Source of the DNA: a virus
Direction: 5' to 3' (one strand)
IMG/VR virus record: IMGVR_UViG_3300033146_000595
Coordinates: 1-54,814 of that record
Length of the DNA: 54,814 bases
Part shown: positions 1-54,814 of the stretch, one piece after another
How the letters are laid out: each line of letters opens with the position of its first letter
Numbering within the stretch: the first letter of the stretch is position 1
Notes under the pieces: generated by a model
Database searches by the model: none
The model's input: only the letters and a program-made list of their open reading frames with translations
What the model was told of the DNA's origin: nothing
Made by a program: the position numbers and the translations under genes

Positions 1-80
1 AGTAGAACTTACTCCTGTGTTGAGTTATAACCAACATAAGAGTATAGTGAGATAAACCATATGAGAAGGAATATAGTAAT

Positions 81-638
81 ATGACAGAATTTTGGGCATG
101 GTTCCTTTATATTGGTGGTGGATTAATATTCACCGTTAGTGTTTTGGACTCATTAATTAGATTTATTAAATGGTATAAAACAGGTAGGGCTTCGGCAGGT
201 AAACAAATTGATAAGCATATCAATGATATTATCGCTGAGGATAGAAAAACAAATTGCCCCTATCTACATGGGTATGAGCGAGATGTTTTAGCGAGAAATA
301 GAGAAAATGATTTATTAAAAGAATTCATACTCAAGGAGTTAACGCCTATAAAAGAAGGTTTAGAAGAGGTTCGGGAGTGGAACAAAAAAATGCATCATTC
401 CATAATGGACGATTTAAAAGTTAATCTTAGATCTATATATGTGCGATTTGAAAGAAAAGGGTCTATGACTAAGAACGATCAGACTAACTGGGATAAGTAC
501 TACTCCAACTACAAAGATCTTGGCGGTAATAGCGACATTAAGAGAATGGATGATATTATTCAAAAGGCAAGATTGGAGACAACGTTGGGGAAGGCACGAA
601 AAATGAAGGAGGAGAAAGAATCAAATGAAGGTAAATAG
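81..638 (+). CDS. Membrane-anchored coiled-coil protein, lysis region
   Basis: A 185-residue protein with one N-terminal membrane span (about residues 5-28), then a long charged helical region. Near the C-terminus is a YKDLGGNSDI-like segment that I associate, from memory, with small phage membrane proteins near holins in Bacillota phages. The SD is AGAAGGAA before the ATG. It overlaps the holin gene by 14 bases, so the two are probably translated together. A role in lysis or membrane association is inferred from the neighbour; there is no enzymatic motif. Confidence 0.6.
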   Translation: MTEFWAWFLYIGGGLIFTVSVLDSLIRFIKWYKTGRASAGKQIDKHINDIIAEDRKTNCPYLHGYERDVLARNRENDLLKEFILKELTPIKEGLEEVREWNKKMHHSIMDDLKVNLRSIYVRFERKGSMTKNDQTNWDKYYSNYKDLGGNSDIKRMDDIIQKARLETTLGKARKMKEEKESNEGK

Positions 639-1035
639 AATGATGATACAGAGAGTTATAGCGGCATTGATATTCTTAATAGGATTTGTGTTTGCTATAC
701 TAAGTATGTTTGGGGTACAGGTTACCGTTAACCAAGCGGACATTAACAATGTTATATTTGGACTAGGGTCTGTTATAGCAGCTCTTATCGAGTTTGGACC
801 GTTATTATACGGCCTAGTTAAAGATAAGAATATTAGGGAACTATTATCTATCGTTAATGATGTAGTGTACGCGGTGGAAAAATCAAAAGGTCTTTCTGGA
901 CCAGAGAAGAAACAAAAAGCATTAGAAGCAATAACTACAATATGTGAAGAGCGAAACATTATATTTGACGCCGTACAGGTAGAGCAAATGATCGAATCTG
1001 TTATCGCTATATACAATACTGTAGTAAAAAAATAA
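625..1035 (+). CDS. LLH-type phage holin
   Basis: A 136-residue protein with two hydrophobic segments (about residues 8-30 and 42-62) and a charged C-terminal helix region (VVYAVEKSKGLSGPEKKQKA, then a helix ending IESVIAIYN). This layout resembles the LL-H holin family, which forms inner-membrane lesions that release endolysin at the end of infection. The GGAGG at 607-611 lies a little far from the ATG at 625; an in-frame ATG at 640 is an alternative. No endolysin is visible, so it presumably lies upstream, outside the window. Confidence 0.7.
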   Translation: MKVNRMMIQRVIAALIFLIGFVFAILSMFGVQVTVNQADINNVIFGLGSVIAALIEFGPLLYGLVKDKNIRELLSIVNDVVYAVEKSKGLSGPEKKQKALEAITTICEERNIIFDAVQVEQMIESVIAIYNTVVKK

Positions 1036-1050
1036 TAGGAGGATACAAAA

Positions 1051-1221
1051 ATGAAAAAAAATGTAACTATTGAATTTGAGAACTCATCTCCAAGTGCTAT
1101 TCCTACGAAGGCTACTATACAGATGGAATTAGTTGAGGTTCCAGTTGTTCCAGCGGACGACGGTCTCGCATATGTATTAGAAGTTACCGATGGCGTTTTG
1201 TCTTGGGTACTAAAAGCATAA
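1051..1221 (+). CDS. Small hypothetical protein, 56 aa
   Basis: An ATG with a strong AGGAGG seven bases upstream opens a 56-codon frame ending at TAA 1219-1221. The product begins MKKNVTIEFENSS and ends VLSWVLKA, and looks like a small beta-rich soluble protein without membrane spans. It follows the holin and is closed by a hairpin terminator. I do not recognise the family. Confidence 0.6.
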   Translation: MKKNVTIEFENSSPSAIPTKATIQMELVEVPVVPADDGLAYVLEVTDGVLSWVLKA

Positions 1222-1230
1222 CTTAGATAA

Positions 1231-1276
1231 AAAAACCGAGTCTGACGTGTCTAGTACACAGGGACTTGGTTTTTGC
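1231..1276 (+). terminator. Rho-independent terminator
   Basis: AAAACCGAGTC (about 1232-1242) pairs with GGACTTGGTTTT (about 1262-1273) with one G-U pair. An inner GTGT/ACAC stem is possible, and a T-rich tail follows. It closes the lysis-region transcript just before the first recurrent promoter-like motif. Confidence 0.7.
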
Positions 1277-1290
1277 TTTTTACCTAAACT

Positions 1291-1320
1291 CGCATGAATT
1301 ACATATACCATTATAGAAAG
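1291..1320 (+). promoter_or_regulatory. Recurrent early promoter-like motif, copy 1
   Basis: CGCA-N6-ACAT, then seven bases, then TATAGA at 1312. This is the full consensus found ten times in the window. The start codon of the next gene is 26 bases after the T of TATAGA. Upstream it shares TTTTTACCTAAACT with the copy at 1642. Confidence 0.65.
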
Positions 1321-1337
1321 ATAGAGGAGGAGAAATA

Positions 1338-1607
1338 ATGGAAAATTTAGATCGAATTTTTAACATAGAGAAGAACAAGAAATGGATGACATTTGGTGTT
1401 TACGAAATGGATGCTAACACAAGCACAATCGAACGAACATGTAAGGCTATGAATGTAGAAACAAGAATAGTAAATATGGAGGGCGATGTTGAGGGTGTTC
1501 ACGCCAAATTGAAAGCATTAGAGTTATACACGATTGATGTTGTCTTTGGTGAAATGGTCAAGTTAGTTATTATGAACGCGCTATTATTACAAGAAGAGGA
1601 AGAGTAA
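1338..1607 (+). CDS. Hypothetical early protein, 89 aa
   Basis: A soluble 89-residue protein, mixed charge and with a Glu-rich C-terminus. It has a strong SD (GAGGAGG) and its own copy of the recurrent motif, so it looks like a stand-alone early cassette. No membrane span or known motif is visible and I do not recognise the family. Confidence 0.6.
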   Translation: MENLDRIFNIEKNKKWMTFGVYEMDANTSTIERTCKAMNVETRIVNMEGDVEGVHAKLKALELYTIDVVFGEMVKLVIMNALLLQEEEE

Positions 1608-1641
1608 GTTAAACACTTATTCTTTGCTTTTTACCTAAACT

Positions 1642-1670
1642 CGCACATTTTACATATACCATTATAGAAA
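1642..1670 (+). promoter_or_regulatory. Recurrent early promoter-like motif, copy 2
   Basis: CGCACATTTTACAT, seven bases ATACCAT, TATAGA at 1663. Together with the preceding CTTTTTACCTAAACT it nearly duplicates the block at 1273-1320, which suggests cassette duplication. The gene start is at 1690. Confidence 0.65.
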
Positions 1671-1689
1671 ACTAAAGGAGGTTTTTATA

Positions 1690-1893
1690 ATGAAATTCAG
1701 TTTTATGAAGATTTTAGGAATTGGTATACTAGCCAGCATTGGAACAAATGCGGTAGTAAACACAGCAAGTAGAATTAGAAGAGACAGACTTGAAGATGAA
1801 AACTATCAAGAAGAGATTAGAAGAAAAAGAGAAGAAAGAGAAACTCGCAAAGCAGAGAAAGCAGCTAGAAAAGCAGCGGCTAAGACTGTCTGA
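1690..1893 (+). CDS. Small membrane protein with charged tail
   Basis: A 67-residue protein: an N-terminal hydrophobic segment (about residues 5-25), then a strongly charged helix rich in Arg, Glu and Lys ending in an alanine/lysine repeat. The SD is AAAGGAGG. It is probably inserted in the host membrane with a cytoplasmic tail. It forms a complete cassette with the motif at 1642 and the hairpin at 1892. Function unknown. Confidence 0.65.
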   Translation: MKFSFMKILGIGILASIGTNAVVNTASRIRRDRLEDENYQEEIRRKREERETRKAEKAARKAAAKTV

Positions 1894-1920
1894 AGTAGAG
1901 TAAACTCTGCTTCTTTTTTC
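1892..1920 (+). terminator. Rho-independent terminator
   Basis: GAAGTAGAGT and ACTCTGCTTC form a hairpin with a two-base AA loop and internal mismatches, followed directly by TTTTTT. It sits at the stop codon of the preceding gene. Confidence 0.75.
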
Positions 1921-1951
1921 TTTATATTTTAAAAAATAGGAGGAGAAAGAG

Positions 1952-2224
1952 ATGAAAAAAGAATTAACCGGATGTACGGATATGTGTAAGGATTTGAAGA
2001 AGCATTATTTAGTAGTGTGTCAAGTGGGGTTTGATGAAATCAACGTTAGTAGATTTCGCGCTAACTGTCCAGAGTGTGGAGCAATGTTGTATTCCGCACA
2101 ACACCCAAGTACGTTTAAATCAGTGTTTCCAATAGAAAGACCATTCTGTCACCATTGTGGGGTGCGTGTGGATTCGTCAAAAGTTGAAACGGACGAGTCT
2201 AAATATTGTAATTCGGCGGGATAA
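1952..2224 (+). CDS. Zinc-ribbon protein, 90 aa
   Basis: A soluble 90-residue protein with two cysteine pairs, CPEC (about residues 35-38) and CHHC (about residues 65-68), the usual spacing for a treble-clef or ribbon-type zinc site. Additional cysteines near the N-terminus (CTDMC) may bind a second ion. A nucleic-acid or protein-binding role is likely but not specific. The 43-base leader before and into the gene is nearly repeated at 19449-19491. There is no promoter-like motif directly upstream, so it is probably read through from 1642. Confidence 0.65.
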   Translation: MKKELTGCTDMCKDLKKHYLVVCQVGFDEINVSRFRANCPECGAMLYSAQHPSTFKSVFPIERPFCHHCGVRVDSSKVETDESKYCNSAG

Positions 2225-2227
2225 TAT

Positions 2228-2257
2228 CGCATAAATTACATGCCTCTTTATAGAAAG
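2228..2257 (+). promoter_or_regulatory. Recurrent early promoter-like motif, copy 3
   Basis: CGCATAAATTACAT, seven bases GCCTCTT, TATAGA at 2249; the start codon follows at 2274. Confidence 0.65.
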
Positions 2258-2273
2258 AAAGAGGAGGAATAAT

Positions 2274-2495
2274 ATGAGAAAATTAGGACGTTGGACAGTA
2301 ATATTTAGAGGTAACTACTTTAGAGTTATAAGAGATATGTTTGTTCGAATCTATAAGGGATTTATATTCGTTATGAGATTCAATTGGCAGATCATTAGAC
2401 ATCTATTGAGAGTTATACTATTTATAGTTGGCATCAACTGGTTTGAAGTAGAAAGACTCATCAGACGTAAAATAAGGGGAGACTATGTAACATAG
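2274..2495 (+). CDS. Small basic membrane-associated protein, 73 aa
   Basis: A 73-residue, Arg-rich protein with a hydrophobic stretch around residues 42-62 (HLLRVILFIVGINW) and amphipathic Arg/aromatic segments before it. The SD is GAGGAGG. It likely lies on or in the membrane. It has its own motif copy. Function unknown. Confidence 0.6.
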   Translation: MRKLGRWTVIFRGNYFRVIRDMFVRIYKGFIFVMRFNWQIIRHLLRVILFIVGINWFEVERLIRRKIRGDYVT

Positions 2496-2546
2496 GCTCT
2501 TCCTTTTCGTTGTTTGCGTAAATTAAACTATAGGAGGATTTTAATT

Positions 2547-2789
2547 TTGAGAAGATTTTATGTAAAGTTTTTAAAAGAAGTTTATGAAGAAGATGGTGGA
2601 GAGCACTATTCACAAGGAGAAATGGAAGTTAATATTTCAGACTACTATGCTGCGCCAACAGAGGCCAATACAAAACCAACAGAAACATGGAAGATGTTAA
2701 GTCGAAAGTTAGAAATAGAAGTGGATAAACATCTACCGAAAAGACAATGCGTTAATTACATCATTGATGCAGAATTAAGAAGTCAATAA
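2547..2789 (+). CDS. Hypothetical protein with TTG start, 80 aa
   Basis: The likely start is TTG at 2547, nine bases after GGAGG at 2533-2537. A longer frame from 2514 would place the SD inside the gene. The product is a soluble acidic 80-residue protein with no recognised motif. The leader contains a shortened version of the recurrent motif (GCGTAAATTAAAC then TATAGG), in which TATAGG runs directly into the SD. Confidence 0.55.
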   Translation: MRRFYVKFLKEVYEEDGGEHYSQGEMEVNISDYYAAPTEANTKPTETWKMLSRKLEIEVDKHLPKRQCVNYIIDAELRSQ

Positions 2790-2811
2790 GAAGAAAAGGA
2801 GAACGAAGACG

Positions 2812-3180
2812 ATGGGAAAATTTCTATATACAATAGTATGTAGACACTATACTATCAACGGCATAATCGAAATAGATTTATATGAAGTGCTCAGACGTCT
2901 TCGTATAAATCCTACATGGAATTCATACCACTTTATTCATTATCATGTGTATAGTGGACAAGCGGTCGAATACGTAATAAAGAAGGTATTACGCAAAGTA
3001 GATCTTAATGAACATACTAAACAATTTTATTCATATCATAGTCCTTTTTCGATTATGTACACGGGTATGTATGATTTAAAGGATGTGTCGAACATGAATA
3101 ACGAGAGCATATTTATGAGATTAGGTATGAGTAACACGGAATTTAATAAAATATACGGAAGGAAAGAGGTGACGAAATGA
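2812..3180 (+). CDS. Hypothetical protein, 122 aa
   Basis: A 122-residue protein rich in Tyr, His and Ile, with no clear membrane span. It begins after AAAGGAGAACG and its TGA overlaps the ATG of the next gene, indicating coupled translation. I do not recognise the family. Confidence 0.6.
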   Translation: MGKFLYTIVCRHYTINGIIEIDLYEVLRRLRINPTWNSYHFIHYHVYSGQAVEYVIKKVLRKVDLNEHTKQFYSYHSPFSIMYTGMYDLKDVSNMNNESIFMRLGMSNTEFNKIYGRKEVTK

Positions 3181-3314
3181 TATTTGCACCATTTAGGTAT
3201 GTACTCACTGGTATGATAATAGGCGTCGTTGCCGTTAGTCTATCAAACGATTATGTTATACTCAGTAGAAGAAGATACAACAGATTAAGAAGGAGAAATA
3301 ATAATGAAGAATAA
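3177..3314 (+). CDS. Small membrane protein, 45 aa
   Basis: An ATG overlapping the previous stop opens a 45-codon frame ending at TAA 3312-3314. Residues about 8-27 are hydrophobic (YVLTGMIIGVVAVSL) and the C-terminus is an Arg/Asn-rich cytoplasmic tail. AGAGGTGA serves as SD. The frame overlaps the next gene by 11 bases. Confidence 0.55.
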   Translation: MIFAPFRYVLTGMIIGVVAVSLSNDYVILSRRRYNRLRRRNNNEE

Positions 3315-3540
3315 ATTATTAATGATTACCGCGGGTATTGGGTTTTTTACCGCCGGAGTATTTTCTGGAAAACAAATCCAGAAATCATCACATAAAAAGA
3401 AAACCGTATACGCTGGGACATTACAGGTATATTATGTAAACGACTCACCTGAATTATATTTAGCTTTAACCGTGCCACCAGAAGATTTAGTAAATGCAGC
3501 GGACGTTGTATTAAACGTTAGTAATGAAAAAGTTAAATAG
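3304..3540 (+). CDS. Small anchored protein with YAGTL-type domain, 78 aa
   Basis: An N-terminal membrane anchor (about residues 4-20), a basic turn, then a small beta domain starting YAGTLQVYYVN. I recall similar N-anchored proteins with a YAGTL segment as common small phage proteins of unknown role. The SD is AGGAGA. The stop codon overlaps the next motif copy. Confidence 0.6.
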   Translation: MKNKLLMITAGIGFFTAGVFSGKQIQKSSHKKKTVYAGTLQVYYVNDSPELYLALTVPPEDLVNAADVVLNVSNEKVK

Positions 3541-3568
3541 CATGAAATACATACCGTATTATAGAAAC
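3539..3568 (+). promoter_or_regulatory. Recurrent early promoter-like motif, copy 4
   Basis: AGCATGAAATACAT (A instead of C at the first position), seven bases ACCGTAT, TATAGA at 3560. Its first two bases are the last two of the preceding stop codon, so this copy is packed against the coding sequence. Confidence 0.6.
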
Positions 3569-3587
3569 GTGAAGAGGAGAGAAGTTT

Positions 3588-4130
3588 ATGAAAAGTAAAA
3601 CGAAGAACGATTTGAACGCGATAATTGACGATATAGTCGTTGATTACAATAACGCAGCACCAGATGAAAAAGGAAAGGTATTAGGAGACCTAATCAAAGT
3701 AGTAAATGTTGCTAAAGAAATTGAAAGCACAACGATTGAAAATCAGATTAAAAAGAAGAAATTCAAACTAGATGTGGAAAAATTAGAGTTAGATAGACGA
3801 CGAATTGATATTGATGTGGATAAGTTAGATATGGAACGAGATAAGTTGGAAAACGATCGAGACAAATTTAAGTTAACCACGGATAATGATATTCGTAAAA
3901 TCGAACTAGATGATTCCAAATTAGAGTTTGAAAAACGGAAGTTTGGTTTCGAATTGGATAAAGTTAAGGCTGATAAAATATTTAGTGCAATTATGAAAGG
4001 ATTAGAGGTAGGATTACCATTAATTATTTATGGAGGACTGTCGGTGTTGTCATTGAAGGCTATATACAAGGATGACGTTCGAGTTCCAAGTGAGACATGG
4101 GGCTTCATCAGAAGTGTTTCAAAGAAATAA
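3588..4130 (+). CDS. Coiled-coil membrane protein, 180 aa
   Basis: Residues about 45-125 form a long heptad-rich coiled coil with many Lys/Asp/Glu/Leu repeats (for example KLELDRRRIDID). A hydrophobic span follows at about 138-155 (LEVGLPLIIYGGLSVLSL) and then a short tail. I recall similar C-terminally anchored coiled coils as common in Bacillota phages. Likely an oligomer projecting from the membrane into the cytoplasm. The gene has its own motif copy and terminator. Confidence 0.65.
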   Translation: MKSKTKNDLNAIIDDIVVDYNNAAPDEKGKVLGDLIKVVNVAKEIESTTIENQIKKKKFKLDVEKLELDRRRIDIDVDKLDMERDKLENDRDKFKLTTDNDIRKIELDDSKLEFEKRKFGFELDKVKADKIFSAIMKGLEVGLPLIIYGGLSVLSLKAIYKDDVRVPSETWGFIRSVSKK

Positions 4131-4151
4131 AGGGTATTCATATACCCTTTA
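4129..4151 (+). terminator. Hairpin terminator, weak tail
   Basis: AAAGGGTAT and ATACCCTTT form a perfect stem overlapping the stop codon. The following T-run is short and interrupted, so read-through into the next genes is likely. Confidence 0.55.
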
Positions 4152-4185
4152 ATCTTATAAAATAAGAAGAAAAGGAGAAATAGCA

Positions 4186-4446
4186 ATGAAGATGAACATA
4201 TTCAAAAAATTACATGACGTTGTTGATAAGGGTAGTAGTGATATAGAGAAACTCGTTACCAAAGCAGAGATGTTTGTTGAACAAACTGAAGAACTACTTA
4301 GGTCAAGTGATAACAGTATTAAGATTATCGCAGGATTTGTAGTGGCGTCAATGGGTATACAGATGATAGCATCATATACTCAATTAAGAGTTAATGTAAA
4401 AATGTTATCTATCATGAAGGGTATACAAAATGAAAAGATTAAATAA
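4186..4446 (+). CDS. Small membrane protein, 86 aa
   Basis: An amphipathic N-terminal half followed by one membrane span around residues 46-64 (IKIIAGFVVASMGIQMIASY). The SD is AAAGGAGA. Its end overlaps the next gene by 17 bases. Function unknown. Confidence 0.6.
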   Translation: MKMNIFKKLHDVVDKGSSDIEKLVTKAEMFVEQTEELLRSSDNSIKIIAGFVVASMGIQMIASYTQLRVNVKMLSIMKGIQNEKIK

Positions 4447-4660
4447 TAACCAGAACGAAATGACTAAGAGAAATAGAAAGATATTTGAAGATAGAGAGGC
4501 TGGTTCAATGATAGTTGAGCTGTCCGAAGAGTATGGTTTATCCATCCCAAGGATTCATAGGATTTGTGTTCAAGAGGAAGTAAAGGATTTACGAGATAAA
4601 AATATTCAATTGGAAAATCAAGTTAACGCATGCCATAATATTTTAAGGCATAAAAAATAG
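4430..4660 (+). CDS. Small helix-turn-helix protein
   Basis: A 76-residue protein. Residues about 16-46 fit a sigma-70 region 4-like HTH: an acidic helix, then SMIVELSEEYGLSIPRIHRI. A short predicted coiled coil follows, probably for dimerisation. This is the only clear stand-alone DNA-binding regulator among the early genes, so it may control the early cassettes; that role is inferred. Confidence 0.6.
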   Translation: MKRLNNNQNEMTKRNRKIFEDREAGSMIVELSEEYGLSIPRIHRICVQEEVKDLRDKNIQLENQVNACHNILRHKK

Positions 4661-4666
4661 GAGGAA

Positions 4667-5059
4667 ATGATGAACAAATTTAAAAGCTGGTATAAACGAA
4701 ACAAAAAAACATTAGCGGTAGTAGGGTTTGGAGTCGTGGGCGGAGTTTGCGCGGTATATGCGTACAGAGGTATCAACAGCGCAATTCATATTAGTAAGGC
4801 GAAAATGCTTATGGTTGTGGAGAACAAACTTAAACTAGTACCCGATGGAGATGTAATTGATATTATAGTAGGTAATAGGAGTGATGATTTTTCAAGAACT
4901 GTAGTATCCAAGCAATGGACCAAGTTGGATGGAGAAGTATTATATTTGGGTAAGGTATTGAGTAGGGTAGAGTTATCTGATGATGAGAAGATAGCCAACC
5001 AATTGAGTCGAATCGGTCGTAGTATTACACACGCGATTAATAAGATCTCAAAAGATTAG
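4667..5059 (+). CDS. N-anchored hypothetical protein, 130 aa
   Basis: After a basic N-terminus (KSWYKRNKK) there is a Gly/Val-rich membrane span (about residues 16-36), then a soluble domain of about 90 residues. AGGAGG precedes two adjacent ATGs (4667 and 4670), either of which could start translation. Function unknown. Confidence 0.6.
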   Translation: MMNKFKSWYKRNKKTLAVVGFGVVGGVCAVYAYRGINSAIHISKAKMLMVVENKLKLVPDGDVIDIIVGNRSDDFSRTVVSKQWTKLDGEVLYLGKVLSRVELSDDEKIANQLSRIGRSITHAINKISKD

Positions 5060-5063
5060 TATT

Positions 5064-5093
5064 CGCGTAAAATACATAGGCTATTATAGAATC
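5064..5093 (+). promoter_or_regulatory. Recurrent early promoter-like motif, copy 5
   Basis: CGCGTAAAATACAT, seven bases AGGCTAT, TATAGA at 5085. The next start codon is at 5119, a slightly longer leader than in most copies. Confidence 0.65.
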
Positions 5094-5118
5094 ATAAAAT
5101 AAAAAGGAGGATTTAAAA

Positions 5119-5478
5119 ATGCAAAAAGAAGTTATTATTAAAGTAGTTGAAGAAATTGCTGACGTGTTCACTAGCGCAGTAACAGTTGCCGGTATGGCAG
5201 GTGGAATGTGGGTAGTTATGGACGCAGTCGACAAAAGACTCAACAGACGAATAAAAGCTCACGCGGCTAAATTAGCTTTTGAAAATGATTTAAAAGAAGG
5301 AGAAATACAGGAAATTATTCGTATAGACAAGGGAATTCGATTCTTGGTGAAACCTTTTGTTATAGGTGTAGCATTATACATGGTTGTCAAGGTAAAAGAG
5401 GATGGTCAGTATGTAATGAGATACATTGGTAGCAGAGGAATTACACAAGCAGAATCGGTTAATATGTTTAACGAGTAA
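5119..5478 (+). CDS. Two-span membrane protein, 119 aa
   Basis: Hydrophobic segments at about residues 15-36 and 80-97 flank a charged middle region with KEGEIQEIIRIDKG. The SD is AAAGGAGG. It has its own motif copy upstream and terminator downstream. Function unknown. Confidence 0.6.
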   Translation: MQKEVIIKVVEEIADVFTSAVTVAGMAGGMWVVMDAVDKRLNRRIKAHAAKLAFENDLKEGEIQEIIRIDKGIRFLVKPFVIGVALYMVVKVKEDGQYVMRYIGSRGITQAESVNMFNE

Positions 5479-5498
5479 AGAGAGCGTATGCTCTTTTT
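5476..5498 (+). terminator. Rho-independent terminator
   Basis: AAAGAGAGC and GCTCTTTTT form a hairpin with a GTAT loop and a T-rich tail, overlapping the stop of the preceding gene. Confidence 0.7.
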
Positions 5499-5527
5499 CT
5501 TTATATTTTAAAAAAGGAGTAATGTGA

Positions 5528-5818
5528 ATGTATGATTTGGATACCCTGAGCGACATGATTAATTTCTTAGTTGATGAGTATCCAGATATTGATATTCGTA
5601 ACTCAAAGAAGTTGTTTAGGCAAAGAGAGTATGAAAAAATAATCATCGAGGAGATTGTTGAGTACTGTGGTGATCGACTCAGCGAAGACGTTATTGAATT
5701 GATAGAAGATTACGAGTTAGTGTATGAGTATTTCAATAACGCCCATAAAAACGATGCATACAAGTTTCAATTAAATGTGATACGTAAACTATTAAGGTTT
5801 TTAAGAAGGAGGAATTAG
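5528..5818 (+). CDS. Hypothetical acidic protein, 96 aa
   Basis: A soluble, helical, acidic 96-residue protein ending in a basic patch (LLRFLRRRN). Its leader is the TTTATATTTTAAAAAA type found after other terminators, without a motif copy, so it is probably expressed by read-through. Not recognised. Confidence 0.55.
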   Translation: MYDLDTLSDMINFLVDEYPDIDIRNSKKLFRQREYEKIIIEEIVEYCGDRLSEDVIELIEDYELVYEYFNNAHKNDAYKFQLNVIRKLLRFLRRRN

Positions 5819-5822
5819 AAGT

Positions 5823-6173
5823 ATGACTAAATATGTAGTCAATACTAGTGTAAGTAGATTGGAAGCAATGAATGGTTATACTTGTAATTCGGAAAGCAAA
5901 GACCATTTTTTAAGACATCTGGGATATAGGTTCGCAAAGACGTGTGGTATGACTGCCATAAACAATGCGTATGAGAGCGGTGATTTAATGATTGATATTT
6001 ATGAGAAACCGGCCATCCAGACAGAAGAAAGAATATATGGGCCAAAATTAATAAAGGAATTTTGGGGCGAGTTCGGATACAAACTGGAACTCGATTATGG
6101 CGAAGAGGAAAATGTCACTAGGGTATTTACAAGTGATGTTGAGGCCCATGAATGGTTAGGAGAGAATTCATGA
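5823..6173 (+). CDS. Hypothetical protein, 116 aa
   Basis: A soluble protein of 116 residues with an AGGAGG site inside the end of the preceding gene. No membrane span or catalytic motif is visible. Its last codons overlap the next small gene. Confidence 0.55.
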   Translation: MTKYVVNTSVSRLEAMNGYTCNSESKDHFLRHLGYRFAKTCGMTAINNAYESGDLMIDIYEKPAIQTEERIYGPKLIKEFWGEFGYKLELDYGEEENVTRVFTSDVEAHEWLGENS

Positions 6174-6289
6174 AAGAAGATAACGGACGTGATGGAGTAG
6201 ACTTCATGATAGGATTATTCATCGCTGTAGGCATATCGATAGTGTTTTATGGTATAATAACGGGTTTAATGTTATTGATATTCTATTAA
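6170..6289 (+). CDS. Small membrane protein, 39 aa
   Basis: ATG at 6170, overlapping the previous stop, opens a 39-codon frame ending at TAA 6287-6289. The first 11 residues are polar and the rest is almost wholly hydrophobic (FMIGLFIAVGISIVFYG onward). AGGAGA precedes the start. Likely a single-span or hairpin membrane peptide. Confidence 0.55.
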   Translation: MKEDNGRDGVDFMIGLFIAVGISIVFYGIITGLMLLIFY

Positions 6290-6340
6290 AACGCAGATTT
6301 AACATTGTCTATAATGAATAATAAAGAAGGAGGAATTTGA

Positions 6341-6553
6341 ATGAAAACTGTAACTAAGCTTGGTATAGTAGGACTTGCAACCTCAGCTATAATTTCGATT
6401 GTATTTGGAGTGATTGACATTAGTGATCGCCGTAAAGGAAAGAGACGATTCAATAAACAAGACATCGATTTAATAGCAGAGGAAGTAGCTACTAAACAAG
6501 AAGAAATTCGGTTAGCAAAACGAAGAAAACCTAAAGTTATTAAAGAAGATTAG
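6341..6553 (+). CDS. N-anchored small protein, 70 aa
   Basis: Residues about 5-27 are a membrane span; the rest is a Lys/Arg/Glu-rich cytoplasmic tail. It has an AAGGAGG site. A degenerate copy of the recurrent motif (CGCAGATTTAACAT, then CTATAATGAA) lies at 6292-6318 with altered spacing. Confidence 0.6.
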   Translation: MKTVTKLGIVGLATSAIISIVFGVIDISDRRKGKRRFNKQDIDLIAEEVATKQEEIRLAKRRKPKVIKED

Positions 6554-6572
6554 GGGTATACACATATACCCT
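6552..6572 (+). terminator. Hairpin terminator
   Basis: GGGGTATA and TATACCC flank a CACA loop at the stop codon, followed by a pyrimidine-rich tail. Confidence 0.65.
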
Positions 6573-6608
6573 TTCTCTTTATATTTTAAGAAAAGGAGAA
6601 TTTAGAAA

Positions 6609-7490
6609 GTGAATGTAAAAGCAAAACAAGGAGTAGCAATAGGTTTTTCGCTATTAGGCGCCGTTGGTACTATATCGACCGCCGTATTAGTTAGAGAGGC
6701 CGCGAAGAAAGAAGAAAAAGTGTATCAAACTTTATTACCATTTAAGAAAGGTAATATTAAAGACATTTTACTTATGTATAAATTACCAATAGCAGTGGGT
6801 GTTGCCACAGTATCATCTATAGTAGCATCATCTATCATGAGTAGACGAGCTGAGGCATCATTGCTTAGTATGGCTGTCATGGCCGATCAAGGATGGAGAA
6901 GGTATAAGAATCAGGTTAAATCAACTCTTGGGATAGGTACTCATAATGATATTCTAAAGGGTATAGGTAATAAAGTACAAAAAAATAATCAATCACTCAT
7001 ACCCAAACTTTCTGACGATGATACTAGAGAGTTGTATTACGATGACCTAGTTGGATATTTTCAAGCTAAACCAGAAGATTTAATATATGCGTATGCTACT
7101 ATAAACGAGATGTTAAATACAAGTCTTGGTACCAACAAGGGTGATGTATTTGATGGCGTTACTATTGATACGTTCTTACGATTGGCGAAGGCGACTGTGG
7201 TTGGTGGTACTGGTACCGATGACTCGCTTGATGAGTGGGGTTGGTCGATGGATTATTTAGAAGAAGGTTTTAATGAGTGTTGGATACATATGGGGTTTAG
7301 TAATGAAGTTACTGACGATGGGATTGTCCCATATAAAATTATTTCATGGATTGAAGAACCCATTCTATTATGTGATTACATAGACAATTATGACGATCAA
7401 TATTCACACGAGGAAACTAGAAAGTTGAATATGGATGATTACGTCGAAAAAGTTGAATTGAGTAAGTTCAACAAGAAGAACTACAAATAA
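6609..7490 (+). CDS. DUF6353-related membrane protein, GTG start
   Basis: A 293-residue protein starting at GTG, ten bases after AAAGGAGA. Two membrane spans (about residues 8-28 and 57-77) frame a cytoplasmic segment. After span two comes an alanine/methionine-rich helix with YKNQVKSTLG, resembling the LAAAYTM...YQDKTKEILG region of the next gene. The C-terminal domain is acidic with the DEWGW signature seen as DERGW or KYGW in the neighbours. I recall DUF6353 as widespread in Bacillota phages; its biochemical role is unknown to me. Confidence 0.65.
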   Translation: MNVKAKQGVAIGFSLLGAVGTISTAVLVREAAKKEEKVYQTLLPFKKGNIKDILLMYKLPIAVGVATVSSIVASSIMSRRAEASLLSMAVMADQGWRRYKNQVKSTLGIGTHNDILKGIGNKVQKNNQSLIPKLSDDDTRELYYDDLVGYFQAKPEDLIYAYATINEMLNTSLGTNKGDVFDGVTIDTFLRLAKATVVGGTGTDDSLDEWGWSMDYLEEGFNECWIHMGFSNEVTDDGIVPYKIISWIEEPILLCDYIDNYDDQYSHEETRKLNMDDYVEKVELSKFNKKNYK

Positions 7491-7518
7491 TTTATGATGA
7501 AAGATGGGGCCTTAACTA

Positions 7519-8283
7519 ATGAAAAGTAATGTGTTAAAAACGGTAAAACCATTCGTGGCCAAACACGAACCAGAACTATTAATGGTGATGGGAATAAGTG
7601 GAATGATATTCTCAGTAGCATGGGGTATCAAAGCTACTGGTAAGGCGATTAGAAAAATTGACTTACGGAAACAAGAGTTAAATAAGGATAAATTAACAAC
7701 GCGAGAGGTTATACAAACTACGTGGAAATTATATTTACCAGTTGTAATTAGTACGGCCGCTTCTATACCGTGTATAGTTGCGGGGAACAGAGTTTCTAAT
7801 AAGCGTAACATGGCGCTTGCCGCCGCGTATACGATGACAGAGACAGCTTTACAGGAGTACCAGGATAAAACGAAAGAAATCCTTGGTGAGAAGAAATATG
7901 AAAAATTACAAGAACAAGTATCAGAAGAGAAGGTTCGAAATACATACCAAGAGGGTATGAAGAACGTTACATTAATAGGAGATGGCGAAAGTCTATTCTA
8001 TGAACCTTTGTCAGGAAGATATTTTAAAACAAACTGGAATCGAATATCGAAGGCCGCTAATGAGTTAAACGCAGATGCGCTGGGTAGCATGTCTGGTGAA
8101 ATAACATTAAGTGAGTGGTATGATATTCTTGGTTTACCTGATACAGAGTTGTCAGATGAACGTGGATGGACGATAGCGAACGGTAAACAGGGCATAATTG
8201 ATATTTCAATAGATTCTGTCATATCGCCAGATAACCAACCATGTGGAGCAATACGGTACAATACAATGCCTAATAAATTTTAA
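7519..8283 (+). CDS. DUF6353 family protein
   Basis: A 254-residue protein whose layout I recognise as DUF6353: an N-terminal span with GISGMIFSVAWGIKATGKAI, a second span (about residues 76-97), then NMALAAAYTM, an EYQDKTKEILG helix, and a C-terminal domain with LSEWYDILGLPD and DERGWTI. Likely two spans with both ends in the cytoplasm. It sits in a run of related proteins at 6609, 8769, 9395 and 10384, suggesting they assemble together. The SD is weak (GATGGGG). Function unknown. Confidence 0.75.
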   Translation: MKSNVLKTVKPFVAKHEPELLMVMGISGMIFSVAWGIKATGKAIRKIDLRKQELNKDKLTTREVIQTTWKLYLPVVISTAASIPCIVAGNRVSNKRNMALAAAYTMTETALQEYQDKTKEILGEKKYEKLQEQVSEEKVRNTYQEGMKNVTLIGDGESLFYEPLSGRYFKTNWNRISKAANELNADALGSMSGEITLSEWYDILGLPDTELSDERGWTIANGKQGIIDISIDSVISPDNQPCGAIRYNTMPNKF

Positions 8284-8328
8284 TTGATATTCCCTATTAT
8301 AGGTTGTGATACGCAGGGCATGTGTATC

Positions 8329-8463
8329 ATGGAAAAAATAGTTCACATACGTCCTAGATCGCTAGCCGATGAGGTTTTAAATATGCGCAGCGAGGTGTGT
8401 GAGTATGTCCACGCAGATTATACATGGCTTATAATGAGGGAAACCTCAGTTAAGAAAAAATAA
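8329..8463 (+). CDS. Possible small protein, 44 aa
   Basis: A frame from ATG 8329 (or 8320) to TAA 8461-8463 encodes a 44-residue soluble peptide starting MEKIVHIRPRS. The SD is poor (GCAGGG at distance). A weak match to the recurrent motif (TTGATAT, then TATAGG at 8298) precedes it. It fills an otherwise empty gap of about 200 bases; I consider it plausible, not certain. Confidence 0.35.
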   Translation: MEKIVHIRPRSLADEVLNMRSEVCEYVHADYTWLIMRETSVKKK

Positions 8464-8482
8464 GAAAAAAGGAGAATGAAAG

Positions 8483-8674
8483 ATGGAAAATTTAGGAACA
8501 GATGTTGTTGAAGTAGTTTCAGGAGATGTATGTACGATTCAAAAAGCTTCAAAAGTATTATTGCCAGTTGCGGCAGTAATAGGATTGGGTGTATTGGTTG
8601 TATCATTATTCAAAAGAAACAAAGCTAAAAAAACAGCAGCTCAAGCTGAAGAAGTAAATCCAGAAGTCGAATAA
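8483..8674 (+). CDS. Small membrane protein, 63 aa
   Basis: A polar N-terminus, a membrane span at about residues 27-46 (VLLPVAAVIGLGVLVVSLF), then a Lys/Ala/Glu tail. The SD is AAAGGAGA. A strong terminator follows. Function unknown. Confidence 0.6.
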   Translation: MENLGTDVVEVVSGDVCTIQKASKVLLPVAAVIGLGVLVVSLFKRNKAKKTAAQAEEVNPEVE

Positions 8675-8698
8675 TTTATTAGATAACTGGGCCCGGAG

Positions 8699-8738
8699 AG
8701 ATAAGAACGATGTTTTAGAACATGGTTCTTTATCTTTT
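8699..8738 (+). terminator. Rho-independent terminator, long stem
   Basis: AGATAAGAACGATGTT pairs with AACATGGTTCTTTATCT (one mismatch, one bulge) around a short loop, followed by TTTT. One of the strongest hairpins in the window. Confidence 0.75.
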
Positions 8739-8768
8739 CAACTTAAAAAATACTGAAAAGGAGTAAGT

Positions 8769-9383
8769 ATGGAAAAATTCATAGGAAATTCAAATGCTGG
8801 TAAAAATAAACCAGTCACGGAACGTGAAAAACTACAAGCGATAACGAGTAATGTTTCGGTAAAAAAAGATTCCGAATTTAAGAAGTTTAAGAGAAACTTC
8901 TTTGCGGAGGACGCTAACACGGTAAAAGGACAGGTGTTTGCTAGCGTTATCATTCCAGGTATTCAACGACTTATTACCGACATGGTTAAAACGAGCATCG
9001 ATGTTTTAATTTACGGGGGTAGAAGTAGGGATAATAGGGATAGTAGAAGTGGTAACATTAGCTATAAGTCATATTACGATAGAAATAATAATAATCGTTC
9101 TGACTATAATAAAATACCATCATCAACATATAATAAAAATGTTTTTTCATTTAATGAAGTAGTGTTGTTTGATAGGGGCGAAACAGAGGAAGTGTTGTTA
9201 AGTCTTAATGAGCAAATAGATAAGTATGGTATGGTTTCTGTCGCTGATTTCTACGATATGGTAGGGCAAAGTGCACCATATACGGCTAATAAATATGGAT
9301 GGCGTGACCTTAGAGATGTTGGAATAGACCGAGTACGAGATGGATATTCTATTAATTTCCCTAAAGCATCGCCATTAGAATAA
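8769..9383 (+). CDS. DUF6353-associated phage membrane protein, 204 aa
   Basis: Order of parts: a polar N-terminus; FFAEDANTVKGQVFASVIIPG leading into an amphipathic or membrane helix (about residues 50-80); a low-complexity Asn/Arg/Tyr/Ser linker (about residues 82-125); and a C-terminal domain with KYGMVSVADFYDMVG and KYGWRDLRD. I recall this architecture beside DUF6353 genes in other phages. The C-terminal domain resembles those of the 7519 and 9395 products. Role unknown, probably part of the same membrane assembly. Confidence 0.65.
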   Translation: MEKFIGNSNAGKNKPVTEREKLQAITSNVSVKKDSEFKKFKRNFFAEDANTVKGQVFASVIIPGIQRLITDMVKTSIDVLIYGGRSRDNRDSRSGNISYKSYYDRNNNNRSDYNKIPSSTYNKNVFSFNEVVLFDRGETEEVLLSLNEQIDKYGMVSVADFYDMVGQSAPYTANKYGWRDLRDVGIDRVRDGYSINFPKASPLE

Positions 9384-9394
9384 TAGGAGGATAC

Positions 9395-10384
9395 ATGATG
9401 AATAATTTTGGAAGTGTGTTAAATAAATTTGGGTTCTGGACCAAGAGAAAATCTCCAGAGTTGTTGGTTGCAGGAGCAATTATAGCGGCCGCAGGTAGTA
9501 TCATATTGGCGGTTAAAGCCACGCCAAAAGCGGAAATAGTAGTGTCAAAAGCTAATAAAGAAATTAAAAGAATTAAAATCAATATGAACGATGGTAATCT
9601 TATAGGTAATAAAGAATACTCTGTTAGTTTAGGTAAAAAGGATTTAACTAGAGTTTATGCTAAAACATCATTGGAATTAGGTAAATTATATTTACCAGCA
9701 GCGATTGGATTTGGATTAACCGTTAGTGGTATTTTAGGTTCTCATAAAATCATGAGAGGTCGAAACGTCGCGTTAGCAGCTGCATACACTACACTCGATA
9801 ATGGTTATAAATCATACAGAGGTAGAGTAGCCACTAAGGTTGGTGAGAAGGTTGAGAATGATATTTTCAGAGATATTCATGGGGAGAAGAAAGAAATAAC
9901 TACCTTGGATAAAGATGGTAATGAAGTAACAAAGATGAAAACTGTAAAAGGACCACACGTTGCTGTGGATAGTGACTTTGCTGTGCTATATGATCAAAAC
10001 GCCAAAGAGTGGATTAAAGATACGAACATGGTTCTTAATTTATTAGCGATGAAGGAAAAGTACCTGAATCAAAAACTACAATATGCAGGATCACTATTCC
10101 TACATGAAGTGTATGATGAAATTGGTATTGATATTCATAGCCTTGGTGAGAAGAAGTCTCAAGCATCAAGAGTATTGGGATGGATTTACGACCCATCTGA
10201 TGATACAAGAGATAGTTACATTTCTTTAGGGTTATTCGATACTATGGGTAATCGTAATCAATATGCAATGAATGCATTAAGAAATAACGAACAAGAAATA
10301 TTCTTAGAGTTTAATGTTGATGGTGATATTCTTACTGGAAACAATGGTAATAAAACATTCACTAAGTTTAGAAAGGTGATCTAA
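9395..10384 (+). CDS. DUF6353 family protein, 329 aa
   Basis: A second clear DUF6353-type protein: an N-terminal span with AAGSIILAVKATPKAE (about residues 30-45), a second span near residues 105-125, NVALAAAYTTLDNGY, a YRGRVATKVGEK helix, and a C-terminal region with LFLHEVYDEIGID and RVLGWIYDP. It is longer than its paralogue at 7519 through an insert around residues 165-195. An AGGAGG site precedes ATG 9395. It overlaps the next gene by one base (ATGA-type junction). Confidence 0.75.
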   Translation: MMNNFGSVLNKFGFWTKRKSPELLVAGAIIAAAGSIILAVKATPKAEIVVSKANKEIKRIKINMNDGNLIGNKEYSVSLGKKDLTRVYAKTSLELGKLYLPAAIGFGLTVSGILGSHKIMRGRNVALAAAYTTLDNGYKSYRGRVATKVGEKVENDIFRDIHGEKKEITTLDKDGNEVTKMKTVKGPHVAVDSDFAVLYDQNAKEWIKDTNMVLNLLAMKEKYLNQKLQYAGSLFLHEVYDEIGIDIHSLGEKKSQASRVLGWIYDPSDDTRDSYISLGLFDTMGNRNQYAMNALRNNEQEIFLEFNVDGDILTGNNGNKTFTKFRKVI

Positions 10385-11049
10385 TGAAAAAGTTATTGAT
10401 ATTCATAGTAGTAGCCATTGGTGGTGGAGTCGGTTATCAAATCGGCTTTACGCTTACCAAGAAGAAGTATGAGGGGTTAGCGGACGAGGAAGTTAAGTCC
10501 GTTAAGGAAAAATTAATAAAGCATTATGAAGATAAAAAGATACATGAGAAAAAGACATCGCCAACGGGAGAAAAAGAAGTAGAGGATAAAACACCTGTTA
10601 AAAAGAAGGTTGTTGCCAGGAGAAAAAATGAACCGATCGATAGTAAGGTTCGACCAACAAAGGGCGAGGGCACTGATTATTCAAAACGATATAGATCTGA
10701 GTCTGACCCAGAACGAATCCCTGGAGATCCAAGTGAGACGATGGTCAAACATTTAAAAGAGGAAGAAATAGATACCACTAAACCATACGTCATCACCTCA
10801 GATGTTTTTAGTGAAAGTGAATTTCAATGCGTTCAGTTATTTTATTGCGCAGATAAAGTATTAACTGACGATGATTATAATCAAATAAGTAATATAGGGA
10901 TTGTTGGTGGTCATCCTAACCTAGAACAAATGGGTAAATACGACGCTGATTGCTTGTACGTTCGTGATGAAAAGAAAGGCATTGATTACGAAATTTTACT
11001 AGAAGAACGAACTTTTAGTAAACTGAAGCCATTGGGTATAGTCGAATAA
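10384..11049 (+). CDS. N-anchored phage protein of DUF6353 cluster, 221 aa
   Basis: An N-terminal membrane span (about residues 3-20), a Lys/Glu-rich linker with low complexity, then a C-terminal domain opening KPYVITSDVFSESEFQ and containing YYCADKVL-like and CDYEILL-like elements (here LFYCADKVLTDDD and DYEILLEER). I recall the same N-anchor plus KPYVIT domain beside DUF6353 genes in other phages. Role unknown. Confidence 0.65.
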   Translation: MKKLLIFIVVAIGGGVGYQIGFTLTKKKYEGLADEEVKSVKEKLIKHYEDKKIHEKKTSPTGEKEVEDKTPVKKKVVARRKNEPIDSKVRPTKGEGTDYSKRYRSESDPERIPGDPSETMVKHLKEEEIDTTKPYVITSDVFSESEFQCVQLFYCADKVLTDDDYNQISNIGIVGGHPNLEQMGKYDADCLYVRDEKKGIDYEILLEERTFSKLKPLGIVE

Positions 11050-11053
11050 CCTG

Positions 11054-11617
11054 ATGATTGAGTTACAAGAATTATATTCTGATTGGATGCGCAAATTTGT
11101 ATTTAAGAACGCACGAGAAAGAGAACAATATGGTTATCTTTTGGATGCGTTACACGCGTCCATGTTTTATTTCTCTATCCCCATGGATGAAAATCGTATG
11201 AGGGATGGCATTGATTTACGATATCGTTTCGCTTATGAAAACGGTTACGATAACCATGAAGTTGAAAATGCTCTTAATGTTACCAGTAGTTGTAGCATGC
11301 TTGAGATGATGATTGCTCTATCAATAAAGGGGGATGAACGTATACTATACGATTATGAAACCGGTGGGAGAGCCGATTATATTTTCATGACAATGTTGGA
11401 ATCACTAGAGTTTAATGATATGACCAACGATCGATTCGATCCTGGGTATGTTAATAGTAAGATAAATGGTGTGCTTAATCATGAGTATGATTACAATGGT
11501 TATGGTGGATTATTTGTTGTCAATAACCCTCGTAGAGACATGCGCGAGGTTGATATTTGGTATCAGATGAATTGGTACCTACAAACGCTGTACAATAAAA
11601 ATAAAAGGAGAATTTAG
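11054..11617 (+). CDS. Conserved phage protein of DUF6353 cluster, 187 aa
   Basis: A soluble 187-residue protein with GIDLRYRFAYENGYDN, SCSMLEMMIALSIKGDERI and GGLFVVNNPRRDMREVDIW. I recall these segments from conserved soluble proteins in the same neighbourhood of related phages. It starts four bases after the preceding stop with a weak SD. No catalytic motif is obvious. Confidence 0.6.
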   Translation: MIELQELYSDWMRKFVFKNAREREQYGYLLDALHASMFYFSIPMDENRMRDGIDLRYRFAYENGYDNHEVENALNVTSSCSMLEMMIALSIKGDERILYDYETGGRADYIFMTMLESLEFNDMTNDRFDPGYVNSKINGVLNHEYDYNGYGGLFVVNNPRRDMREVDIWYQMNWYLQTLYNKNKRRI

Positions 11618-11618
11618 A

Positions 11619-11795
11619 ATGTTTAGATTAATAGACAGACGCCCATTTATATCTGGGTTAATTATAGGATTCATTGGAACAAGAATGATTGGTAGGAAAT
11701 TACAAAAATTATTACCTAATGGAATAACAATTATTCAGATAGAACAAATCGATGAAACCCCTTCTGGAAAAGAAGAAATAAAAGAAGAAAATTAA
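11619..11795 (+). CDS. Small hypothetical protein, 58 aa
   Basis: ATG 11619 after AAAAGGAGAA opens a 58-codon frame ending at TAA 11793-11795. It has a hydrophobic segment (about residues 10-28, ending GTRMIG) and an acidic Lys/Glu tail. It sits between the DUF6353 cluster and the replication polyprotein. Confidence 0.55.
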   Translation: MFRLIDRRPFISGLIIGFIGTRMIGRKLQKLLPNGITIIQIEQIDETPSGKEEIKEEN

Positions 11796-11808
11796 GTAGG
11801 TAGCGAAT

Positions 11809-14800
11809 ATGCTTGATTTTCTGATAATTTCAACCAGAACCAGAAAAGGTGTTGTAGAAATATATCCGAAATTCAAAATTACAAGTAAAAGTAAAGATTT
11901 AATGATCCGAGGTGGTGATTTTTATGCCATATGGGTTGAACAAATTGGACTGTGGTCTACTAGCGAAGATGATGCATTAGTGTTAATCGACGGGTATTTA
12001 GATGAGTTTGCGCAAAAGAACAAACATCGTTTTGGGGAAGACAACGTGCGTATCATGTATATGTGGGACGCCGAAACCAATATGATAGATGTATGGCATA
12101 AGTATTGTCAAAAGCAATTGCGAACGAATTGGCGACAGTTAGATGAGAGATTGATATTTTTGAATCAAGCATCTACAAAAGAAGATTACGGAACAAAGAG
12201 ATTATCCTACTCGATCGACGATGAGGGTTCTAAAGATAGTTGGAACGAATTGATTTCAACATTGTATAAGGATAACGAACGTCATAAAATCGAATGGTGT
12301 ATTGGCGCTATACTTAGCGGTGAATCTAGATATATTCAGAAATTCGCCGTGTTGTATGGTCCGCCTGGTAGTGGTAAATCAACTCTTTTAAACGTTATTC
12401 AAGAGCTGTTTGACGGGTATACAAAAATGTTTGATGCGGAATCGTTAGGTTCATCAACGGATTCGTTTTCATTGGAACAATTTAAATCAAACCCGTTAGT
12501 GGCTATAAGTCATGACGGGGATTTATCGAGAATCGAAAATAATACAAAAATTAATAGTCTAGTTTCTCATGAGAAAATGGTTGTTAACGAAAAGCACAAA
12601 TCAATATATGAGATGAGATTTATTTCATTTCTATTCATGGGGACTAATCGTCCTGTAAAGATTACAAATGCTAAGTCTGGTTTACTACGTAGACTGATTG
12701 ATATTTACCCATCTGGCACTCATATACCATTGGCTAGATACAACAGACTTATTAGTCAAACCAAGTTTGAACTTGGTGCAATAGCGTTTCATTGTCTTAG
12801 TGTGTATGAAAATAATAAACATGCTTATGACGACTATCGACCAACGTTGATGATAAGTGAGTCAAACGACTTCTTTAACTTCGTATCAGATAGCTACATT
12901 ATATTTAAAAAGGACAACAGTGTAACATTAAAAACTGCTTGGGAAATGTATAAACTTTATTGCGATTCAGCTAGGGTGCCATATCCAATGTCAATGAGAG
13001 TATTCAAAAATGAATTAAGAAACTATTTTAAAGGGTATGAAGAACGTTATAGAACTCCTAAAGGAGATTATGTACGATCTTATTACTTTGATTTCAGGAA
13101 TGATATTTTCGACATAAAGGATAAGCCAATAAAACCAAGAAAAAAGAAAAGCAAAGATACATTTGAGTTGATTAATTTTGGTAAGAACAAATCTAAATTA
13201 GATACAATATGCGAAGATTGCCCAGCACAATATGGGAGTAGATCAGGAACACCTACTAAAAAGTGGGATGACTGTGATACAACGTTGAAAGACCTGGATA
13301 CTGGAAGACTGCATTACATTAGAGTTCCAGACAACCATATAGTTATTGATTTTGATATTCAGGATGAACATGGTGATAAAGATTTCAAAAAGAATTTAGA
13401 AGAGGCTAGTAAATGGCCTAAGACATACTCGGAAGTTAGTAAATCTGGTGGTGGTATACATCTTCATTATATTTATGATGGTGACCCAACCAAACTAAGT
13501 AGAGTGTATGCGGATAATATTGAAGTGAAAGTGTTCACAGGGAATAGTTCTCTTAGAAGACAAGTAACAAAATGTAATACGGAAGACATTAGCAAAATTA
13601 ATTCAGGTTTACCGTTAAGGGAGGTTGGTCGAGTGATAAACTTTGAAAGTGTTAAAAGTGAGAAAGCAATACGCTCACTAATTAGAAATAATCTCAACAA
13701 GCAGTATCACTCAGGAACAAAACCATCTATCGACTTTATATTTAAAATATTAGAAGATGCGTATAAGAGTGGACTTAAATATGATGTGAACGATTTACAT
13801 GGTATAGTATTGGCCTTTGCCGCGAGTAGCTCGAACCAAGCCGATTATTGTATAAAGTTGGTTCCGAAAATGAAATTTAAATCGAGTGAAGCTTCAGATA
13901 ATTTAGCGAACGAGGATAAACCAATAGCATTTTATGATGTAGAAGTATTCCCCAACTTGTTTATTGTTAACTGGAAGTTGCAGGGTGTAGGAAGACCAAT
14001 GAATAGGTTGATTAATCCTAACCCACATGAGATAGAGATGCTTCTTAAATACAGACTCGTTGGCTTCAATTGTAGACGTTATGATAACCATATATTATAT
14101 GGGGCATTGATTGGATATTCTAACATTAAGATTTATGAACTTAGTCAAAAGATTATTCATGGTAAGAAAGCAATGTTCAATGAAGCATGGAACATAAGTT
14201 ATACAGACGTGTATGATTATTCAAGAGAAAAAATGTCATTGAAGAAATGGCAAATTAAATTAAGAATCAAACATAAAGAACTTGGTTTACCTTGGGATCA
14301 ACCTGTTCCAGAAGAGAAATGGATCGAGGTCGCCGAGTATTGTGACAACGATGTTATAGCCACAGAAGCAGTGTTCGATTATACTGCTGGTGATTTCAGA
14401 GCTAGACAGATGCTTGTTGCGATGACGAAGGCATTACGAGGTATAAATGTTTGCGTAAACGATACAACTAATAGTATCACTACTAAAATGATATTTGGTA
14501 ATGATAGGAAACCACAATTAAATTATGTGGACTTATCTAAGGAATTTCCTGGGTATGAATTCGTTAAGACTTGGAATGACAAGACTCAGCGTTATGACAA
14601 GTTTAATATGTATCGTGGAGTAGACCTTAAGTTTGGAGGATATGTATACGCCGAACCAGGTATGTATACGGATGTCGGTTTAATGGACGTCACAAGTATG
14701 CATCCTAATTCAGCTATCATAATGAACTATTTTGGTAAGTATACATCCATCTTTGAATCTATAGTAAAAGCCAGAGTTTATATTAAGGATGGTAATTTGG

Positions 14801-15660
14801 AAATGGCGAAGGAATTATTTAATGGTGTCCTGAAACCATTCTTAGACGATCCATCAATGTCGGATGATACAGCGAACGCGCTTAAGATCGCTATTAATTC
14901 CGTATATGGATTAACATCAGCAAGATTTAATAACCCATTTAAAGACCCACAAAACGAAAATAACATTGTTGCATTGCGTGGAGCGTTGTTTATGAAAACC
15001 TTACAAGATGCATTGGTTGATATGGGGGTTCAAGTAATACACATTAAAACGGACTCGGTTAAGATTCCTAATATTACGCCTGAAATCGTAGAGTTCTGTC
15101 ACAAGTTTGCCGCCAAGTACAAGTATGAATTTAATCATGAGGCAACGTACGATCGCATATGCTTGGTTAACGACGCGGTTTATATTGCTAAGTTAGATAA
15201 ACATGGTATACGAAACAAAGGTGGAAAAAGGGCAAATGAATGGACTGCGACTGGTACACAGTTCAAAGTTCCGTACGTATTCAAAACGTTATTCAGTCAT
15301 GAGAAAGTATTATTGGATGATTTATCTGAGGTTAAACAAGTTAAATCCGCTATTTACTTGAATATGAACGAAAAAGACGGAGTGGAAAACCTACAATTCA
15401 TCGGACGTGTGGGTAATTTTAGCCCTGTTCTTCCGGGTAAAGGCGGTGGTATGTTAGTTAAGCCTGTTAAGAAAAAGGATGAGACGGTAGCGTACGACGC
15501 TGTAACCGGAACTAAAGGATTTAGATGGTTAGAAGCAGAGATGATTCAAGAATTAGATATGAGAGATGCAATTGATATTTCCTATTATACTAGAATGGTT
15601 GATGTAGCGGTTACTTCCATTAGTAAGTTTGGAGATTTCGAATGGTTTACAAGTGATTAA
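11809..15660 (+). CDS. Helicase-primase-family B DNA polymerase fusion
   Basis: A 1283-residue replication protein with three apparent modules. First, a D5/SF3-like helicase: Walker A GPPGSGKS near residue 184, a SHDGD segment, sensor FMGTNR and arginine-finger-like GLLRRL. Second, an archaeo-eukaryotic-type primase: DFD near residues 514-516, GGGIHLHY near 548, and an EVKVF third strand. Third, a family B polymerase: exonuclease DVE near 708, GFNCRRYDN and YCDNDV; motif A DVTSMHPNS near 960; motif B KIAINSVYG near 1026; motif C IKTDSVK near 1080. Motif C has Lys where DTD is usual but keeps the second Asp. No internal stop or good internal SD was seen. Likely the main replicase. Boundaries are by eye. 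Confidence 0.85.
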   Translation: MLDFLIISTRTRKGVVEIYPKFKITSKSKDLMIRGGDFYAIWVEQIGLWSTSEDDALVLIDGYLDEFAQKNKHRFGEDNVRIMYMWDAETNMIDVWHKYCQKQLRTNWRQLDERLIFLNQASTKEDYGTKRLSYSIDDEGSKDSWNELISTLYKDNERHKIEWCIGAILSGESRYIQKFAVLYGPPGSGKSTLLNVIQELFDGYTKMFDAESLGSSTDSFSLEQFKSNPLVAISHDGDLSRIENNTKINSLVSHEKMVVNEKHKSIYEMRFISFLFMGTNRPVKITNAKSGLLRRLIDIYPSGTHIPLARYNRLISQTKFELGAIAFHCLSVYENNKHAYDDYRPTLMISESNDFFNFVSDSYIIFKKDNSVTLKTAWEMYKLYCDSARVPYPMSMRVFKNELRNYFKGYEERYRTPKGDYVRSYYFDFRNDIFDIKDKPIKPRKKKSKDTFELINFGKNKSKLDTICEDCPAQYGSRSGTPTKKWDDCDTTLKDLDTGRLHYIRVPDNHIVIDFDIQDEHGDKDFKKNLEEASKWPKTYSEVSKSGGGIHLHYIYDGDPTKLSRVYADNIEVKVFTGNSSLRRQVTKCNTEDISKINSGLPLREVGRVINFESVKSEKAIRSLIRNNLNKQYHSGTKPSIDFIFKILEDAYKSGLKYDVNDLHGIVLAFAASSSNQADYCIKLVPKMKFKSSEASDNLANEDKPIAFYDVEVFPNLFIVNWKLQGVGRPMNRLINPNPHEIEMLLKYRLVGFNCRRYDNHILYGALIGYSNIKIYELSQKIIHGKKAMFNEAWNISYTDVYDYSREKMSLKKWQIKLRIKHKELGLPWDQPVPEEKWIEVAEYCDNDVIATEAVFDYTAGDFRARQMLVAMTKALRGINVCVNDTTNSITTKMIFGNDRKPQLNYVDLSKEFPGYEFVKTWNDKTQRYDKFNMYRGVDLKFGGYVYAEPGMYTDVGLMDVTSMHPNSAIIMNYFGKYTSIFESIVKARVYIKDGNLEMAKELFNGVLKPFLDDPSMSDDTANALKIAINSVYGLTSARFNNPFKDPQNENNIVALRGALFMKTLQDALVDMGVQVIHIKTDSVKIPNITPEIVEFCHKFAAKYKYEFNHEATYDRICLVNDAVYIAKLDKHGIRNKGGKRANEWTATGTQFKVPYVFKTLFSHEKVLLDDLSEVKQVKSAIYLNMNEKDGVENLQFIGRVGNFSPVLPGKGGGMLVKPVKKKDETVAYDAVTGTKGFRWLEAEMIQELDMRDAIDISYYTRMVDVAVTSISKFGDFEWFTSD

Positions 15661-15684
15661 AAAAAATAAAAGGAGAAATAAAAA

Positions 15685-16314
15685 ATGCCAAATGTTATTG
15701 AAACAGGCCTAGAAAAGGTTGATAATACCAAATTTATATTTGATGATCGTGGTGGATTTGAAGTACGAAATGCCTACATCTTCTGGACGAATTTCAGAGG
15801 AGAGGCTAATCAATTTGGGAATTCTGCTAGAAACTTTAATTTAGCAGTTACCCCAGAAGTAGGAAAAATATTAATAGAACGTGGTTGGAGAGTTAGAGAA
15901 CGAGCATTATACAACGAAGGGTATATGCCAGAAGCGGTTGCTGCTGGGGATGAACCAAATCCAACATTATTCTTTGTTAGTATCAAGGTAAATATGAACA
16001 GTAAGAATCCTCCAATAATCAGTTTATATTCTGAATTTAGGGGTAGAAGAACTAAGAGAGCTCTTGAGATTGATAGTATCGGTGAGTTAGATCGCATTGA
16101 TATTTCAGAATGTGACTTTGCTGTTAACCCATATGAATCACCTCAGTTTCCAGGTAAGGTCACTGGGTATTTGAAAAAGTTAAATGCCATACAAGTTCCG
16201 GACATTGAGTTTGGTGGTAAGTACGATGATTGGCTAGAAGAGGAAGACGATTGTCTTGCGTTGGGTACTTGTTCGTTGGATGATGAAGGTCATAAGGTAT
16301 ATGCCAAAGTTTAA
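15685..16314 (+). CDS. Putative single-stranded DNA-binding protein
   Basis: A 209-residue protein immediately after the polymerase, with an AAAAGGAGA site. The pattern AYIFWTNFRGEANQFG, ARNFNLAVTPEVGKILIERG, FFVSIKVN and a beta-rich middle resembles, from memory, a phage family thought to be OB-fold ssDNA-binding proteins (FRNFxGxxxxxNxxGxRNF pattern). The C-terminal tail is acidic (LEEEDD), as is common in SSBs, though followed by about 20 more residues. Function is inferred from pattern and position. Confidence 0.6.
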   Translation: MPNVIETGLEKVDNTKFIFDDRGGFEVRNAYIFWTNFRGEANQFGNSARNFNLAVTPEVGKILIERGWRVRERALYNEGYMPEAVAAGDEPNPTLFFVSIKVNMNSKNPPIISLYSEFRGRRTKRALEIDSIGELDRIDISECDFAVNPYESPQFPGKVTGYLKKLNAIQVPDIEFGGKYDDWLEEEDDCLALGTCSLDDEGHKVYAKV

Positions 16315-16546
16315 AGTAATGTATAAAGTAAAGCAGTATGACTCGGAAGCTGGTGGATTAATAAGTCCACTGGCTAACAGTGCTGTGGATTATCGAATAG
16401 TCGATGTTCAAACTATTATCCGAGCTAAGACGAGTCGTCACGCACGTAAAAAAATAAGAAACGCGTTTGGATACTCGATAACGGGTATTCGTATAGAGGA
16501 GGTACCATCATGGATGACATTATTATTGAGAATGATACACCGTTAA
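16301..16546 (+). CDS. Hypothetical protein, 81 aa
   Basis: The start at ATG 16301 (MPKFKVMYKVKQY) is preferred over 16256, which would overlap the previous gene more and lacks an SD. A small basic protein. Its Y-x-V-x-Y strand followed by a SRHARKKIRNAFG-type helix is loosely similar to the C-terminal part of the 21207 product. It overlaps the next gene by 37 bases. Not recognised. Confidence 0.5.
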   Translation: MPKFKVMYKVKQYDSEAGGLISPLANSAVDYRIVDVQTIIRAKTSRHARKKIRNAFGYSITGIRIEEVPSWMTLLLRMIHR

Positions 16547-16827
16547 TCTTCGATGAGGATGAGATAACAAAACATCTTACGAAGACTGAGGGTAATATCC
16601 TATACAGTTTATATGAAAAAATGTATGCTGGTAGAAGAGAGGCTGGTTATAGACCACCGGTTTGTATGGAAGACAAGATAGCGGAACGAGTAAAGAATGT
16701 ATGTGATTACAGAGCAACATTTGTTATTAGATTCGATTATAAGAGTGCTGTTGTGGTAGAAGTAGAAGACCCTCGACAAAAAAAAATAGAAGGATGCAAA
16801 ATAATTTGGGAGAACTTAGAAGGGTGA
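16510..16827 (+). CDS. Hypothetical acidic protein, 105 aa
   Basis: A soluble 105-residue protein, acidic in its N-terminal 20 residues, with an AGAGGAGG site just upstream inside the previous gene. No known motif. It is part of a tightly packed run of small genes in the replication module. Confidence 0.55.
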   Translation: MDDIIIENDTPLIFDEDEITKHLTKTEGNILYSLYEKMYAGRREAGYRPPVCMEDKIAERVKNVCDYRATFVIRFDYKSAVVVEVEDPRQKKIEGCKIIWENLEG

Positions 16828-16836
16828 AAATCAATT

Positions 16837-17202
16837 ATGACAGAAGCTTATGGTGAAAAAATAGTGGACAACTATGGAATAATAACGCGTATAGGTTTAA
16901 TGACCTTTAAAGAGGAAGGTAACCTATTAATATCGGTGAATACTTTTGATAAAGCATTGAGAAGGATTGCAAGATTAAAATTTAAAAAAATAAGAAAAAC
17001 TATTTATACGAGTAGACCTGAAAAGTTATCAGCTACTCAAAAAGAACTATATGATGCATGTGTGAAAGAAGCGATGTTGGACTGTGCTAGACGCTCTGGA
17101 TATTCTAGTTGTACTTTTAGAGTATTAGAAAAGGCGTCGGATGGCGATGTACCTTGTATCATAATAGAGAGAGCGGATGGTGGAAAAATTGGATGGCAAT
17201 AA
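16837..17202 (+). CDS. Hypothetical protein, 121 aa
   Basis: A soluble basic protein of 121 residues, unrecognised. The SD is weak (GAAGGGTG). Its end overlaps the zinc-ribbon gene at 17177 in another frame. Confidence 0.5.
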   Translation: MTEAYGEKIVDNYGIITRIGLMTFKEEGNLLISVNTFDKALRRIARLKFKKIRKTIYTSRPEKLSATQKELYDACVKEAMLDCARRSGYSSCTFRVLEKASDGDVPCIIIERADGGKIGWQ

Positions 17203-17314
17203 ATGTGTAGCTTGTGGTAGGGATATGCCTGAGGGCAATCATGTATGTAAAGAGTGTTTGAAGAAAGCTAATGTTAAACCAATAGATAATGCTGTTAAAA
17301 ATAGCAATAATTAA
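17177..17314 (+). CDS. Small zinc-ribbon protein, 45 aa
   Basis: ATG 17177 opens a 45-codon frame ending at TAA 17312-17314, overlapping the previous gene by 26 bases. The product has two CxxC pairs (CVAC and CKEC) eleven residues apart, a compact zinc ribbon, then a polar tail. AGAGAG precedes the start. Possibly a small partner of the helicase that follows 15 bases later; that is inference. Confidence 0.5.
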   Translation: MVEKLDGNKCVACGRDMPEGNHVCKECLKKANVKPIDNAVKNSNN

Positions 17315-17329
17315 TAAAGGACGTGTATT

Positions 17330-18649
17330 ATGGCAGGAGTACAATTAAGAGATTACCAATATGACGCGATTGAAAAAATGTTTAATGGATGTATCCTTAA
17401 TGGTGGTACCGGGGTTGGAAAATCTCGTACCGCTCTTGCCTATTATTATATTATGAATGGTGGTGAAGTTAATACCTCCAAACATATAAAAATGAAGGCT
17501 CGACCTAAGGATTTGTACATCATTACAACCGCTCTTAAACGGGATAAGAAAGAATGGGAGTTAGAGTTACTTAACTTTCGCATGTCTGTTGACCCTATGG
17601 AGAGTGGTTATAAGCATAAAATAGTAATAGATAGTTGGAATAATATCAAAAAGTACATGGATGCAAAAGACGCATTCTTTATTTTTGATGAGCAACGAGT
17701 TATAGGCTATGGTGCTTGGACTAAATCGTTCTTAAAAATAACCAAAGAAAACGAATGGATATTACTATCTGCTACACCGGGTGATACGTGGTCTGACTAC
17801 ATGCCCGTGTTTATAGCAAATGGATGGTATAAGAACAAAACAGATTTTGAAAGAAAGCATGCTGTGTGGTCTAGATATTCTAAATACCCAAAGATCGAAC
17901 GATGGGTTAATGAAGGAAGATTAATACGTTTGCGTAAACATATTCTGATTGAGATGGCTATGATTAGAAGTACTGTACAACATCACGAACATATAATAGT
18001 GGATTATGATAAATTACTATATGCTTCGACGGCAACAAAACGATGGAATCCATACTTAGATAAACCTATAATAAACGCAAGTGAATTTTGTTATACGTTG
18101 CGTAAGATTGTTAATAGTGATCCATCAAGGTTTTATGCGGTCATTGGTATTCTAAAGAAGAAGCCAAAGGCTATAATCTTTTACAATTATGATTATGAGC
18201 TTGGTTTATTACGACGGTTATTCGGAGACACTCATAGAATCACAGAAAAGAATAAAGACAAACAAGATAGTATTACCAAGGATGATATTCCATGGATTCA
18301 TTTAGTGGACGAGCGAATCGCGAAGTCTGAGTGGAATGGTCATCGACATGAAAAAATACCCAGTGGGGATTATTGGGCGTACCTTGTTCAATACGCTGCT
18401 GGCTCTGAGGGTTGGAACTGTGTCACTACAGACACTATTATATTCTACTCGCTGAATTATTCATATAGAGTGCTTATGCAGTCAAGCGGACGAATCGATA
18501 GGATGAATACTCCATATACGGATTTATATTACTATCATCTAACGAGCCAAAGCAAGATTGACTTGGCTATACGTAATGCTCAGAAACGTAAGAAAAAATT
18601 TAATGAAAAAGGATTCTCACCAGAATTCCTAGAGGAGGAAATAAAATAA
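17330..18649 (+). CDS. SF2 helicase (SNF2/DEAD-like)
   Basis: A 439-residue ATP-dependent helicase or translocase. Motifs in order: an LRDYQYDAIEKM-type Q region at the N-terminus, Walker A GGTGVGKS (residues 25-32), motif II FDEQR (Asp120-Glu121), motif III LLSATPG (about residue 145), and in the second RecA domain AAGSEGWN (motif V) and QSSGRIDRM (motif VI). This is the compact phage form without accessory domains. It probably remodels replication or recombination intermediates alongside the polymerase and nucleases. It overlaps the next gene by one base. Confidence 0.85.
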   Translation: MAGVQLRDYQYDAIEKMFNGCILNGGTGVGKSRTALAYYYIMNGGEVNTSKHIKMKARPKDLYIITTALKRDKKEWELELLNFRMSVDPMESGYKHKIVIDSWNNIKKYMDAKDAFFIFDEQRVIGYGAWTKSFLKITKENEWILLSATPGDTWSDYMPVFIANGWYKNKTDFERKHAVWSRYSKYPKIERWVNEGRLIRLRKHILIEMAMIRSTVQHHEHIIVDYDKLLYASTATKRWNPYLDKPIINASEFCYTLRKIVNSDPSRFYAVIGILKKKPKAIIFYNYDYELGLLRRLFGDTHRITEKNKDKQDSITKDDIPWIHLVDERIAKSEWNGHRHEKIPSGDYWAYLVQYAAGSEGWNCVTTDTIIFYSLNYSYRVLMQSSGRIDRMNTPYTDLYYYHLTSQSKIDLAIRNAQKRKKKFNEKGFSPEFLEEEIK

Positions 18650-18870
18650 TGGATGCAAAACAAAAGACATATTTAATTAATGATAAAGAAGTTACAGAAG
18701 CAGTGTTTATAAATGAATTAAATTATCAGTTGAAGTTGGAGAAGCGACAAAACATTAGCCATGGTAAATTTACACAGGATGAACTGTTTAGTGTGGTTAT
18801 GAATAATGAAAAAAAATCAACATTCTTCGAAGTGGGTAATAAGAAATTTAAATGTTATCCGAACGCATAA
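18649..18870 (+). CDS. Hypothetical protein, 73 aa
   Basis: A small soluble protein with an AGAGGAGG site inside the helicase gene end, so translationally coupled. Not recognised. Its stop overlaps the next motif copy. Confidence 0.55.
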   Translation: MDAKQKTYLINDKEVTEAVFINELNYQLKLEKRQNISHGKFTQDELFSVVMNNEKKSTFFEVGNKKFKCYPNA

Positions 18871-18893
18871 ATTACATTGCCTACTATAGAAAG
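18864..18893 (+). promoter_or_regulatory. Recurrent early promoter-like motif, copy 6
   Basis: CGCATAAATTACAT, seven bases TGCCTAC, TATAGA at 18885. The SD GGAGGA is at 18895-18900. A sigma-type start seven bases past a -10 at TATAGA would fall inside the SD, whereas a start at the G of TATAG would keep it. The motif begins inside the previous gene's last codons. Confidence 0.65.
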
Positions 18894-18906
18894 AGGAGGA
18901 GATAAA

Positions 18907-19173
18907 ATGAACGATAACAATTTTAAAAAGTTGGTTTATGCAGGATTTGGTTTGATTTTCTTAAACGGTATTAAAAATAGAGTACTACGCATCAGACGAA
19001 ACAACAAAAGGGTTGAGACAATTAATGAAATAGTTGAAACAATCAACGATGTTGGCGAGATGGGTATGGGAACTGTTGACTGTGTTAAGGAACTTACTAG
19101 AATTGTGGTAAACCATGATAAGAAAATTATTGATATTCAAAACAATCCAAAACTTAAGAAGAAGAAGGTCTAA
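18907..19173 (+). CDS. N-anchored small protein, 88 aa
   Basis: The start is ATG 18907, nine codons after AGAGGAGG context begins; a longer frame from 18877 would include the motif and SD and is rejected. A short hydrophobic segment (about residues 9-20) is followed by a basic stretch and a soluble helical domain. Function unknown. Confidence 0.6.
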   Translation: MNDNNFKKLVYAGFGLIFLNGIKNRVLRIRRNNKRVETINEIVETINDVGEMGMGTVDCVKELTRIVVNHDKKIIDIQNNPKLKKKKV

Positions 19174-19187
19174 CACAGACTTTTTTC
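19164..19187 (+). terminator. Rho-independent terminator
   Basis: AAGGTCT and AGACTTTT form a hairpin around the stop codon, with T-run 19181-19186. Confidence 0.7.
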
Positions 19188-19199
19188 TTCTATTGTTTG

Positions 19200-19229
19200 C
19201 GCAAAAAATACATTGCCTACTATAGGAGG
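19200..19229 (+). promoter_or_regulatory. Recurrent early promoter-like motif, copy 7
   Basis: CGCAAAAAATACAT, seven bases TGCCTAC, TATAGG at 19221. TATAGG runs directly into the SD (TATAGGAGG), so transcription must start no later than the first G if the SD is to be used. This copy argues most strongly against a standard -10 reading. Confidence 0.65.
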
Positions 19230-19239
19230 AATGATAGAT

Positions 19240-19422
19240 ATGAAGATTAAATTCATTAAGGATTTCGGAACCGGTGCTATAGGTATAAAGATAGGCGAAG
19301 AATTTGAGGTTGTTACTAAGAAAGAAGCAGACAAATGGAATGACTATGTACGGTATCAGATTAGGATAACCGGTATTCTGGGAGTTATTAATGTACCATC
19401 AGCATATGTAATAGAACTATAA
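19240..19422 (+). CDS. Small hypothetical protein, 60 aa
   Basis: The start is set at ATG 19240 (MKIKFIKDFG), ten bases after AGGAGG; ATG 19231 is only one base from the SD. A soluble beta-rich 60-residue protein with Gly-Ile-Lys and Gly-Glu-Glu turns, possibly SH3-like. Not recognised. Confidence 0.55.
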   Translation: MKIKFIKDFGTGAIGIKIGEEFEVVTKKEADKWNDYVRYQIRITGILGVINVPSAYVIEL

Positions 19423-19453
19423 TAGAGAGATCACAAAGGTCTTTCTATTTTAT
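19423..19453 (+). terminator. Rho-independent terminator
   Basis: AATAGAGAGATC pairs with GGTCTTTCTATT (with G-U pairs) around an ACAAA loop, then TTTT. Confidence 0.7.
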
Positions 19454-19479
19454 ATTTTAAAAAATAGAAGGAGAAAGAG

Positions 19480-19539
19480 ATGAAAAACGAAGAAAGAAAA
19501 TATTTTAGAGTATCAAGAAATGTATTAATATGGAGTTGA
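19480..19539 (+). CDS. Possible 19-residue peptide or decayed cassette
   Basis: ATG 19480 follows a strong GAAGGAG site and opens only 19 codons. The leader and first codons (19449-19491) repeat those of the zinc-ribbon gene at 1921-1963 with very few differences. This could be a short leader peptide before the 19546 gene or the remnant of a duplicated cassette. Confidence 0.3.
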   Translation: MKNEERKYFRVSRNVLIWS

Positions 19540-19545
19540 TAATAT

Positions 19546-20184
19546 ATGTGTAAAGAATTAAAAACAATCGGTATAGCAGGTGAAGGTGCCACTGGTAAAA
19601 GTGGTATGGTTGAACAAATAGTAAAGGACGTTAATGAAACATTACGTAAACGTGGAATAATAATAGCTGTATACCCAGGAATGGGACAGGATTTAATCAG
19701 TGATATTTATGATGAGTATGTTTATATGGATGTTAGTAGTCTTGATTTTTACGACTCTGATAACCACAAAACAAATACCAAAACGTATATCGAAGATGCG
19801 ATTGATATTGTGTCTGTGGAAAAAGGAAAGTATAGTGTGTGTTTTGTCGATGCTACTGATGAAATATTAGAAGCTTTGGCGTCTTTTAATGAACCATACG
19901 TTATATTCTATCCGGTAACTCCAAAAGAATCAATATTAAAAATGTTAGCTCAGATGTATGTGGCGAATCCTAGTGCTGGTCGCGCGAAGACGATAGCGGA
20001 CGTAATATTACACCACGAAGAAAGAATCAATGAATTAAGATTATATCCTAATTCAATAGGAGCATCAACGGGTATAATCAATGAGGATTTAGTGAATGAT
20101 TTGGTTTCTATGAGTTATGAAGAACGATTGCAAGTAATACGGGCATTCTCTATGATGAAAACTAGTTCGAAGAGGGGTAAATGA
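19546..20184 (+). CDS. P-loop NTPase or kinase-like protein, 212 aa
   Basis: The P-loop GEGATGKS (residues 12-19) lies right at the N-terminus, as in nucleotide kinases and RecA-fold proteins. VCFVDATDE (near residue 105) could be a Walker B strand. Later VIFYPVTPKESIL and HHEERINELR are consistent with a nucleoside or nucleotide kinase-type fold, as used in phage dNTP supply, but I cannot assign a substrate. It lies between the early cassettes and the small replication-region genes. Confidence 0.6.
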   Translation: MCKELKTIGIAGEGATGKSGMVEQIVKDVNETLRKRGIIIAVYPGMGQDLISDIYDEYVYMDVSSLDFYDSDNHKTNTKTYIEDAIDIVSVEKGKYSVCFVDATDEILEALASFNEPYVIFYPVTPKESILKMLAQMYVANPSAGRAKTIADVILHHEERINELRLYPNSIGASTGIINEDLVNDLVSMSYEERLQVIRAFSMMKTSSKRGK

Positions 20185-20185
20185 T

Positions 20186-20413
20186 ATGGTCGTGGCCCCC
20201 GAAAAGAATTGGATAACGTTTGATTACGTAAAGGGTGATATGATCGCTCATCAACCTCATGTTTTAACCAAGGGTGATAGAGTAGAGATTGATCACTTGG
20301 ATGGTGTTTATGAGGTGTATAGAGCAGATTTTTATACCGTGACCATCATTAATGTTGATACGAATGTACACCTGATCATACATATCAGAGATGTTAAAAG
20401 GGTGTGTGTGTGA
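20186..20413 (+). CDS. Hypothetical protein, 75 aa
   Basis: A small, probably beta-rich soluble protein, one base after the preceding stop. Its TGA overlaps the next ATG. Not recognised. Confidence 0.5.
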   Translation: MVVAPEKNWITFDYVKGDMIAHQPHVLTKGDRVEIDHLDGVYEVYRADFYTVTIINVDTNVHLIIHIRDVKRVCV

Positions 20414-20784
20414 TGGGACGAACATTAAGAACATTATCTGACATGCGTGCTGAACGGAGATATAAGAACGCCATCATCATTGATAATTGGCATCACTTAA
20501 AAGATTGGTATTCTAAAAATGGTCCATCAGACACACACGAGATAGTGTTTGATGATCACTCTGCTCGAATACAAGTGCGTAAAGAATTAAGAGATAAGAC
20601 TGGTTATTATGGTACGTATGGTAATCATTACCATTACCTATCAACTCATACTTTTTATGGGATGGGTATTTGGATTCAATCAACAGAACAATTATACAAA
20701 GCTGGATTCAAAGGAATCATCATTCGTAACTGGGATGCAAAAGAAGAAAATCAAGAATGGCCCAAGGAAACATGGACCAGTTAA
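20413..20784 (+). CDS. Hypothetical protein, 123 aa
   Basis: ATG 20413 overlaps the previous TGA, giving a 123-residue His/Tyr-rich soluble protein (GNHYHYL, DNWHHL). The many histidines could bind metal, but no recognised family motif is present. Confidence 0.5.
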   Translation: MGRTLRTLSDMRAERRYKNAIIIDNWHHLKDWYSKNGPSDTHEIVFDDHSARIQVRKELRDKTGYYGTYGNHYHYLSTHTFYGMGIWIQSTEQLYKAGFKGIIIRNWDAKEENQEWPKETWTS

Positions 20785-21122
20785 AAAAATACATCCTGAA
20801 CATTCGACATTTGACGGAGGAGACTCAGTTAGAGCTTAAGGAGTATGCCAATGAGTTACAGATCGATGACGAAACCTTGTGGTTTGATATTTGCATACAT
20901 AATTCAACAGAGGCCATACTAACCACCGATGACATACGTATGTTAATCACTAAGTATAGACCTAGAGCTATTGATACCTTATTAATATCATACGTTACCG
21001 TAAAAGCAATAATGCAAATTAGTGGGGTTAGTCAATACAATCCTTGGGGGGCGTATACCACACCCAAAAGAAAAAAGAAAAAAATATTTAATCAAGAAAC
21101 CAAACAATATGAATTTAAATAA
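20772..21122 (+). CDS. Hypothetical protein, 116 aa
   Basis: ATG 20772 has AAGGAA just upstream; ATG 20757 is an alternative. A mostly helical soluble protein with an acidic N-terminal half and a Lys-rich C-terminal tail (PKRKKKKIF), suggesting contact with nucleic acid. Function unknown. Confidence 0.5.
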   Translation: MDQLKKYILNIRHLTEETQLELKEYANELQIDDETLWFDICIHNSTEAILTTDDIRMLITKYRPRAIDTLLISYVTVKAIMQISGVSQYNPWGAYTTPKRKKKKIFNQETKQYEFK

Positions 21123-21206
21123 AAGGATGACTTAAAATAATTCATTGTTTACCTAAACAGGGTTTAGTAAAAACTTAAGCGTGTTTGCGCAAAAAAAGGA
21201 GAACTT

Positions 21207-21716
21207 ATGAGTAATATGAGTGAATTAGATATAGAAAGACAAGAAGCAAAGAGAGTAAGAGCGTATATAGCTAATGATATTCGAGTAGCAAGAGAAGTAT
21301 TCATTATGCAATTATGCTTAGCGTTATATGAAGAACAAGAAACTAATATAGAATTCGGAGTAACTAATTTTAGAGAGGTTATTAACGAATTCATTAAAGG
21401 TGATTCAGCAGACACATTAACTTTGGATGGAAAAATATTCTCATCCTACCTGGAAGACATCGCGTATGATGTGGGTGGCCCAGATGGAGATGATACGGCA
21501 TGCGTGTTCACGATGGTTGGGGACACGCCTCAAATCTATCCGATGAAAATGTATACGGTAACGTATGATATTAATGTGGTTCCATTAATCGTTGCTAAAG
21601 TTAGACGTGCTCAAAAATGGAAACGAGTTTCAACATTCATCGAGGCGACTAGTTTCAAAGAAGCTCGAGAAGTATTTAAAGCGGAATTCAAGAAGAATAA
21701 TTCAGATAGAAATTAA
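21207..21716 (+). CDS. Hypothetical protein, 169 aa
   Basis: ATG 21207 follows AAAGGAGA. An N-terminal helical part and a C-terminal alpha/beta unit (MYTVTYDIN...TSFKEAREVFKAEF) loosely like the small protein at 16301. It runs into a membrane-protein frame in the +1 register with no good start codon of its own. Confidence 0.55.
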   Translation: MSNMSELDIERQEAKRVRAYIANDIRVAREVFIMQLCLALYEEQETNIEFGVTNFREVINEFIKGDSADTLTLDGKIFSSYLEDIAYDVGGPDGDDTACVFTMVGDTPQIYPMKMYTVTYDINVVPLIVAKVRRAQKWKRVSTFIEATSFKEAREVFKAEFKKNNSDRN

Positions 21717-22005
21717 GAGAACCTGGACAGAAGCGTTCACGGACATATCACAGGCGTGGAAAGATTACAAATTAGATGATTGGAATAAAGTAGGTAAACC
21801 AATAGCGGTATTTTTCATCACGTTAACAAATGTTATGTATACATTAGTTATGCTTATGGGATTATTAATTATTACCATATTAATGAGCGTGGTGTTTCCC
21901 GCGTTAATCATAGTCGTTGGACCACCCATGTGGTTATTAGGATTGATATTTGAAAAGATAGTTAGAGTACTCAAGAAGAAGAGTGAGACGATAGCGGACG
22001 AATAA
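21592..22005 (+). CDS. Membrane protein with unclear start
   Basis: The frame can open at TTG 21592 but the first 35 residues look like out-of-frame translation of the previous gene. The convincing part starts near 21700 (KRTWTEAFTDISQAWKDYKL) and continues into two membrane spans (IAVFFITLTNVMYTLVMLMG and VVFPALIIVVGPPMWLLGL) and a basic tail. No ATG lies between 21592 and about 21835. Options are an ATA/ATT start, a +1 shift from 21207, or an ancestral indel. Confidence 0.5.
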   Translation: MLKLDVLKNGNEFQHSSRRLVSKKLEKYLKRNSRRIIQIEIKRTWTEAFTDISQAWKDYKLDDWNKVGKPIAVFFITLTNVMYTLVMLMGLLIITILMSVVFPALIIVVGPPMWLLGLIFEKIVRVLKKKSETIADE

Positions 22006-22020
22006 GAAAGGAGGAATCCT

Positions 22021-22221
22021 ATGATGTATAGTTATTGCGATTTATATGGGTATGGTAAACCATCTAGTTTATATGGGTATGGTAAACCATCTAGTAAGGA
22101 GTTGTATAGAGAGTACACTGAGAGTAGAACTAGAAGAATGGAGAAACCTTTTTTATACCCAGATCCGATATACAAAGACATTAGGAGTTATAGGTGTCGG
22201 AACCCAGATACTACTGATTGA
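22021..22221 (+). CDS. Small protein with tandem LYGYGKPSS repeat
   Basis: ATG 22021 after AAAGGAGG encodes 66 residues. A 27-base unit is perfectly duplicated (22041-22067 and 22068-22094), giving two copies of LYGYGKPSS; the rest is Arg/Tyr-rich. The perfect repeat suggests recent slippage. Not recognised. Confidence 0.5.
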   Translation: MMYSYCDLYGYGKPSSLYGYGKPSSKELYREYTESRTRRMEKPFLYPDPIYKDIRSYRCRNPDTTD

Positions 22222-22256
22222 AATTTAAGAAGAGTAGTTCATACAGAAGACCATAT

Positions 22257-22290
22257 AAAAAGAAGCGGCTACATAGTCTCTTCTTTTTTT
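22257..22290 (+). terminator. Rho-independent terminator
   Basis: AAAAAGAAG and CTTCTTTTT form a nine-pair stem around a 14-base loop, with a continuing T-run. It lies just before the next motif copy. Confidence 0.75.
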
Positions 22291-22294
22291 GTAA

Positions 22295-22324
22295 CGCATC
22301 AAATACATACCTCTTTATAGAAAA
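22295..22324 (+). promoter_or_regulatory. Recurrent early promoter-like motif, copy 8
   Basis: CGCATCAAATACAT, seven bases ACCTCTT, TATAGA at 22316. Start codon at 22342. Confidence 0.65.
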
Positions 22325-22341
22325 CTAAAGGAGGTTTTAAA

Positions 22342-22455
22342 ATGATTGAAGGATTAATATTTTGTACGTTATTTGTATTAGTATATGCAATAGTGAGACA
22401 CGAGTATTATAGAGACATAGATCGTAATAAAGCAGAGAAGGTTATAAGAGATTAG
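22342..22455 (+). CDS. Small membrane protein, 37 aa
   Basis: ATG 22342 after AAAGGAGG opens a 37-codon frame ending at TAG 22453-22455: a hydrophobic N-terminal half (LIFCTLFVLVYAIV) and a polar tail (YYRDIDRNKAEK). Flanked by its own motif copy and hairpin, it is the most compact complete cassette in the window. Confidence 0.6.
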   Translation: MIEGLIFCTLFVLVYAIVRHEYYRDIDRNKAEKVIRD

Positions 22456-22475
22456 GGAAATTTACATATTCCCTT
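22453..22475 (+). terminator. Hairpin terminator
   Basis: AGGGAA and TTCCCT pair across a loop of about nine bases at the stop codon, with a pyrimidine/T-rich tail to about 22483. Confidence 0.65.
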
Positions 22476-22483
22476 TCTTTTTT

Positions 22484-22513
22484 CGCACATATTACATGGT
22501 CCATAATAGAAAG
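22484..22513 (+). promoter_or_regulatory. Recurrent early promoter-like motif, copy 9
   Basis: CGCACATATTACAT, seven bases GGTCCAT, AATAGA at 22505 (A for T at the first position of the TATAGA block). Start codon at 22532. Confidence 0.6.
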
Positions 22514-22531
22514 AAAAAGGAGGAATAAATT

Positions 22532-22828
22532 ATGAAAGAGGAATTTTTAAAAGTTATACCAGCCATACCAAATGGCAAGGGAACGATTATGATGTATCTA
22601 CACAGTAATGGTAAAACACATCCGACCGGATTAGAATTCGCAACTTTAGAGTTAGCCGATAAATATTCAGACATCATTGGAGATGTTGTGGATGATTGGG
22701 TTAGAACTGAGGTTCTTATCAATAGGGGACGAGGTATGTTACTAGGTGTTGGTATTGGAGTGATTGGTATTGGAGTAGTATTATTGGTTAAAAAACTTAA
22801 AAAGAATAAACTTGAACAGGATATTTAA
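22532..22828 (+). CDS. C-anchored small protein, 98 aa
   Basis: A soluble N-terminal domain of about 65 residues (contains GNGKTHPTGLEF-like and DVVDDWV segments) followed by a Gly/Val-rich span (about residues 70-88) and a Lys tail. AAAGGAGG site; own motif and terminator. I recall similar C-anchored proteins in Bacillota phages. Function unknown. Confidence 0.6.
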   Translation: MKEEFLKVIPAIPNGKGTIMMYLHSNGKTHPTGLEFATLELADKYSDIIGDVVDDWVRTEVLINRGRGMLLGVGIGVIGIGVVLLVKKLKKNKLEQDI

Positions 22829-22848
22829 CATATCCTTTTCTTTTTTTA
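22817..22848 (+). terminator. Rho-independent terminator
   Basis: AGGATAT and ATATCCT pair across TTAAC, followed by TTTTCTTTTTTT. It marks the end of the early cassette region. Confidence 0.75.
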
Positions 22849-22906
22849 TTTACGCAAACACTGGTAAAAAAGACGAATCATACACCGTGGAGTTTACCTA
22901 ATAAAG

Positions 22907-23125
22907 CCCTGTCACTTTTGTGTCAATTATCAATATATAAATGACATATTCATTGATATTCGCACAATATAATAATATAACAGTAAAAAACATCTTTTTG
23001 TGTCACTTTTGTGTCACTTTTGTGTCACTTTTCGGGAAGGAATTGACATGGAGTTTGGGTAATAATACGGGGTGTTTAGGTAATTCTCACGGTGTGTGTA
23101 TGGGTTTGTGTCACTTATGTCACTT
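22907..23125 (+). repeat. Iteron-like 11-bp repeats in non-coding DNA
   Basis: The unit TTGTGTCACTT occurs three times head to tail (22998-23008, 23009-23019, 23020-23030). Related units lie at 22907-22917, 22918-22928, 23106-23116 and about 23116-23125. An inverted relative (TTTGACACAAA) is near 23189. The 11-base period places units on one DNA face. The 463-base interval 22849-23311 has no convincing gene; the frame at 22941-23150 arises from the repeats and lacks an SD. A candidate replication origin or regulator-binding array; the role is inferred. Confidence 0.6.
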
Positions 23126-23208
23126 TTATTTATATATTAATTTAAAATAAAATATTAATATAAGATTAACTTAGAAAAGTTTTTGACATTTGACACAAAT
23201 GATAGTGT

Positions 23209-23238
23209 CGCACTAAATACATAGTCTTTTATAGAGAG
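23209..23238 (+). promoter_or_regulatory. Recurrent early promoter-like motif, copy 10
   Basis: CGCACTAAATACAT, seven bases AGTCTTT, TATAGA at 23230. The last copy seen on the map, 82 bases before the VRR-NUC gene, so it would drive the nuclease pair and possibly the RNA polymerase-like gene. Confidence 0.6.
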
Positions 23239-23311
23239 AAGAGAGTATATTGCCGAAAAAGTGGTATACATTTATTTTTACATTTTACTCAGTTAGAGAA
23301 GGCGGAGATGT

Positions 23312-23647
23312 ATGATGAGAGAGACAGGTAAAAATGGGTATCAATCAGTAGTCAAGAATAAGTTGAAGAAACAATTTCCCGACTGCGAAGTACACAAGTT
23401 AGACCCAAATGATATTCAGGGTAGTCCAGACTTACTAATGCTATGTCCAATAACATGGGCCACATTAGAAGTTAAGGGTAGTAGTAAATCAAAAAGACAA
23501 CCCAACCAAGAGTACTACGTGAAGAAGCACGATAGTATGAGTTTTTCAAATATTATATTTCCCGAAAATGAAAAAGAAGTTTTTGACAGATTACATATAC
23601 ACGTTAAACACTTTAATAAAGGAGAAGGAGAACATAATGATATTTAA
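23312..23647 (+). CDS. VRR-NUC family nuclease
   Basis: A 111-residue stand-alone nuclease of the PD-(D/E)xK superfamily: GSPDLLML (Asp40), then LEVKG (Glu53, Lys55), then a Q-rich helix (KRQPNQEYYVKKH). This is the VRR-NUC arrangement used in phage Holliday-junction or flap processing. GGCGGAG precedes ATG 23312 (ATG 23315 also possible). It overlaps the next nuclease gene by 11 bases, suggesting joint expression. Confidence 0.8.
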   Translation: MMRETGKNGYQSVVKNKLKKQFPDCEVHKLDPNDIQGSPDLLMLCPITWATLEVKGSSKSKRQPNQEYYVKKHDSMSFSNIIFPENEKEVFDRLHIHVKHFNKGEGEHNDI

Positions 23648-24278
23648 TGAACATAAGAAATTAGAAGGACAACACGCTTTCTTAGGCGCGAGTACATACC
23701 ATTGGTTAAGATGGGATGAGGATACGCTTGAGAAAAGATACTATGGTAGATATTCAAAAACTATAGGAACGGCACTTCACGAGTTAGCGGCAGATTTAAT
23801 AAGTAACAAAATTAAATTGGCAAAGAGTGATAAGAAAATAATTATCATAACACTCACTAAACTAATGATACCAAGAGGTGCGTATGATCCAGAAGAAATA
23901 TTAAACAATCTAATGTCATTCGTTAATGATGCTATTGGATTTAGAATGGCTGCCGAGGTAATATTATTTTACTCACACAGTTGTTTTGGCACAACAGATA
24001 CTATAGTATTCGATGAATTCAATAAGATTCTAAGGATACACGATTATAAATCAGGAATCACACCATCCAAAATGGACCAGTTAATGATTTATGCTGCCCT
24101 ATTTTGTTTGGAGTATAAAAAGAATCCATTCGATTTTGAAACGGAATTACGAATATACCAAAACGGGGAAGTAATGATATTTACCCCAGAACCAACAGAG
24201 ATCGAAGGTGTAATGAATTTAATAGTTTTTAAAAATAAATCAATTTTAAAATTTTTAGAAAGGGAGTATAGAAGATGA
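23637..24278 (+). CDS. Cas4/RecB-like PD-(D/E)xK nuclease
   Basis: Start ATG 23637 is chosen because AAAGGAGAAGGAG lies just upstream; a longer frame from 23568 has no SD. The 213-residue product has Asp121 (FGTTDTIVF), Asp136-x-Lys138 (HDYKSG) and Gln148 (MDQLMIYA), the RecB/Cas4-type nuclease core, with an N-terminal helical region including a conserved-looking GTALHELA. No Fe-S cysteine cluster is visible, so it is closer to phage RecB-like exonucleases than to typical Cas4. A role in recombination or DNA degradation is inferred. Confidence 0.75.
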   Translation: MIFNEHKKLEGQHAFLGASTYHWLRWDEDTLEKRYYGRYSKTIGTALHELAADLISNKIKLAKSDKKIIIITLTKLMIPRGAYDPEEILNNLMSFVNDAIGFRMAAEVILFYSHSCFGTTDTIVFDEFNKILRIHDYKSGITPSKMDQLMIYAALFCLEYKKNPFDFETELRIYQNGEVMIFTPEPTEIEGVMNLIVFKNKSILKFLEREYRR

Positions 24279-27238
24279 GTCATGACATAAATGATTTAAC
24301 TGATGAAGAATACTTACTTCACTATGGTACTCCCAGACATTCGGGTAGATATCCTTGGGGTAGTGGTGAAGAACCATTCCAAAGAAGTGGTGATTTTTTA
24401 AGTAGAATAGACGACCTAAAAAAACAAGGTATGACCCCAACACAAATAGGCGAATCATTGGGTATTAAAACAACTCGTCTTAGAGCATTGGAGACAATAG
24501 CAAAGAATATTAGAAGAAAAGATCTATATTCCAAAGCTAAAACACTAAAGGAAGAAGGATTTAGTAATGTTCAAATTGCTGATAGACTCGGTCTTCGTGG
24601 GGAATCATCTGTTAGATCGTTATTAAACGCCGACTCATTGGCTAGGATGGCGATAGCAGATGACTTAACAAACACATTACGTGAATTAATTGACACGCGT
24701 GGTATGATTGATATTGGTGCTGGTGTACCTAGACAATTGGGTGTATCTAAAGAAAAAATGGATGTTGCCATAGAGATGTTAAAAAATGAAGGTTATGTGG
24801 TACATGGGAACAGAGTCCCACAAGTTACAAACATTGGTAAACTAACAACACTAAAAGTTATATGTCCTCCAGGCACACCATCATCCGCTATATATAATTA
24901 CGGGGATATTAAATCGGTATATGATGTGACATCATTCGATGGTGGTAAAACATTAAAACCAGCGTTTCGATATCCCGCTAGTCTAGATTCAAACAGGATA
25001 CAAATTAGATATGCAGAAGAAGGCGGTACTGAAAAAGATGGGGTTATAGAGTTAAGAAGAGGTGTGGATGATATTTCATTAGGCACATCAAACTATTCAC
25101 AGGTGCGTATATTAGTTGATGGAACACATTATTTAAAAGGTATGGCCGTTTATTCGGATAACATGCCAGATGGTGTAGATGTTATATTTAACACTAATAA
25201 AAAATCAAATGTTTCTAAAATGGACACTATGAAAAAAATAAAAGATGACCCATTGAATCCATTCGGTTCCACTATTAAAGAAAGAGGTGGACAATCAGAA
25301 TGGACTGATGAAAATGGTGTTGTGAGGTTGACCGTAATAAATAAGAGATCTGATGAAGGTGATTGGGGTAATTGGTCAAGGGAGATATCGGCTCAATTTC
25401 TATCAAAACAACCACAAAAGTTAATAGATAGACAGATTGATATTTCAATAAAAGCGAAAGTAGCCGAATTTGATGAAATTATGTCACTAACAAACCCAAC
25501 GGTCAAGAAAGCGTTATTAGAATCGTTCGCTGACGAATGTGACGCAGCCGCGGTTAGTTTGAAAGCTGCTGGATTACCAGGAGCTATGTATAAAGTTATA
25601 TTACCAGTGACATCACTAAAGGATAACGAAGTATATGCACCCCATCTAGATGATGGTTCCATGGTCGCACTAGTTAGGTATCCTCATGGTGGTACATTTG
25701 AGATACCAACACTAACGGTTAATAATAGGAACAAAGAGGCTATTAACATAATGACAAAAAACGCAACCGACGCGATAGGTATTAACGCGGTCGTAGCTGA
25801 TATTATGTCAGGAGCAGACTTTGATGGTGATACCGTAATGGTAATACCAATGAGTGATAGAATAAAAATTAAATCACAAAACCCACTAAAGGATTTAAAA
25901 GGGTTTGATACCATATTAGCATATGGACCAGATGAAACACACGTTGATTCTGATGGTAATGAGAGATACTATAGAGGTGGGAAAGAGTTTGCAATACTAA
26001 GTGAAACAAACACCCAAAATCAAATGGGTATCATATCAAATTTAATTACAGATATGACGTTACTTGGGGCTCCCAATGATGAATTAGCTAGAGCAGTTAA
26101 ACATTCAATGGTTATCATAGATGCTAATAAACATGGACTAGACTATAAGCAGTCTGAAGCAGATAATGGTATAAAGGCATTACATAAGAAGTACCAGACA
26201 CAAGTCGGTCCATCGGGTAAGATACATGGTGGAGCAGCTACATTAATATCTAAATCTAAGTCAAAAGCACCAGTTGGTGAAAGAAAGTTGGGTATGTATG
26301 TACATAAAGACACACTCAACGAACTAACACTGTTTGATGCTGATAATAAAATCTATTTAGATGAGAAGACTGGTCGTTTCTATACCGATAAAGAAAAGAG
26401 AACCATATACATTGATCGAAAGACTGGTGAGAAGCTATATACGTACACTAATCGGGAGTATATGCAGACGGCATATAAGAATGCTGCTGGAAAAACAAAA
26501 AAAGCATCGGTTATAGTTAAGGATGAGAAACTTTATTACAAAGGTGAAGATGGTACGTATAAAGAGATCACGAATGAAATAATTAAATCGATACCCGCCC
26601 TCACGTACTCAAAGAAGATGGCCGAAACCAACGATGCACACACACTATCATCAGGTACACCACAAGAAGAGGCTTATGCTGAGTATGCCAATCAACTTAA
26701 AGCACTTGGTAACCTTGCTAGACTTGAAACATTAACTATCACTAGTACACCTATGTCTAAGTCCGCTAAGGCGGCATACATAGAAGAGTATAAAACCCTT
26801 GTATTTAAGATAGATGAGGCATTACTCAATGCTCCAAGAGAAAGACAAGCACAAACAATGGCCGCATCAATTGTGCAATTGAGAAAACAAGAGAATCTTC
26901 GCATGACTCATGAGGAAGAGAGAAAGATTAGACAACAAGAGCTAAGTAGGGCCCGTATGCGTGCTGGTGCATCAAGAAAGATGATAGAAATCACACAAAA
27001 TGAATGGAATGCTATACAAGCGGGTGCTATAAGTACTCATAGATTAAAACAAATTATTGCTAATGCAAACATGGACATACTTAGACAGTTCGCAATGCCT
27101 AGAGCAAGATTAACATTGAGTCCTGCAAAACTAAGAAGAATAGAGAACATGTCGAGGTCTGGTTATACTACGGCCGAGATAGCTAAAGCATTAGGTGTAT
27201 CAGTTAGTACTGTATCTAAGACATTGAGAGGAGAATAA
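24275..27238 (+). CDS. Putative DFDGD-type RNA polymerase with HTH domains and N-terminal tag
   Basis: A 987-residue protein. The N-terminal tag is LLHYGTPRHSGRYPWGSG (about residues 14-31). Two HTH units follow (about 45-75, MTPTQIGESLGI; and 85-115, FSNVQIADRLGL) and a winged-helix-like part (about 130-185). The core contains YAPHLDDGSMVALVRYPHGG, FEIPTLTVNN and GADFDGDTVMVIP, with DFDGD at residues 515-519. DFDGD is the metal-binding signature of the RNA polymerase beta-prime double-psi barrel and of YonO-like phage polymerases. A C-terminal HTH (about 955-985, TTAEIAKALGVSVSTVSK) ends the protein. I recall similar phage proteins labelled structural. The polymerase call rests on motif and context; the second barrel was not located with confidence. 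Confidence 0.65.
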   Translation: MSHDINDLTDEEYLLHYGTPRHSGRYPWGSGEEPFQRSGDFLSRIDDLKKQGMTPTQIGESLGIKTTRLRALETIAKNIRRKDLYSKAKTLKEEGFSNVQIADRLGLRGESSVRSLLNADSLARMAIADDLTNTLRELIDTRGMIDIGAGVPRQLGVSKEKMDVAIEMLKNEGYVVHGNRVPQVTNIGKLTTLKVICPPGTPSSAIYNYGDIKSVYDVTSFDGGKTLKPAFRYPASLDSNRIQIRYAEEGGTEKDGVIELRRGVDDISLGTSNYSQVRILVDGTHYLKGMAVYSDNMPDGVDVIFNTNKKSNVSKMDTMKKIKDDPLNPFGSTIKERGGQSEWTDENGVVRLTVINKRSDEGDWGNWSREISAQFLSKQPQKLIDRQIDISIKAKVAEFDEIMSLTNPTVKKALLESFADECDAAAVSLKAAGLPGAMYKVILPVTSLKDNEVYAPHLDDGSMVALVRYPHGGTFEIPTLTVNNRNKEAINIMTKNATDAIGINAVVADIMSGADFDGDTVMVIPMSDRIKIKSQNPLKDLKGFDTILAYGPDETHVDSDGNERYYRGGKEFAILSETNTQNQMGIISNLITDMTLLGAPNDELARAVKHSMVIIDANKHGLDYKQSEADNGIKALHKKYQTQVGPSGKIHGGAATLISKSKSKAPVGERKLGMYVHKDTLNELTLFDADNKIYLDEKTGRFYTDKEKRTIYIDRKTGEKLYTYTNREYMQTAYKNAAGKTKKASVIVKDEKLYYKGEDGTYKEITNEIIKSIPALTYSKKMAETNDAHTLSSGTPQEEAYAEYANQLKALGNLARLETLTITSTPMSKSAKAAYIEEYKTLVFKIDEALLNAPRERQAQTMAASIVQLRKQENLRMTHEEERKIRQQELSRARMRAGASRKMIEITQNEWNAIQAGAISTHRLKQIIANANMDILRQFAMPRARLTLSPAKLRRIENMSRSGYTTAEIAKALGVSVSTVSKTLRGE

Positions 27239-27239
27239 G

Positions 27240-27524
27240 ATGATGAATACTAATAAAGCATTACGCCTTACAACAGTAGACAACCCTTATGATCCATTTA
27301 CTCATTGGAAAGAATGGCTGCTATTTGATACAAATGCAGGATACCATACCTGTTCTAGATTGGCAAGAGTCACGTACATTAGTGATGCGTTCACTGAACC
27401 AGAGATATATGAACGTATTGAAGAAGGAATGGACGTGTTGATCACTACTGGGTCTCTGTCTAAAGATGGATCCCTAATAGAATACAAAAAGGTAATAAAA
27501 GAAACCAACATTGCTAAACAATAG
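27240..27524 (+). CDS. Conserved partner of the DFDGD protein, 94 aa
   Basis: A small soluble protein beginning near LRLTTVDNPYDPFTHWKEW with GYHTCSRLARV. I recall the same DNPYDPF and GYHTC elements from small genes next to DFDGD-type genes in other phages, which would make it a likely functional partner. AGGAGA precedes two adjacent ATGs. Only one base separates it from the upstream stop. Confidence 0.6.
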   Translation: MMNTNKALRLTTVDNPYDPFTHWKEWLLFDTNAGYHTCSRLARVTYISDAFTEPEIYERIEEGMDVLITTGSLSKDGSLIEYKKVIKETNIAKQ

Positions 27525-27659
27525 TTTAGTTAAACAAACGAAATAAACAATAAGATACACAAATTGGTACACAATTAGATCAAAAGACACATCAAACTGT
27601 GTTAAACAGTCAATGATTGTCACACAATACAATGATGTGCTGTTGGACGCACATGTCTG

Positions 27660-27748
27660 GCACCCGTAGGGGGGTCTCTCAAAATATACACCCCCCTCAG
27701 CATCGCCCCGCTCTTAAAAATTCCTCCGGGGGTAAAATTTGGGTAGGG
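27660..27748. other. Candidate cos/packaging region, GC-rich hairpin
   Basis: In an otherwise AT-rich genome this stretch has GGGGGGT (27669-27675) and ACCCCCC (27690-27696) around a 14-base loop, then CGCCCCGC and CCTCCGGGGGTAAAATTTGGG. Its place just upstream of TerS and an HNH endonuclease is typical of cos sites in Gram-positive siphoviruses. Ends cannot be determined from sequence alone. The full gap 27525-27910 has no gene. Confidence 0.5.
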
Positions 27749-27753
27749 TTTTA

Positions 27754-27885
27754 CTTTAAGTATCTAGTCAGGTGCATGGGCATTTGACATTATAAAGGAT
27801 TTTCTTCTTTCTAAGTTCTCCTTTCCTTCTAAAATCTATTAAGATAGTGCGCAGATGTTCTGTGTATCTGACTAGATACTTAAAG
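27754..27885. repeat. 18-bp perfect inverted repeat with extended RNA stem
   Basis: CTTTAAGTATCTAGTCAG (27754-27771) is the exact reverse complement of 27868-27885. As plus-strand RNA, pairing continues inward for nine more pairs (27772-27780 with 27859-27867), five of them G-U. The 78-base loop contains TTTGACATTATAAAGGA. The structure ends 25 bases before the TerS start codon. Confidence 0.75.
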
Positions 27886-27910
27886 AAACTATACCGAAAG
27901 GAGGGGTATC

Positions 27911-28270
27911 ATGCCTCAAAGTAAGAGACAAGGAAGTGCGGTTAAAAGTAGCAATGCTATTAAGACCATGCGTCCAGCGTTAACACCAGAGGCTGATGAA
28001 CAACAACTTATTTCGTTAGCCACAGATGTTGCTAGGGAACAATTGTTGAATGGAACAGCCTCTTCTCAAGTGTTAACACACTTCTTAGTTTTAGGGTCTA
28101 GTAAAAAAAGACTCGAGAGTGAGATTATGGAATTACAAAAAGATTTATTAGTTGCTAAGACAGAAGCCATACGATCTACAAAAACGATTGAAGAATTATA
28201 CAGCAAAGCTATTCAAGCAATGCGAGTGTACTCTGGGCATGATGATGGTGGGGATGAATATGAGAAATAA
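27911..28270 (+). CDS. terS: Terminase small subunit (putative)
   Basis: A 119-residue protein with AREQLLNGTASSQVLTHFL and a helical IEELYSKAIQAMRVYSG end, a pattern I associate with small-terminase proteins in Bacillota phages. It would bind the packaging site and recruit TerL. It has a strong AAGGAGG site, lies directly downstream of the candidate cos region and is followed by HNH endonuclease. It overlaps the HNH gene by 11 bases. Confidence 0.65.
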   Translation: MPQSKRQGSAVKSSNAIKTMRPALTPEADEQQLISLATDVAREQLLNGTASSQVLTHFLVLGSSKKRLESEIMELQKDLLVAKTEAIRSTKTIEELYSKAIQAMRVYSGHDDGGDEYEK

Positions 28271-28685
28271 CATTAAAACATACTCCGACCTAATGCAATT
28301 AGAAACGTATGAGGAAAAATTTGACTACTTAACATTAAATGGTGCTGTCGGAGAAGACACGTTCGGTTTTGATAGGTATTTAAATCAACAACTTTATAAA
28401 TCAAAAGAATGGAAGATGGTAAGAGACATCGTTATAATGAGAGACAATGGGTGTGATCTTGGATGTGATGGATATGACATTTTTGGAACGATATACGTAC
28501 ATCATATGAATCCTCTATCACCTGATGATTTTACGAACTCGTCGGAATACTTACTAAATCCAGAATATTTAATATGTGTGACATTGGATACACATAATGC
28601 AATTCATTACGGAACGAATGATTACGTAAATAAAAATAGGATAGTGACAAGGGAAGCTAATGATCACTGTCCTTGGAGAAACTAA
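28260..28685 (+). CDS. HNH endonuclease
   Basis: The start is placed at ATG 28260, six bases after GGTGGGG; longer frames run back through terS. The 141-residue product has an HNH core: IVIMRDNGCDLGCDG, then IYVHHMNPLSPDDF and LICVTLDTHNAIHYG. HNH proteins beside terminase genes are required for cos cleavage in several phages; that is the likely role here. Confidence 0.8.
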   Translation: MRNNIKTYSDLMQLETYEEKFDYLTLNGAVGEDTFGFDRYLNQQLYKSKEWKMVRDIVIMRDNGCDLGCDGYDIFGTIYVHHMNPLSPDDFTNSSEYLLNPEYLICVTLDTHNAIHYGTNDYVNKNRIVTREANDHCPWRN

Positions 28686-28702
28686 AAAAAGGAGAAATTA
28701 AA

Positions 28703-29137
28703 ATGGAACTAGATAATAATGTATTAAAAGAAGAAGTAAAAGAAGAAATAAAAGAAGAAATAAAAGAAGAAATAAAAGAAGAAATAAAAGAGAAAAAAAC
28801 AGCGGTGGTTAAAAAACCGGAGCCTAAGAAAAAACCAGCTCCTAAGAAAAAACCAGCACCTAAGAAAAAAGTAGTAAGGGAAAAACAACCACATGAGGAT
28901 GTTGTCCCAATTAAACCCGTTACACCAAAAAAACTAGGTGTGAAGACTGGCCATGTCACTAATTGTAATGCTTTAAGATTACGAGAAGGGGCTAATATTA
29001 GAACTAGTATATTGGCAACTATGCCAAAAGACTCAAAAGTGGAAGTTAATCTGGATAACTCAACGGAATCTTTTTATGAAGTAGTATATAAAGATTTGAT
29101 CGGATTTTGTGTTAAAAAGTTTATTGACATAGGTTAA
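28703..29137 (+). CDS. SH3b protein with repetitive charged linker
   Basis: Start ATG 28703 follows AAAGGAGA. The 144-residue protein has a Glu/Lys/Ile repeat region (12-base DNA unit AGAAGAAATAAA repeated four times, 28741-28788), a Pro/Lys linker with 18-base repeats (PKKKPA), and a C-terminal bacterial SH3 domain (about residues 80-144: NALRLREGANIRTS, then GFCVKKFIDIG). SH3b domains usually bind cell-wall peptides. Its place among packaging genes suggests a virion component, but this is unproven. Confidence 0.65.
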   Translation: MELDNNVLKEEVKEEIKEEIKEEIKEEIKEKKTAVVKKPEPKKKPAPKKKPAPKKKVVREKQPHEDVVPIKPVTPKKLGVKTGHVTNCNALRLREGANIRTSILATMPKDSKVEVNLDNSTESFYEVVYKDLIGFCVKKFIDIG

Positions 29138-29142
29138 TAAAC

Positions 29143-29535
29143 ATGGCTTCTATATTAAATTCAGCGACCGACTCAATACTAGAACAGGTAAAAAAAATAT
29201 TGGGATTGGCCAGGGAATATACCTCATTTGACATCGATATTGCAATACATATTAATTCAGTGTTTAGTAACCTGACTCAAATGGGCGTTGGTCCGGAGGA
29301 TGGGTTTACTATAGATGGATATGACCAATGTTGGTCAGACTTCACCACATCAAATATATTAAAAACACAACAAATCAAATCATATTTACCATTAAAGGTT
29401 AGATCAATATTTGATCCACCACAAAACGCCAATGTGTTAAAAGCGATGAATGATTCCATCGCCGAATTAGAACATAGGCTTTTTATTGAGGAAGAAAATA
29501 GTAGATATGTCGAATCCGTTGTGGAGGAGGAATAA
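29143..29535 (+). CDS. Putative head-tail connector-like protein, 130 aa
   Basis: A soluble helical protein with DSILEQVKKILGL, FDIDIAIHINSVFSNL and a PPQNANVLKAMNDSIAELEHRL end. This resembles the gp6-like adaptor pattern of phage head-tail connectors, but its place before terL is unusual for that role. The weak SD and tight spacing suggest expression with its neighbours. Confidence 0.5.
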   Translation: MASILNSATDSILEQVKKILGLAREYTSFDIDIAIHINSVFSNLTQMGVGPEDGFTIDGYDQCWSDFTTSNILKTQQIKSYLPLKVRSIFDPPQNANVLKAMNDSIAELEHRLFIEEENSRYVESVVEEE

Positions 29536-29536
29536 C

Positions 29537-30070
29537 ATGATAAAAAAACATTTATCTCATCATGGAATCAAAGGGCAAAGATGGGGAGTAAGGCGTTATC
29601 AGAATCCCGATGGGTCGTTGACCGCATTGGGACAAAAGAAGTATAATACTGATAAGGACTATGACTCGAGATATAACAAAGCGTCTAGTGACGCACTTAC
29701 TAGAGACTATAAAGAAAGAGACGCGGCCGCAGCAAAAGCAATTATAACCGGTACTGGAAAAGCAGCCACACAAACATCTGTCGCTATAGGTAACTCTGGT
29801 AAAAACAAATCTAAAGTTATAAATACTAAAAATTATGGTAAAATTTCAGATAATGATTTGCGGGCTAGGATAAATCGCATTAATATGGAAAATACATATG
29901 GTGAATTAACCGGTGATGCAAAAAGAGTTAGGACTGGTTCGGATTGGACTAGAGAAATATTACAAACCACTGGAGCTGTTATTGGTGTAGCTGGTACCGC
30001 AGCTGGTATAGCATTAACGATTGCCCAAATTAGAAACAAACAAGTTCCAAAAGCCAAAGGAGGCCCATAA
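29537..30070 (+). CDS. Tagged late protein 1 (HHGIKGQ motif)
   Basis: Start ATG 29537 follows GGAGGAGGAA; an upstream in-frame ATG lacks an SD. The 177-residue product opens with KHLSHHGIKGQRWGVRRYQN, continuing into a DGSLTALGQKKY end. The tag is followed by a polar helical body and a C-terminal hydrophobic helix (TGAVIGVAGTAAGIALTI). Three more proteins nearby share this tag and the DNA encoding it. The tag's function is not established; a head-targeting or packaging signal is inferred from its restriction to late genes. Confidence 0.7.
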   Translation: MIKKHLSHHGIKGQRWGVRRYQNPDGSLTALGQKKYNTDKDYDSRYNKASSDALTRDYKERDAAAAKAIITGTGKAATQTSVAIGNSGKNKSKVINTKNYGKISDNDLRARINRINMENTYGELTGDAKRVRTGSDWTREILQTTGAVIGVAGTAAGIALTIAQIRNKQVPKAKGGP

Positions 30071-30074
30071 CACC

Positions 30075-30557
30075 ATGGTAAAAAAATATTTATCACACCA
30101 TGGAATAAAAGGGCAAAAATGGGGAGTAAGAAGGTATCAAAATAATGATGGATCGTTAACGGCACAGGGTAGAAGAAAGTATAACGTTAATGATGATGGT
30201 ACCACGCAAATGAAAAAAAGTTATAAGAATAAACAACGCGCTATAGGCGCTGTTAAAACCCTTGTTGGTACATCCGTTGTATTAAGGGGTGGTTTAGGAA
30301 TAAGTAATGCAAAAAGAGCGAATCTCGGAACCAGATCTAATAGGAGATTTTTACAAACTGGTAATATTAATCGTAGCGTGACCAATATGTTAATTGGGTC
30401 TATAGTTGTGGGAGCCGGGGTAAAAAACTTTATTAATTCGGTGAAGGATCAAACATTCAATTCAACTGGTATGGGGGCAACTCCTGAATATTTCGAAGGT
30501 AAACCCAAAACCAGAAAACAAGTAATAGCTCAAGAAAAAAGAAATAAAGGTAAGTAG
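30075..30557 (+). CDS. Tagged late protein 2 (HHGIKGQ motif)
   Basis: ATG 30075 (upstream frame discarded). The 160-residue protein opens KKYLSHHGIKGQKWGVRRYQ and then follows a basic body with two hydrophobic helices (about residues 55-72 and 105-125). Its DNA in the tag region is more diverged from those at 29537 and 32830 than they are from each other. The start has only a poor SD and lies four bases after the previous stop. Confidence 0.65.
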   Translation: MVKKYLSHHGIKGQKWGVRRYQNNDGSLTAQGRRKYNVNDDGTTQMKKSYKNKQRAIGAVKTLVGTSVVLRGGLGISNAKRANLGTRSNRRFLQTGNINRSVTNMLIGSIVVGAGVKNFINSVKDQTFNSTGMGATPEYFEGKPKTRKQVIAQEKRNKGK

Positions 30558-30567
30558 GTGATTAATT

Positions 30568-32313
30568 ATGGCGTTATCTAATACTGCAACACCTATATAT
30601 TATGGTGAGTTTAGAGAAGCCGTAGTTAGAGGTGATATACCAGTATGTAGAGAAATCTCTATGGAGATGAATCGAATTGATGATTTAATCAAAAATCCAG
30701 GTATATACTATGATGATTTAGCAATAAACGGTTTTATCGAATATTGTGAAAAAGAATTAACCCTTACCGATGGATCTGATTTAAAAATGTTAGACACGTT
30801 TAAGTTGTGGTCAGAACAAGTATTAAGTTGGTTTTATTATGTGGAACGGAGTATATATGTAAAAGATGAAAGTGATAAACACGGCCACTATATAAAAAAG
30901 ATGATAAAGAAAAGATTGATTAACAAGCAATACTTAATAGTATCAAGGGGTGCCGCGAAGTCGATGTACGCATCAGTACTTCAAAGCTATTTTTTAAACA
31001 TAGACCCTAGTACGACATATCAAATAACCACTGCTCCAACCATGAAGCAGGCTGATGAAGTAATGTCTCCGATAAAAACAGCGATAACGAGAGCCAAAGG
31101 CCCTTTATTTCAGTTTTTAACAGAAGGATCTTTGCAGAACACAACTGGTTCAAAAGCTAATAGAGTTAAACTAGCCTCTACTAAAAGGGGTATCGAAAAC
31201 TTCCTTACTGGTTCTATCTTAGAGATAAGACCTATGAAGATTGACAAATTACAAGGATTAAGATGTAAAGTCGCTTCTATTGATGAGTGGTTATCGGGCG
31301 ATGTTAGAGAAGATGTTGTTGGAGCAATTGAACAAGGTGCTTCTAAAGTTGATGACTATTTGATAATAGCCGTATCATCTGAGGGTACTGTTCGTAATGG
31401 TTCTGGAGATACTATAAAGATGGAATTATTAGACATTCTAAAAGGGGAGTATGTTAACCCCCATGTTTCAATATTTTACTACAGATTGGATAGCGTTGAG
31501 GAAGTTGGAAACCCTGATATGTGGATTAAAGCTAATCCTAATTTAGGTAAAACAGTTTCTTACGAAACTTATCAATTGGATGTAGAAAGAGCTGAAAAAG
31601 CTCCCGCTGTTAGAAATGACATCTTGGCAAAAAGGTTTGGGATACCGATGGAGGGGTTTACTTATTACTTTACGTATGAGGAAACACTACCGCATCCTAA
31701 AAAGTCTTTTTGGGGGTTACCATGTGCACTTGGTGTGGATTTATCTCAAGGGGATGACTTCTGTGCATTCACATTCCTGTTCCCACTTCAAAATGGTGAA
31801 TTTGGTGTGAAAACTAGAAGTTACATAACAGACTTTACTTTATTAAAGTTGCCAACGGCAATGCGTTTTAAGTATGACGAATTCATGAGAGAAGGGTCGC
31901 TCGTTGTGCACGAAGGTGCTATACTCGATATGATCCAAGTCTATGAGGATTTAGACGAACATATAATAAAAGAAGAGTATGATGTAAGATGTCTTGGGTT
32001 TGACCCATATAACGCAAAAGATTTTATCGAAAGATGGCAATTAGAAAACGGTCCTTATGGGATTGTTAAAGTAATACAAGGAGCAAAAAGCGAATCGGTT
32101 CCTTTAGGAGAATTGAAAAATTTAGCAGAGGAAAGATTATTATTATTTGATGAAGACTTAATGACGTTTGCTATGGGTAACGCTATAACATTAGAAGACA
32201 CTAATGGGAATAGAAAACTTTATAAAAAACGTAGAGAAGCAAAGATTGACAATGTCGCAGCTTTAATGGACGCGTTCATTGCATATAAATTAAATAAGGA
32301 GGCGTTCGAATGA
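30568..32313 (+). CDS. terL: Terminase large subunit
   Basis: A 581-residue packaging motor and nuclease. ATPase: atypical Walker A SRGAAKS (residues 126-132), Walker B VASIDE (Asp239, Glu240). RNase H-like nuclease: Asp391 (GVDLSQGDD), Asp479 (GFDPYNA), and Asp561/Asp568 (DNVAALMDAF). Full length for the Terminase_1-type family. It docks on the portal and pumps DNA into the prohead. It is flanked by two tagged genes on each side, an unusual arrangement. Confidence 0.93.
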   Translation: MALSNTATPIYYGEFREAVVRGDIPVCREISMEMNRIDDLIKNPGIYYDDLAINGFIEYCEKELTLTDGSDLKMLDTFKLWSEQVLSWFYYVERSIYVKDESDKHGHYIKKMIKKRLINKQYLIVSRGAAKSMYASVLQSYFLNIDPSTTYQITTAPTMKQADEVMSPIKTAITRAKGPLFQFLTEGSLQNTTGSKANRVKLASTKRGIENFLTGSILEIRPMKIDKLQGLRCKVASIDEWLSGDVREDVVGAIEQGASKVDDYLIIAVSSEGTVRNGSGDTIKMELLDILKGEYVNPHVSIFYYRLDSVEEVGNPDMWIKANPNLGKTVSYETYQLDVERAEKAPAVRNDILAKRFGIPMEGFTYYFTYEETLPHPKKSFWGLPCALGVDLSQGDDFCAFTFLFPLQNGEFGVKTRSYITDFTLLKLPTAMRFKYDEFMREGSLVVHEGAILDMIQVYEDLDEHIIKEEYDVRCLGFDPYNAKDFIERWQLENGPYGIVKVIQGAKSESVPLGELKNLAEERLLLFDEDLMTFAMGNAITLEDTNGNRKLYKKRREAKIDNVAALMDAFIAYKLNKEAFE

Positions 32314-32314
32314 T

Positions 32315-32833
32315 ATGAATAAAAAATATTTAATTCATCGCATTAGAAGCGATACGGATGATGTTTTAATTCATTACGGTACCAAAGGACAAAAATGGGG
32401 TATTAGAAGATATCAGAATCCCGATGGGTCTTTAACATCTGCTGGAACTCGTAGATATGGTACTGTTGAAAACATGGATCGAACAAGGTCTAGAAATCAA
32501 AGAGTAGCAATTGGTGTCGGGGTGACGACGGCCGTTGTTGCTGGGACCATCATTGCTCGTAAAAATCGTAGTTTAAAAAAAAGAATAAGAGTGAATGATG
32601 CGGCAGATGCTGCTAGAAAATCTAAGCAAAAAGCCACAAACGCTAAGAGAGCTGCTACAATAGCAAAAAAGAAAGCTAATGGAACTTGGAGGACTGCTAC
32701 CAAAATATCGATCCCAAAAGGCTCAGATGTTAAAATAACTAAGTATAGTAGTACTCTTGCTGGAACCCCATCCAATATTGTCAAAAGTGTATCTTATTAT
32801 TTAAACGTTTTTGGTGGTACTCTTAAACCATGA
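32315..32833 (+). CDS. Tagged late protein 3 (HYGTKGQ variant)
   Basis: A 172-residue protein with the tag set back about 20 residues: VLIHYGTKGQKWGIRRYQN, then DGSLTSAGTRRY. The tag reads HYGT rather than HHGI, which is the same HYGT found in the DFDGD protein. A membrane-like helix (VAIGVGVTTAVVAGTIIA) and a Lys/Arg/Ala-rich region follow. It starts one base after the TerL stop. Confidence 0.65.
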   Translation: MNKKYLIHRIRSDTDDVLIHYGTKGQKWGIRRYQNPDGSLTSAGTRRYGTVENMDRTRSRNQRVAIGVGVTTAVVAGTIIARKNRSLKKRIRVNDAADAARKSKQKATNAKRAATIAKKKANGTWRTATKISIPKGSDVKITKYSSTLAGTPSNIVKSVSYYLNVFGGTLKP

Positions 32834-33309
32834 TAAAAAAACATTTATCTCATCATGGAATTTTAGGGCAAAAATGGGGAGTAAGGCGTTATCAGAATCC
32901 CGACGGATCGTTGACCACTAGAGGCGTCAAACGTTATCAGCGATTGGACCAAAAGTGGATTAATAAAAAGTCCGATAGGGTGTATGATAAAGCCATGAAA
33001 GATTCGAAACCGGAAATGAAAGCCTATGTAAAAGAACTACGAACAAAGGCTCCAAATGCTGGTAAAAGAACCATATTTAATATGTATAATAAAAAATTGG
33101 CATCGGTGATGAGAACCAAAACAAAAGACATTAGGTCACCATCTGGTAAAGTAATAGAATGGGTTGCCAAAAGAGGAACCGTTGGGGTTCATATGGCGTT
33201 GGCAGACCAGGGTTACGATATTAATAAATTAAAAAACGGTGTATGGGCTGATGGAAGAATCGCCTATAGAAAAAATCTAGTAGACATGCAAGAACAGAAA
33301 GGTGGTTAA
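32830..33309 (+). CDS. Tagged late protein 4 (HHGILGQ motif)
   Basis: A 159-residue basic protein opening KKHLSHHGILGQKWGVRRYQ. The first 85 bases are nearly identical to the start of the 29537 gene, indicating a duplicated or converted block. The body is basic and helical with no membrane span, unlike its three relatives. It overlaps the previous gene by four bases and precedes the portal. Confidence 0.65.
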   Translation: MIKKHLSHHGILGQKWGVRRYQNPDGSLTTRGVKRYQRLDQKWINKKSDRVYDKAMKDSKPEMKAYVKELRTKAPNAGKRTIFNMYNKKLASVMRTKTKDIRSPSGKVIEWVAKRGTVGVHMALADQGYDINKLKNGVWADGRIAYRKNLVDMQEQKGG

Positions 33310-33312
33310 GCC

Positions 33313-34566
33313 ATGAGTGTAATTGATAGATTTAAACATGCTTGGAATTCGTTCATCGGCGAAGAGATAAAATCACCAATCGGTTATCATGATCTAGGGT
33401 ATTCAACTAGTTATAAACCCGATAGAGTTAGGTATTCGAATGGTAATGATAGAACCATGGTTACTGCTATATACAATAGAATAGCCATAGACTGTTCGAC
33501 GATACCTTTAAAACATGCTCGGGTGGACGATGATGATAGATTTTTAGAAATAATAAAATCCGGTTTAAACGAGTGTTTGACGATTGGTGCTAATAAGGAC
33601 CAACCATCTAGAGCGTTTATACAAGACATAGTTATGTCACTATTTGATGAAGGAAGTGTCGCTATAGTACCAATAGATACGTCCGTTGACATCACTAAAG
33701 GTAGTTTCGACATAAATAGTATGAGAACCGGAAGAATCCTACAGTGGTTTCCAGATCACATTCAGGTTGAAGTGTATAATGACAGAAAAGGTGTAAGAGA
33801 AACCTTGACGCTTCCTAAAAAATCTGTAGCAATTATAGAGAATCCTCATTATGCAGTAATGAATGAGAGAAACTCAGTTTTACAAAGACTTATCCGTAAA
33901 TTAAGCATTCTAGATATGATAGACGAACAGTCTGGATCTGGTAAGCTAGATTTAATAATACAATTACCTTATGTGATTAAATCGGAAGCTCGAAGAAAGC
34001 AAGCCGATCTCAGAAGGAAAAGTATGGAAGATCAATTGGCGAATTCCAAATTCGGGGTAGCATATACTGATGGAAGTGAAAAAATAACACAACTGAATAG
34101 AGCTGTGGAAAACAACTTATTGAAACAAATTGAGTACTTAACGAGTATGCTAAACGGCCAGTTAGGAATCAATGCGGCGATATTAGATGGATCTGCAAAC
34201 GAGGTAGTTATGTTAAATTATATCACACGCACACTTGAACCGATTTTGGCAGCTATATCACAAGAGTTTAATAGGAAGTTCTTAACAAAAACTGCAAGAA
34301 CTCAAGGACAGACGATTAGATACTTTAACGATCCTTTCAGGTTAGTGACGGTAACAAACTTGGCTGAAATAGCAGACAAATTCACAAGAAACGAAATAAT
34401 GACTTCTAATGAAATGAGACAAGTAATTGGTATGAGACCAAATAAAGATCCTAGAGCGGATGAACTCCGTAATAAGAATCTTAATGAGGCCGAGCCAAAA
34501 ACCGAGGAAGTTGTTAAAAAAGAAGAAGTCGTAGATAAAATAAAAAAAGGAGAAAAAGATGAGTAA
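33313..34566 (+). CDS. Portal protein
   Basis: A 417-residue portal of HK97-type siphoviruses: N-terminal WNSFIGEE and a DRTMVTAIYNRIAIDCSTIP core, a long stem helix with EQLANSK-like basic segments, GQLGINAAILDGSAN and an FYxxT-like C-terminal clip region, ending in a charged tail. It forms the dodecameric ring at one head vertex through which TerL packages DNA. It overlaps the capsid fusion gene by eight bases. Confidence 0.85.
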   Translation: MSVIDRFKHAWNSFIGEEIKSPIGYHDLGYSTSYKPDRVRYSNGNDRTMVTAIYNRIAIDCSTIPLKHARVDDDDRFLEIIKSGLNECLTIGANKDQPSRAFIQDIVMSLFDEGSVAIVPIDTSVDITKGSFDINSMRTGRILQWFPDHIQVEVYNDRKGVRETLTLPKKSVAIIENPHYAVMNERNSVLQRLIRKLSILDMIDEQSGSGKLDLIIQLPYVIKSEARRKQADLRRKSMEDQLANSKFGVAYTDGSEKITQLNRAVENNLLKQIEYLTSMLNGQLGINAAILDGSANEVVMLNYITRTLEPILAAISQEFNRKFLTKTARTQGQTIRYFNDPFRLVTVTNLAEIADKFTRNEIMTSNEMRQVIGMRPNKDPRADELRNKNLNEAEPKTEEVVKKEEVVDKIKKGEKDE

Positions 34567-36403
34567 ACAATGGGACTTTAAAGGTTGGGCCACAAGACAT
34601 AATGTGTTGTGTGGTGACGGACGCACCATTAAACCAGGCGCATTCGAACACAACGATAATCAAACAGTACCTTTAGTTTGGAATCACAACCATAAAGACG
34701 CCGATAATGTATTAGGACACGCATTATTAGAGTATAGAGATGAAGGAGTATATGCTTACGCAAAATTCAACGACACTAGTCAAGGACGAAATGCAAAAGA
34801 ATTAGTGCGTAATAAAGATATAACAGCTTTATCAATATACGCTAATAAATTAAAACATAACATCAAAGATGTAATTCATGGTAACATTAGAGAATTAAGT
34901 CTTGTTTTAGCGGGATCAAATCCTGGTGCATATATCGAAACGGTTATGGCGCATGGTGAAGGTGATGATAGATCTGAAGAAGCTATTATTACAAACAATG
35001 CAGAGTTAGAATTACTTCACACTGGAACTGAAAAAGAACTTAGTGAAGAAGCAAAAACGGCATTAGCTATTAAAGAAGCAGCGAATCTTAAGCATGCAGA
35101 AGAATTAAAAGTTGCAAAAGAAGCAGCGGATCTTAAACATGCCGAGGAAGAAAAACAAAAAGAAGTAGATGCTAAAAAACAAAAAGAAATAGACGATAAG
35201 AAACCTAAGAAAAAATCCGAGGAGGAAAAGAAGAAAATGAAAGATAAAACAATAAAAGAAGTCTTTGAAACATTAGACGACGACCAAAAATTAATGGTGT
35301 ACGCGCTTGTAGGTGCGGCACAAGAAGGGGACAACAGTATGAAACAAAATTTATTTGACAAAGAAATCGATAATGAAGACGAGTTCTTAACTCACGCGGA
35401 ATTTGAAACAGCATTAACAGAAGCAAAACGTAATGGGTCTTTAAAGGAAGCGTTTATCGCACATAGTATCAGTAATATTAATAACTTATTCCCAGAAGTA
35501 CAAAATTTAAACAAACAACCTGAGTTAATCTCAAGAGATGTTCAATGGGTTGCTGGAGTTATGGCTGGGGTATCAAAATCACCATTCTCAAGAGTTAAAT
35601 CAACAGGTGCTAACCTTACTGCTGATGAAGCAAGAGCAAAAGGGTATGTTAAAGGCGCACAAAAAGTTGAAGAAGTTATTACATCTTTAAAACGTGTAAC
35701 TACGCCTACAACTGTTTACAAATTACAAAAATTAGACCGTGATGATGTAATCGATATCACTGATTTCGATGTAATCGTATTCATGAAATCTGAAATGAGA
35801 ATTATGTTAAACGAAGAATTAGCAAGAGCATTCTTAATTGGTGATGGACGTTCAGGAGCAAGTCCTGATAAAGTAAACCCATTAAACATTCGCCCAATCT
35901 GGGGAGACGATCCAGTTTATACTGTGGTTCGTGAATTAGTTCCAGCGGCGGAAGATACAGCAGCTCAAAAAGCTAAAGCATTTATTCAAGACATCATCCG
36001 TTCGAGAAAATTATACAAAGGTTCAGGAAATCCTGCATTATACACTACGGAAGATCAATTAGTGGAAATGTTATTAATGGAAGACACTAATGGTAGAGTG
36101 ATTTATGACTCAGTTGCTAAATTGCAAACTGCTTTACGTGTAAGTAAAATAGTAACAGTTGAAGTAATGGAAGGTGTAAACCGTGTTATTTCAGAGGATC
36201 AATGGGACTTAATGGGCATTCTTGTAAACTTAACTGATTACAATGTTGGTGCTGATAAAGGCGGACAAGTAAACATGTTTGATGATTTCGATCTTAACTT
36301 TAATAAATACGAGTACTTAATTGAAACTCGTTGTTCTGGAGCTTTAAAGAAACCTTATAGTGCAGTTGTATTTGAATCTAAAGGCCCAGTAGTAGCAGGT
36401 TAA
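34559..36403 (+). CDS. Prohead protease-major capsid protein fusion
   Basis: A 614-residue product. Residues about 1-130 are an HK97-type prohead protease: VPLVWNHNH (His43/His45) and ITALSIYAN (Ser92), then IRELSLVLAG. Residues about 140-226 form an Ala/Lys/Glu coiled coil, probably scaffold or delta domain. From about residue 227 follows an HK97-fold capsid protein (MKDKTIKEVFETLDDDQKL, later LARAFLIGDGRSGAS and VAKLQTALRVSKIV). The protease would cut itself and the scaffold away. An in-frame ATG at 35237, 11 bases after GGAGG, could also make free capsid protein. Confidence 0.88.
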   Translation: MSKQWDFKGWATRHNVLCGDGRTIKPGAFEHNDNQTVPLVWNHNHKDADNVLGHALLEYRDEGVYAYAKFNDTSQGRNAKELVRNKDITALSIYANKLKHNIKDVIHGNIRELSLVLAGSNPGAYIETVMAHGEGDDRSEEAIITNNAELELLHTGTEKELSEEAKTALAIKEAANLKHAEELKVAKEAADLKHAEEEKQKEVDAKKQKEIDDKKPKKKSEEEKKKMKDKTIKEVFETLDDDQKLMVYALVGAAQEGDNSMKQNLFDKEIDNEDEFLTHAEFETALTEAKRNGSLKEAFIAHSISNINNLFPEVQNLNKQPELISRDVQWVAGVMAGVSKSPFSRVKSTGANLTADEARAKGYVKGAQKVEEVITSLKRVTTPTTVYKLQKLDRDDVIDITDFDVIVFMKSEMRIMLNEELARAFLIGDGRSGASPDKVNPLNIRPIWGDDPVYTVVRELVPAAEDTAAQKAKAFIQDIIRSRKLYKGSGNPALYTTEDQLVEMLLMEDTNGRVIYDSVAKLQTALRVSKIVTVEVMEGVNRVISEDQWDLMGILVNLTDYNVGADKGGQVNMFDDFDLNFNKYEYLIETRCSGALKKPYSAVVFESKGPVVAG

Positions 36404-36427
36404 TACCTGTTTAGGTAAACAATCAAA

Positions 36428-36748
36428 ATGGGAAAATATTGTGGTACGATAGGATACGGAACAACAGTTGAGACGGTACCAGGGGTGTGGAAACCAGTGA
36501 TCACAGAGCGTCCGATTTATGGGGACGTGGTTAAAAACACCAGACGACTTGATAGCAGTGAAAATCTGAACGACAACCTTGGGGTGTTAATTAAGATTAG
36601 TTTTCTAGCCGATCCATATGCGTTACAAAATTTTCACCTGATTAAATTCGTGAGTTACATGGGGGCTCTTTGGAAGGTCAAGTTGGTCGACGAAGAGTTC
36701 CCTAGACTTATACTGACTTTAGGGGGTGTGTATAATGATGAGCGCTAG
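36428..36748 (+). CDS. Putative head completion protein
   Basis: A 106-residue beta-rich protein, with SFLADPYALQNFHLIKFVSYMG and a terminal LTLGGVYNDE. Size, fold pattern and place after the capsid gene suit a head completion or stopper protein. No SD is visible before ATG 36428. The last bases of TGTTTACCTAAACAGG (in reverse orientation, 36406-36421) sit seven bases upstream. Confidence 0.6.
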   Translation: MGKYCGTIGYGTTVETVPGVWKPVITERPIYGDVVKNTRRLDSSENLNDNLGVLIKISFLADPYALQNFHLIKFVSYMGALWKVKLVDEEFPRLILTLGGVYNDER

Positions 36749-37055
36749 CAGGCAGAAACTGCATACAGAATTAATGTTAATTCTAAAATCAAAGAACGTC
36801 TATTTTCAACCCCCGGAGTCAATTAAAATTAAATACCCCGCGATAGTGTATTCGCGTAATGATGTCGATAACACGCACGCAAACAATGGGGTGTACAATC
36901 AAAAAATTAAATACAAAGTAACGGTGATCGATTACGATCCCGATAGTAGAATAGTAGAAAAAATGTTAAAACATGAGTATGTGGTATTTGATAGACATTT
37001 TGCCGTTAATGGTTTAAATCACGATCAGTTCACAATTACTCATACACAAAAATAA
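36735..37055 (+). CDS. Putative tail terminator/completion protein
   Basis: Starts at ATG 36735 (or 36738), overlapping the previous gene. A 106-residue alpha/beta protein with ESIKIKYPAIVYSRND and YKVTVIDYDPDSRIVEKML, a pattern typical of minor capsid or tail terminator proteins that cap the tail tube at the head-tail junction. Confidence 0.6.
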   Translation: MMSASRQKLHTELMLILKSKNVYFQPPESIKIKYPAIVYSRNDVDNTHANNGVYNQKIKYKVTVIDYDPDSRIVEKMLKHEYVVFDRHFAVNGLNHDQFTITHTQK

Positions 37056-37075
37056 AATAAAAGGAGAAATAAAAA

Positions 37076-37933
37076 ATGCCAAAATTAATTTGGGACAAAT
37101 CAGGAGAAAGATTCTGGGAAACAGGTGTTTCTAAAGGTGTATTATTCCCTATGAATGATCTGGGAGAATACCAAGACGGTGTGGCGTGGAATGGATTAAC
37201 AAACGTTACACAAAGTCCTTCAGGAGCAGAACCATCTGCTATTTATGCAGATAATATTAAATATTTAAGTTTGATGTCAGTAGAAGAATTAGAAGCATCA
37301 GTTGAAGCATATACATATCCAGATGAATGGGCTCAATGCGATGGTTCGTCAGAACTTGTAGATGGTAGTGGGGTTTCGCTAGGTCAACAACCTCGTAAAA
37401 AGTTTGCACTATCATACCAAACAAAAATCGGTAATGATTTAAATGCTGATTTAGGGTACAAGATTCACATTATTTATGGATGTTATGCGGGACCAAGTGA
37501 GAAATCACATGATACTGTTAATGATAGTCCAGAAGCAATGACTTTCAGTTGGGATATCACAACAACACCCGTTGATGTAGTTAATTTTAAACCAACAGCA
37601 TCAATCGTAATTGATTCGACGAAAGTGGATCAAGCAGTAATGGCAGAAATAGAATTAGTTCTTTATGGAGATACTAGTCCTGCTGCAATATTATTACCTA
37701 GTGATATATTCACTATAGTTGATACGGGATCATATTTAGAATTCCTTGACTTCTCTATATTATCTGCACAATCGTATCAAATAACTCACGCACCATTCCC
37801 AGCAACACTTGCAATTAAAGATGGGGAAACAGCATTAGTAGTAACAACTGACTACACATATGATAATACGACTGGTATCATCTCATTTGTAGCAGAGCCA
37901 ACAGGAACTATCACTATTACAGAAGGTTCGTAA
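37076..37933 (+). CDS. Major tail protein
   Basis: A 285-residue tube subunit with an AAAAGGAGA site. The N-terminal part (KSGERFWETGVSKGVLFP and WNGLTNVTQSPSGAEP) is the usual start for this family; the C-terminal 90 residues look like an added beta-sandwich (Ig-like) domain. It is followed by a strong hairpin terminator, a common way to raise its level over the downstream tail genes. Confidence 0.85.
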   Translation: MPKLIWDKSGERFWETGVSKGVLFPMNDLGEYQDGVAWNGLTNVTQSPSGAEPSAIYADNIKYLSLMSVEELEASVEAYTYPDEWAQCDGSSELVDGSGVSLGQQPRKKFALSYQTKIGNDLNADLGYKIHIIYGCYAGPSEKSHDTVNDSPEAMTFSWDITTTPVDVVNFKPTASIVIDSTKVDQAVMAEIELVLYGDTSPAAILLPSDIFTIVDTGSYLEFLDFSILSAQSYQITHAPFPATLAIKDGETALVVTTDYTYDNTTGIISFVAEPTGTITITEGS

Positions 37934-37945
37934 TAGATAAATTAA

Positions 37946-38000
37946 AATAAAATTAAATAGGGGTTGTGGTTTAATCTGCAGTCCCTTTTAATTTTTTTAA
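37946..38000 (+). terminator. Terminator/attenuator after major tail protein
   Basis: AAATTAAATAGGG and CCCTTTTAATTT form a stem across a loop of about 20 bases with a TTTTTTT tail. It probably reduces read-through from head and tube genes into the chaperone and tape measure genes. Confidence 0.7.
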
Positions 38001-38032
38001 AAAATTAAACTAAAAAAAGGAGAAATTAGAAA

Positions 38033-38419
38033 ATGTTAACTAAAAAAGTAAAGTATACAGATTACAAAGGTGTTGAAAGAGAAGAAGAATTTTTCTTCAA
38101 CTTATCAAAAGCAGAAGTAGCAGAAATGGAATTAAGTCATCAAGGTGGATTATCAGCGAAAATCGAAAGAATCGTTGCGGCACAAGATAGCTCTGAAATT
38201 ATTTCATTATTTAAAGATTTAATCACTAGATCATATGGGGTTATCTCAGATGATGGACGAAGATTCATTAAGACGGGTCAACTTAGAGAAGAGTTCCTAC
38301 AAACAGAAGCCTATTCAGAATTATTCATTGAATTAGCTGGCGATGCCGATGCGGCGTCCGCATTTGTAAATGGTATTATCCCTAAGATGGATAAGCAACT
38401 AGCGGCAACTACAAAATAA
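38033..38419 (+). CDS. Tail assembly chaperone 1
   Basis: A 128-residue protein with YKGVEREEEFFFNLSKAEVAE and RSYGVISDDGRRFIKTGQL, typical of gpG-like tail assembly chaperones in Bacillota siphoviruses. The SD is AAAGGAGA. No slippery site joins it to the next gene, which has its own SD and ATG. Confidence 0.8.
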   Translation: MLTKKVKYTDYKGVEREEEFFFNLSKAEVAEMELSHQGGLSAKIERIVAAQDSSEIISLFKDLITRSYGVISDDGRRFIKTGQLREEFLQTEAYSELFIELAGDADAASAFVNGIIPKMDKQLAATTK

Positions 38420-38440
38420 AAAAACAAAGGAGAAAAAGGA

Positions 38441-39001
38441 ATGCTAAAAATATATATACCGAGCACCAGACTCTGGAATGTAAAAACAGAAGAGTTTACG
38501 ACAACAAAAGAGTGCACGTTTATGATAGAGCATTCCTTAATCTCTATCTCTAAATGGGAATCAACATGGCATATACCATTCATAAGTGATAAACCAAAAA
38601 CCAACGAACAAACAATAGATTATGTTAAGTGCATGACAATTACACAGAATGTTAAACCAGAAGCGTATGCTGGTCTAACAAAAGGTAATTTAGAAGCGAT
38701 AAGTAATTATATACAAGACTCTAGAACAGCAACATGGTTTGGTAAACCAAGAGTTCCACCCAAACCACAAAAAAAAGAAACGGTTACAAGCGAATTAATA
38801 TACTATTGGATGGTATCATTAGAGATACCTTTTGAGTGTCAAAAATGGCATTTAAATAGATTATTAACATTGGTGAAAGTTTGTAATGCGAAAGCGAAAT
38901 TAGCAAATACCAAACAACCAAAAGGTAATAAAAAGAAAGTATTAGCTAAAAATTCTGAAATGAACGCAGCTAGAAGAAAATCACTAGGAACTTCTGGTTA
39001 A
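38441..39001 (+). CDS. Tail assembly chaperone 2
   Basis: A 186-residue protein with EHSLISISKWESTWHIPFI, TITQNVKPEAYAGLT, YYWMVSLEIPFECQKWHLN and AARRKSLGTSG, which I recognise as the second chaperone of Bacillota tail modules. It is made from its own start (AAAGGAGAAAAAGGA then ATG), not by frameshift, unlike the lambda G/GT system. Confidence 0.8.
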   Translation: MLKIYIPSTRLWNVKTEEFTTTKECTFMIEHSLISISKWESTWHIPFISDKPKTNEQTIDYVKCMTITQNVKPEAYAGLTKGNLEAISNYIQDSRTATWFGKPRVPPKPQKKETVTSELIYYWMVSLEIPFECQKWHLNRLLTLVKVCNAKAKLANTKQPKGNKKKVLAKNSEMNAARRKSLGTSG

Positions 39002-39024
39002 AAACTAAAAAAGGGGACTTCGCA

Positions 39025-39402
39025 ATGATAAAGATAAAAAGTAAAGGTAATTGGGATAGAACCGAACAGTTTTTCAAGAAGTCCAATAGGATAACCAAAA
39101 TTGAAAAGATTACGGCACTAGCTGAAAAATGTATAGACCGTTTAATAGAAGCAACGCCAAAAGATTCTGGCGTAACAGCAGAGTCATGGAGTTACGAAAT
39201 AGAGAGATTGAATAATAAAGTAAAGTTATACATAAACAATTCAAACATTCAAAATGGAATAAATATAGCATTGTTATTGGAGTTTGGCCATTCTACCAAG
39301 GGTGGTACATGGGTAGAAGGACAAGAATTTATTGGATGTATAACACAAGAAGAGTATAATAAAATACTATCTGAAACATGGAAGGAGTTGGAAAAATTAT
39401 GA
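39025..39402 (+). CDS. HK97 gp10-like tail/connector protein
   Basis: A 125-residue protein with ATPKDSGVTAESWSYEIE, NSNIQNGINIALLLEFGHS and a glycine-rich middle, typical of the HK97 gp10 family, usually located among head-tail connector genes. Here it lies between the chaperones and tape measure. It shares four bases with the tape measure start. Confidence 0.7.
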   Translation: MIKIKSKGNWDRTEQFFKKSNRITKIEKITALAEKCIDRLIEATPKDSGVTAESWSYEIERLNNKVKLYINNSNIQNGINIALLLEFGHSTKGGTWVEGQEFIGCITQEEYNKILSETWKELEKL

Positions 39403-42400
39403 GTAAGTTCGTGGATGAACGCGTCGTTGAGATGTCGTTTGAAAATAAAAAATTTGAGAAAAATGTAAAAACCAGTATGGGTACAATTGACGAACTTAAA
39501 AATAGTTTGGACTTCTCTGGGGCAGCGAATACAATAAACGAACAATTAAATGGGGTAAACGCCAATGGATTAACGTCTGCTATTATGAGCGTTAAACAAG
39601 GTTTTACAGCATTTGAAGTATCTTCTATAACTGCTATAGCCAACATCACCAATAGATTAATAGATATGGGTATAAGTATGGTGAAAGTATTAAGTACCGA
39701 TAACATTGGAGAAGGTTGGACCAAATTCGGTCAAATAGCAATTAGTGAAGCAACATTATTAGCACAAGGGATAGAAACATACGATGGTGAAATTACCGAT
39801 ATACTAGCGAAATTAACTTGGTACGCGGATGAGACATCGTATTCATTAACTGATATGGTTGATAACATGTCTAAGTTCACCGCTTCTGGTAGAACACTGG
39901 ATGAATCAGCAAATGCGATGATGGGTATTGCGAACTGGGCGGCGTTAGCTGGTCAAAATTCACAAAAAGCAAGCACCGCAATGTATCAATTATCTCAAGC
40001 ATTGGGTAAAGGTTCTGTTAGATGGGCCGATTATAGATCTATAGTTAATGCTAATATGGATATGAAAGAGTTTAGAAAAAAAGCATTGGAAACGGGTGTA
40101 TTATTAGGAGAGTTAACTCAAGACGTAGATGGTATGTACACATCAATGGATGGTAGAACATTCGGTGCAGATCAATTCACAGATTCATTAACCTCGCAAT
40201 GGTTCACATCAGATGTATTATTAAGGGTTCTTAATGAGTATGCAGATGGTGCTAATAAAATTTACGAATTAATACAACAAGATGATGATATAAACACCGC
40301 AACAGACGCTATAAAAAAATATGGGGACACTATAGACGCGTTTTCATTAAAAGCTTTCTTAGCGGCACAAGAAGCAAGAACGTTCAGAGATACAATAATG
40401 GCCGTACAGGATGCAGTATCATCTGGGTATATGATGATCTTCACTCAAATGTTTGGTAATGTTGCTGAGGCGAAAGTGTTATGGACAAACCTAGCGAATG
40501 AGTTGTATAATGTTTTTACAAAAGGTATATGGAAAAAAATAGACGTTTTATCTTTATGGGCCGATCTCGGTGGTAGAGATGATTTGTTTGCAAGTACAGA
40601 AGATAATACTGGCGCTTTTTGGAATTTGTTTAATGCTATGGTGGCCATAAAAGATTTAATAGCAGGCGCGTGGCGTGATGTATTTGGGTTATCAGACTTA
40701 GAAGACTATGATGACCAAGTAGTGGACATCGCTCATCAACTAAAGAGATTAACTGAAAGAATTAAAGAATTTACAAGCTGGTTATTCTTGAATAAAAAAG
40801 CAACCGAAGATGTAACTAATATATTTAGAGGGTTATTTTCAGTATTTAAAATCATAGGTAAAGTAGTAATCGCGGTGGCTAAAGGATTTGCACCATTACT
40901 TGCTGTATTTGGAGTATTGGGTGGTCAGACAGATGTATTAGGTTTCTTAGGTGATTTAGGATATCAGTTATACATGTTTGCTGAAAGCGACGCACCATTC
41001 GATGCTATAACAGCATCCATCACAAGATTTTTTGATTATTTGATAAGTACTTACAAAGATGTAAAAAACTATTTCGATTTATTGAATAGTGATAATAAAT
41101 GGGCTAAATTAGCTGGTCGAAGTATCGAGCAATTGACACCTTTGGCACAATTTTTAATTCCAATAATTATAAATCTTACAACAGCCTTTAATTGGCTTAA
41201 AGATAAGTTGGTAAACAATGTTTATCCAGCGTTATTAAAAATTGGAGGATTCTTCGTATGGTTTGGGCCAGCGATATGGGATGTAATGAAAAAAACAGGA
41301 GCGCTTATATCTCAATGGATAAACTGGATTCAAACGAATGAAAAAATTCAAAATGGTTTTATAAAACTCAAAGAAGTATTGGCGGACATAGGCGCCGCGT
41401 TCTTAATAGCGTATGAAGCTGTTAAAAAATTCTTTGAATCATTCAGTAAGAAAGATACTCAGGAGTTTGAGGCTGTTCCGGAAAATGTAGAAAAATCACT
41501 AACGCCTTTACAAAATTTCATAAAAGGCCTAGTGACATTATTGGAAGGTTTTTGGGCCGTGTTAAAAGCGGTTGCATCAACAGTAGGGGAAATCTTTTTC
41601 TATATAGGTAATGTGTTAAGTGTTATCGGAACTAAATTAAAAGAAATATTTACTGGTTCAGATGGAGCTTTAAACTTTGCGAAAATATTTAACATGACCT
41701 TTTGGGCTGCTGTTATACTTGGCATATATAGATTCGCAGATATGTTAAGATCAGTAACCGCGGTATTTAGAGATGCGTTTGATTCAATGTTTGACTACTT
41801 TAATTCTAAAGCGTTAGAACAATATATGAACACTATAAGAAACATGGCTATTAGTATACTAATGATGGTTGGAGCATTGTTAATATTGGCATCCATGGAT
41901 GCAGCAGCTCTTAAAAAGAGTATGATAGCAATGACAGCACTTGTTAGTTTTATAGTTGGTGCTATATGGCTTATGAAAACACTTGCTGCGGTGACTAGCT
42001 CAGTGAGTAAATCAGGGAGTTTATTTAAAGGAATTAAGGATATAAAAAGTGAATATTACAACCTATACGGGGTTGCAGCAGCGTTTATGGCAATAGGCGC
42101 CGCTATATTATTATTAACATTCTCATTGAAGATGATATCAAACATGGAGCCAGTGGCGATATTAAAAGGGTTGGCTGTTATAGCATTAATGTTAGTAATG
42201 ATAATTAGTGTTATGAAATTAGTGGCTGAAAAAAAAGATGATGAAAGAGCTGTTAATAAAACAGTTAAATCAATGGTTAAAGTGGCATTAGCGATAGCGT
42301 TACTAGTGAGACCGTTGAAAATAATTGGTAACATTGATTCAGAAACTAGTAAAAGAGGATTAATCAATATAGGTGTGTTAATGGGTATATTAGCATTATA

Positions 42401-45272
42401 TTCTAGATTTTCAAAGTCGATAAGTAAGTCCGAAAGGGCAATACACTCATCTATAGCAATGGCGGTGGCATTAACTATACTATTAATTCCATTAAATGTT
42501 ATAGGAAATATGGCGGATGAAACCATAATAAGAGCATTGACAACGATGCTTGGGGTATTTTTGGTATTGGTGCTTATTAATAAGGTATTGGATAAACAAT
42601 TAACAAAAGCTAGAATGCAAAATATGGCAACAATGATGTGGTCGTTAATACCGTTTGCAATTGGTATGACGTTATTTGCTGGAGCATTGCTTGCACTAGG
42701 TAGTCTTCGTATGACTACGGTTGGAAAAGCTCTTTTAACAATGGTTGGTATATTCGGAATATTAGTGATAGTAAATAAAGTACTAACGAATAAATTAACA
42801 AAACCAAGAATGAAAAATATGACTAGAATGATGTTCATGCTTTATCCAATGGCTGGTGCTATGATGGCGTTCACATTCGTATTATTGGGATTGGGCAGCA
42901 TACCTTTGGTCAAACTAGCAAAGAGTTTGGGTACAATGGCTGCCATATTCGGAATGATAGTTGTAATTAATAAGGTTTCAAAGAATCAATTAACAAAACC
43001 AAGAATGAAAAATATGACTAGAATGATGTTCGCATTGATGCCGATGGCTGTTGGTATGGCCGCACTTGGGGTATCACTTGCGTTTTTAGGAAGTATGAAA
43101 TGGGAAACAATAATAAAAGGATTAGGATTATTCACATCAATGTTAGTGTTATTAGGGGCTATGTCTTATGTGGCAAATTATTTTGGCGCTACATTAGCAT
43201 TAGCGGCTCTAGGGTTTTCATTAGTGCCATTAGCATATGGTATCATGGCAATTACCGCGGCAGTAACAGCGGTTGGTTTGTTACCATTCGAGGCTATTAA
43301 AAAAGGATTGCTATCAATAGCGGCCATATTCGTAGTACTAACGGTATTAGGATACATAATACAACCAGTGGTACCGGCGTTATTAGGTGTGGCAGCGACA
43401 TTCTTTTTATTTGCAGCAGCAATGGGTATATTAGCGGCATCGTTAGCGGCTGTGGTAACAGTTGTATCAGTGTCTGGTATTGCATTTGCCGGAGCATTAT
43501 TAGCAATGGCTGCAGCTACATTAGCAGCAGTTCCAATGTTTATGGCGGCTTTATGGGTATTCGTAGAGGGATTGGCGTTAATAATAAAAAAAGCGATACC
43601 TTTAATCATAGATAATATTGTATTATTCTTCACGAAGATTTTAATAGCATTCGTCACGGTAATACCATTACTAATAGAAACACTAGTGACTCTAACAAGA
43701 GCTATAACCACCGCAATGGTGGATGTATTTCCAGAAGTGGTAACAGCATTGTTAACGTTAATGGACATTCTGTTTACAGCGCTTTATCAAAAACTTCCGG
43801 CATTAGTGTCAACATGGATAGATTATTTTATTGCTATGATGGAAATGATAACAACAAGGATACCAGACATAGAACCATCGATTAGTAAATTTATGGTGGC
43901 GTTTGTTAAAGCTATGGTAGACCATACCATAACAATGTTACCAGTACTTATTGATGCGGGTTATGATTTGATATTAGCCTTATTAGAAGGTATAGGAAAT
44001 GCTGTAGTAGAAAAAGCACCCGAGTTTAGAAAAGCAGTAGATGTATTCTGCTCCCAAATCTGGGAAGGCATGAAATCATTCTTTAAAATCGGCGAGGCAG
44101 CTACGAAGATGGGCGAATTAGTAGGATTTTTAATAGGTGGACTGAAGGCAAGTTTTAATGGCGGGACCGTAGGACTCGCGTTATACATTGCTGAATGGGC
44201 CGCGGATGTATTTGAACCATTAATAACAGAAGCTAAAACAGCAGGAAAAGATTTAGTAAACAAAATCAAAGATGGTATTAGCGACGCTTGGGAATCAAAT
44301 AAATCGTGGTTCTCAGAAAAAGCCGACAAATTACTGTTAGCATTTAAATTTACAACACTCATATTAAAAGCTGTTGGTAAAAACTTCTTAGATAACATTA
44401 AAGAAGGGGCCAGTGATGCTTGGGAGGTAGTTAACACCTGGTTCTCAGAAAAAGCGGCGGCTATTTTATTACTATTTAGCGCATTATCATCAAAGTTTAA
44501 AACACAAGGTGAGGATATGTTATATAATTTAAAATTAGGAGCGATTATTGGATGGATTGCGGTCAATGTGTGGTTTACCAATAAAGTGGCAGCTATCGGA
44601 GAATTCTTTGGAATTGATACGTTAAAACAAGCTGGTATAGATATAATGAAAGGTTTAGCCCAAGGAGTTATAGAGGGTTGGAATGCAATACCAGAATTAG
44701 TAGCAGAACTTGGTGATGGATTTGTTACCTTATGGAATGATATGTGGGGTATAGAATCACCATCGAAAGTGTTTGCTGAAATTGGTAAATATGTAGATTT
44801 AGGTCTTGCTAAAGGTATATCGGATAATACTGACGCCATTCATAAAGCAACTAGAGAAGTGGGCGATGAAGCATCCGATGGTTTAGAAAGTTCTGGATTA
44901 TCAAAAGTATTACAAGATCTAAACAAATCATTAGAAGCGGACTTCGAAAACGAGGTTGTTATACGCCCGGTCATGGATCTTTCAGAAATTCAAAATGGAA
45001 AAAATATGCTACTTAGCATGATGAAAGAGTTTGATGGATATGGTATAGCGGGATCAAATAGTATAGCAGGGTCCGCGAGAGATCAAATAAACAAAGTTGT
45101 AGCGGCGAACAGATCTAATAATCCGAGCTCAACCGTAGAAGGAAATGATACATCGGGTACGATAAACAATACATTTAATATTCAAGGGTCTAACCCTAAA
45201 GAAATAGCAGCAGAAGTTTCAAAAGTATTACAAATACAAGTGAATAGGAGAAATGCTAAATGGGCACTTTAA
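39399..45272 (+). CDS. Tape measure protein
   Basis: Start ATG 39399 with AAGGAG; the longer frame from 39378 lies inside the previous gene. A 1957-residue protein: N-terminal SMGTIDELKNSLDFSGAA, a TYDGEITDILAKLTWYADET/SRAMGKGSVRW-like region (here LGKGSVRWADYRS), long hydrophobic repeats (about residues 800-1450), and a C-terminal WGIESPSKVFAEIGKYVDLG. Three 65-residue repeats centre on LTKPRMKNMTRMMF (about residues 1065-1280). It sets tail length and is threaded in the tube; no peptidase domain is seen. Confidence 0.92.
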   Translation: MSKFVDERVVEMSFENKKFEKNVKTSMGTIDELKNSLDFSGAANTINEQLNGVNANGLTSAIMSVKQGFTAFEVSSITAIANITNRLIDMGISMVKVLSTDNIGEGWTKFGQIAISEATLLAQGIETYDGEITDILAKLTWYADETSYSLTDMVDNMSKFTASGRTLDESANAMMGIANWAALAGQNSQKASTAMYQLSQALGKGSVRWADYRSIVNANMDMKEFRKKALETGVLLGELTQDVDGMYTSMDGRTFGADQFTDSLTSQWFTSDVLLRVLNEYADGANKIYELIQQDDDINTATDAIKKYGDTIDAFSLKAFLAAQEARTFRDTIMAVQDAVSSGYMMIFTQMFGNVAEAKVLWTNLANELYNVFTKGIWKKIDVLSLWADLGGRDDLFASTEDNTGAFWNLFNAMVAIKDLIAGAWRDVFGLSDLEDYDDQVVDIAHQLKRLTERIKEFTSWLFLNKKATEDVTNIFRGLFSVFKIIGKVVIAVAKGFAPLLAVFGVLGGQTDVLGFLGDLGYQLYMFAESDAPFDAITASITRFFDYLISTYKDVKNYFDLLNSDNKWAKLAGRSIEQLTPLAQFLIPIIINLTTAFNWLKDKLVNNVYPALLKIGGFFVWFGPAIWDVMKKTGALISQWINWIQTNEKIQNGFIKLKEVLADIGAAFLIAYEAVKKFFESFSKKDTQEFEAVPENVEKSLTPLQNFIKGLVTLLEGFWAVLKAVASTVGEIFFYIGNVLSVIGTKLKEIFTGSDGALNFAKIFNMTFWAAVILGIYRFADMLRSVTAVFRDAFDSMFDYFNSKALEQYMNTIRNMAISILMMVGALLILASMDAAALKKSMIAMTALVSFIVGAIWLMKTLAAVTSSVSKSGSLFKGIKDIKSEYYNLYGVAAAFMAIGAAILLLTFSLKMISNMEPVAILKGLAVIALMLVMIISVMKLVAEKKDDERAVNKTVKSMVKVALAIALLVRPLKIIGNIDSETSKRGLINIGVLMGILALYSRFSKSISKSERAIHSSIAMAVALTILLIPLNVIGNMADETIIRALTTMLGVFLVLVLINKVLDKQLTKARMQNMATMMWSLIPFAIGMTLFAGALLALGSLRMTTVGKALLTMVGIFGILVIVNKVLTNKLTKPRMKNMTRMMFMLYPMAGAMMAFTFVLLGLGSIPLVKLAKSLGTMAAIFGMIVVINKVSKNQLTKPRMKNMTRMMFALMPMAVGMAALGVSLAFLGSMKWETIIKGLGLFTSMLVLLGAMSYVANYFGATLALAALGFSLVPLAYGIMAITAAVTAVGLLPFEAIKKGLLSIAAIFVVLTVLGYIIQPVVPALLGVAATFFLFAAAMGILAASLAAVVTVVSVSGIAFAGALLAMAAATLAAVPMFMAALWVFVEGLALIIKKAIPLIIDNIVLFFTKILIAFVTVIPLLIETLVTLTRAITTAMVDVFPEVVTALLTLMDILFTALYQKLPALVSTWIDYFIAMMEMITTRIPDIEPSISKFMVAFVKAMVDHTITMLPVLIDAGYDLILALLEGIGNAVVEKAPEFRKAVDVFCSQIWEGMKSFFKIGEAATKMGELVGFLIGGLKASFNGGTVGLALYIAEWAADVFEPLITEAKTAGKDLVNKIKDGISDAWESNKSWFSEKADKLLLAFKFTTLILKAVGKNFLDNIKEGASDAWEVVNTWFSEKAAAILLLFSALSSKFKTQGEDMLYNLKLGAIIGWIAVNVWFTNKVAAIGEFFGIDTLKQAGIDIMKGLAQGVIEGWNAIPELVAELGDGFVTLWNDMWGIESPSKVFAEIGKYVDLGLAKGISDNTDAIHKATREVGDEASDGLESSGLSKVLQDLNKSLEADFENEVVIRPVMDLSEIQNGKNMLLSMMKEFDGYGIAGSNSIAGSARDQINKVVAANRSNNPSSTVEGNDTSGTINNTFNIQGSNPKEIAAEVSKVLQIQVNRRNAKWAL
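42598..43031 (+). repeat. 65-codon internal repeats in tape measure gene
   Basis: A block starting AATTAACAAAA recurs at exact 195-base steps (42598, 42793, 42988). The last two are identical for 44 bases (42793-42836 and 42988-43031); the first is diverged. Tandem duplication with later drift. Confidence 0.75.
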
Positions 45273-46033
45273 AGTTTAATGGTGTAACCATTCTCGATAA
45301 TGATTCGACATTTACCGAACCTAAAATTGAAGGGGTTGTGATACAAACCCCTCCTCTTTATGAGTTTCCAGCAAAAAGGGTAAGTACGATTCAGATTCAG
45401 GGTCGAAATGGTGATATAATCATGGATAAAAATTCTTATGAGAATGTTTTAAGATCTTATAATATTGCATCTGTGTTTAGAGCAGGTGAAACGTTCGTAT
45501 CAAGAGCGCGTGAGCTAGTAGACTGGTTAACATCGACTAATGGATATGCCAGACTTGAAGATTCATATGAGCCTCTTTACTTTCGACTAGCGATGTATAG
45601 AGCAGGGGGGAGATTTCCAAATTACTTTGATAAAGCGACAGCTATCAAGATTGATTTTGAGTGTAAACCACAAAGATTTTTAATAACTGGAGAAACACCA
45701 GAGGACTTGGACGATGCTACATGGGTAAATATAGTAAACACTACTAATTATGTAGCGTTACCAGAGATAACTATAAATGGTGAAGATGTTAAATTAGAGT
45801 TTTCCGATACAGAAGACGGTACTATTATTTCGGACATTACTATACAAGGAGAGGTCGTTAATGGCGTGATTGATTCGGAATTACAAGACAGTTATGACGA
45901 CACGGAATACCTCAATAATAGGACAATTATGACTAATGGTTTTCCTAAACTATATCCTGGTGATAACTGGGTTAGGGTTACCTCAACAGTGTTTGCATCA
46001 GCTGTAATTAAACCTAGGACGTGGGTGTTATAA
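45260..46033 (+). CDS. Distal tail protein (Dit)
   Basis: A 257-residue protein with TPPLYEFPAKRVSTIQIQGRNG near the N-terminus and AIKIDFECKPQRFLITGE at the domain boundary, both typical of Dit. Dit forms the hexameric hub joining tube to baseplate and fibres. AGGAGA lies inside the tape measure end (13-base overlap). Confidence 0.85.
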   Translation: MGTLKFNGVTILDNDSTFTEPKIEGVVIQTPPLYEFPAKRVSTIQIQGRNGDIIMDKNSYENVLRSYNIASVFRAGETFVSRARELVDWLTSTNGYARLEDSYEPLYFRLAMYRAGGRFPNYFDKATAIKIDFECKPQRFLITGETPEDLDDATWVNIVNTTNYVALPEITINGEDVKLEFSDTEDGTIISDITIQGEVVNGVIDSELQDSYDDTEYLNNRTIMTNGFPKLYPGDNWVRVTSTVFASAVIKPRTWVL

Positions 46034-49000
46034 TGATTAGAATATATGATAGTCAAGCACGAGATTTTAGCCACAATGGATTAGGAAGTCTTGATGAGGC
46101 ATTATCCGCTGTTGTTGGTGAGGAATTAAACGGCTCTTATGAAATGGAGATGGAGTATCCCATAAGTGGACGACACTTTGATAAGATACAATTACGAAAT
46201 ATTATATTCTGTAAACCAAATCCACATAATAGCGAACAACCTTTTAGAATCTATTCGATAACCAAACCATTAAATGGTGTTGTTGTAATAAGCGCGGAAC
46301 ATATTTCCTATGACACTAGTGGGGTAATAATATTACCAAAAAGAAAAACAACAACCAACACGTATATTAGGGATGGTGTAGAACCATCACACGCTGCGGA
46401 TTGGTTGTCGTTATCAGAAGGTGGTGTCGCGTTAACACCAGATAGTGAATTGATTTACATTATAAAAACGGCGAATGATTACGAGAATCTTTTATATATA
46501 TGGGATTCAGAAGGACCATTCTACACAAGAGTCGACGACTCAGTATTACATGAAATACATTCGTATGGTGTTAAAGATCATAAGGATGATAAAGATGGGT
46601 ATTTTTTAGAAACAATATTAACCGAGATTAATAATTCCGGTGCGTTACAGTCTAGAAATTATTTCGAGTTAGAGGCCCACGAATCAAAAGAAGCTGATTT
46701 TAAAGAAGAAGGGTATTCGATACCAATGCCAATGAGTCTAAGGGCTATGCTTGGCGGTAGTGATGCGTCTCTATTAACAGTATTTGAAGGCGAGTTTATA
46801 TTTGATAAATTTCTTATCACTCTTACCGAAAAAAGAGGAATTAATAGGGGTATAACAATTCGTCATGGTAAAAACTTGACGGAAATGGAACAAGAATCGG
46901 ATGGATCAAATTTATTCACAGGAGTATTCCCATTCTATTCTAAAAATTATACGGAAACACGCACGTCGATGGATCTTATATATCAACCTTGTTATATAAG
47001 AGAGGGTGTAAATCCTTTAAGGGGTGATTGGTTATCAACTAAAACGATAGATCCGGCTAATGGGATTGGTGGGATAGCAATACCACCGGTCGTAGAGACA
47101 ATATCGGTTATAATAGGAGAGTTTAATACTGTCATTGAGAAATTAGTAGCGATGCAAATAAAAACGCCGGGTGAATATTTAGATAAAATATATGCGTATA
47201 AAGAAAGTACACTGGCTAATGATTTAGTAGTGTTGGCATACGTTAAGGAAAAAGAGACGATCATCGTTGAAACCATAATTGAAGAAGAGACGATCGAGAC
47301 GAGTGTTGAAATTCCTTTATCATTAACTTCGGACGCCGATTTATTAGTGGATATAGATCCTGACTATGGTATTATTTATCTTATTAAAACTGATACGCCG
47401 GGATTATATAACAATAAATACATATATGAAAATGTAGATGGTGTTGACAAATTTGTAAAGTATGATGATGATGGTTTTTATATCGAATGTACTGATATTA
47501 ATACATTGAATGATGAACAACAAGAAGCGTTGCCATCGATATTACCACCTTGGAAAATTAAATATAGTCCATTAACAACACCTAAATGGACTGAAGACAC
47601 TGAAGACGATGGTGGCATTAGAGTAGTAAGACCGCTGAGACCAAACATTGGGACAGTGAGCGTTGATAAGTTTGTATATTTGGATTTATTATCCCCAGAA
47701 ATATTTGTACCAGAACCAGAGTCAACTTCGATATTGGAAGATGGTATAATATACGTTAATCAAACTTTAAAAGATTTACCGGTACAACGAATATTACCAT
47801 TAGATTTAACCTCGGTGTTAGATGCGATAGGTGGATTAACACCAGAGCAGATGACACAAACACATCTGTTTAATAAGGTGGAGAAGCATATGGAGGATAA
47901 TGATTACACGAGCATAAAGGAATCTATAGATATTTCATTCCTTAAATTATCAGGGAGCCCAGAATACGAACACTTAAAAGAATTAGAGGTCGTGGAGCTT
48001 GGTGATGAGGTAACGGTTATTTATGAGAAACTTGGAGTGGATACCATACATCGTGTAATATCTACAGAGTATAATGTTTTATCTGACGAGTATACAGAGA
48101 TAGAACTTGGTGATAAGAAAGAGAAAATAACGAATACCATCGTTACCACAGGAGATAATCTATCAAGTTTGAAGAATGATGTGGATTATGCGAGTAAGGA
48201 ATACATCACAAAACTCGTTGCCGATAACGCTCAAATAATAAATGTAGAGATACAAAATGCAATGATACAGAATTTAGAAGCAGTAAGCGCCGATATTTCT
48301 GGGTCGTTGAAAGCATCTATCGCTACAATAGATGCATTAATAGCAAGGTTATTTACAACCGATTATGCGGAAGTAGCGAAAGCATTAATAGCAGGAACCG
48401 TTAGAGTAAAAGGTGATTTGACACTGGATAGTGGATCAATAACCATAAACAGAACAATAGTGGGAGCTCCAATAAACGTTTATGTGTTAGACGGAGCTGA
48501 TTTATACGGATTGAATTGGTTATCAGAAGATAATATAGATCCAATAGATGTTATGGTAATCGAAACCGGAACTGTTTTCAAGGTGGTGTCCGAGGGTTTA
48601 TGGCTTGATAAATGTTATAAATGGAATGCCATACTTGGGTATTATGTGTTAGTTAGTACGTATGTGTTTTCTGTAGATAGAGATGGTAATGTTATAGCTA
48701 ACAATTTAATAATTACCGGAGGTTCTTTGGATATAGGCGATAATTTCAGAGTTACAAACGAGGGTATTTTAACAGCAAGAGGAGTAAAAGTAATCGATGG
48801 AGAAATATCGATAACCGCGGACGGTGTAGAGAGATTCGCCGTTAGTAAAAGTGGAGGGGTTAAGGCCTCGTCAATGATCGTTGATAATTTATATGCCGAT
48901 AACATATTCCCCACCAAGGTAAAGGCGAAGGATGTTATAACCGATAGGTTATATTTGAGCGCTGATAAAAAAGTATATATGGAAAGAGTAACTGGTGATA

Positions 49001-49470
49001 ATTTCGTAGAACAGACTGTGACACTAACGGGAGATCTGTTTGGTGTTGAGTTGTTGGAGGACAATATCACTTGGCATGGTTATATGAGAGCAGAGGCGTC
49101 GGTGCCGGTGTTTGAGGATAAATTATGTGAAATCGTATTAATGTATACAAATGGGGTTGGTGATATTGACTTCATGCTTAGGTCAGTCACAATATCCAAA
49201 GGAAGTACTCTTAGTAACACAGAAGAATTTTCTATAATAGCACCTCTACCATTGGGTGGAATTGTGAGAGCAAATACAGTCCCAACGTCATATGATGAAA
49301 CAAAAATAGATGGAGAAGTCTACAGCATCATCATTAATGCGAATGGTACGGAATACGATATAATAACCGGTATAGAAGCGGCCGTAAGTCCACTCGATAT
49401 ACCAGTTCAAGAAGACGAACCAGACCTAGAAGAGTATGAAGGCAATATATGGTTTAGAGTAGAAACTTAA
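46033..49470 (+). CDS. Tail-associated protein (Tal, endopeptidase-tail type)
   Basis: Start ATG 46033, overlapping the Dit stop by one base. A 1145-residue protein. The N-terminal about 380 residues match the phage tail endopeptidase-tail family (MIRIYDSQARDF, GEELNGSYEMEMEYP, AEHISYDTSGV). A repeat-poor middle and a helical bundle (about 700-790) follow. The C-terminal part is a beta-helix-like fibre (SVDRDGNVIANNLIITGG, FRVTNEGILTARGV). It caps the tail tip; whether it keeps catalytic activity cannot be judged. Confidence 0.85.
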   Translation: MIRIYDSQARDFSHNGLGSLDEALSAVVGEELNGSYEMEMEYPISGRHFDKIQLRNIIFCKPNPHNSEQPFRIYSITKPLNGVVVISAEHISYDTSGVIILPKRKTTTNTYIRDGVEPSHAADWLSLSEGGVALTPDSELIYIIKTANDYENLLYIWDSEGPFYTRVDDSVLHEIHSYGVKDHKDDKDGYFLETILTEINNSGALQSRNYFELEAHESKEADFKEEGYSIPMPMSLRAMLGGSDASLLTVFEGEFIFDKFLITLTEKRGINRGITIRHGKNLTEMEQESDGSNLFTGVFPFYSKNYTETRTSMDLIYQPCYIREGVNPLRGDWLSTKTIDPANGIGGIAIPPVVETISVIIGEFNTVIEKLVAMQIKTPGEYLDKIYAYKESTLANDLVVLAYVKEKETIIVETIIEEETIETSVEIPLSLTSDADLLVDIDPDYGIIYLIKTDTPGLYNNKYIYENVDGVDKFVKYDDDGFYIECTDINTLNDEQQEALPSILPPWKIKYSPLTTPKWTEDTEDDGGIRVVRPLRPNIGTVSVDKFVYLDLLSPEIFVPEPESTSILEDGIIYVNQTLKDLPVQRILPLDLTSVLDAIGGLTPEQMTQTHLFNKVEKHMEDNDYTSIKESIDISFLKLSGSPEYEHLKELEVVELGDEVTVIYEKLGVDTIHRVISTEYNVLSDEYTEIELGDKKEKITNTIVTTGDNLSSLKNDVDYASKEYITKLVADNAQIINVEIQNAMIQNLEAVSADISGSLKASIATIDALIARLFTTDYAEVAKALIAGTVRVKGDLTLDSGSITINRTIVGAPINVYVLDGADLYGLNWLSEDNIDPIDVMVIETGTVFKVVSEGLWLDKCYKWNAILGYYVLVSTYVFSVDRDGNVIANNLIITGGSLDIGDNFRVTNEGILTARGVKVIDGEISITADGVERFAVSKSGGVKASSMIVDNLYADNIFPTKVKAKDVITDRLYLSADKKVYMERVTGDNFVEQTVTLTGDLFGVELLEDNITWHGYMRAEASVPVFEDKLCEIVLMYTNGVGDIDFMLRSVTISKGSTLSNTEEFSIIAPLPLGGIVRANTVPTSYDETKIDGEVYSIIINANGTEYDIITGIEAAVSPLDIPVQEDEPDLEEYEGNIWFRVET

Positions 49471-49493
49471 AAACAAAAAAGGAGAATTTAGAA

Positions 49494-49856
49494 ATGAAAT
49501 CGAAATTAGAATTTAAAAAAATGAGCAAGGACGAATTAATAGAACTATGTCACCGTGATCAATGCTTACAATCAACTATCGAGGATAAGGATAAAGAGAT
49601 CACTAAAATTAAAAACGCAGAAGCGATTAAATTTGAAAAAGAAAAAAGAACCATCGTAACAGCTGCAGAAAAAGAAAAAGAGGGACTAATAAGTCAAATG
49701 GGTTATATTGAGCATAAATCTCATATATATTTGGAGCTTGCGGAGAAAGCAATGAGTCGATATAAATCGCTTATAAAAGTACTTGAGGGATTAACCGATA
49801 CAGCAGCGGAGTTATTGGAATATTCAGAAATAATACTAGATACAAATAAAAAATGA
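49494..49856 (+). CDS. Coiled-coil tail-region protein, 120 aa
   Basis: A Lys/Glu-rich helical protein (about residues 25-75 coiled coil) with AAAGGAGA. It lies between Tal and the fibre genes. Perhaps a fibre chaperone or trimerisation protein; inferred from composition and position only. Confidence 0.55.
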   Translation: MKSKLEFKKMSKDELIELCHRDQCLQSTIEDKDKEITKIKNAEAIKFEKEKRTIVTAAEKEKEGLISQMGYIEHKSHIYLELAEKAMSRYKSLIKVLEGLTDTAAELLEYSEIILDTNKK

Positions 49857-49869
49857 AGGAGTGATTTAA

Positions 49870-50808
49870 ATGGGCGACGTAAAGATTAGTCTTAGGAAGA
49901 GGGGCGTGAGCGACTTTCTAACAACTGGTGACAGATTGTTACCAGTTACCAAACCAGAATATGTTTTGGGGCTATTGGGACCTGATGGTAAATTAGCGGA
50001 TCAATACGCTCCTGCGACCGCTTTAGAAGGAGCCAATTATATTGGAATTGCCGATCTAAATGAGGTTGGGACGATATCGATCGGTGATTTATATGCTAGT
50101 GAGTTTGGTAGCACGGTGGATCCAAGCACGGCTGGTTCATATTTAAAAGTGACCTCTGCGGGTAACTTGGAAAATAATACCGATCCTGGAGACCATTCGA
50201 TATTTGGTCCTGGTGATGAAGGGGATATTACATTCCCTATACATTTAGAAGTCGGAGATTACATCATACTTAAAAGTGTAAATGCGGGTGGTGAGTGTGA
50301 GTGGGCTATTAGAAATAATAGTTACGAGATAGCCACAGTGGTTAAATATGGTGTTACCAAATTATATGCCGGGATCGATAGTGTATCTGATGTATTGGCG
50401 GCTACCGCTGGTGCTATGAAAACTACGTACGACTTGGCGAACAGTAAAGAAGATGCTATTGGAACTAAAGGTTCGGCATTTAATAAATCGTTTGGTTCAG
50501 GTGCTGGGCAAGTATCTGAGGGTAATCATCGACATGCTAGTTTCGATAGAGCGGCTGGTAATGTAGGCGGTAATGTTATATCAGACATAACAATCACCAA
50601 TGGTGTTGTAACAGCCTTATCATGGGTTAGTATAGGTAGTATAGCATTTTTAGATAATGCGCTTAGCGACATTGATGATGGGATGGTACTGATAGATGAA
50701 CAATCACTTGATGCGAAAAAACAAGGGATGGAATACTATACTACAGTATCGAATGCAGATGGTGGAAACCACAACGCCGGAGACATCGTTGCAGTATTAG
50801 AAGCGTAA
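49870..50808 (+). CDS. Tail fibre/baseplate protein A
   Basis: A 312-residue protein sharing its opening with the next gene (KISLRKRGV vs KISLRKRGA, then DTLYPVT-like) and containing GNHRHASFDRAAGNVGGN, a modular fibre repeat. The middle includes GSYLKVTSAGNLEN and GDYIILKSVNAGG beta segments. It carries the first copy of a 114-base exact repeat (50532-50645). Probably a structural fibre or receptor-binding protein. Confidence 0.65.
   Translation: MGDVKISLRKRGVSDFLTTGDRLLPVTKPEYVLGLLGPDGKLADQYAPATALEGANYIGIADLNEVGTISIGDLYASEFGSTVDPSTAGSYLKVTSAGNLENNTDPGDHSIFGPGDEGDITFPIHLEVGDYIILKSVNAGGECEWAIRNNSYEIATVVKYGVTKLYAGIDSVSDVLAATAGAMKTTYDLANSKEDAIGTKGSAFNKSFGSGAGQVSEGNHRHASFDRAAGNVGGNVISDITITNGVVTALSWVSIGSIAFLDNALSDIDDGMVLIDEQSLDAKKQGMEYYTTVSNADGGNHNAGDIVAVLEA
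50532..50645 (+). repeat. 114-bp exact repeat, copy 1 (fibre module)
   Basis: Identical to 51532-51645, exactly 1000 bases apart. It encodes HASFDRAAGNVGGNVISD... and onward in both fibre genes. This is long enough for homologous recombination between them. Confidence 0.85.
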
Positions 50809-50821
50809 TGGGTGTATAATC

Positions 50822-51652
50822 ATGAGTGTTAAAAAAATTAGTTTAAGAAAAAGAGGAGCGTCTTTTGCCGGGGGAGACACATTATATCCAGTTACAAGTT
50901 GGAATTTTTTAGTGGATAGACCGGCGTCATATAATCCAGCAGCGCATACACATGTTAAAGCCAATATAACCGATTTTCCAACATCGATGCCAGCGAGCGA
51001 TGTTTATGCATGGGCTAAAGCGGCATCAAAACCAGCGTACACGCCTGGTGAAATAGGCACCAAAACATCAGCAGAAATTACAGCAGAAATATCAGCGGCA
51101 ATAAACGCGTTAATTGGTGGGGCTCCTGGAGCTTTAAATACTTTAAACGAGTTAGCTGCTGCTATGGCGGACGATGCAGCATTCGCCGCCACTATTACAT
51201 CGGCTTTAGCCGGTAAGATGAATACATCACACCCTGCTAATAACATAACATCAACCCATTTGTATATGGCAAATGGCGATGGTTTTGTATGGGATGATAC
51301 AGGTAATATAATGTACGTTCGCAAGGATGGTACAGATTATATAATAAGAGATTCTGGGAATTTTGTGGCTGGAGTCGGAGCATCAAATTGGTGTGCGGGC
51401 AATGATAATCGATTAAGTAATGAAAGAAATGCGGCCGATGTGTCTGCATGGGCTAAAGCGGCAGTGAAGCCGAGTTATACATGGTCAGAAATAAACAGCA
51501 AACCATCGACATTTCCACCAGCAACACATCAACATGCTAGTTTCGATAGAGCGGCTGGTAATGTAGGCGGTAATGTTATATCAGACATAACAATCACCAA
51601 TGGTGTTGTAACAGCCTTATCATGGGTTAGTATAGGTAGTATAGCTTTCTAA
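50822..51652 (+). CDS. Tail fibre/baseplate protein B, 5' part
   Basis: A 276-residue protein starting like protein A, with AHTHVKANITDFP, PGALNTLNELAAAMADDAAF and NNRLSNERNAADVSAW-like repeats (here DNRLSNERNAADVSAWAKAA) that are typical of modular phage fibres. The frame stops at TAA 51650, three codons... five bases after the end of the 114-base repeat. In the +1 frame the protein would continue through the 51675 gene. Confidence 0.65.
   Translation: MSVKKISLRKRGASFAGGDTLYPVTSWNFLVDRPASYNPAAHTHVKANITDFPTSMPASDVYAWAKAASKPAYTPGEIGTKTSAEITAEISAAINALIGGAPGALNTLNELAAAMADDAAFAATITSALAGKMNTSHPANNITSTHLYMANGDGFVWDDTGNIMYVRKDGTDYIIRDSGNFVAGVGASNWCAGNDNRLSNERNAADVSAWAKAAVKPSYTWSEINSKPSTFPPATHQHASFDRAAGNVGGNVISDITITNGVVTALSWVSIGSIAF
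51532..51645 (+). repeat. 114-bp exact repeat, copy 2 (fibre module)
   Basis: Second copy of the repeat at 50532-50645. Its end coincides with the point where the host frame stops and the continuing fibre frame shifts by +1. Confidence 0.85.
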
Positions 51653-51674
51653 GAGCTCTGGATTTAACAAAGTA

Positions 51675-51950
51675 ATGGGCACAGGTGCCGGTCAAGTTGC
51701 GGAAGGTAATCACTCACATAGTTTTGATAACTATAATGGATGGGACCTACAAGCAAATGGTGGCACAGTGAATAGAATAACCTCTGGTGAGAACGTGAAC
51801 TTTGTAGAAAGTACTGGTATAGACATAGCGTTATCGGGGGGTACAATTACTATATCACAAAAAGCATCGACTAGTACTGTATTTGGTGGCCTTAAATCAA
51901 GAGTAAGTGGGACTACTTTATATTTACGTAATGATGGAAGTAATGCATAA
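51675..51950 (+). CDS. Tail fibre C-terminal fragment
   Basis: A 91-residue frame with GTGAGQVAEGNHSHSFDNYNG. In the same frame upstream of its ATG the sequence reads SKSSGFNKV, matching GSAFNKSFG before GSGAGQVSEGNHRH in protein A. This indicates it is the continuation of fibre B separated by a frameshift. No good SD precedes the ATG. Its TAA overlaps the next ATG. Confidence 0.55.
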   Translation: MGTGAGQVAEGNHSHSFDNYNGWDLQANGGTVNRITSGENVNFVESTGIDIALSGGTITISQKASTSTVFGGLKSRVSGTTLYLRNDGSNA

Positions 51951-52393
51951 TGGGTTTTAATTTCAACGGATCCGATATGGATGATATATATTTTAATGGT
52001 ACTAAAATGGAAAAAGTGTATTTCAATGGGACATTAAAATTCGAGGAACATGTTGATATAGGATGTTCCCCAAATAGCATTAGTGTTATAGAATCATCAC
52101 CGTATACTACCGCCGAGATTACTTGTGATAAGGCGGGGGATATATACGTTGAAGATAGCAATGGTCCAAACCCAGAGTACCAAATAGAATGGTATAAGAA
52201 TGGAACGGGTCAAGGATACCTAATAGCATGGAATGGTTCCTCATATGATCTCGGTCCAGATACGATAACTGTTGCTGCAGGTGATAAAATTAAATTTAGA
52301 GTCACGGTGGTTGGTGCTTTTGCCGGTTGGCGAATGAGAGATACAGACCCTAGTGGTAATATTATATTTTCGGGATACGTGGAGAAAGTTTAA
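51950..52393 (+). CDS. Tail tip protein with YFNGT repeats
   Basis: A 147-residue protein opening MGFNFNGSDMDDIYFNGT then KMEKVYFNGTLKF, a repeat typical of small phage tail-tip adaptors, followed by a beta-sandwich domain. It overlaps the previous stop. Structural role inferred. Confidence 0.6.
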   Translation: MGFNFNGSDMDDIYFNGTKMEKVYFNGTLKFEEHVDIGCSPNSISVIESSPYTTAEITCDKAGDIYVEDSNGPNPEYQIEWYKNGTGQGYLIAWNGSSYDLGPDTITVAAGDKIKFRVTVVGAFAGWRMRDTDPSGNIIFSGYVEKV

Positions 52394-52394
52394 A

Positions 52395-52949
52395 ATGAGA
52401 AAAATTAAATTCACACTATTAATGTTATTGTGTAATATGGTAGCGTTTGTGCTATACAAGGAGCACTTAATCGGTTATTGGGGCATTGTCGTTATACGAG
52501 GGGAGCTCCGTGATTGGTGGACATTAATGACATATGGATTTTTTCATACTGAACTAAGACATTTAGTGCTGAATATGGCATTCATATTATTATTATCCGG
52601 AGTCTATGAGATAAAAAAAGGAATGTTAAAAACTATAATAATATACTTCACTGGTATAATATCCGGTGGTGTATTTTATATAGTATTAACGGATAGGTGG
52701 TTATTAATGACCCTCGGCGCTAGTGGCGCTTGGTATAGCATACTAGGGGGTTTATTAGCCAGCTCAAATTTATTGAGTAAAAAAGAAATATTGGCTGTGA
52801 TAATATTAACGGTGGCGTGTTTCTACGACACTTTCACAGCAACCAACATAAACGTCACAGCACATGTTACGGCTTTTATAACCGGTATATGTGTGGTGTT
52901 CGTGTTTAATGTATACGAGATAGTAAAGAATAGGAGGTGGCGCAAATGA
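52395..52949 (+). CDS. Rhomboid family intramembrane serine protease
   Basis: Start ATG 52395 with GGAGAAAG upstream. The 184-residue protein has about six membrane spans and all catalytic signatures of the rhomboid fold: FFHTELRHLVLN with His51, His56 and Asn60 (the H-x4-H-x3-N spacing of GlpG), GASGA with Ser110, and AHVTAFITG with His157. Rhomboids cut membrane proteins within or near their spans. It starts one base after the tail-tip gene and overlaps the next baseplate gene by four bases, so it belongs to the late tail operon. Its target is unknown. Confidence 0.88.
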   Translation: MRKIKFTLLMLLCNMVAFVLYKEHLIGYWGIVVIRGELRDWWTLMTYGFFHTELRHLVLNMAFILLLSGVYEIKKGMLKTIIIYFTGIISGGVFYIVLTDRWLLMTLGASGAWYSILGGLLASSNLLSKKEILAVIILTVACFYDTFTATNINVTAHVTAFITGICVVFVFNVYEIVKNRRWRK

Positions 52950-53356
52950 GCGTAGAAACTTATATACCAGGTATTGAAAAAATAGTACATACCGCACGAG
53001 TGGATTTTCTTCGTCGGGGTGCTGCAGATACGGTGTATATGGTGCAGTATGATTCGGTTATACCAGTCATAGGTGTTGAATTATATTCTAGAGGTGCCGT
53101 GTATACATTACCCTCAGATGCACTTTTGGAAGTGAAAGTTCGATGGGGTAAAAAAGATAGTAATATATTCGTTTATAAAACTCTATTGGGGTGTAATGCG
53201 GCGAGAAATATAGTGTATTTGGAAGTTGACGCCGAAATGACGGATAAGGATGGTTTTTTTAATATAGTAATAGAGATGTCTTTTGGTGGTAACAGCAAAG
53301 CTGGTACATCGCCAATTATTATAGTGATAGAACCGAATCCAATTCAGGAGGCATGA
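52946..53356 (+). CDS. Baseplate upper protein-like (BppU N-terminal) A
   Basis: Start ATG 52946 with AGGAGGT. A 136-residue domain: VQYDSVIPVIGVELYSRG, LEVKVRWGKKDSN and a beta-rich end with IIVIEPNPIQ. This is the BppU N-terminal fold that attaches receptor-binding proteins to the baseplate. Here it is a stand-alone domain without a fibre extension. Confidence 0.75.
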   Translation: MSVETYIPGIEKIVHTARVDFLRRGAADTVYMVQYDSVIPVIGVELYSRGAVYTLPSDALLEVKVRWGKKDSNIFVYKTLLGCNAARNIVYLEVDAEMTDKDGFFNIVIEMSFGGNSKAGTSPIIIVIEPNPIQEA

Positions 53357-53360
53357 TGAT

Positions 53361-53936
53361 ATGATAACGTTATATAATCCAGGTGATCTTAAAATAGTAC
53401 ACGTAACAAGTGTTGATTTTATAAAAAGACCACACAAAAAACCAGTACACATAGTTCAATATGATAAGACAATTCCAATCATGAAGGTTAAGTTATATTC
53501 GAACGATATAGAATACGCATTACCAGAGGATATGGATGTGAGGGTTCGATGGGGTAAAGAAGATAATACATTTGTATACAAAGATATTCTAGGGTGTGAT
53601 GACGAGCGTACTAGTATCTATTTTGAAATAGATGAACAAATGTCATATTACGCCGGAATAGTATATCCTATTATCGAATTGAAATTCATTGCCGATGACC
53701 AAGAACATAGGGCTGGGTCAGCGCAAATACCAGTCGTTATAGATCCGAATCCCATATTAGACTCGGATGTAGAATCACAGTCCCAATATTTCGATACATT
53801 ATACATATTAACTAAAGCTAAAATCGAAGCTGAATTAACGGGTGAAATCGATACTCATACACACGCTAGTGATAACACTTGGCGTGGTATAGTGGATGAT
53901 TTAACTAGTTTTAAAAGGATTAATAGATACGATTAA
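53361..53936 (+). CDS. Baseplate upper protein-like (BppU) B, frame-shifted
   Basis: A 191-residue paralogue of the previous protein (VQYDKTIPIMKVKLYS, VRVRWGKEDN, IDPNPILDS), followed by ILTKAKIEAELTG and THTHASD. It ends with an atypical RINRYD. The +1 frame from 53917 gives GLIDTINALLLSDESTLDSL and on to TAG 54115, a typical fibre continuation, so the natural product probably reaches about 251 residues. The break is at TTTTAAAA (53909-53916). Confidence 0.7.
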   Translation: MITLYNPGDLKIVHVTSVDFIKRPHKKPVHIVQYDKTIPIMKVKLYSNDIEYALPEDMDVRVRWGKEDNTFVYKDILGCDDERTSIYFEIDEQMSYYAGIVYPIIELKFIADDQEHRAGSAQIPVVIDPNPILDSDVESQSQYFDTLYILTKAKIEAELTGEIDTHTHASDNTWRGIVDDLTSFKRINRYD

Positions 53937-54117
53937 CGCGTTATTATTAAGCGATGAATCAACCTTAGACTCGTTACAAGAGATAGTGGATTATATAGAA
54001 TTAAATAAAGATACGTTAGATACGTTAAGTATATCTAATATAGCAGGGTTACAAGCAGCATTAGACGCTAAGGTTAATAATGATAGAGTGCGATATGCTT
54101 TAATGCTATCAATGTAG
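53917..54117 (+). pseudogene. Out-of-frame C-terminal part of BppU-like B
   Basis: Open in frame from GGA 53917 to TAG 54115-54117 without a start codon: a helical fibre unit with DSLQEIVDYIELNKDTLDTL and SNIAGLQAALDAKV, a pattern I recall from many phage fibre proteins. One A fewer in the A4 run 53913-53916 would restore a single gene from 53361. Confidence 0.65.
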
Positions 54118-54129
54118 GAGGAGATAATT

Positions 54130-54462
54130 ATGTTAACAGAAAAACATTTAGGAACAGCGCATCCAACGGACACAAACAATTTAACACTATACACAACACC
54201 TGCTTTGACGACTACTATAATTAAATCAATTAGAGTATGCAATACAGCAAGCAGTGATGTAAAGTTTAGAATATTTAGAGTAACAAGTGGTGGGAGTGCA
54301 GGAATAGCTAACGCAGTTTATTATGATATTAACTTACCAGCACATCAATCAATAGGTGATGATGGATTTCTTGTATTAGAAACAGGAGATAGTTTAGTGG
54401 TTCAAGCAGAAGTCGCTAATACTTTAACATTTACATTAAGTGGTGGTGAGATTAGTGGATAG
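54130..54462 (+). CDS. Small tail protein, beta-sandwich type, 110 aa
   Basis: A strong AGGAGGAG site. The product opens LTEKHLGTAHPTDTNNLTLY and continues TIIKSIRVCNTASSDVKFRI, a beta-sandwich pattern often seen in small phage virion or fibre-attached proteins. Role inferred from place. Confidence 0.6.
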   Translation: MLTEKHLGTAHPTDTNNLTLYTTPALTTTIIKSIRVCNTASSDVKFRIFRVTSGGSAGIANAVYYDINLPAHQSIGDDGFLVLETGDSLVVQAEVANTLTFTLSGGEISG

Positions 54463-54691
54463 AATTATAACAATAACTGAAACAAAAGAGATAAACATAT
54501 CAGCGATAGAACGACAAAGAGATGAGTTTATAGAACAAGCAAACTCTATTATGTTGGTAGATATTCCTAATGGATTAAGTGAAGAAGTTGAGGACATCTT
54601 AACGGAAAAAAATAGCGAATTGGAATTAGTTAAAGCAGATTTATTAGACCAAGCAAATACGCTTAATGAAGAAGTGAAATCATATGGCTAA
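54452..54691 (+). CDS. Small coiled-coil protein, 79 aa
   Basis: The likely start is GTG 54452, seven codons... just after GGTGGTGAG and overlapping the previous gene's end by 11 bases; GTG 54440 is also possible. Helical and Glu-rich (ERQRDEFIEQAN, EDILTEKNSELELVKAD). It resembles small chaperone-like proteins between fibre genes. Function unknown. Confidence 0.5.
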   Translation, partial: LVDRIITITETKEINISAIERQRDEFIEQANSIMLVDIPNGLSEEVEDILTEKNSELELVKADLLDQANTLNEEVKSYG

Positions 54692-54814
54692 AACTTTTAG
54701 TATAAGAGAAAGGCCTGTGGGTAATGGTAATGTTCACGCAGTTGCAGTTCCACGAACTCATAAAGGAGCAGCTGGTTCAATGTTAGCAGGGACTTATTAT
54801 TACAGAGTAATTGC
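54684..54814 (+). CDS. Partial tail protein, cut by window end
   Basis: ATG 54684 overlaps the previous stop by eight bases. The visible 43 residues (MAKTFSIRERPVGNGN, then GTYYYRVI) run off the window. Probably a further virion protein; the family cannot be told. Confidence 0.5.
   Translation, partial: MAKTFSIRERPVGNGNVHAVAVPRTHKGAAGSMLAGTYYYRVI

Follow-up and report, generated by a model that had tools for sequence, protein, structure and literature searches.

The window analyzed here, the entire stretch of 54,814 nucleotides of the IMG/VR virus record IMGVR_UViG_3300033146_000595, encodes a single-chain two-barrel RNA polymerase (RNAP) that, with a probability we put at about 0.72, is carried in the virion under the direction of an address tag, initiates transcription of the early genes and boosts that of its own operon. 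The family and fold of the polymerase, its promoter, the co-occurrence of these elements and the conservation of the tag are established at the level of sequence comparison.

The RNAP gene (ATG at 24275, end of the stop codon at 27238, + strand) overlaps the stop (24278) of the upstream exonuclease gene, and is situated between the latter and an HNH/TerL/portal/protease-MCP block. The features of the locus are:

1290..22514, +, eleven other promoter copies, starting at 1290, 1641, 2227, 3538, 5063, 6291, 8411, 18863, 19199, 22294 and 22483
23208..23239, +, promoter of the nuclease/exonuclease/RNAP operon (score 22.5)
23312..23647, +, small nuclease-like gene, first of the RNAP operon (by position; counterparts annotated as endonuclease)
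23634..24278, +, exonuclease, phrog_3953, overlapping the RNAP start
24275..27238, +, single-chain two-barrel RNA polymerase, phrog_4291, 987 aa
24302..24367, +, RNAP N-terminal tag, residues 10-31, DEEYLLHYGTPRHSGRYPWGSG region (invariant residues; predicted disordered)
24374..24622, +, two N-terminal helix-turn-helix (HTH) regions, residues 34-62 and 66-116 (model helices, weak profile matches)
25127..25147, +, HYLKGMA, residues 285-291, proposed second-barrel basic motif (alignment)
25817..25831, +, DFDGD metal-binding loop, residues 515-519 (alignment)
27113..27229, +, C-terminal sigma-r4-like HTH, residues 947-985 (Pfam HTH_23 match)
27240..27524, +, 94-aa protein of unknown function, phrog_4303
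29143..29535, +, virion structural protein family phrog_4247, positional counterpart of 1706 orf6
29531..30070, +, tagged cargo candidate 1, HHGIKGQRWGVRRYQ, DUF7211
30075..30557, +, tagged cargo candidate 2, HHGIKGQKWGVRRYQ
30568..32313, +, terminase large subunit
32315..32833, +, tagged cargo candidate 3, HYGTKGQKWGIRRYQ
32830..33309, +, tagged cargo candidate 4, HHGILGQKWGVRRYQ
33313..34566, +, portal protein
34559..36403, +, head maturation protease/major capsid fusion (fusion annotated in relatives)

An earlier, sequence-only reading of this DNA had placed the polymerase gene against the packaging genes. It does precede the HNH/TerL/portal block, but an early-class promoter stands before the group of nuclease genes to which it belongs, and it is therefore not a classical late gene. 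The phrog_4303 gene adjoins it in every annotated relative examined, and the small nuclease-like gene at 23312..23647 has no PHROG match.

A full-length profile match (1160 bits, residues 9-985) assigns the RNAP to phrog_4291, a family already catalogued in about 250 phage records. The sequence-only reading had called the protein an RNA polymerase and proposed structure prediction followed by a search for barrels. With an AF2 model run on the homologue alignment (pTM 0.62), all eight Foldseek matches in the PDB at E<=0.001 are two-barrel polymerases, the nearest being QDE-1 (3.5e-7) and RDR2, with TM-scores that are low, at about 0.25; matches to beta-prime domains span about 140 columns. By these matches the predicted fold probably contains two double-psi barrels, and a sequence search of the PDB yielded chance and HTH matches only. 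The assignment as a two-barrel polymerase is further supported by invariant active-site motifs. The stretch G513-D519, which opens GADFDGDTVMVIP (residues 513-525), is invariant in an alignment of 15 divergent homologues, and the DxDGD metal loop of the first barrel within it (D515 F516 D517 G518 D519), earlier singled out as the center of the enzyme, is invariant in a 25-sequence alignment as well. The segment VALVRYPHGG..PTLTVNN lies at residues 464-484. R278 and K288 are likewise invariant among the 15 homologues, and HxxKGMA is invariant in the family; by its resemblance to the HGxKG of the beta subunit, HYLKGMA is the putative basic motif of the second barrel. All three HTH regions of the earlier account are retained, the C-terminal one (947-985) by its match to HTH_23 (2.3e-9) and the two N-terminal ones on predicted helices at 34-62 and 66-116 with weak, repressor-like profile matches.

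The names in RefSeq and PHROG would make this enzyme an RNA-dependent RNA polymerase, and its top fold matches, QDE-1 and RDR2, are indeed cellular enzymes of that kind. However, we find this hardly credible, as the name goes back to distant homology, the RNAP has fused HTH domains and a promoter partner in the genome, and related phage enzymes with two barrels in a single chain, YonO for one, use a DNA template (PMC5467207). YonO, with which the sequence-only reading had compared it, is similarly a phage enzyme of one chain in which a motif of the DxDGD type occurs, but membership of the RNAP in the YonO family was rejected (BLASTP E 1.9, hhalign probability 0.2), there being no detectable sequence similarity. 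YonO also lacks the tag, and the promoter motif described below is absent from the 30 kb examined.

Among the RNAP phages of Firmicutes and Actinobacteria, de novo motif search recovered a single promoter motif, TCGCANNAATTACANNNNCTATAATGA-like, confined to early genes and to their coding strand. Its 12 copies in the window, most commonly of the form TCGCATnAAwTACATnnnnnTTATAGAAA, all lie on the + strand between 1.3 and 23.2 kb, with none on the - strand or in shuffles, as befits the promoter class postulated earlier. Beyond the copy serving the RNAP operon, 10 of the 11 others precede, at a distance of 41-56 nt, a start codon that has a Shine-Dalgarno site. Fifteen RNAP phages each have 2-16 copies (- strand 0, shuffles 0), 160 further RNAP loci have 271 on the + strand and 0 on the - strand, and a copy occurs within 2.5 kb 5' of the RNAP gene (median 950-956 nt) in 110/122 loci. 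A blind scan of 2.9 million viral contigs found the motif in at least 120 stretches versus 1 for the mirrored pattern, and RNAP is encoded by 25 of the 26 tested motif-bearing contigs of at least 40 kb. These associations argue that dedicated early-gene promoters accompany this RNAP; the earlier proposal that it transcribes early genes gains a sequence association with a promoter that appears host-independent.

A host sigma-A promoter, with or without the help of a phage activator and leaving the RNAP some other template, is conceivable, given that the 3' block of the actinophage copies is TATAAT, resembling a -10 box, and that phage HTH proteins could be activators. Yet the spacing from the upstream block to TATAAT is ~13 nt as opposed to 17, there is no TTGACA, the A at position 2 of a -10 box is missing from most copies in the window, and the CGC..CA..T..T register is constant between Firmicutes phages of 35% GC and phages of Actinobacteria. 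Together with the near-universal presence of RNAP on the long motif-bearing contigs, these features render the sigma-A explanation very unlikely. Predicted sigma-70 promoters and terminators near the RNAP gene are not above shuffles.

The second element that we associate with the virion-carried polymerase is its N-terminal tag, which includes LLHYGTPRHSGRYPWGSG (residues 14-31) and lies in a region of low model confidence (pLDDT < 50 at residues 1-29). H16, G18, S23, G24, R25, G29, S30 and G31 are invariant in the alignment of 15 divergent homologues; because of this invariance neither the tag nor the catalytic motif can be attributed to chance. Four ORFs at 29531-33309 carry H[HY]G[IT]KGQKWG[VI]RRYQ or a close variant, which corresponds to Pfam DUF7211 (PF23847), a domain of unknown function. 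Among 54 such cargo proteins, 53 match DUF7211, and the tag alone is common to them (mean column identity 8%). In the 160 loci all 157 tagged ORFs are on the RNAP strand, and tagged ORFs are 3' of the RNAP gene in 63/68 loci; none was found in the plasmids searched. Outside the RNAP genus counts, tag-positive phage records comprise one from Rhodococcus and one from Bifidobacterium.

When a profile of the cargo tag was searched against 5592 ORFs, the first 7 non-cargo matches were RNAP N-termini, with individually weak E-values (0.025 to above 1), and DUF7211 was not among the Pfam matches listed for the RNAP. Both kinds of tag have the first half acidic-x-L-x-HYG in common, and differ in the second half (GMKWG in cargo versus SGRYPWGSG in RNAP). 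This comparison supports the RNAP tag as a divergent DUF7211 tag, lying outside the Pfam model, that would mark the enzyme for the head. Alternatively, DUF7211 could be a docking or processing site of structural proteins that the RNAP N-terminus resembles partly or by chance, as the differing second halves, the failure of the Pfam model and the weak E-values might indicate. We consider this doubtful in light of the common first half, the top rank of the RNAPs among non-cargo ORFs, the deposition of a double-tagged protein, orf7 of Lactococcus phage 1706, as structural, and a prophage, apparently devoid of head genes, whose RNAP has a decayed tag. In that prophage, the only such case and one drawn from a metagenome-assembled genome, the RNAP body retains 144/149 invariant residues and the tag 3/8. 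The earlier claim that the tag leads to the head hence keeps its footing in the shared half, the location of the cargo genes and this decay, but not in Pfam.

Across 348 Lachnospiraceae genomes RNAP is present in 8, the tag in 8 and both in 7 (Fisher P 5.5e-13), the one genome with a tag and no full-length RNAP having its tag on a 20 kb contig fragment. The co-occurrence of RNAP, tag and promoter in part reflects ancestry, because all are inherited with the head module in one phage lineage.

The virion location draws on phage 1706, whose orf75 is an orthologue of the RNAP (38% identical). In the EU081845 deposit both orf75 and orf7 are labeled 'structural protein', the majority of the other genes being 'unknown' or 'putative'; the label, which presumably has an experimental basis, is repeated in the ReqiPepy6 deposit ('similar to 1706_gp75, structural protein'), and orf75 was later renamed by RefSeq. 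This deposited annotation supports a virion location of the 1706 orthologue, and the sequence-only reading, which had made the window's RNAP a virion protein, would be correct by extension to the window's own phage. Members of phrog_4291, 1706 orf75 and actinophage proteins named 'HTH DNA-binding' or 'RNA-dependent RNA polymerase' are full-length homologues with the same tag, gene order and promoter class, but were annotated by domain or distant homology, and the records and papers examined do not connect virion role, promoter and tag. A lead to Eggerthella phage PMBT5 was dropped, the text of the paper mentioning neither RNA polymerase nor phage 1706.

An RNAP that never enters the particle could be made early and serve later or late genes, with another enzyme reading the early motif. 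Such a role would parallel that of YonO, which transcribes the late genes of SPbeta (PMC5467207), and it would fit an operon that has an early-class promoter and stands directly 5' of the late genes. We nevertheless regard it as unlikely: the late region has neither copies of the early motif nor any other conserved motif in our search, the RNAP has no sequence relationship to YonO, the 1706 orthologue was deposited as structural, and an early enzyme would have no need of a head-type tag.

Under the virion-carried interpretation, a DNA-dependent two-barrel RNAP would be directed by its disordered N-terminal tag into the head and enter the cell with the phage DNA. There it would transcribe the early genes from the dedicated promoter independently of the host sigma factor, its fused HTH domains probably recognizing the promoter in place of sigma. 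One promoter copy would drive the operon holding the RNAP gene; since that gene is under its own promoter class, the entering enzyme would make more RNAP for the next particles. The adjoining late genes, which lack motif copies, could be reached by read-through from this operon. It is also conceivable, with odds only slightly better than even, that a modular address tag in a widespread phage lineage of Firmicutes and Actinobacteria brings many proteins of different families (RNA polymerase, acetyltransferase, 2'-5' RNA ligase-like, protease) into the head, from which they would be injected. The RNAP, once injected, would read a near-universal promoter, so that in different bacterial phyla these phages could transcribe independently of the host from the first minute.

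Short N-terminal addresses for proteins of the head interior are exemplified by the capsid targeting sequence of T4, which works alike, whereas here numerous cargo proteins of diverse kinds bear the tag, and the RNAP bears an altered form of it. N4-like, jumbo, crAss-like and P23-45 phages are known to carry an RNA polymerase in the virion. The N4 enzyme is similar in its working, being packaged, ejected and active on early promoters, but has an unrelated T7-like fold, about 3500 aa and its own promoter type. Closer are two other two-barrel RNAPs, gp66 of the crAss-like phage phi14:2, which we take to have a virion role, and gp96 of Thermus phage P23-45. The latter, located in the virion, transcribes the pre-early genes (PMC10770324). 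It forms a fusion with the tape measure protein, whereas the present RNAP is separate, with a short N-terminal tag and fused HTH domains. The open literature searched yielded no account of the tag, the RNAP family or the promoter, singly or as one system; the combination earlier called undescribed stands as such, but the tag was already in Pfam and the RNAP already a PHROG.

These observations bring a probable virion-carried RNAP, with unusually consistent comparative support, to an ordinary siphophage lineage, mostly of 43-78 kb. They also supply a probable function for DUF7211, turn the proteins bearing it into candidates for injection that can be tested one by one, and recover the virion annotation lost when 1706 orf75 was renamed. 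An orthogonal expression system could be built on the cross-host promoter. The lineage comprises about 250 sequenced records, with laboratory hosts that grow easily and many gut prophages, and sequence matches to it are also seen in assemblies of other phyla.

The 987-residue product of the + strand ORF at 24275-27238 (hereafter RNAP), for which the coordinates and motifs quoted in the sequence-only reading match the sequence exactly, is a single-chain two-barrel polymerase. In an alignment of 15 homologues, the others being 41-71% identical to the window protein, both the SGADFDGD catalytic block and an N-terminal tag of the form H-x-G...SGR..GSG are invariant. Structure prediction gave a mean pLDDT of 79.8 for the whole protein, with the tag region predicted to be disordered, and the fold search that had been suggested as a check recovered only two-barrel polymerases at E<=0.001, with QDE-1 as the top match. 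YonO-type enzymes had been named among the single-chain phage enzymes with the DFDGD loop; YonO of SPbeta shows no recognisable sequence relationship to the window protein. From the fold matches and this lack of sequence likeness, RNAP belongs to the two-barrel superfamily, and membership of the YonO family is not demonstrable. Of three HTH regions claimed earlier, the C-terminal one is significant in Pfam, whereas the two N-terminal ones appear in the model and as weak profile matches. Profile searches assign the protein to phrog_4291, which bears the PHROG name "RNA-dependent RNA polymerase" and occurs in 250 of 50,697 phage records, including phages of Arthrobacter, Gordonia, Streptomyces, Lactococcus, Rhodococcus, Curtobacterium, Microbacterium and Faecalibacterium, as well as gut phages. 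RNAP also occurs in the temperate Faecalibacterium phage FP_oengus (NC_047916), which has an integrase, and in apparent prophages of Lachnospiraceae genomes; these occurrences prompt the question of how lysogens keep it silent. Two RNAP genes (G046:C1:341-2968 and G012:C1:385-3327) each contain one in-frame TAG, a possible case of stop-codon recoding.

Repeats in the window yielded a 10-site profile on the + strand, and ungapped motif discovery, run per genome, recovered this motif again, with its register unchanged, from Gordonia, Arthrobacter and Microbacterium phages and a human saliva phage. A joint profile finds 2-16 sites per genome in 15 genomes, and none on the opposite strand of these genomes or in shuffled genomes. 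Positions C1 G2 C3, C12 A13, T21 and T24 are close to invariant. The sites precede early genes, with 10 of the 12 in the window lying 41-56 nt from a start codon with a ribosome-binding site, and none occurs in the late region. If a host sigma factor read these sites, one 27-base motif retained from Firmicutes phages of 35% GC to phages of Actinobacteria would not be expected; for a sigma-70 promoter the spacing is wrong, and the critical A of a -10 box is missing from most copies in the window. The copies at 6291 and 8411 have the form TATAATGA, the others being TTATAGAAA or a close variant, in identical register.

The promoter class put forward from sequence alone proved real and is associated with RNAP in both directions. 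Selection solely on the RNAP protein gave 160 loci, drawn from viral contigs and bacterial genomes, with 271 motif sites on the RNAP strand and 0 on the other; of the 122 loci having 2.5 kb of upstream sequence, 110 have a site within it, typically about 950 nt before RNAP. Conversely, a blind scan of 2.9 million viral contigs with the 27-nt pattern recovered at least 120 stretches, versus 1 for its mirror image, and RNAP is encoded by 25 of the 26 tested motif-bearing contigs of 40 kb or more. Shorter motif-bearing contigs, often devoid of RNAP, are likely to be fragments.

The gene order around RNAP is broadly conserved: nuclease, exonuclease, RNAP, a protein of 80-90 aa, the genome end or cos, and then HNH, structural gp6, TerL, portal and a protease/MCP fusion. 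Annotated relatives encode 1-8 proteins each, mostly between structural gp6, TerL, portal and protease/MCP, with a tag of the form L-x-H[YH]G-[VIT]-x-G-[MQ]-[KR]-W-G, after which [VI]-R usually comes. Among the tagged proteins are an acetyltransferase, a 2'-5' RNA ligase-like protein and a protease. This cargo tag corresponds to Pfam DUF7211, to which Pfam assigns no function. An alignment of 54 tagged proteins has a mean column identity of 8% and no invariant residues other than H, G, G and W. A 23-aa tag query found it in 227 of the 50,697 phage records, and tag and RNAP counts, made by name and not matched record by record, are equal for Arthrobacter (95), Gordonia (55), Streptomyces (54), Curtobacterium (7) and Microbacterium (4). 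Among 348 Lachnospiraceae genomes 8 have RNAP, 8 the tag and 7 both (Fisher P 5.5e-13). Six whole bacterial genomes with RNAP have DUF7211 1-3 times each, on the same contig and a few kb away where both locations were compared. In two other loci (L012 10435-11076, L014 7441-8052), a protein with a LAHYASKYYDPVKAREYYLRTRELKGR-type N-terminus is encoded between portal and MCP; these two match the tag profile weakly and are perhaps the scaffold or tag partner.

When a profile derived from the cargo tags alone was run against 5592 six-frame ORFs, seven RNAP N-termini ranked straight after the true cargo proteins; the nominal rank probability of 2e-19 is too strong a figure, the RNAPs being relatives of one another. 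Each score by itself is weak, and the matches extend over the first half of the tag (acidic-x-L-x-HYG). The partial sharing proposed earlier applies to this half; the second halves, GMKWG in cargo and SGRYPWGSG in RNAP, are no more than analogous, and the Pfam DUF7211 model does not match RNAP. Sequence comparison makes a common origin of the two tags likely.

Annotation supports a virion location for orf75, the RNAP orthologue of Lactococcus phage 1706 (Garneau, Tremblay and Moineau 2008, according to PMC4155818). It is an "RNA-dependent RNA polymerase" in RefSeq NC_010576, where the label "structural protein" of the original GenBank deposit, EU081845, has been lost. In that deposit 11 genes carry a structural label without "putative" (orf13 being the "major structural protein"), including orf62 and orf71 within the replication region, and unassigned genes are "unknown"; this pattern implies detection in particles, an experimental basis that we infer from the labels. 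The label was taken in this sense by those who deposited Rhodococcus phage ReqiPepy6, whose record has "similar to Lactococcus phage 1706_gp75, structural protein".

A full RNAP occurs in eight Lachnospiraceae genomes, of which only one lacks the cargo tag; its RNAP lies in the following prophage:

CATJTQ010000130.1, 10001-21644: prophage of locus L293 (genome G311); expected head genes absent downstream of RNAP, tail genes present

Here the tail genes come directly after RNAP, and the tape measure protein is apparently 328 aa long versus 1964 in the window. Of 149 invariant body residues the enzyme retains 144, DFDGD and K288 among them, but of 8 tag residues only 3. Loss of the head genes with decay of the tag on an otherwise conserved enzyme is as predicted for a head-packaging signal, in what is a single case from a metagenome-assembled genome. 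The element could be tailocin-like and driven by its own RNAP.

In the course of events that we consider likely, the tag would be bound inside the prohead during assembly, and RNAP would be ejected together with the DNA. The fused HTH domains and barrels would then initiate at the early motif, leading to expression of the early genes and of the nuclease/exonuclease/RNAP operon, possibly with read-through into the adjoining late block. Enzyme family, promoter motif and co-occurrence are shown by the sequence data, deposited annotation supports the virion location of an orthologue, and the function of the tag, recognition by the HTH domains and late read-through are inferred. Common ancestry ties RNAP, promoter, tag and head module together, and so their association cannot by itself prove every functional step; the 1706 deposit, the motif scan made blind and the head-less prophage are the supports with most independence. 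No prior description of this system was found in open-licence papers, and one may exist elsewhere.

Adjoining RNAP in all annotated relatives examined is a small phrog_4303 protein (window 27240-27524), a possible partner of the enzyme. Upstream of the late genes, at 27650-27895, a GC-rich block and, after it, an inverted repeat of 18 bp (CTTTAAGTATCTAGTCAG / CTGACTAGATACTTAAAG) probably form a cos or terminase site, which is conserved in another locus (L198) and in part right at the beginning of contig G001. TGTCAC occurs as several repeats, partly inverted, at 22905-23145 immediately upstream of the RNAP-operon promoter; these possibly represent an operator or origin.

Follow-up and report, generated by a model that had tools for sequence, protein, structure and literature searches.

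Rhomboids are intramembrane serine proteases whose substrates are single-pass membrane proteins, cleaved close to the outer face. The bacterial enzymes of the GlpG type (PF01694; MEROPS S54) have a six-helix core that carries the motifs H-x4-H-x3-N and GxSG, a His in the sixth transmembrane helix (TM6) and a Tyr at Ser+4; the sequences AHxxGxxxG in TM6 and WR in L1 are common, not universal, among rhomboids. To our knowledge, the substrates of bacterial rhomboids are for the most part unknown.

Phage-encoded rhomboids have precedents. In the Stenotrophomonas phages DLP5 and DLP3 (Delepquintavirus) a rhomboid was published as a putative moron (PMC5834331, PMC7326821), and that of DLP5 keeps company with the surface-modifying morons PIG-L deacetylase, WcaG and WecE. 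Two phage genomes of 630-640 kb (LR745206, LR756502) also encode rhomboids, and when IMG/VR was scanned with a strict DNA motif, 39 of the 46 stretches returned proved to be true rhomboids (39 viral contigs, 18 clusters), many of them neighbors of topoisomerase and HAD-phosphatase genes in jumbo phages. The initial annotation of the locus described here regarded rhomboids as unusual in phages; they are indeed uncommon but not unknown, as shown by the published DLP3 and DLP5 genes, the database phage rhomboids and the 39 viral contigs. In the literature searched, no report on the function of any phage rhomboid was found.

This article describes a rhomboid gene in a gut-type tailed phage, represented by a 54.8-kb IMG/VR contig (the window, that is, the whole stretch of 54,814 nucleotides that was analyzed). 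The gene (52395..52949, + strand) is complete, with an ATG at 52395 and a TGA at 52947-52949, and its product of 184 aa is a rhomboid intramembrane serine protease according to Pfam, the match to GlpG, alignments and an AF2 model. It matched PF01694 with E=2e-16 and 60.9 bits, well above the family cut-off of 22.6 bits, the unnamed phrog_16931 with E=3e-7 and E. coli GlpG, by sequence, with E=0.0014. The segments H51-x4-H56-x3-N60, G108-A-S110-G-A and A-H157...G164 line up with cellular and viral rhomboids, and Ser110, His157, H51, H56 and N60 are invariant columns in alignments of 10 and 25 rows that took in 24 viral and several cellular rhomboids. The aligned catalytic set (H51/H56/N60/S110/Y114/H157) thus comprises the catalytic pair Ser110/His157, the oxyanion residues His56/Asn60 and Tyr114. 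Following the known GlpG numbering and the alignment, H51, H56, N60, G108, S110 and H157 are the counterparts of GlpG H145, H150, N154, G199, S201 and H254, and Y114 matches GlpG Y205 in position.

The protein consists of six membrane helices (predicted at residues 5-21, 54-75, 77-98, 109-122, 129-148 and 154-183) without a soluble domain. An AF2 model based on an alignment of rhomboid homologues (24 viral rhomboids) had six long helices with a pLDDT of 84.2 and a pTM of 0.80, in which Ser110 opens the fourth helix and His157 lies within the sixth; AF2 run on the single sequence reached a pLDDT of only 43. The alignment-based model matched GlpG in Foldseek (E 6e-7, TM 0.76) and in VIA-align (Z 22.2, 169 residues, 2.4 A), and its best viral structural match was the 'Rhomboid family' protein A0A8S5Q3G3 (BFVD) of Siphoviridae sp. 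ctLqe90 (TM 0.79, 25% identity). The rhomboid identity, the GlpG-like motif spacing and the intact Ser110/His157 pair claimed by the initial annotation were therefore borne out.

The window protein differs from GlpG-type rhomboids, with which it shares only about 20-30% identity, in the lack of an N-terminal cytoplasmic domain, in its location in a phage operon and in two replacements: Ala160 takes the place of the first Gly of the TM6 motif, which becomes AHxxAxxxG, and WR in L1 reads WT, with Thr43 for Arg. These replacements make it a slightly divergent rhomboid, and Ala160 and the absent L1 Arg could lower its activity; as judged from the conserved residues and the modelled fold, it is probably an active protease.

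The gene lies in a tail region encoded on the + strand. Upstream are a tail-associated (prophage endopeptidase tail) protein of 1149 aa (46021..49470; PF06605), two tail-fiber genes (49870-50808 and 50822-51652; PF03406 and tail fiber PHROGs) and a small tail-region protein of 147 aa (51950..52393; weak match to phrog_11065, E=0.0017), the stop of which, at 52393, is 1 base ahead of the rhomboid start. A Shine-Dalgarno-like GGAG (52381..52384), 10 bases before the rhomboid ATG, falls within the end of this upstream gene. Downstream follow two BppU-N-like baseplate proteins, of 136 aa (52946..53356; homologue in L002) and 191 aa (53361..53936), tandem paralogues with 44% identity to each other, the second being 45% identical to a PF10651 (BppU_N)-positive protein of the related phage L243. 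The start of the first baseplate gene in the ORF list is a GTG at 52937; the ATG at 52946 is the better start and lies in an ATGA overlap, inside the rhomboid TGA, with its Shine-Dalgarno AGGAGG (52932..52937) in the closing codons of the rhomboid ORF. The proposed coupling by overlap to baseplate genes was in this way corroborated. As to a promoter of its own, a search of the stretch gave nothing above chance (14 promoter-like sites for 22 expected, at or below chance). The G+C content of the gene resembles that of its neighbors, with a slightly high third-position G+C (0.39).

The window opens with a lysis region (81..1035, + strand) that encodes a 185-aa single-TM protein (81-638) and an LL-H-type holin (625-1035). 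In the sister phage IMGVR_UViG_3300027985_000657 the corresponding holin genes come directly after the tail region, which indicates that the two ends of the window join and are an arbitrary cut, so that the rhomboid has the tail-associated protein on one side and the lysis genes on the other. The gene junctions, the lack of excess promoter-like sites and the neighbor-like G+C suggest late co-expression. The rhomboid is an integral gene of the late operon, and its co-translation with tail and baseplate genes is supported by the junctions on both sides. Stray host DNA or an assembly chimera was ruled out by the overlapping gene junctions and the phage genes on both sides.

Other features of the window were recorded. 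The consecutive tail-fiber genes contain a 128-nt direct repeat (50527-50654 and 51527-51654; 97% identical, exactly 1000 bases apart), which may reflect a recent duplication or recombination in the fiber module. In the first 12 kb (81-11800) a strong hydrophobic (TM-like) segment occurs in 19 of 30 non-overlapping + strand ORFs, compared with only 3 of 25 ORFs between 12 and 30 kb, and this membrane-rich region includes phrog_2152/DUF6353-like proteins. A fused primase/polymerase of 1283 aa (11809-15660) is shared with Actinobacteria phages, and a 987-aa protein (24275-27238) that matches phrog_4291 ('RNA-dependent RNA polymerase') is also present in Faecalibacterium phage FP_oengus.

The sister phage is colinear with the window (DNA polymerase 80%, TerL 87%) and FP_oengus is more distantly colinear (DNA polymerase 54%, TerL 70%). 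No rhomboid was found in the sister phage or in any of 50 other TerL-related virus records, many of them short. Since a recognizable tail-associated protein is present in only 3 of the 18 long records, absence at the same position is established for three relatives only. Peptide patterns detected no close relatives of the window rhomboid in viral contigs. The interval between tail and lysis genes holds an unrelated 197-aa gene in L013, and in L243 (G029) a small lipobox protein and a reverse transcriptase (RVT_1), encoded on the reverse strand (3436-3873 and 7518-8720); this arrangement in L243 is possibly a diversity-generating element. The rhomboid is an accessory gene in a variable interval, and its absence from the sister phage and from the other relatives that were checked shows that it is not essential.

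The rhomboid's structural-operon position recurs in a second, unrelated phage group, and this is the new point of the analysis. In six contigs (L227, L204, L200, L209, L229 and L238) a rhomboid, present in three variants that are 56-65% identical, is found in the capsid-tail operon, where variable fiber genes and a small TM protein flank it on one side and an SU10-type adaptor (PF24175, E=2.5e-10) on the other; the operon also contains the major head protein and, in L227, the portal. A second scan for members of this SU10-adaptor group found none further. Catalytic residues are kept in the alignment, and the pairwise dN/dS of the rhomboid, about 0.16-0.31 (dS partly saturated), is similar to or somewhat above that of the adaptor gene (0.14-0.21, likewise with partly saturated dS). 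These rhomboids resemble the window's in their position inside a fiber/structural operon, their intact catalytic residues and their match to phrog_16931, and differ in belonging to an unrelated phage type, in having the small TM protein and the SU10 adaptor as neighbors and in being only about 20% identical to it. A TM protein of 91-124 aa is always directly upstream of the rhomboid (L227 6387-6662, L204 9122-9418, L244 3625-3999) and is a candidate partner or substrate. The DLP5/DLP3 rhomboid, like the window's, is small, phage-encoded and PF01694-positive, and retains the Ser and His; in contrast, it belongs to a cluster of surface-modification morons that precedes the terminase, is 16% identical and falls on another tree branch. 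The jumbo-phage rhomboids (LR745206, LR756502 and many IMG/VR contigs) are also intact, but they lie beside topoisomerase and HAD-phosphatase rather than tail genes and form their own clade.

With regard to its origin, the best cellular matches, from 391 genomes of one related class, reached only 25-33% identity over long stretches. A tree of 93 rhomboids grouped the window protein with Gram-positive cellular rhomboids (98/94), apart from the other viral ones, on a very long branch (2.32) that makes this placement unsure. The initial annotation had allowed for a recent stray insertion of host DNA; the tight junctions, the neighbor-like composition and the low identity to the closest cellular rhomboids argue against it. 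An independent acquisition, and not a recent one, is the likeliest origin of the gene. A prophage source in related bacterial genomes was considered and discarded, as the rhomboid matches for which neighbors were read had a cellular, chromosomal context or lay in an integrative element. Candidate relatives in named phages were also rejected, since tblastn matched nothing but phage-labelled contigs of bacterial appearance, with MurG, HIT and pilus genes. Five records, MT835706 (L003), MT835924 (L004), MT835518 (L190), MT837164 (L006) and CAKLQH020000010 (L193), are phage-labelled but resemble bacterial chromosome in the region of their rhomboids.

A six-helix protein without a soluble domain needs a membrane, and a tailed phage has none, which places the site of action in the host cell. 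We propose that a minimal GlpG-type rhomboid is made late, translated in series with the fiber and baseplate genes, and would be absent from the virion, residing instead in the cytoplasmic membrane of the host, where Ser110/His157 would cleave a protein that spans the membrane once, either inside the spanning segment or immediately outside it. Taken together, these general steps (late expression, membrane location and proteolytic activity) are quite probable. The likeliest target would be a surface-exposed membrane protein of the host, such as a phage receptor or a receptor-dependent anchor; with its loss, progeny would not re-adsorb to the dying host or to debris from it, and superinfection of the cell would be barred. 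This preferred reading, receptor shedding or a superinfection block, both named already by the initial annotation, is a possible one, suggested by synthesis beside receptor-binding genes late in infection, by the probable lipoprotein that occupies the interval in one relative (L243) and by the surface-modifying enzymes that accompany the DLP5 rhomboid. T5 llp, adjoining oad, is presumably a comparable case of a receptor-blocking gene next to a receptor-binding gene. Counting against it, the neighbors in the six-contig group and in jumbo phages give no particular pointer to receptors. The explanation as a whole, from late synthesis in the host membrane to receptor editing, is put forward tentatively, with somewhat less than an even chance of being right.

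The initial annotation had favored a virion-related job such as the trimming of a tail protein. This found no support: the product is made up of six membrane helices and lacks a soluble domain, the sister phage has a tail but no such gene, and among relatives the presence of the rhomboid is not tied to that of tail genes, so a virion role is unlikely. That the enzyme would trim a structural protein with membrane segments, such as the tape measure protein with its 23 hydrophobic segments, could draw on its co-translation with baseplate genes, on the richness of the tape measure in such segments and on the rhomboid beside the adaptor in the second lineage; however, the cytosol is where tail proteins are assembled, the rhomboid showed no conserved association with any one structural gene and the same kind of tail is built by the sister phage, which makes tail maturation the least likely reading, a very improbable one. 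Cleavage of an adjoining phage membrane protein, such as the 185-aa protein or the holin, might instead trigger or tune lysis. The lysis genes come after the tail/accessory block, the single N-terminal TM of the 185-aa protein contains a Gly-rich stretch and is followed on its C-terminal side by a basic flank, a topology that rhomboids accept, and in the six-contig group the small TM protein immediately precedes the rhomboid; yet both lysis proteins are retained in the sister phage (49% and 65% identical), which has no rhomboid, and this role in lysis timing seems unlikely.

The patchy occurrence of this accessory gene in a variable interval, and the separate acquisition of rhomboids in several phage lineages, would also fit an enzyme that disables a membrane-anchored host defense protein late in infection. 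A late operon position is unusual for such genes and no link to defense was found, hence counter-defense is judged decidedly improbable. The gene may even be a passenger, a captured host rhomboid in a permissive accessory slot that brings no benefit or a weak one to host fitness, as its absence from all relatives checked and its cellular-type ancestry would allow; the retention of all catalytic residues despite very long divergence and the seamless operon junctions speak against this, and it is considered quite unlikely. Editing of a host surface protein is the reading retained here.

The window protein adds a member to a known family, and its interest lies in the tail-operon position and in the recurrence of that position in an unrelated phage group. 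That unrelated phages independently placed an intramembrane protease in a structural operon, so that host receptor or defense proteins are cut while virions are being built, is a rather doubtful generalization; if true, it would represent a phage counterpart of receptor shedding. A phage rhomboid whose time of expression is probably fixed and whose possible targets are few would offer a testable instance of intramembrane proteolysis in phage-host interaction, a case that rests on two unrelated lineages with a rhomboid inside the structural operon.
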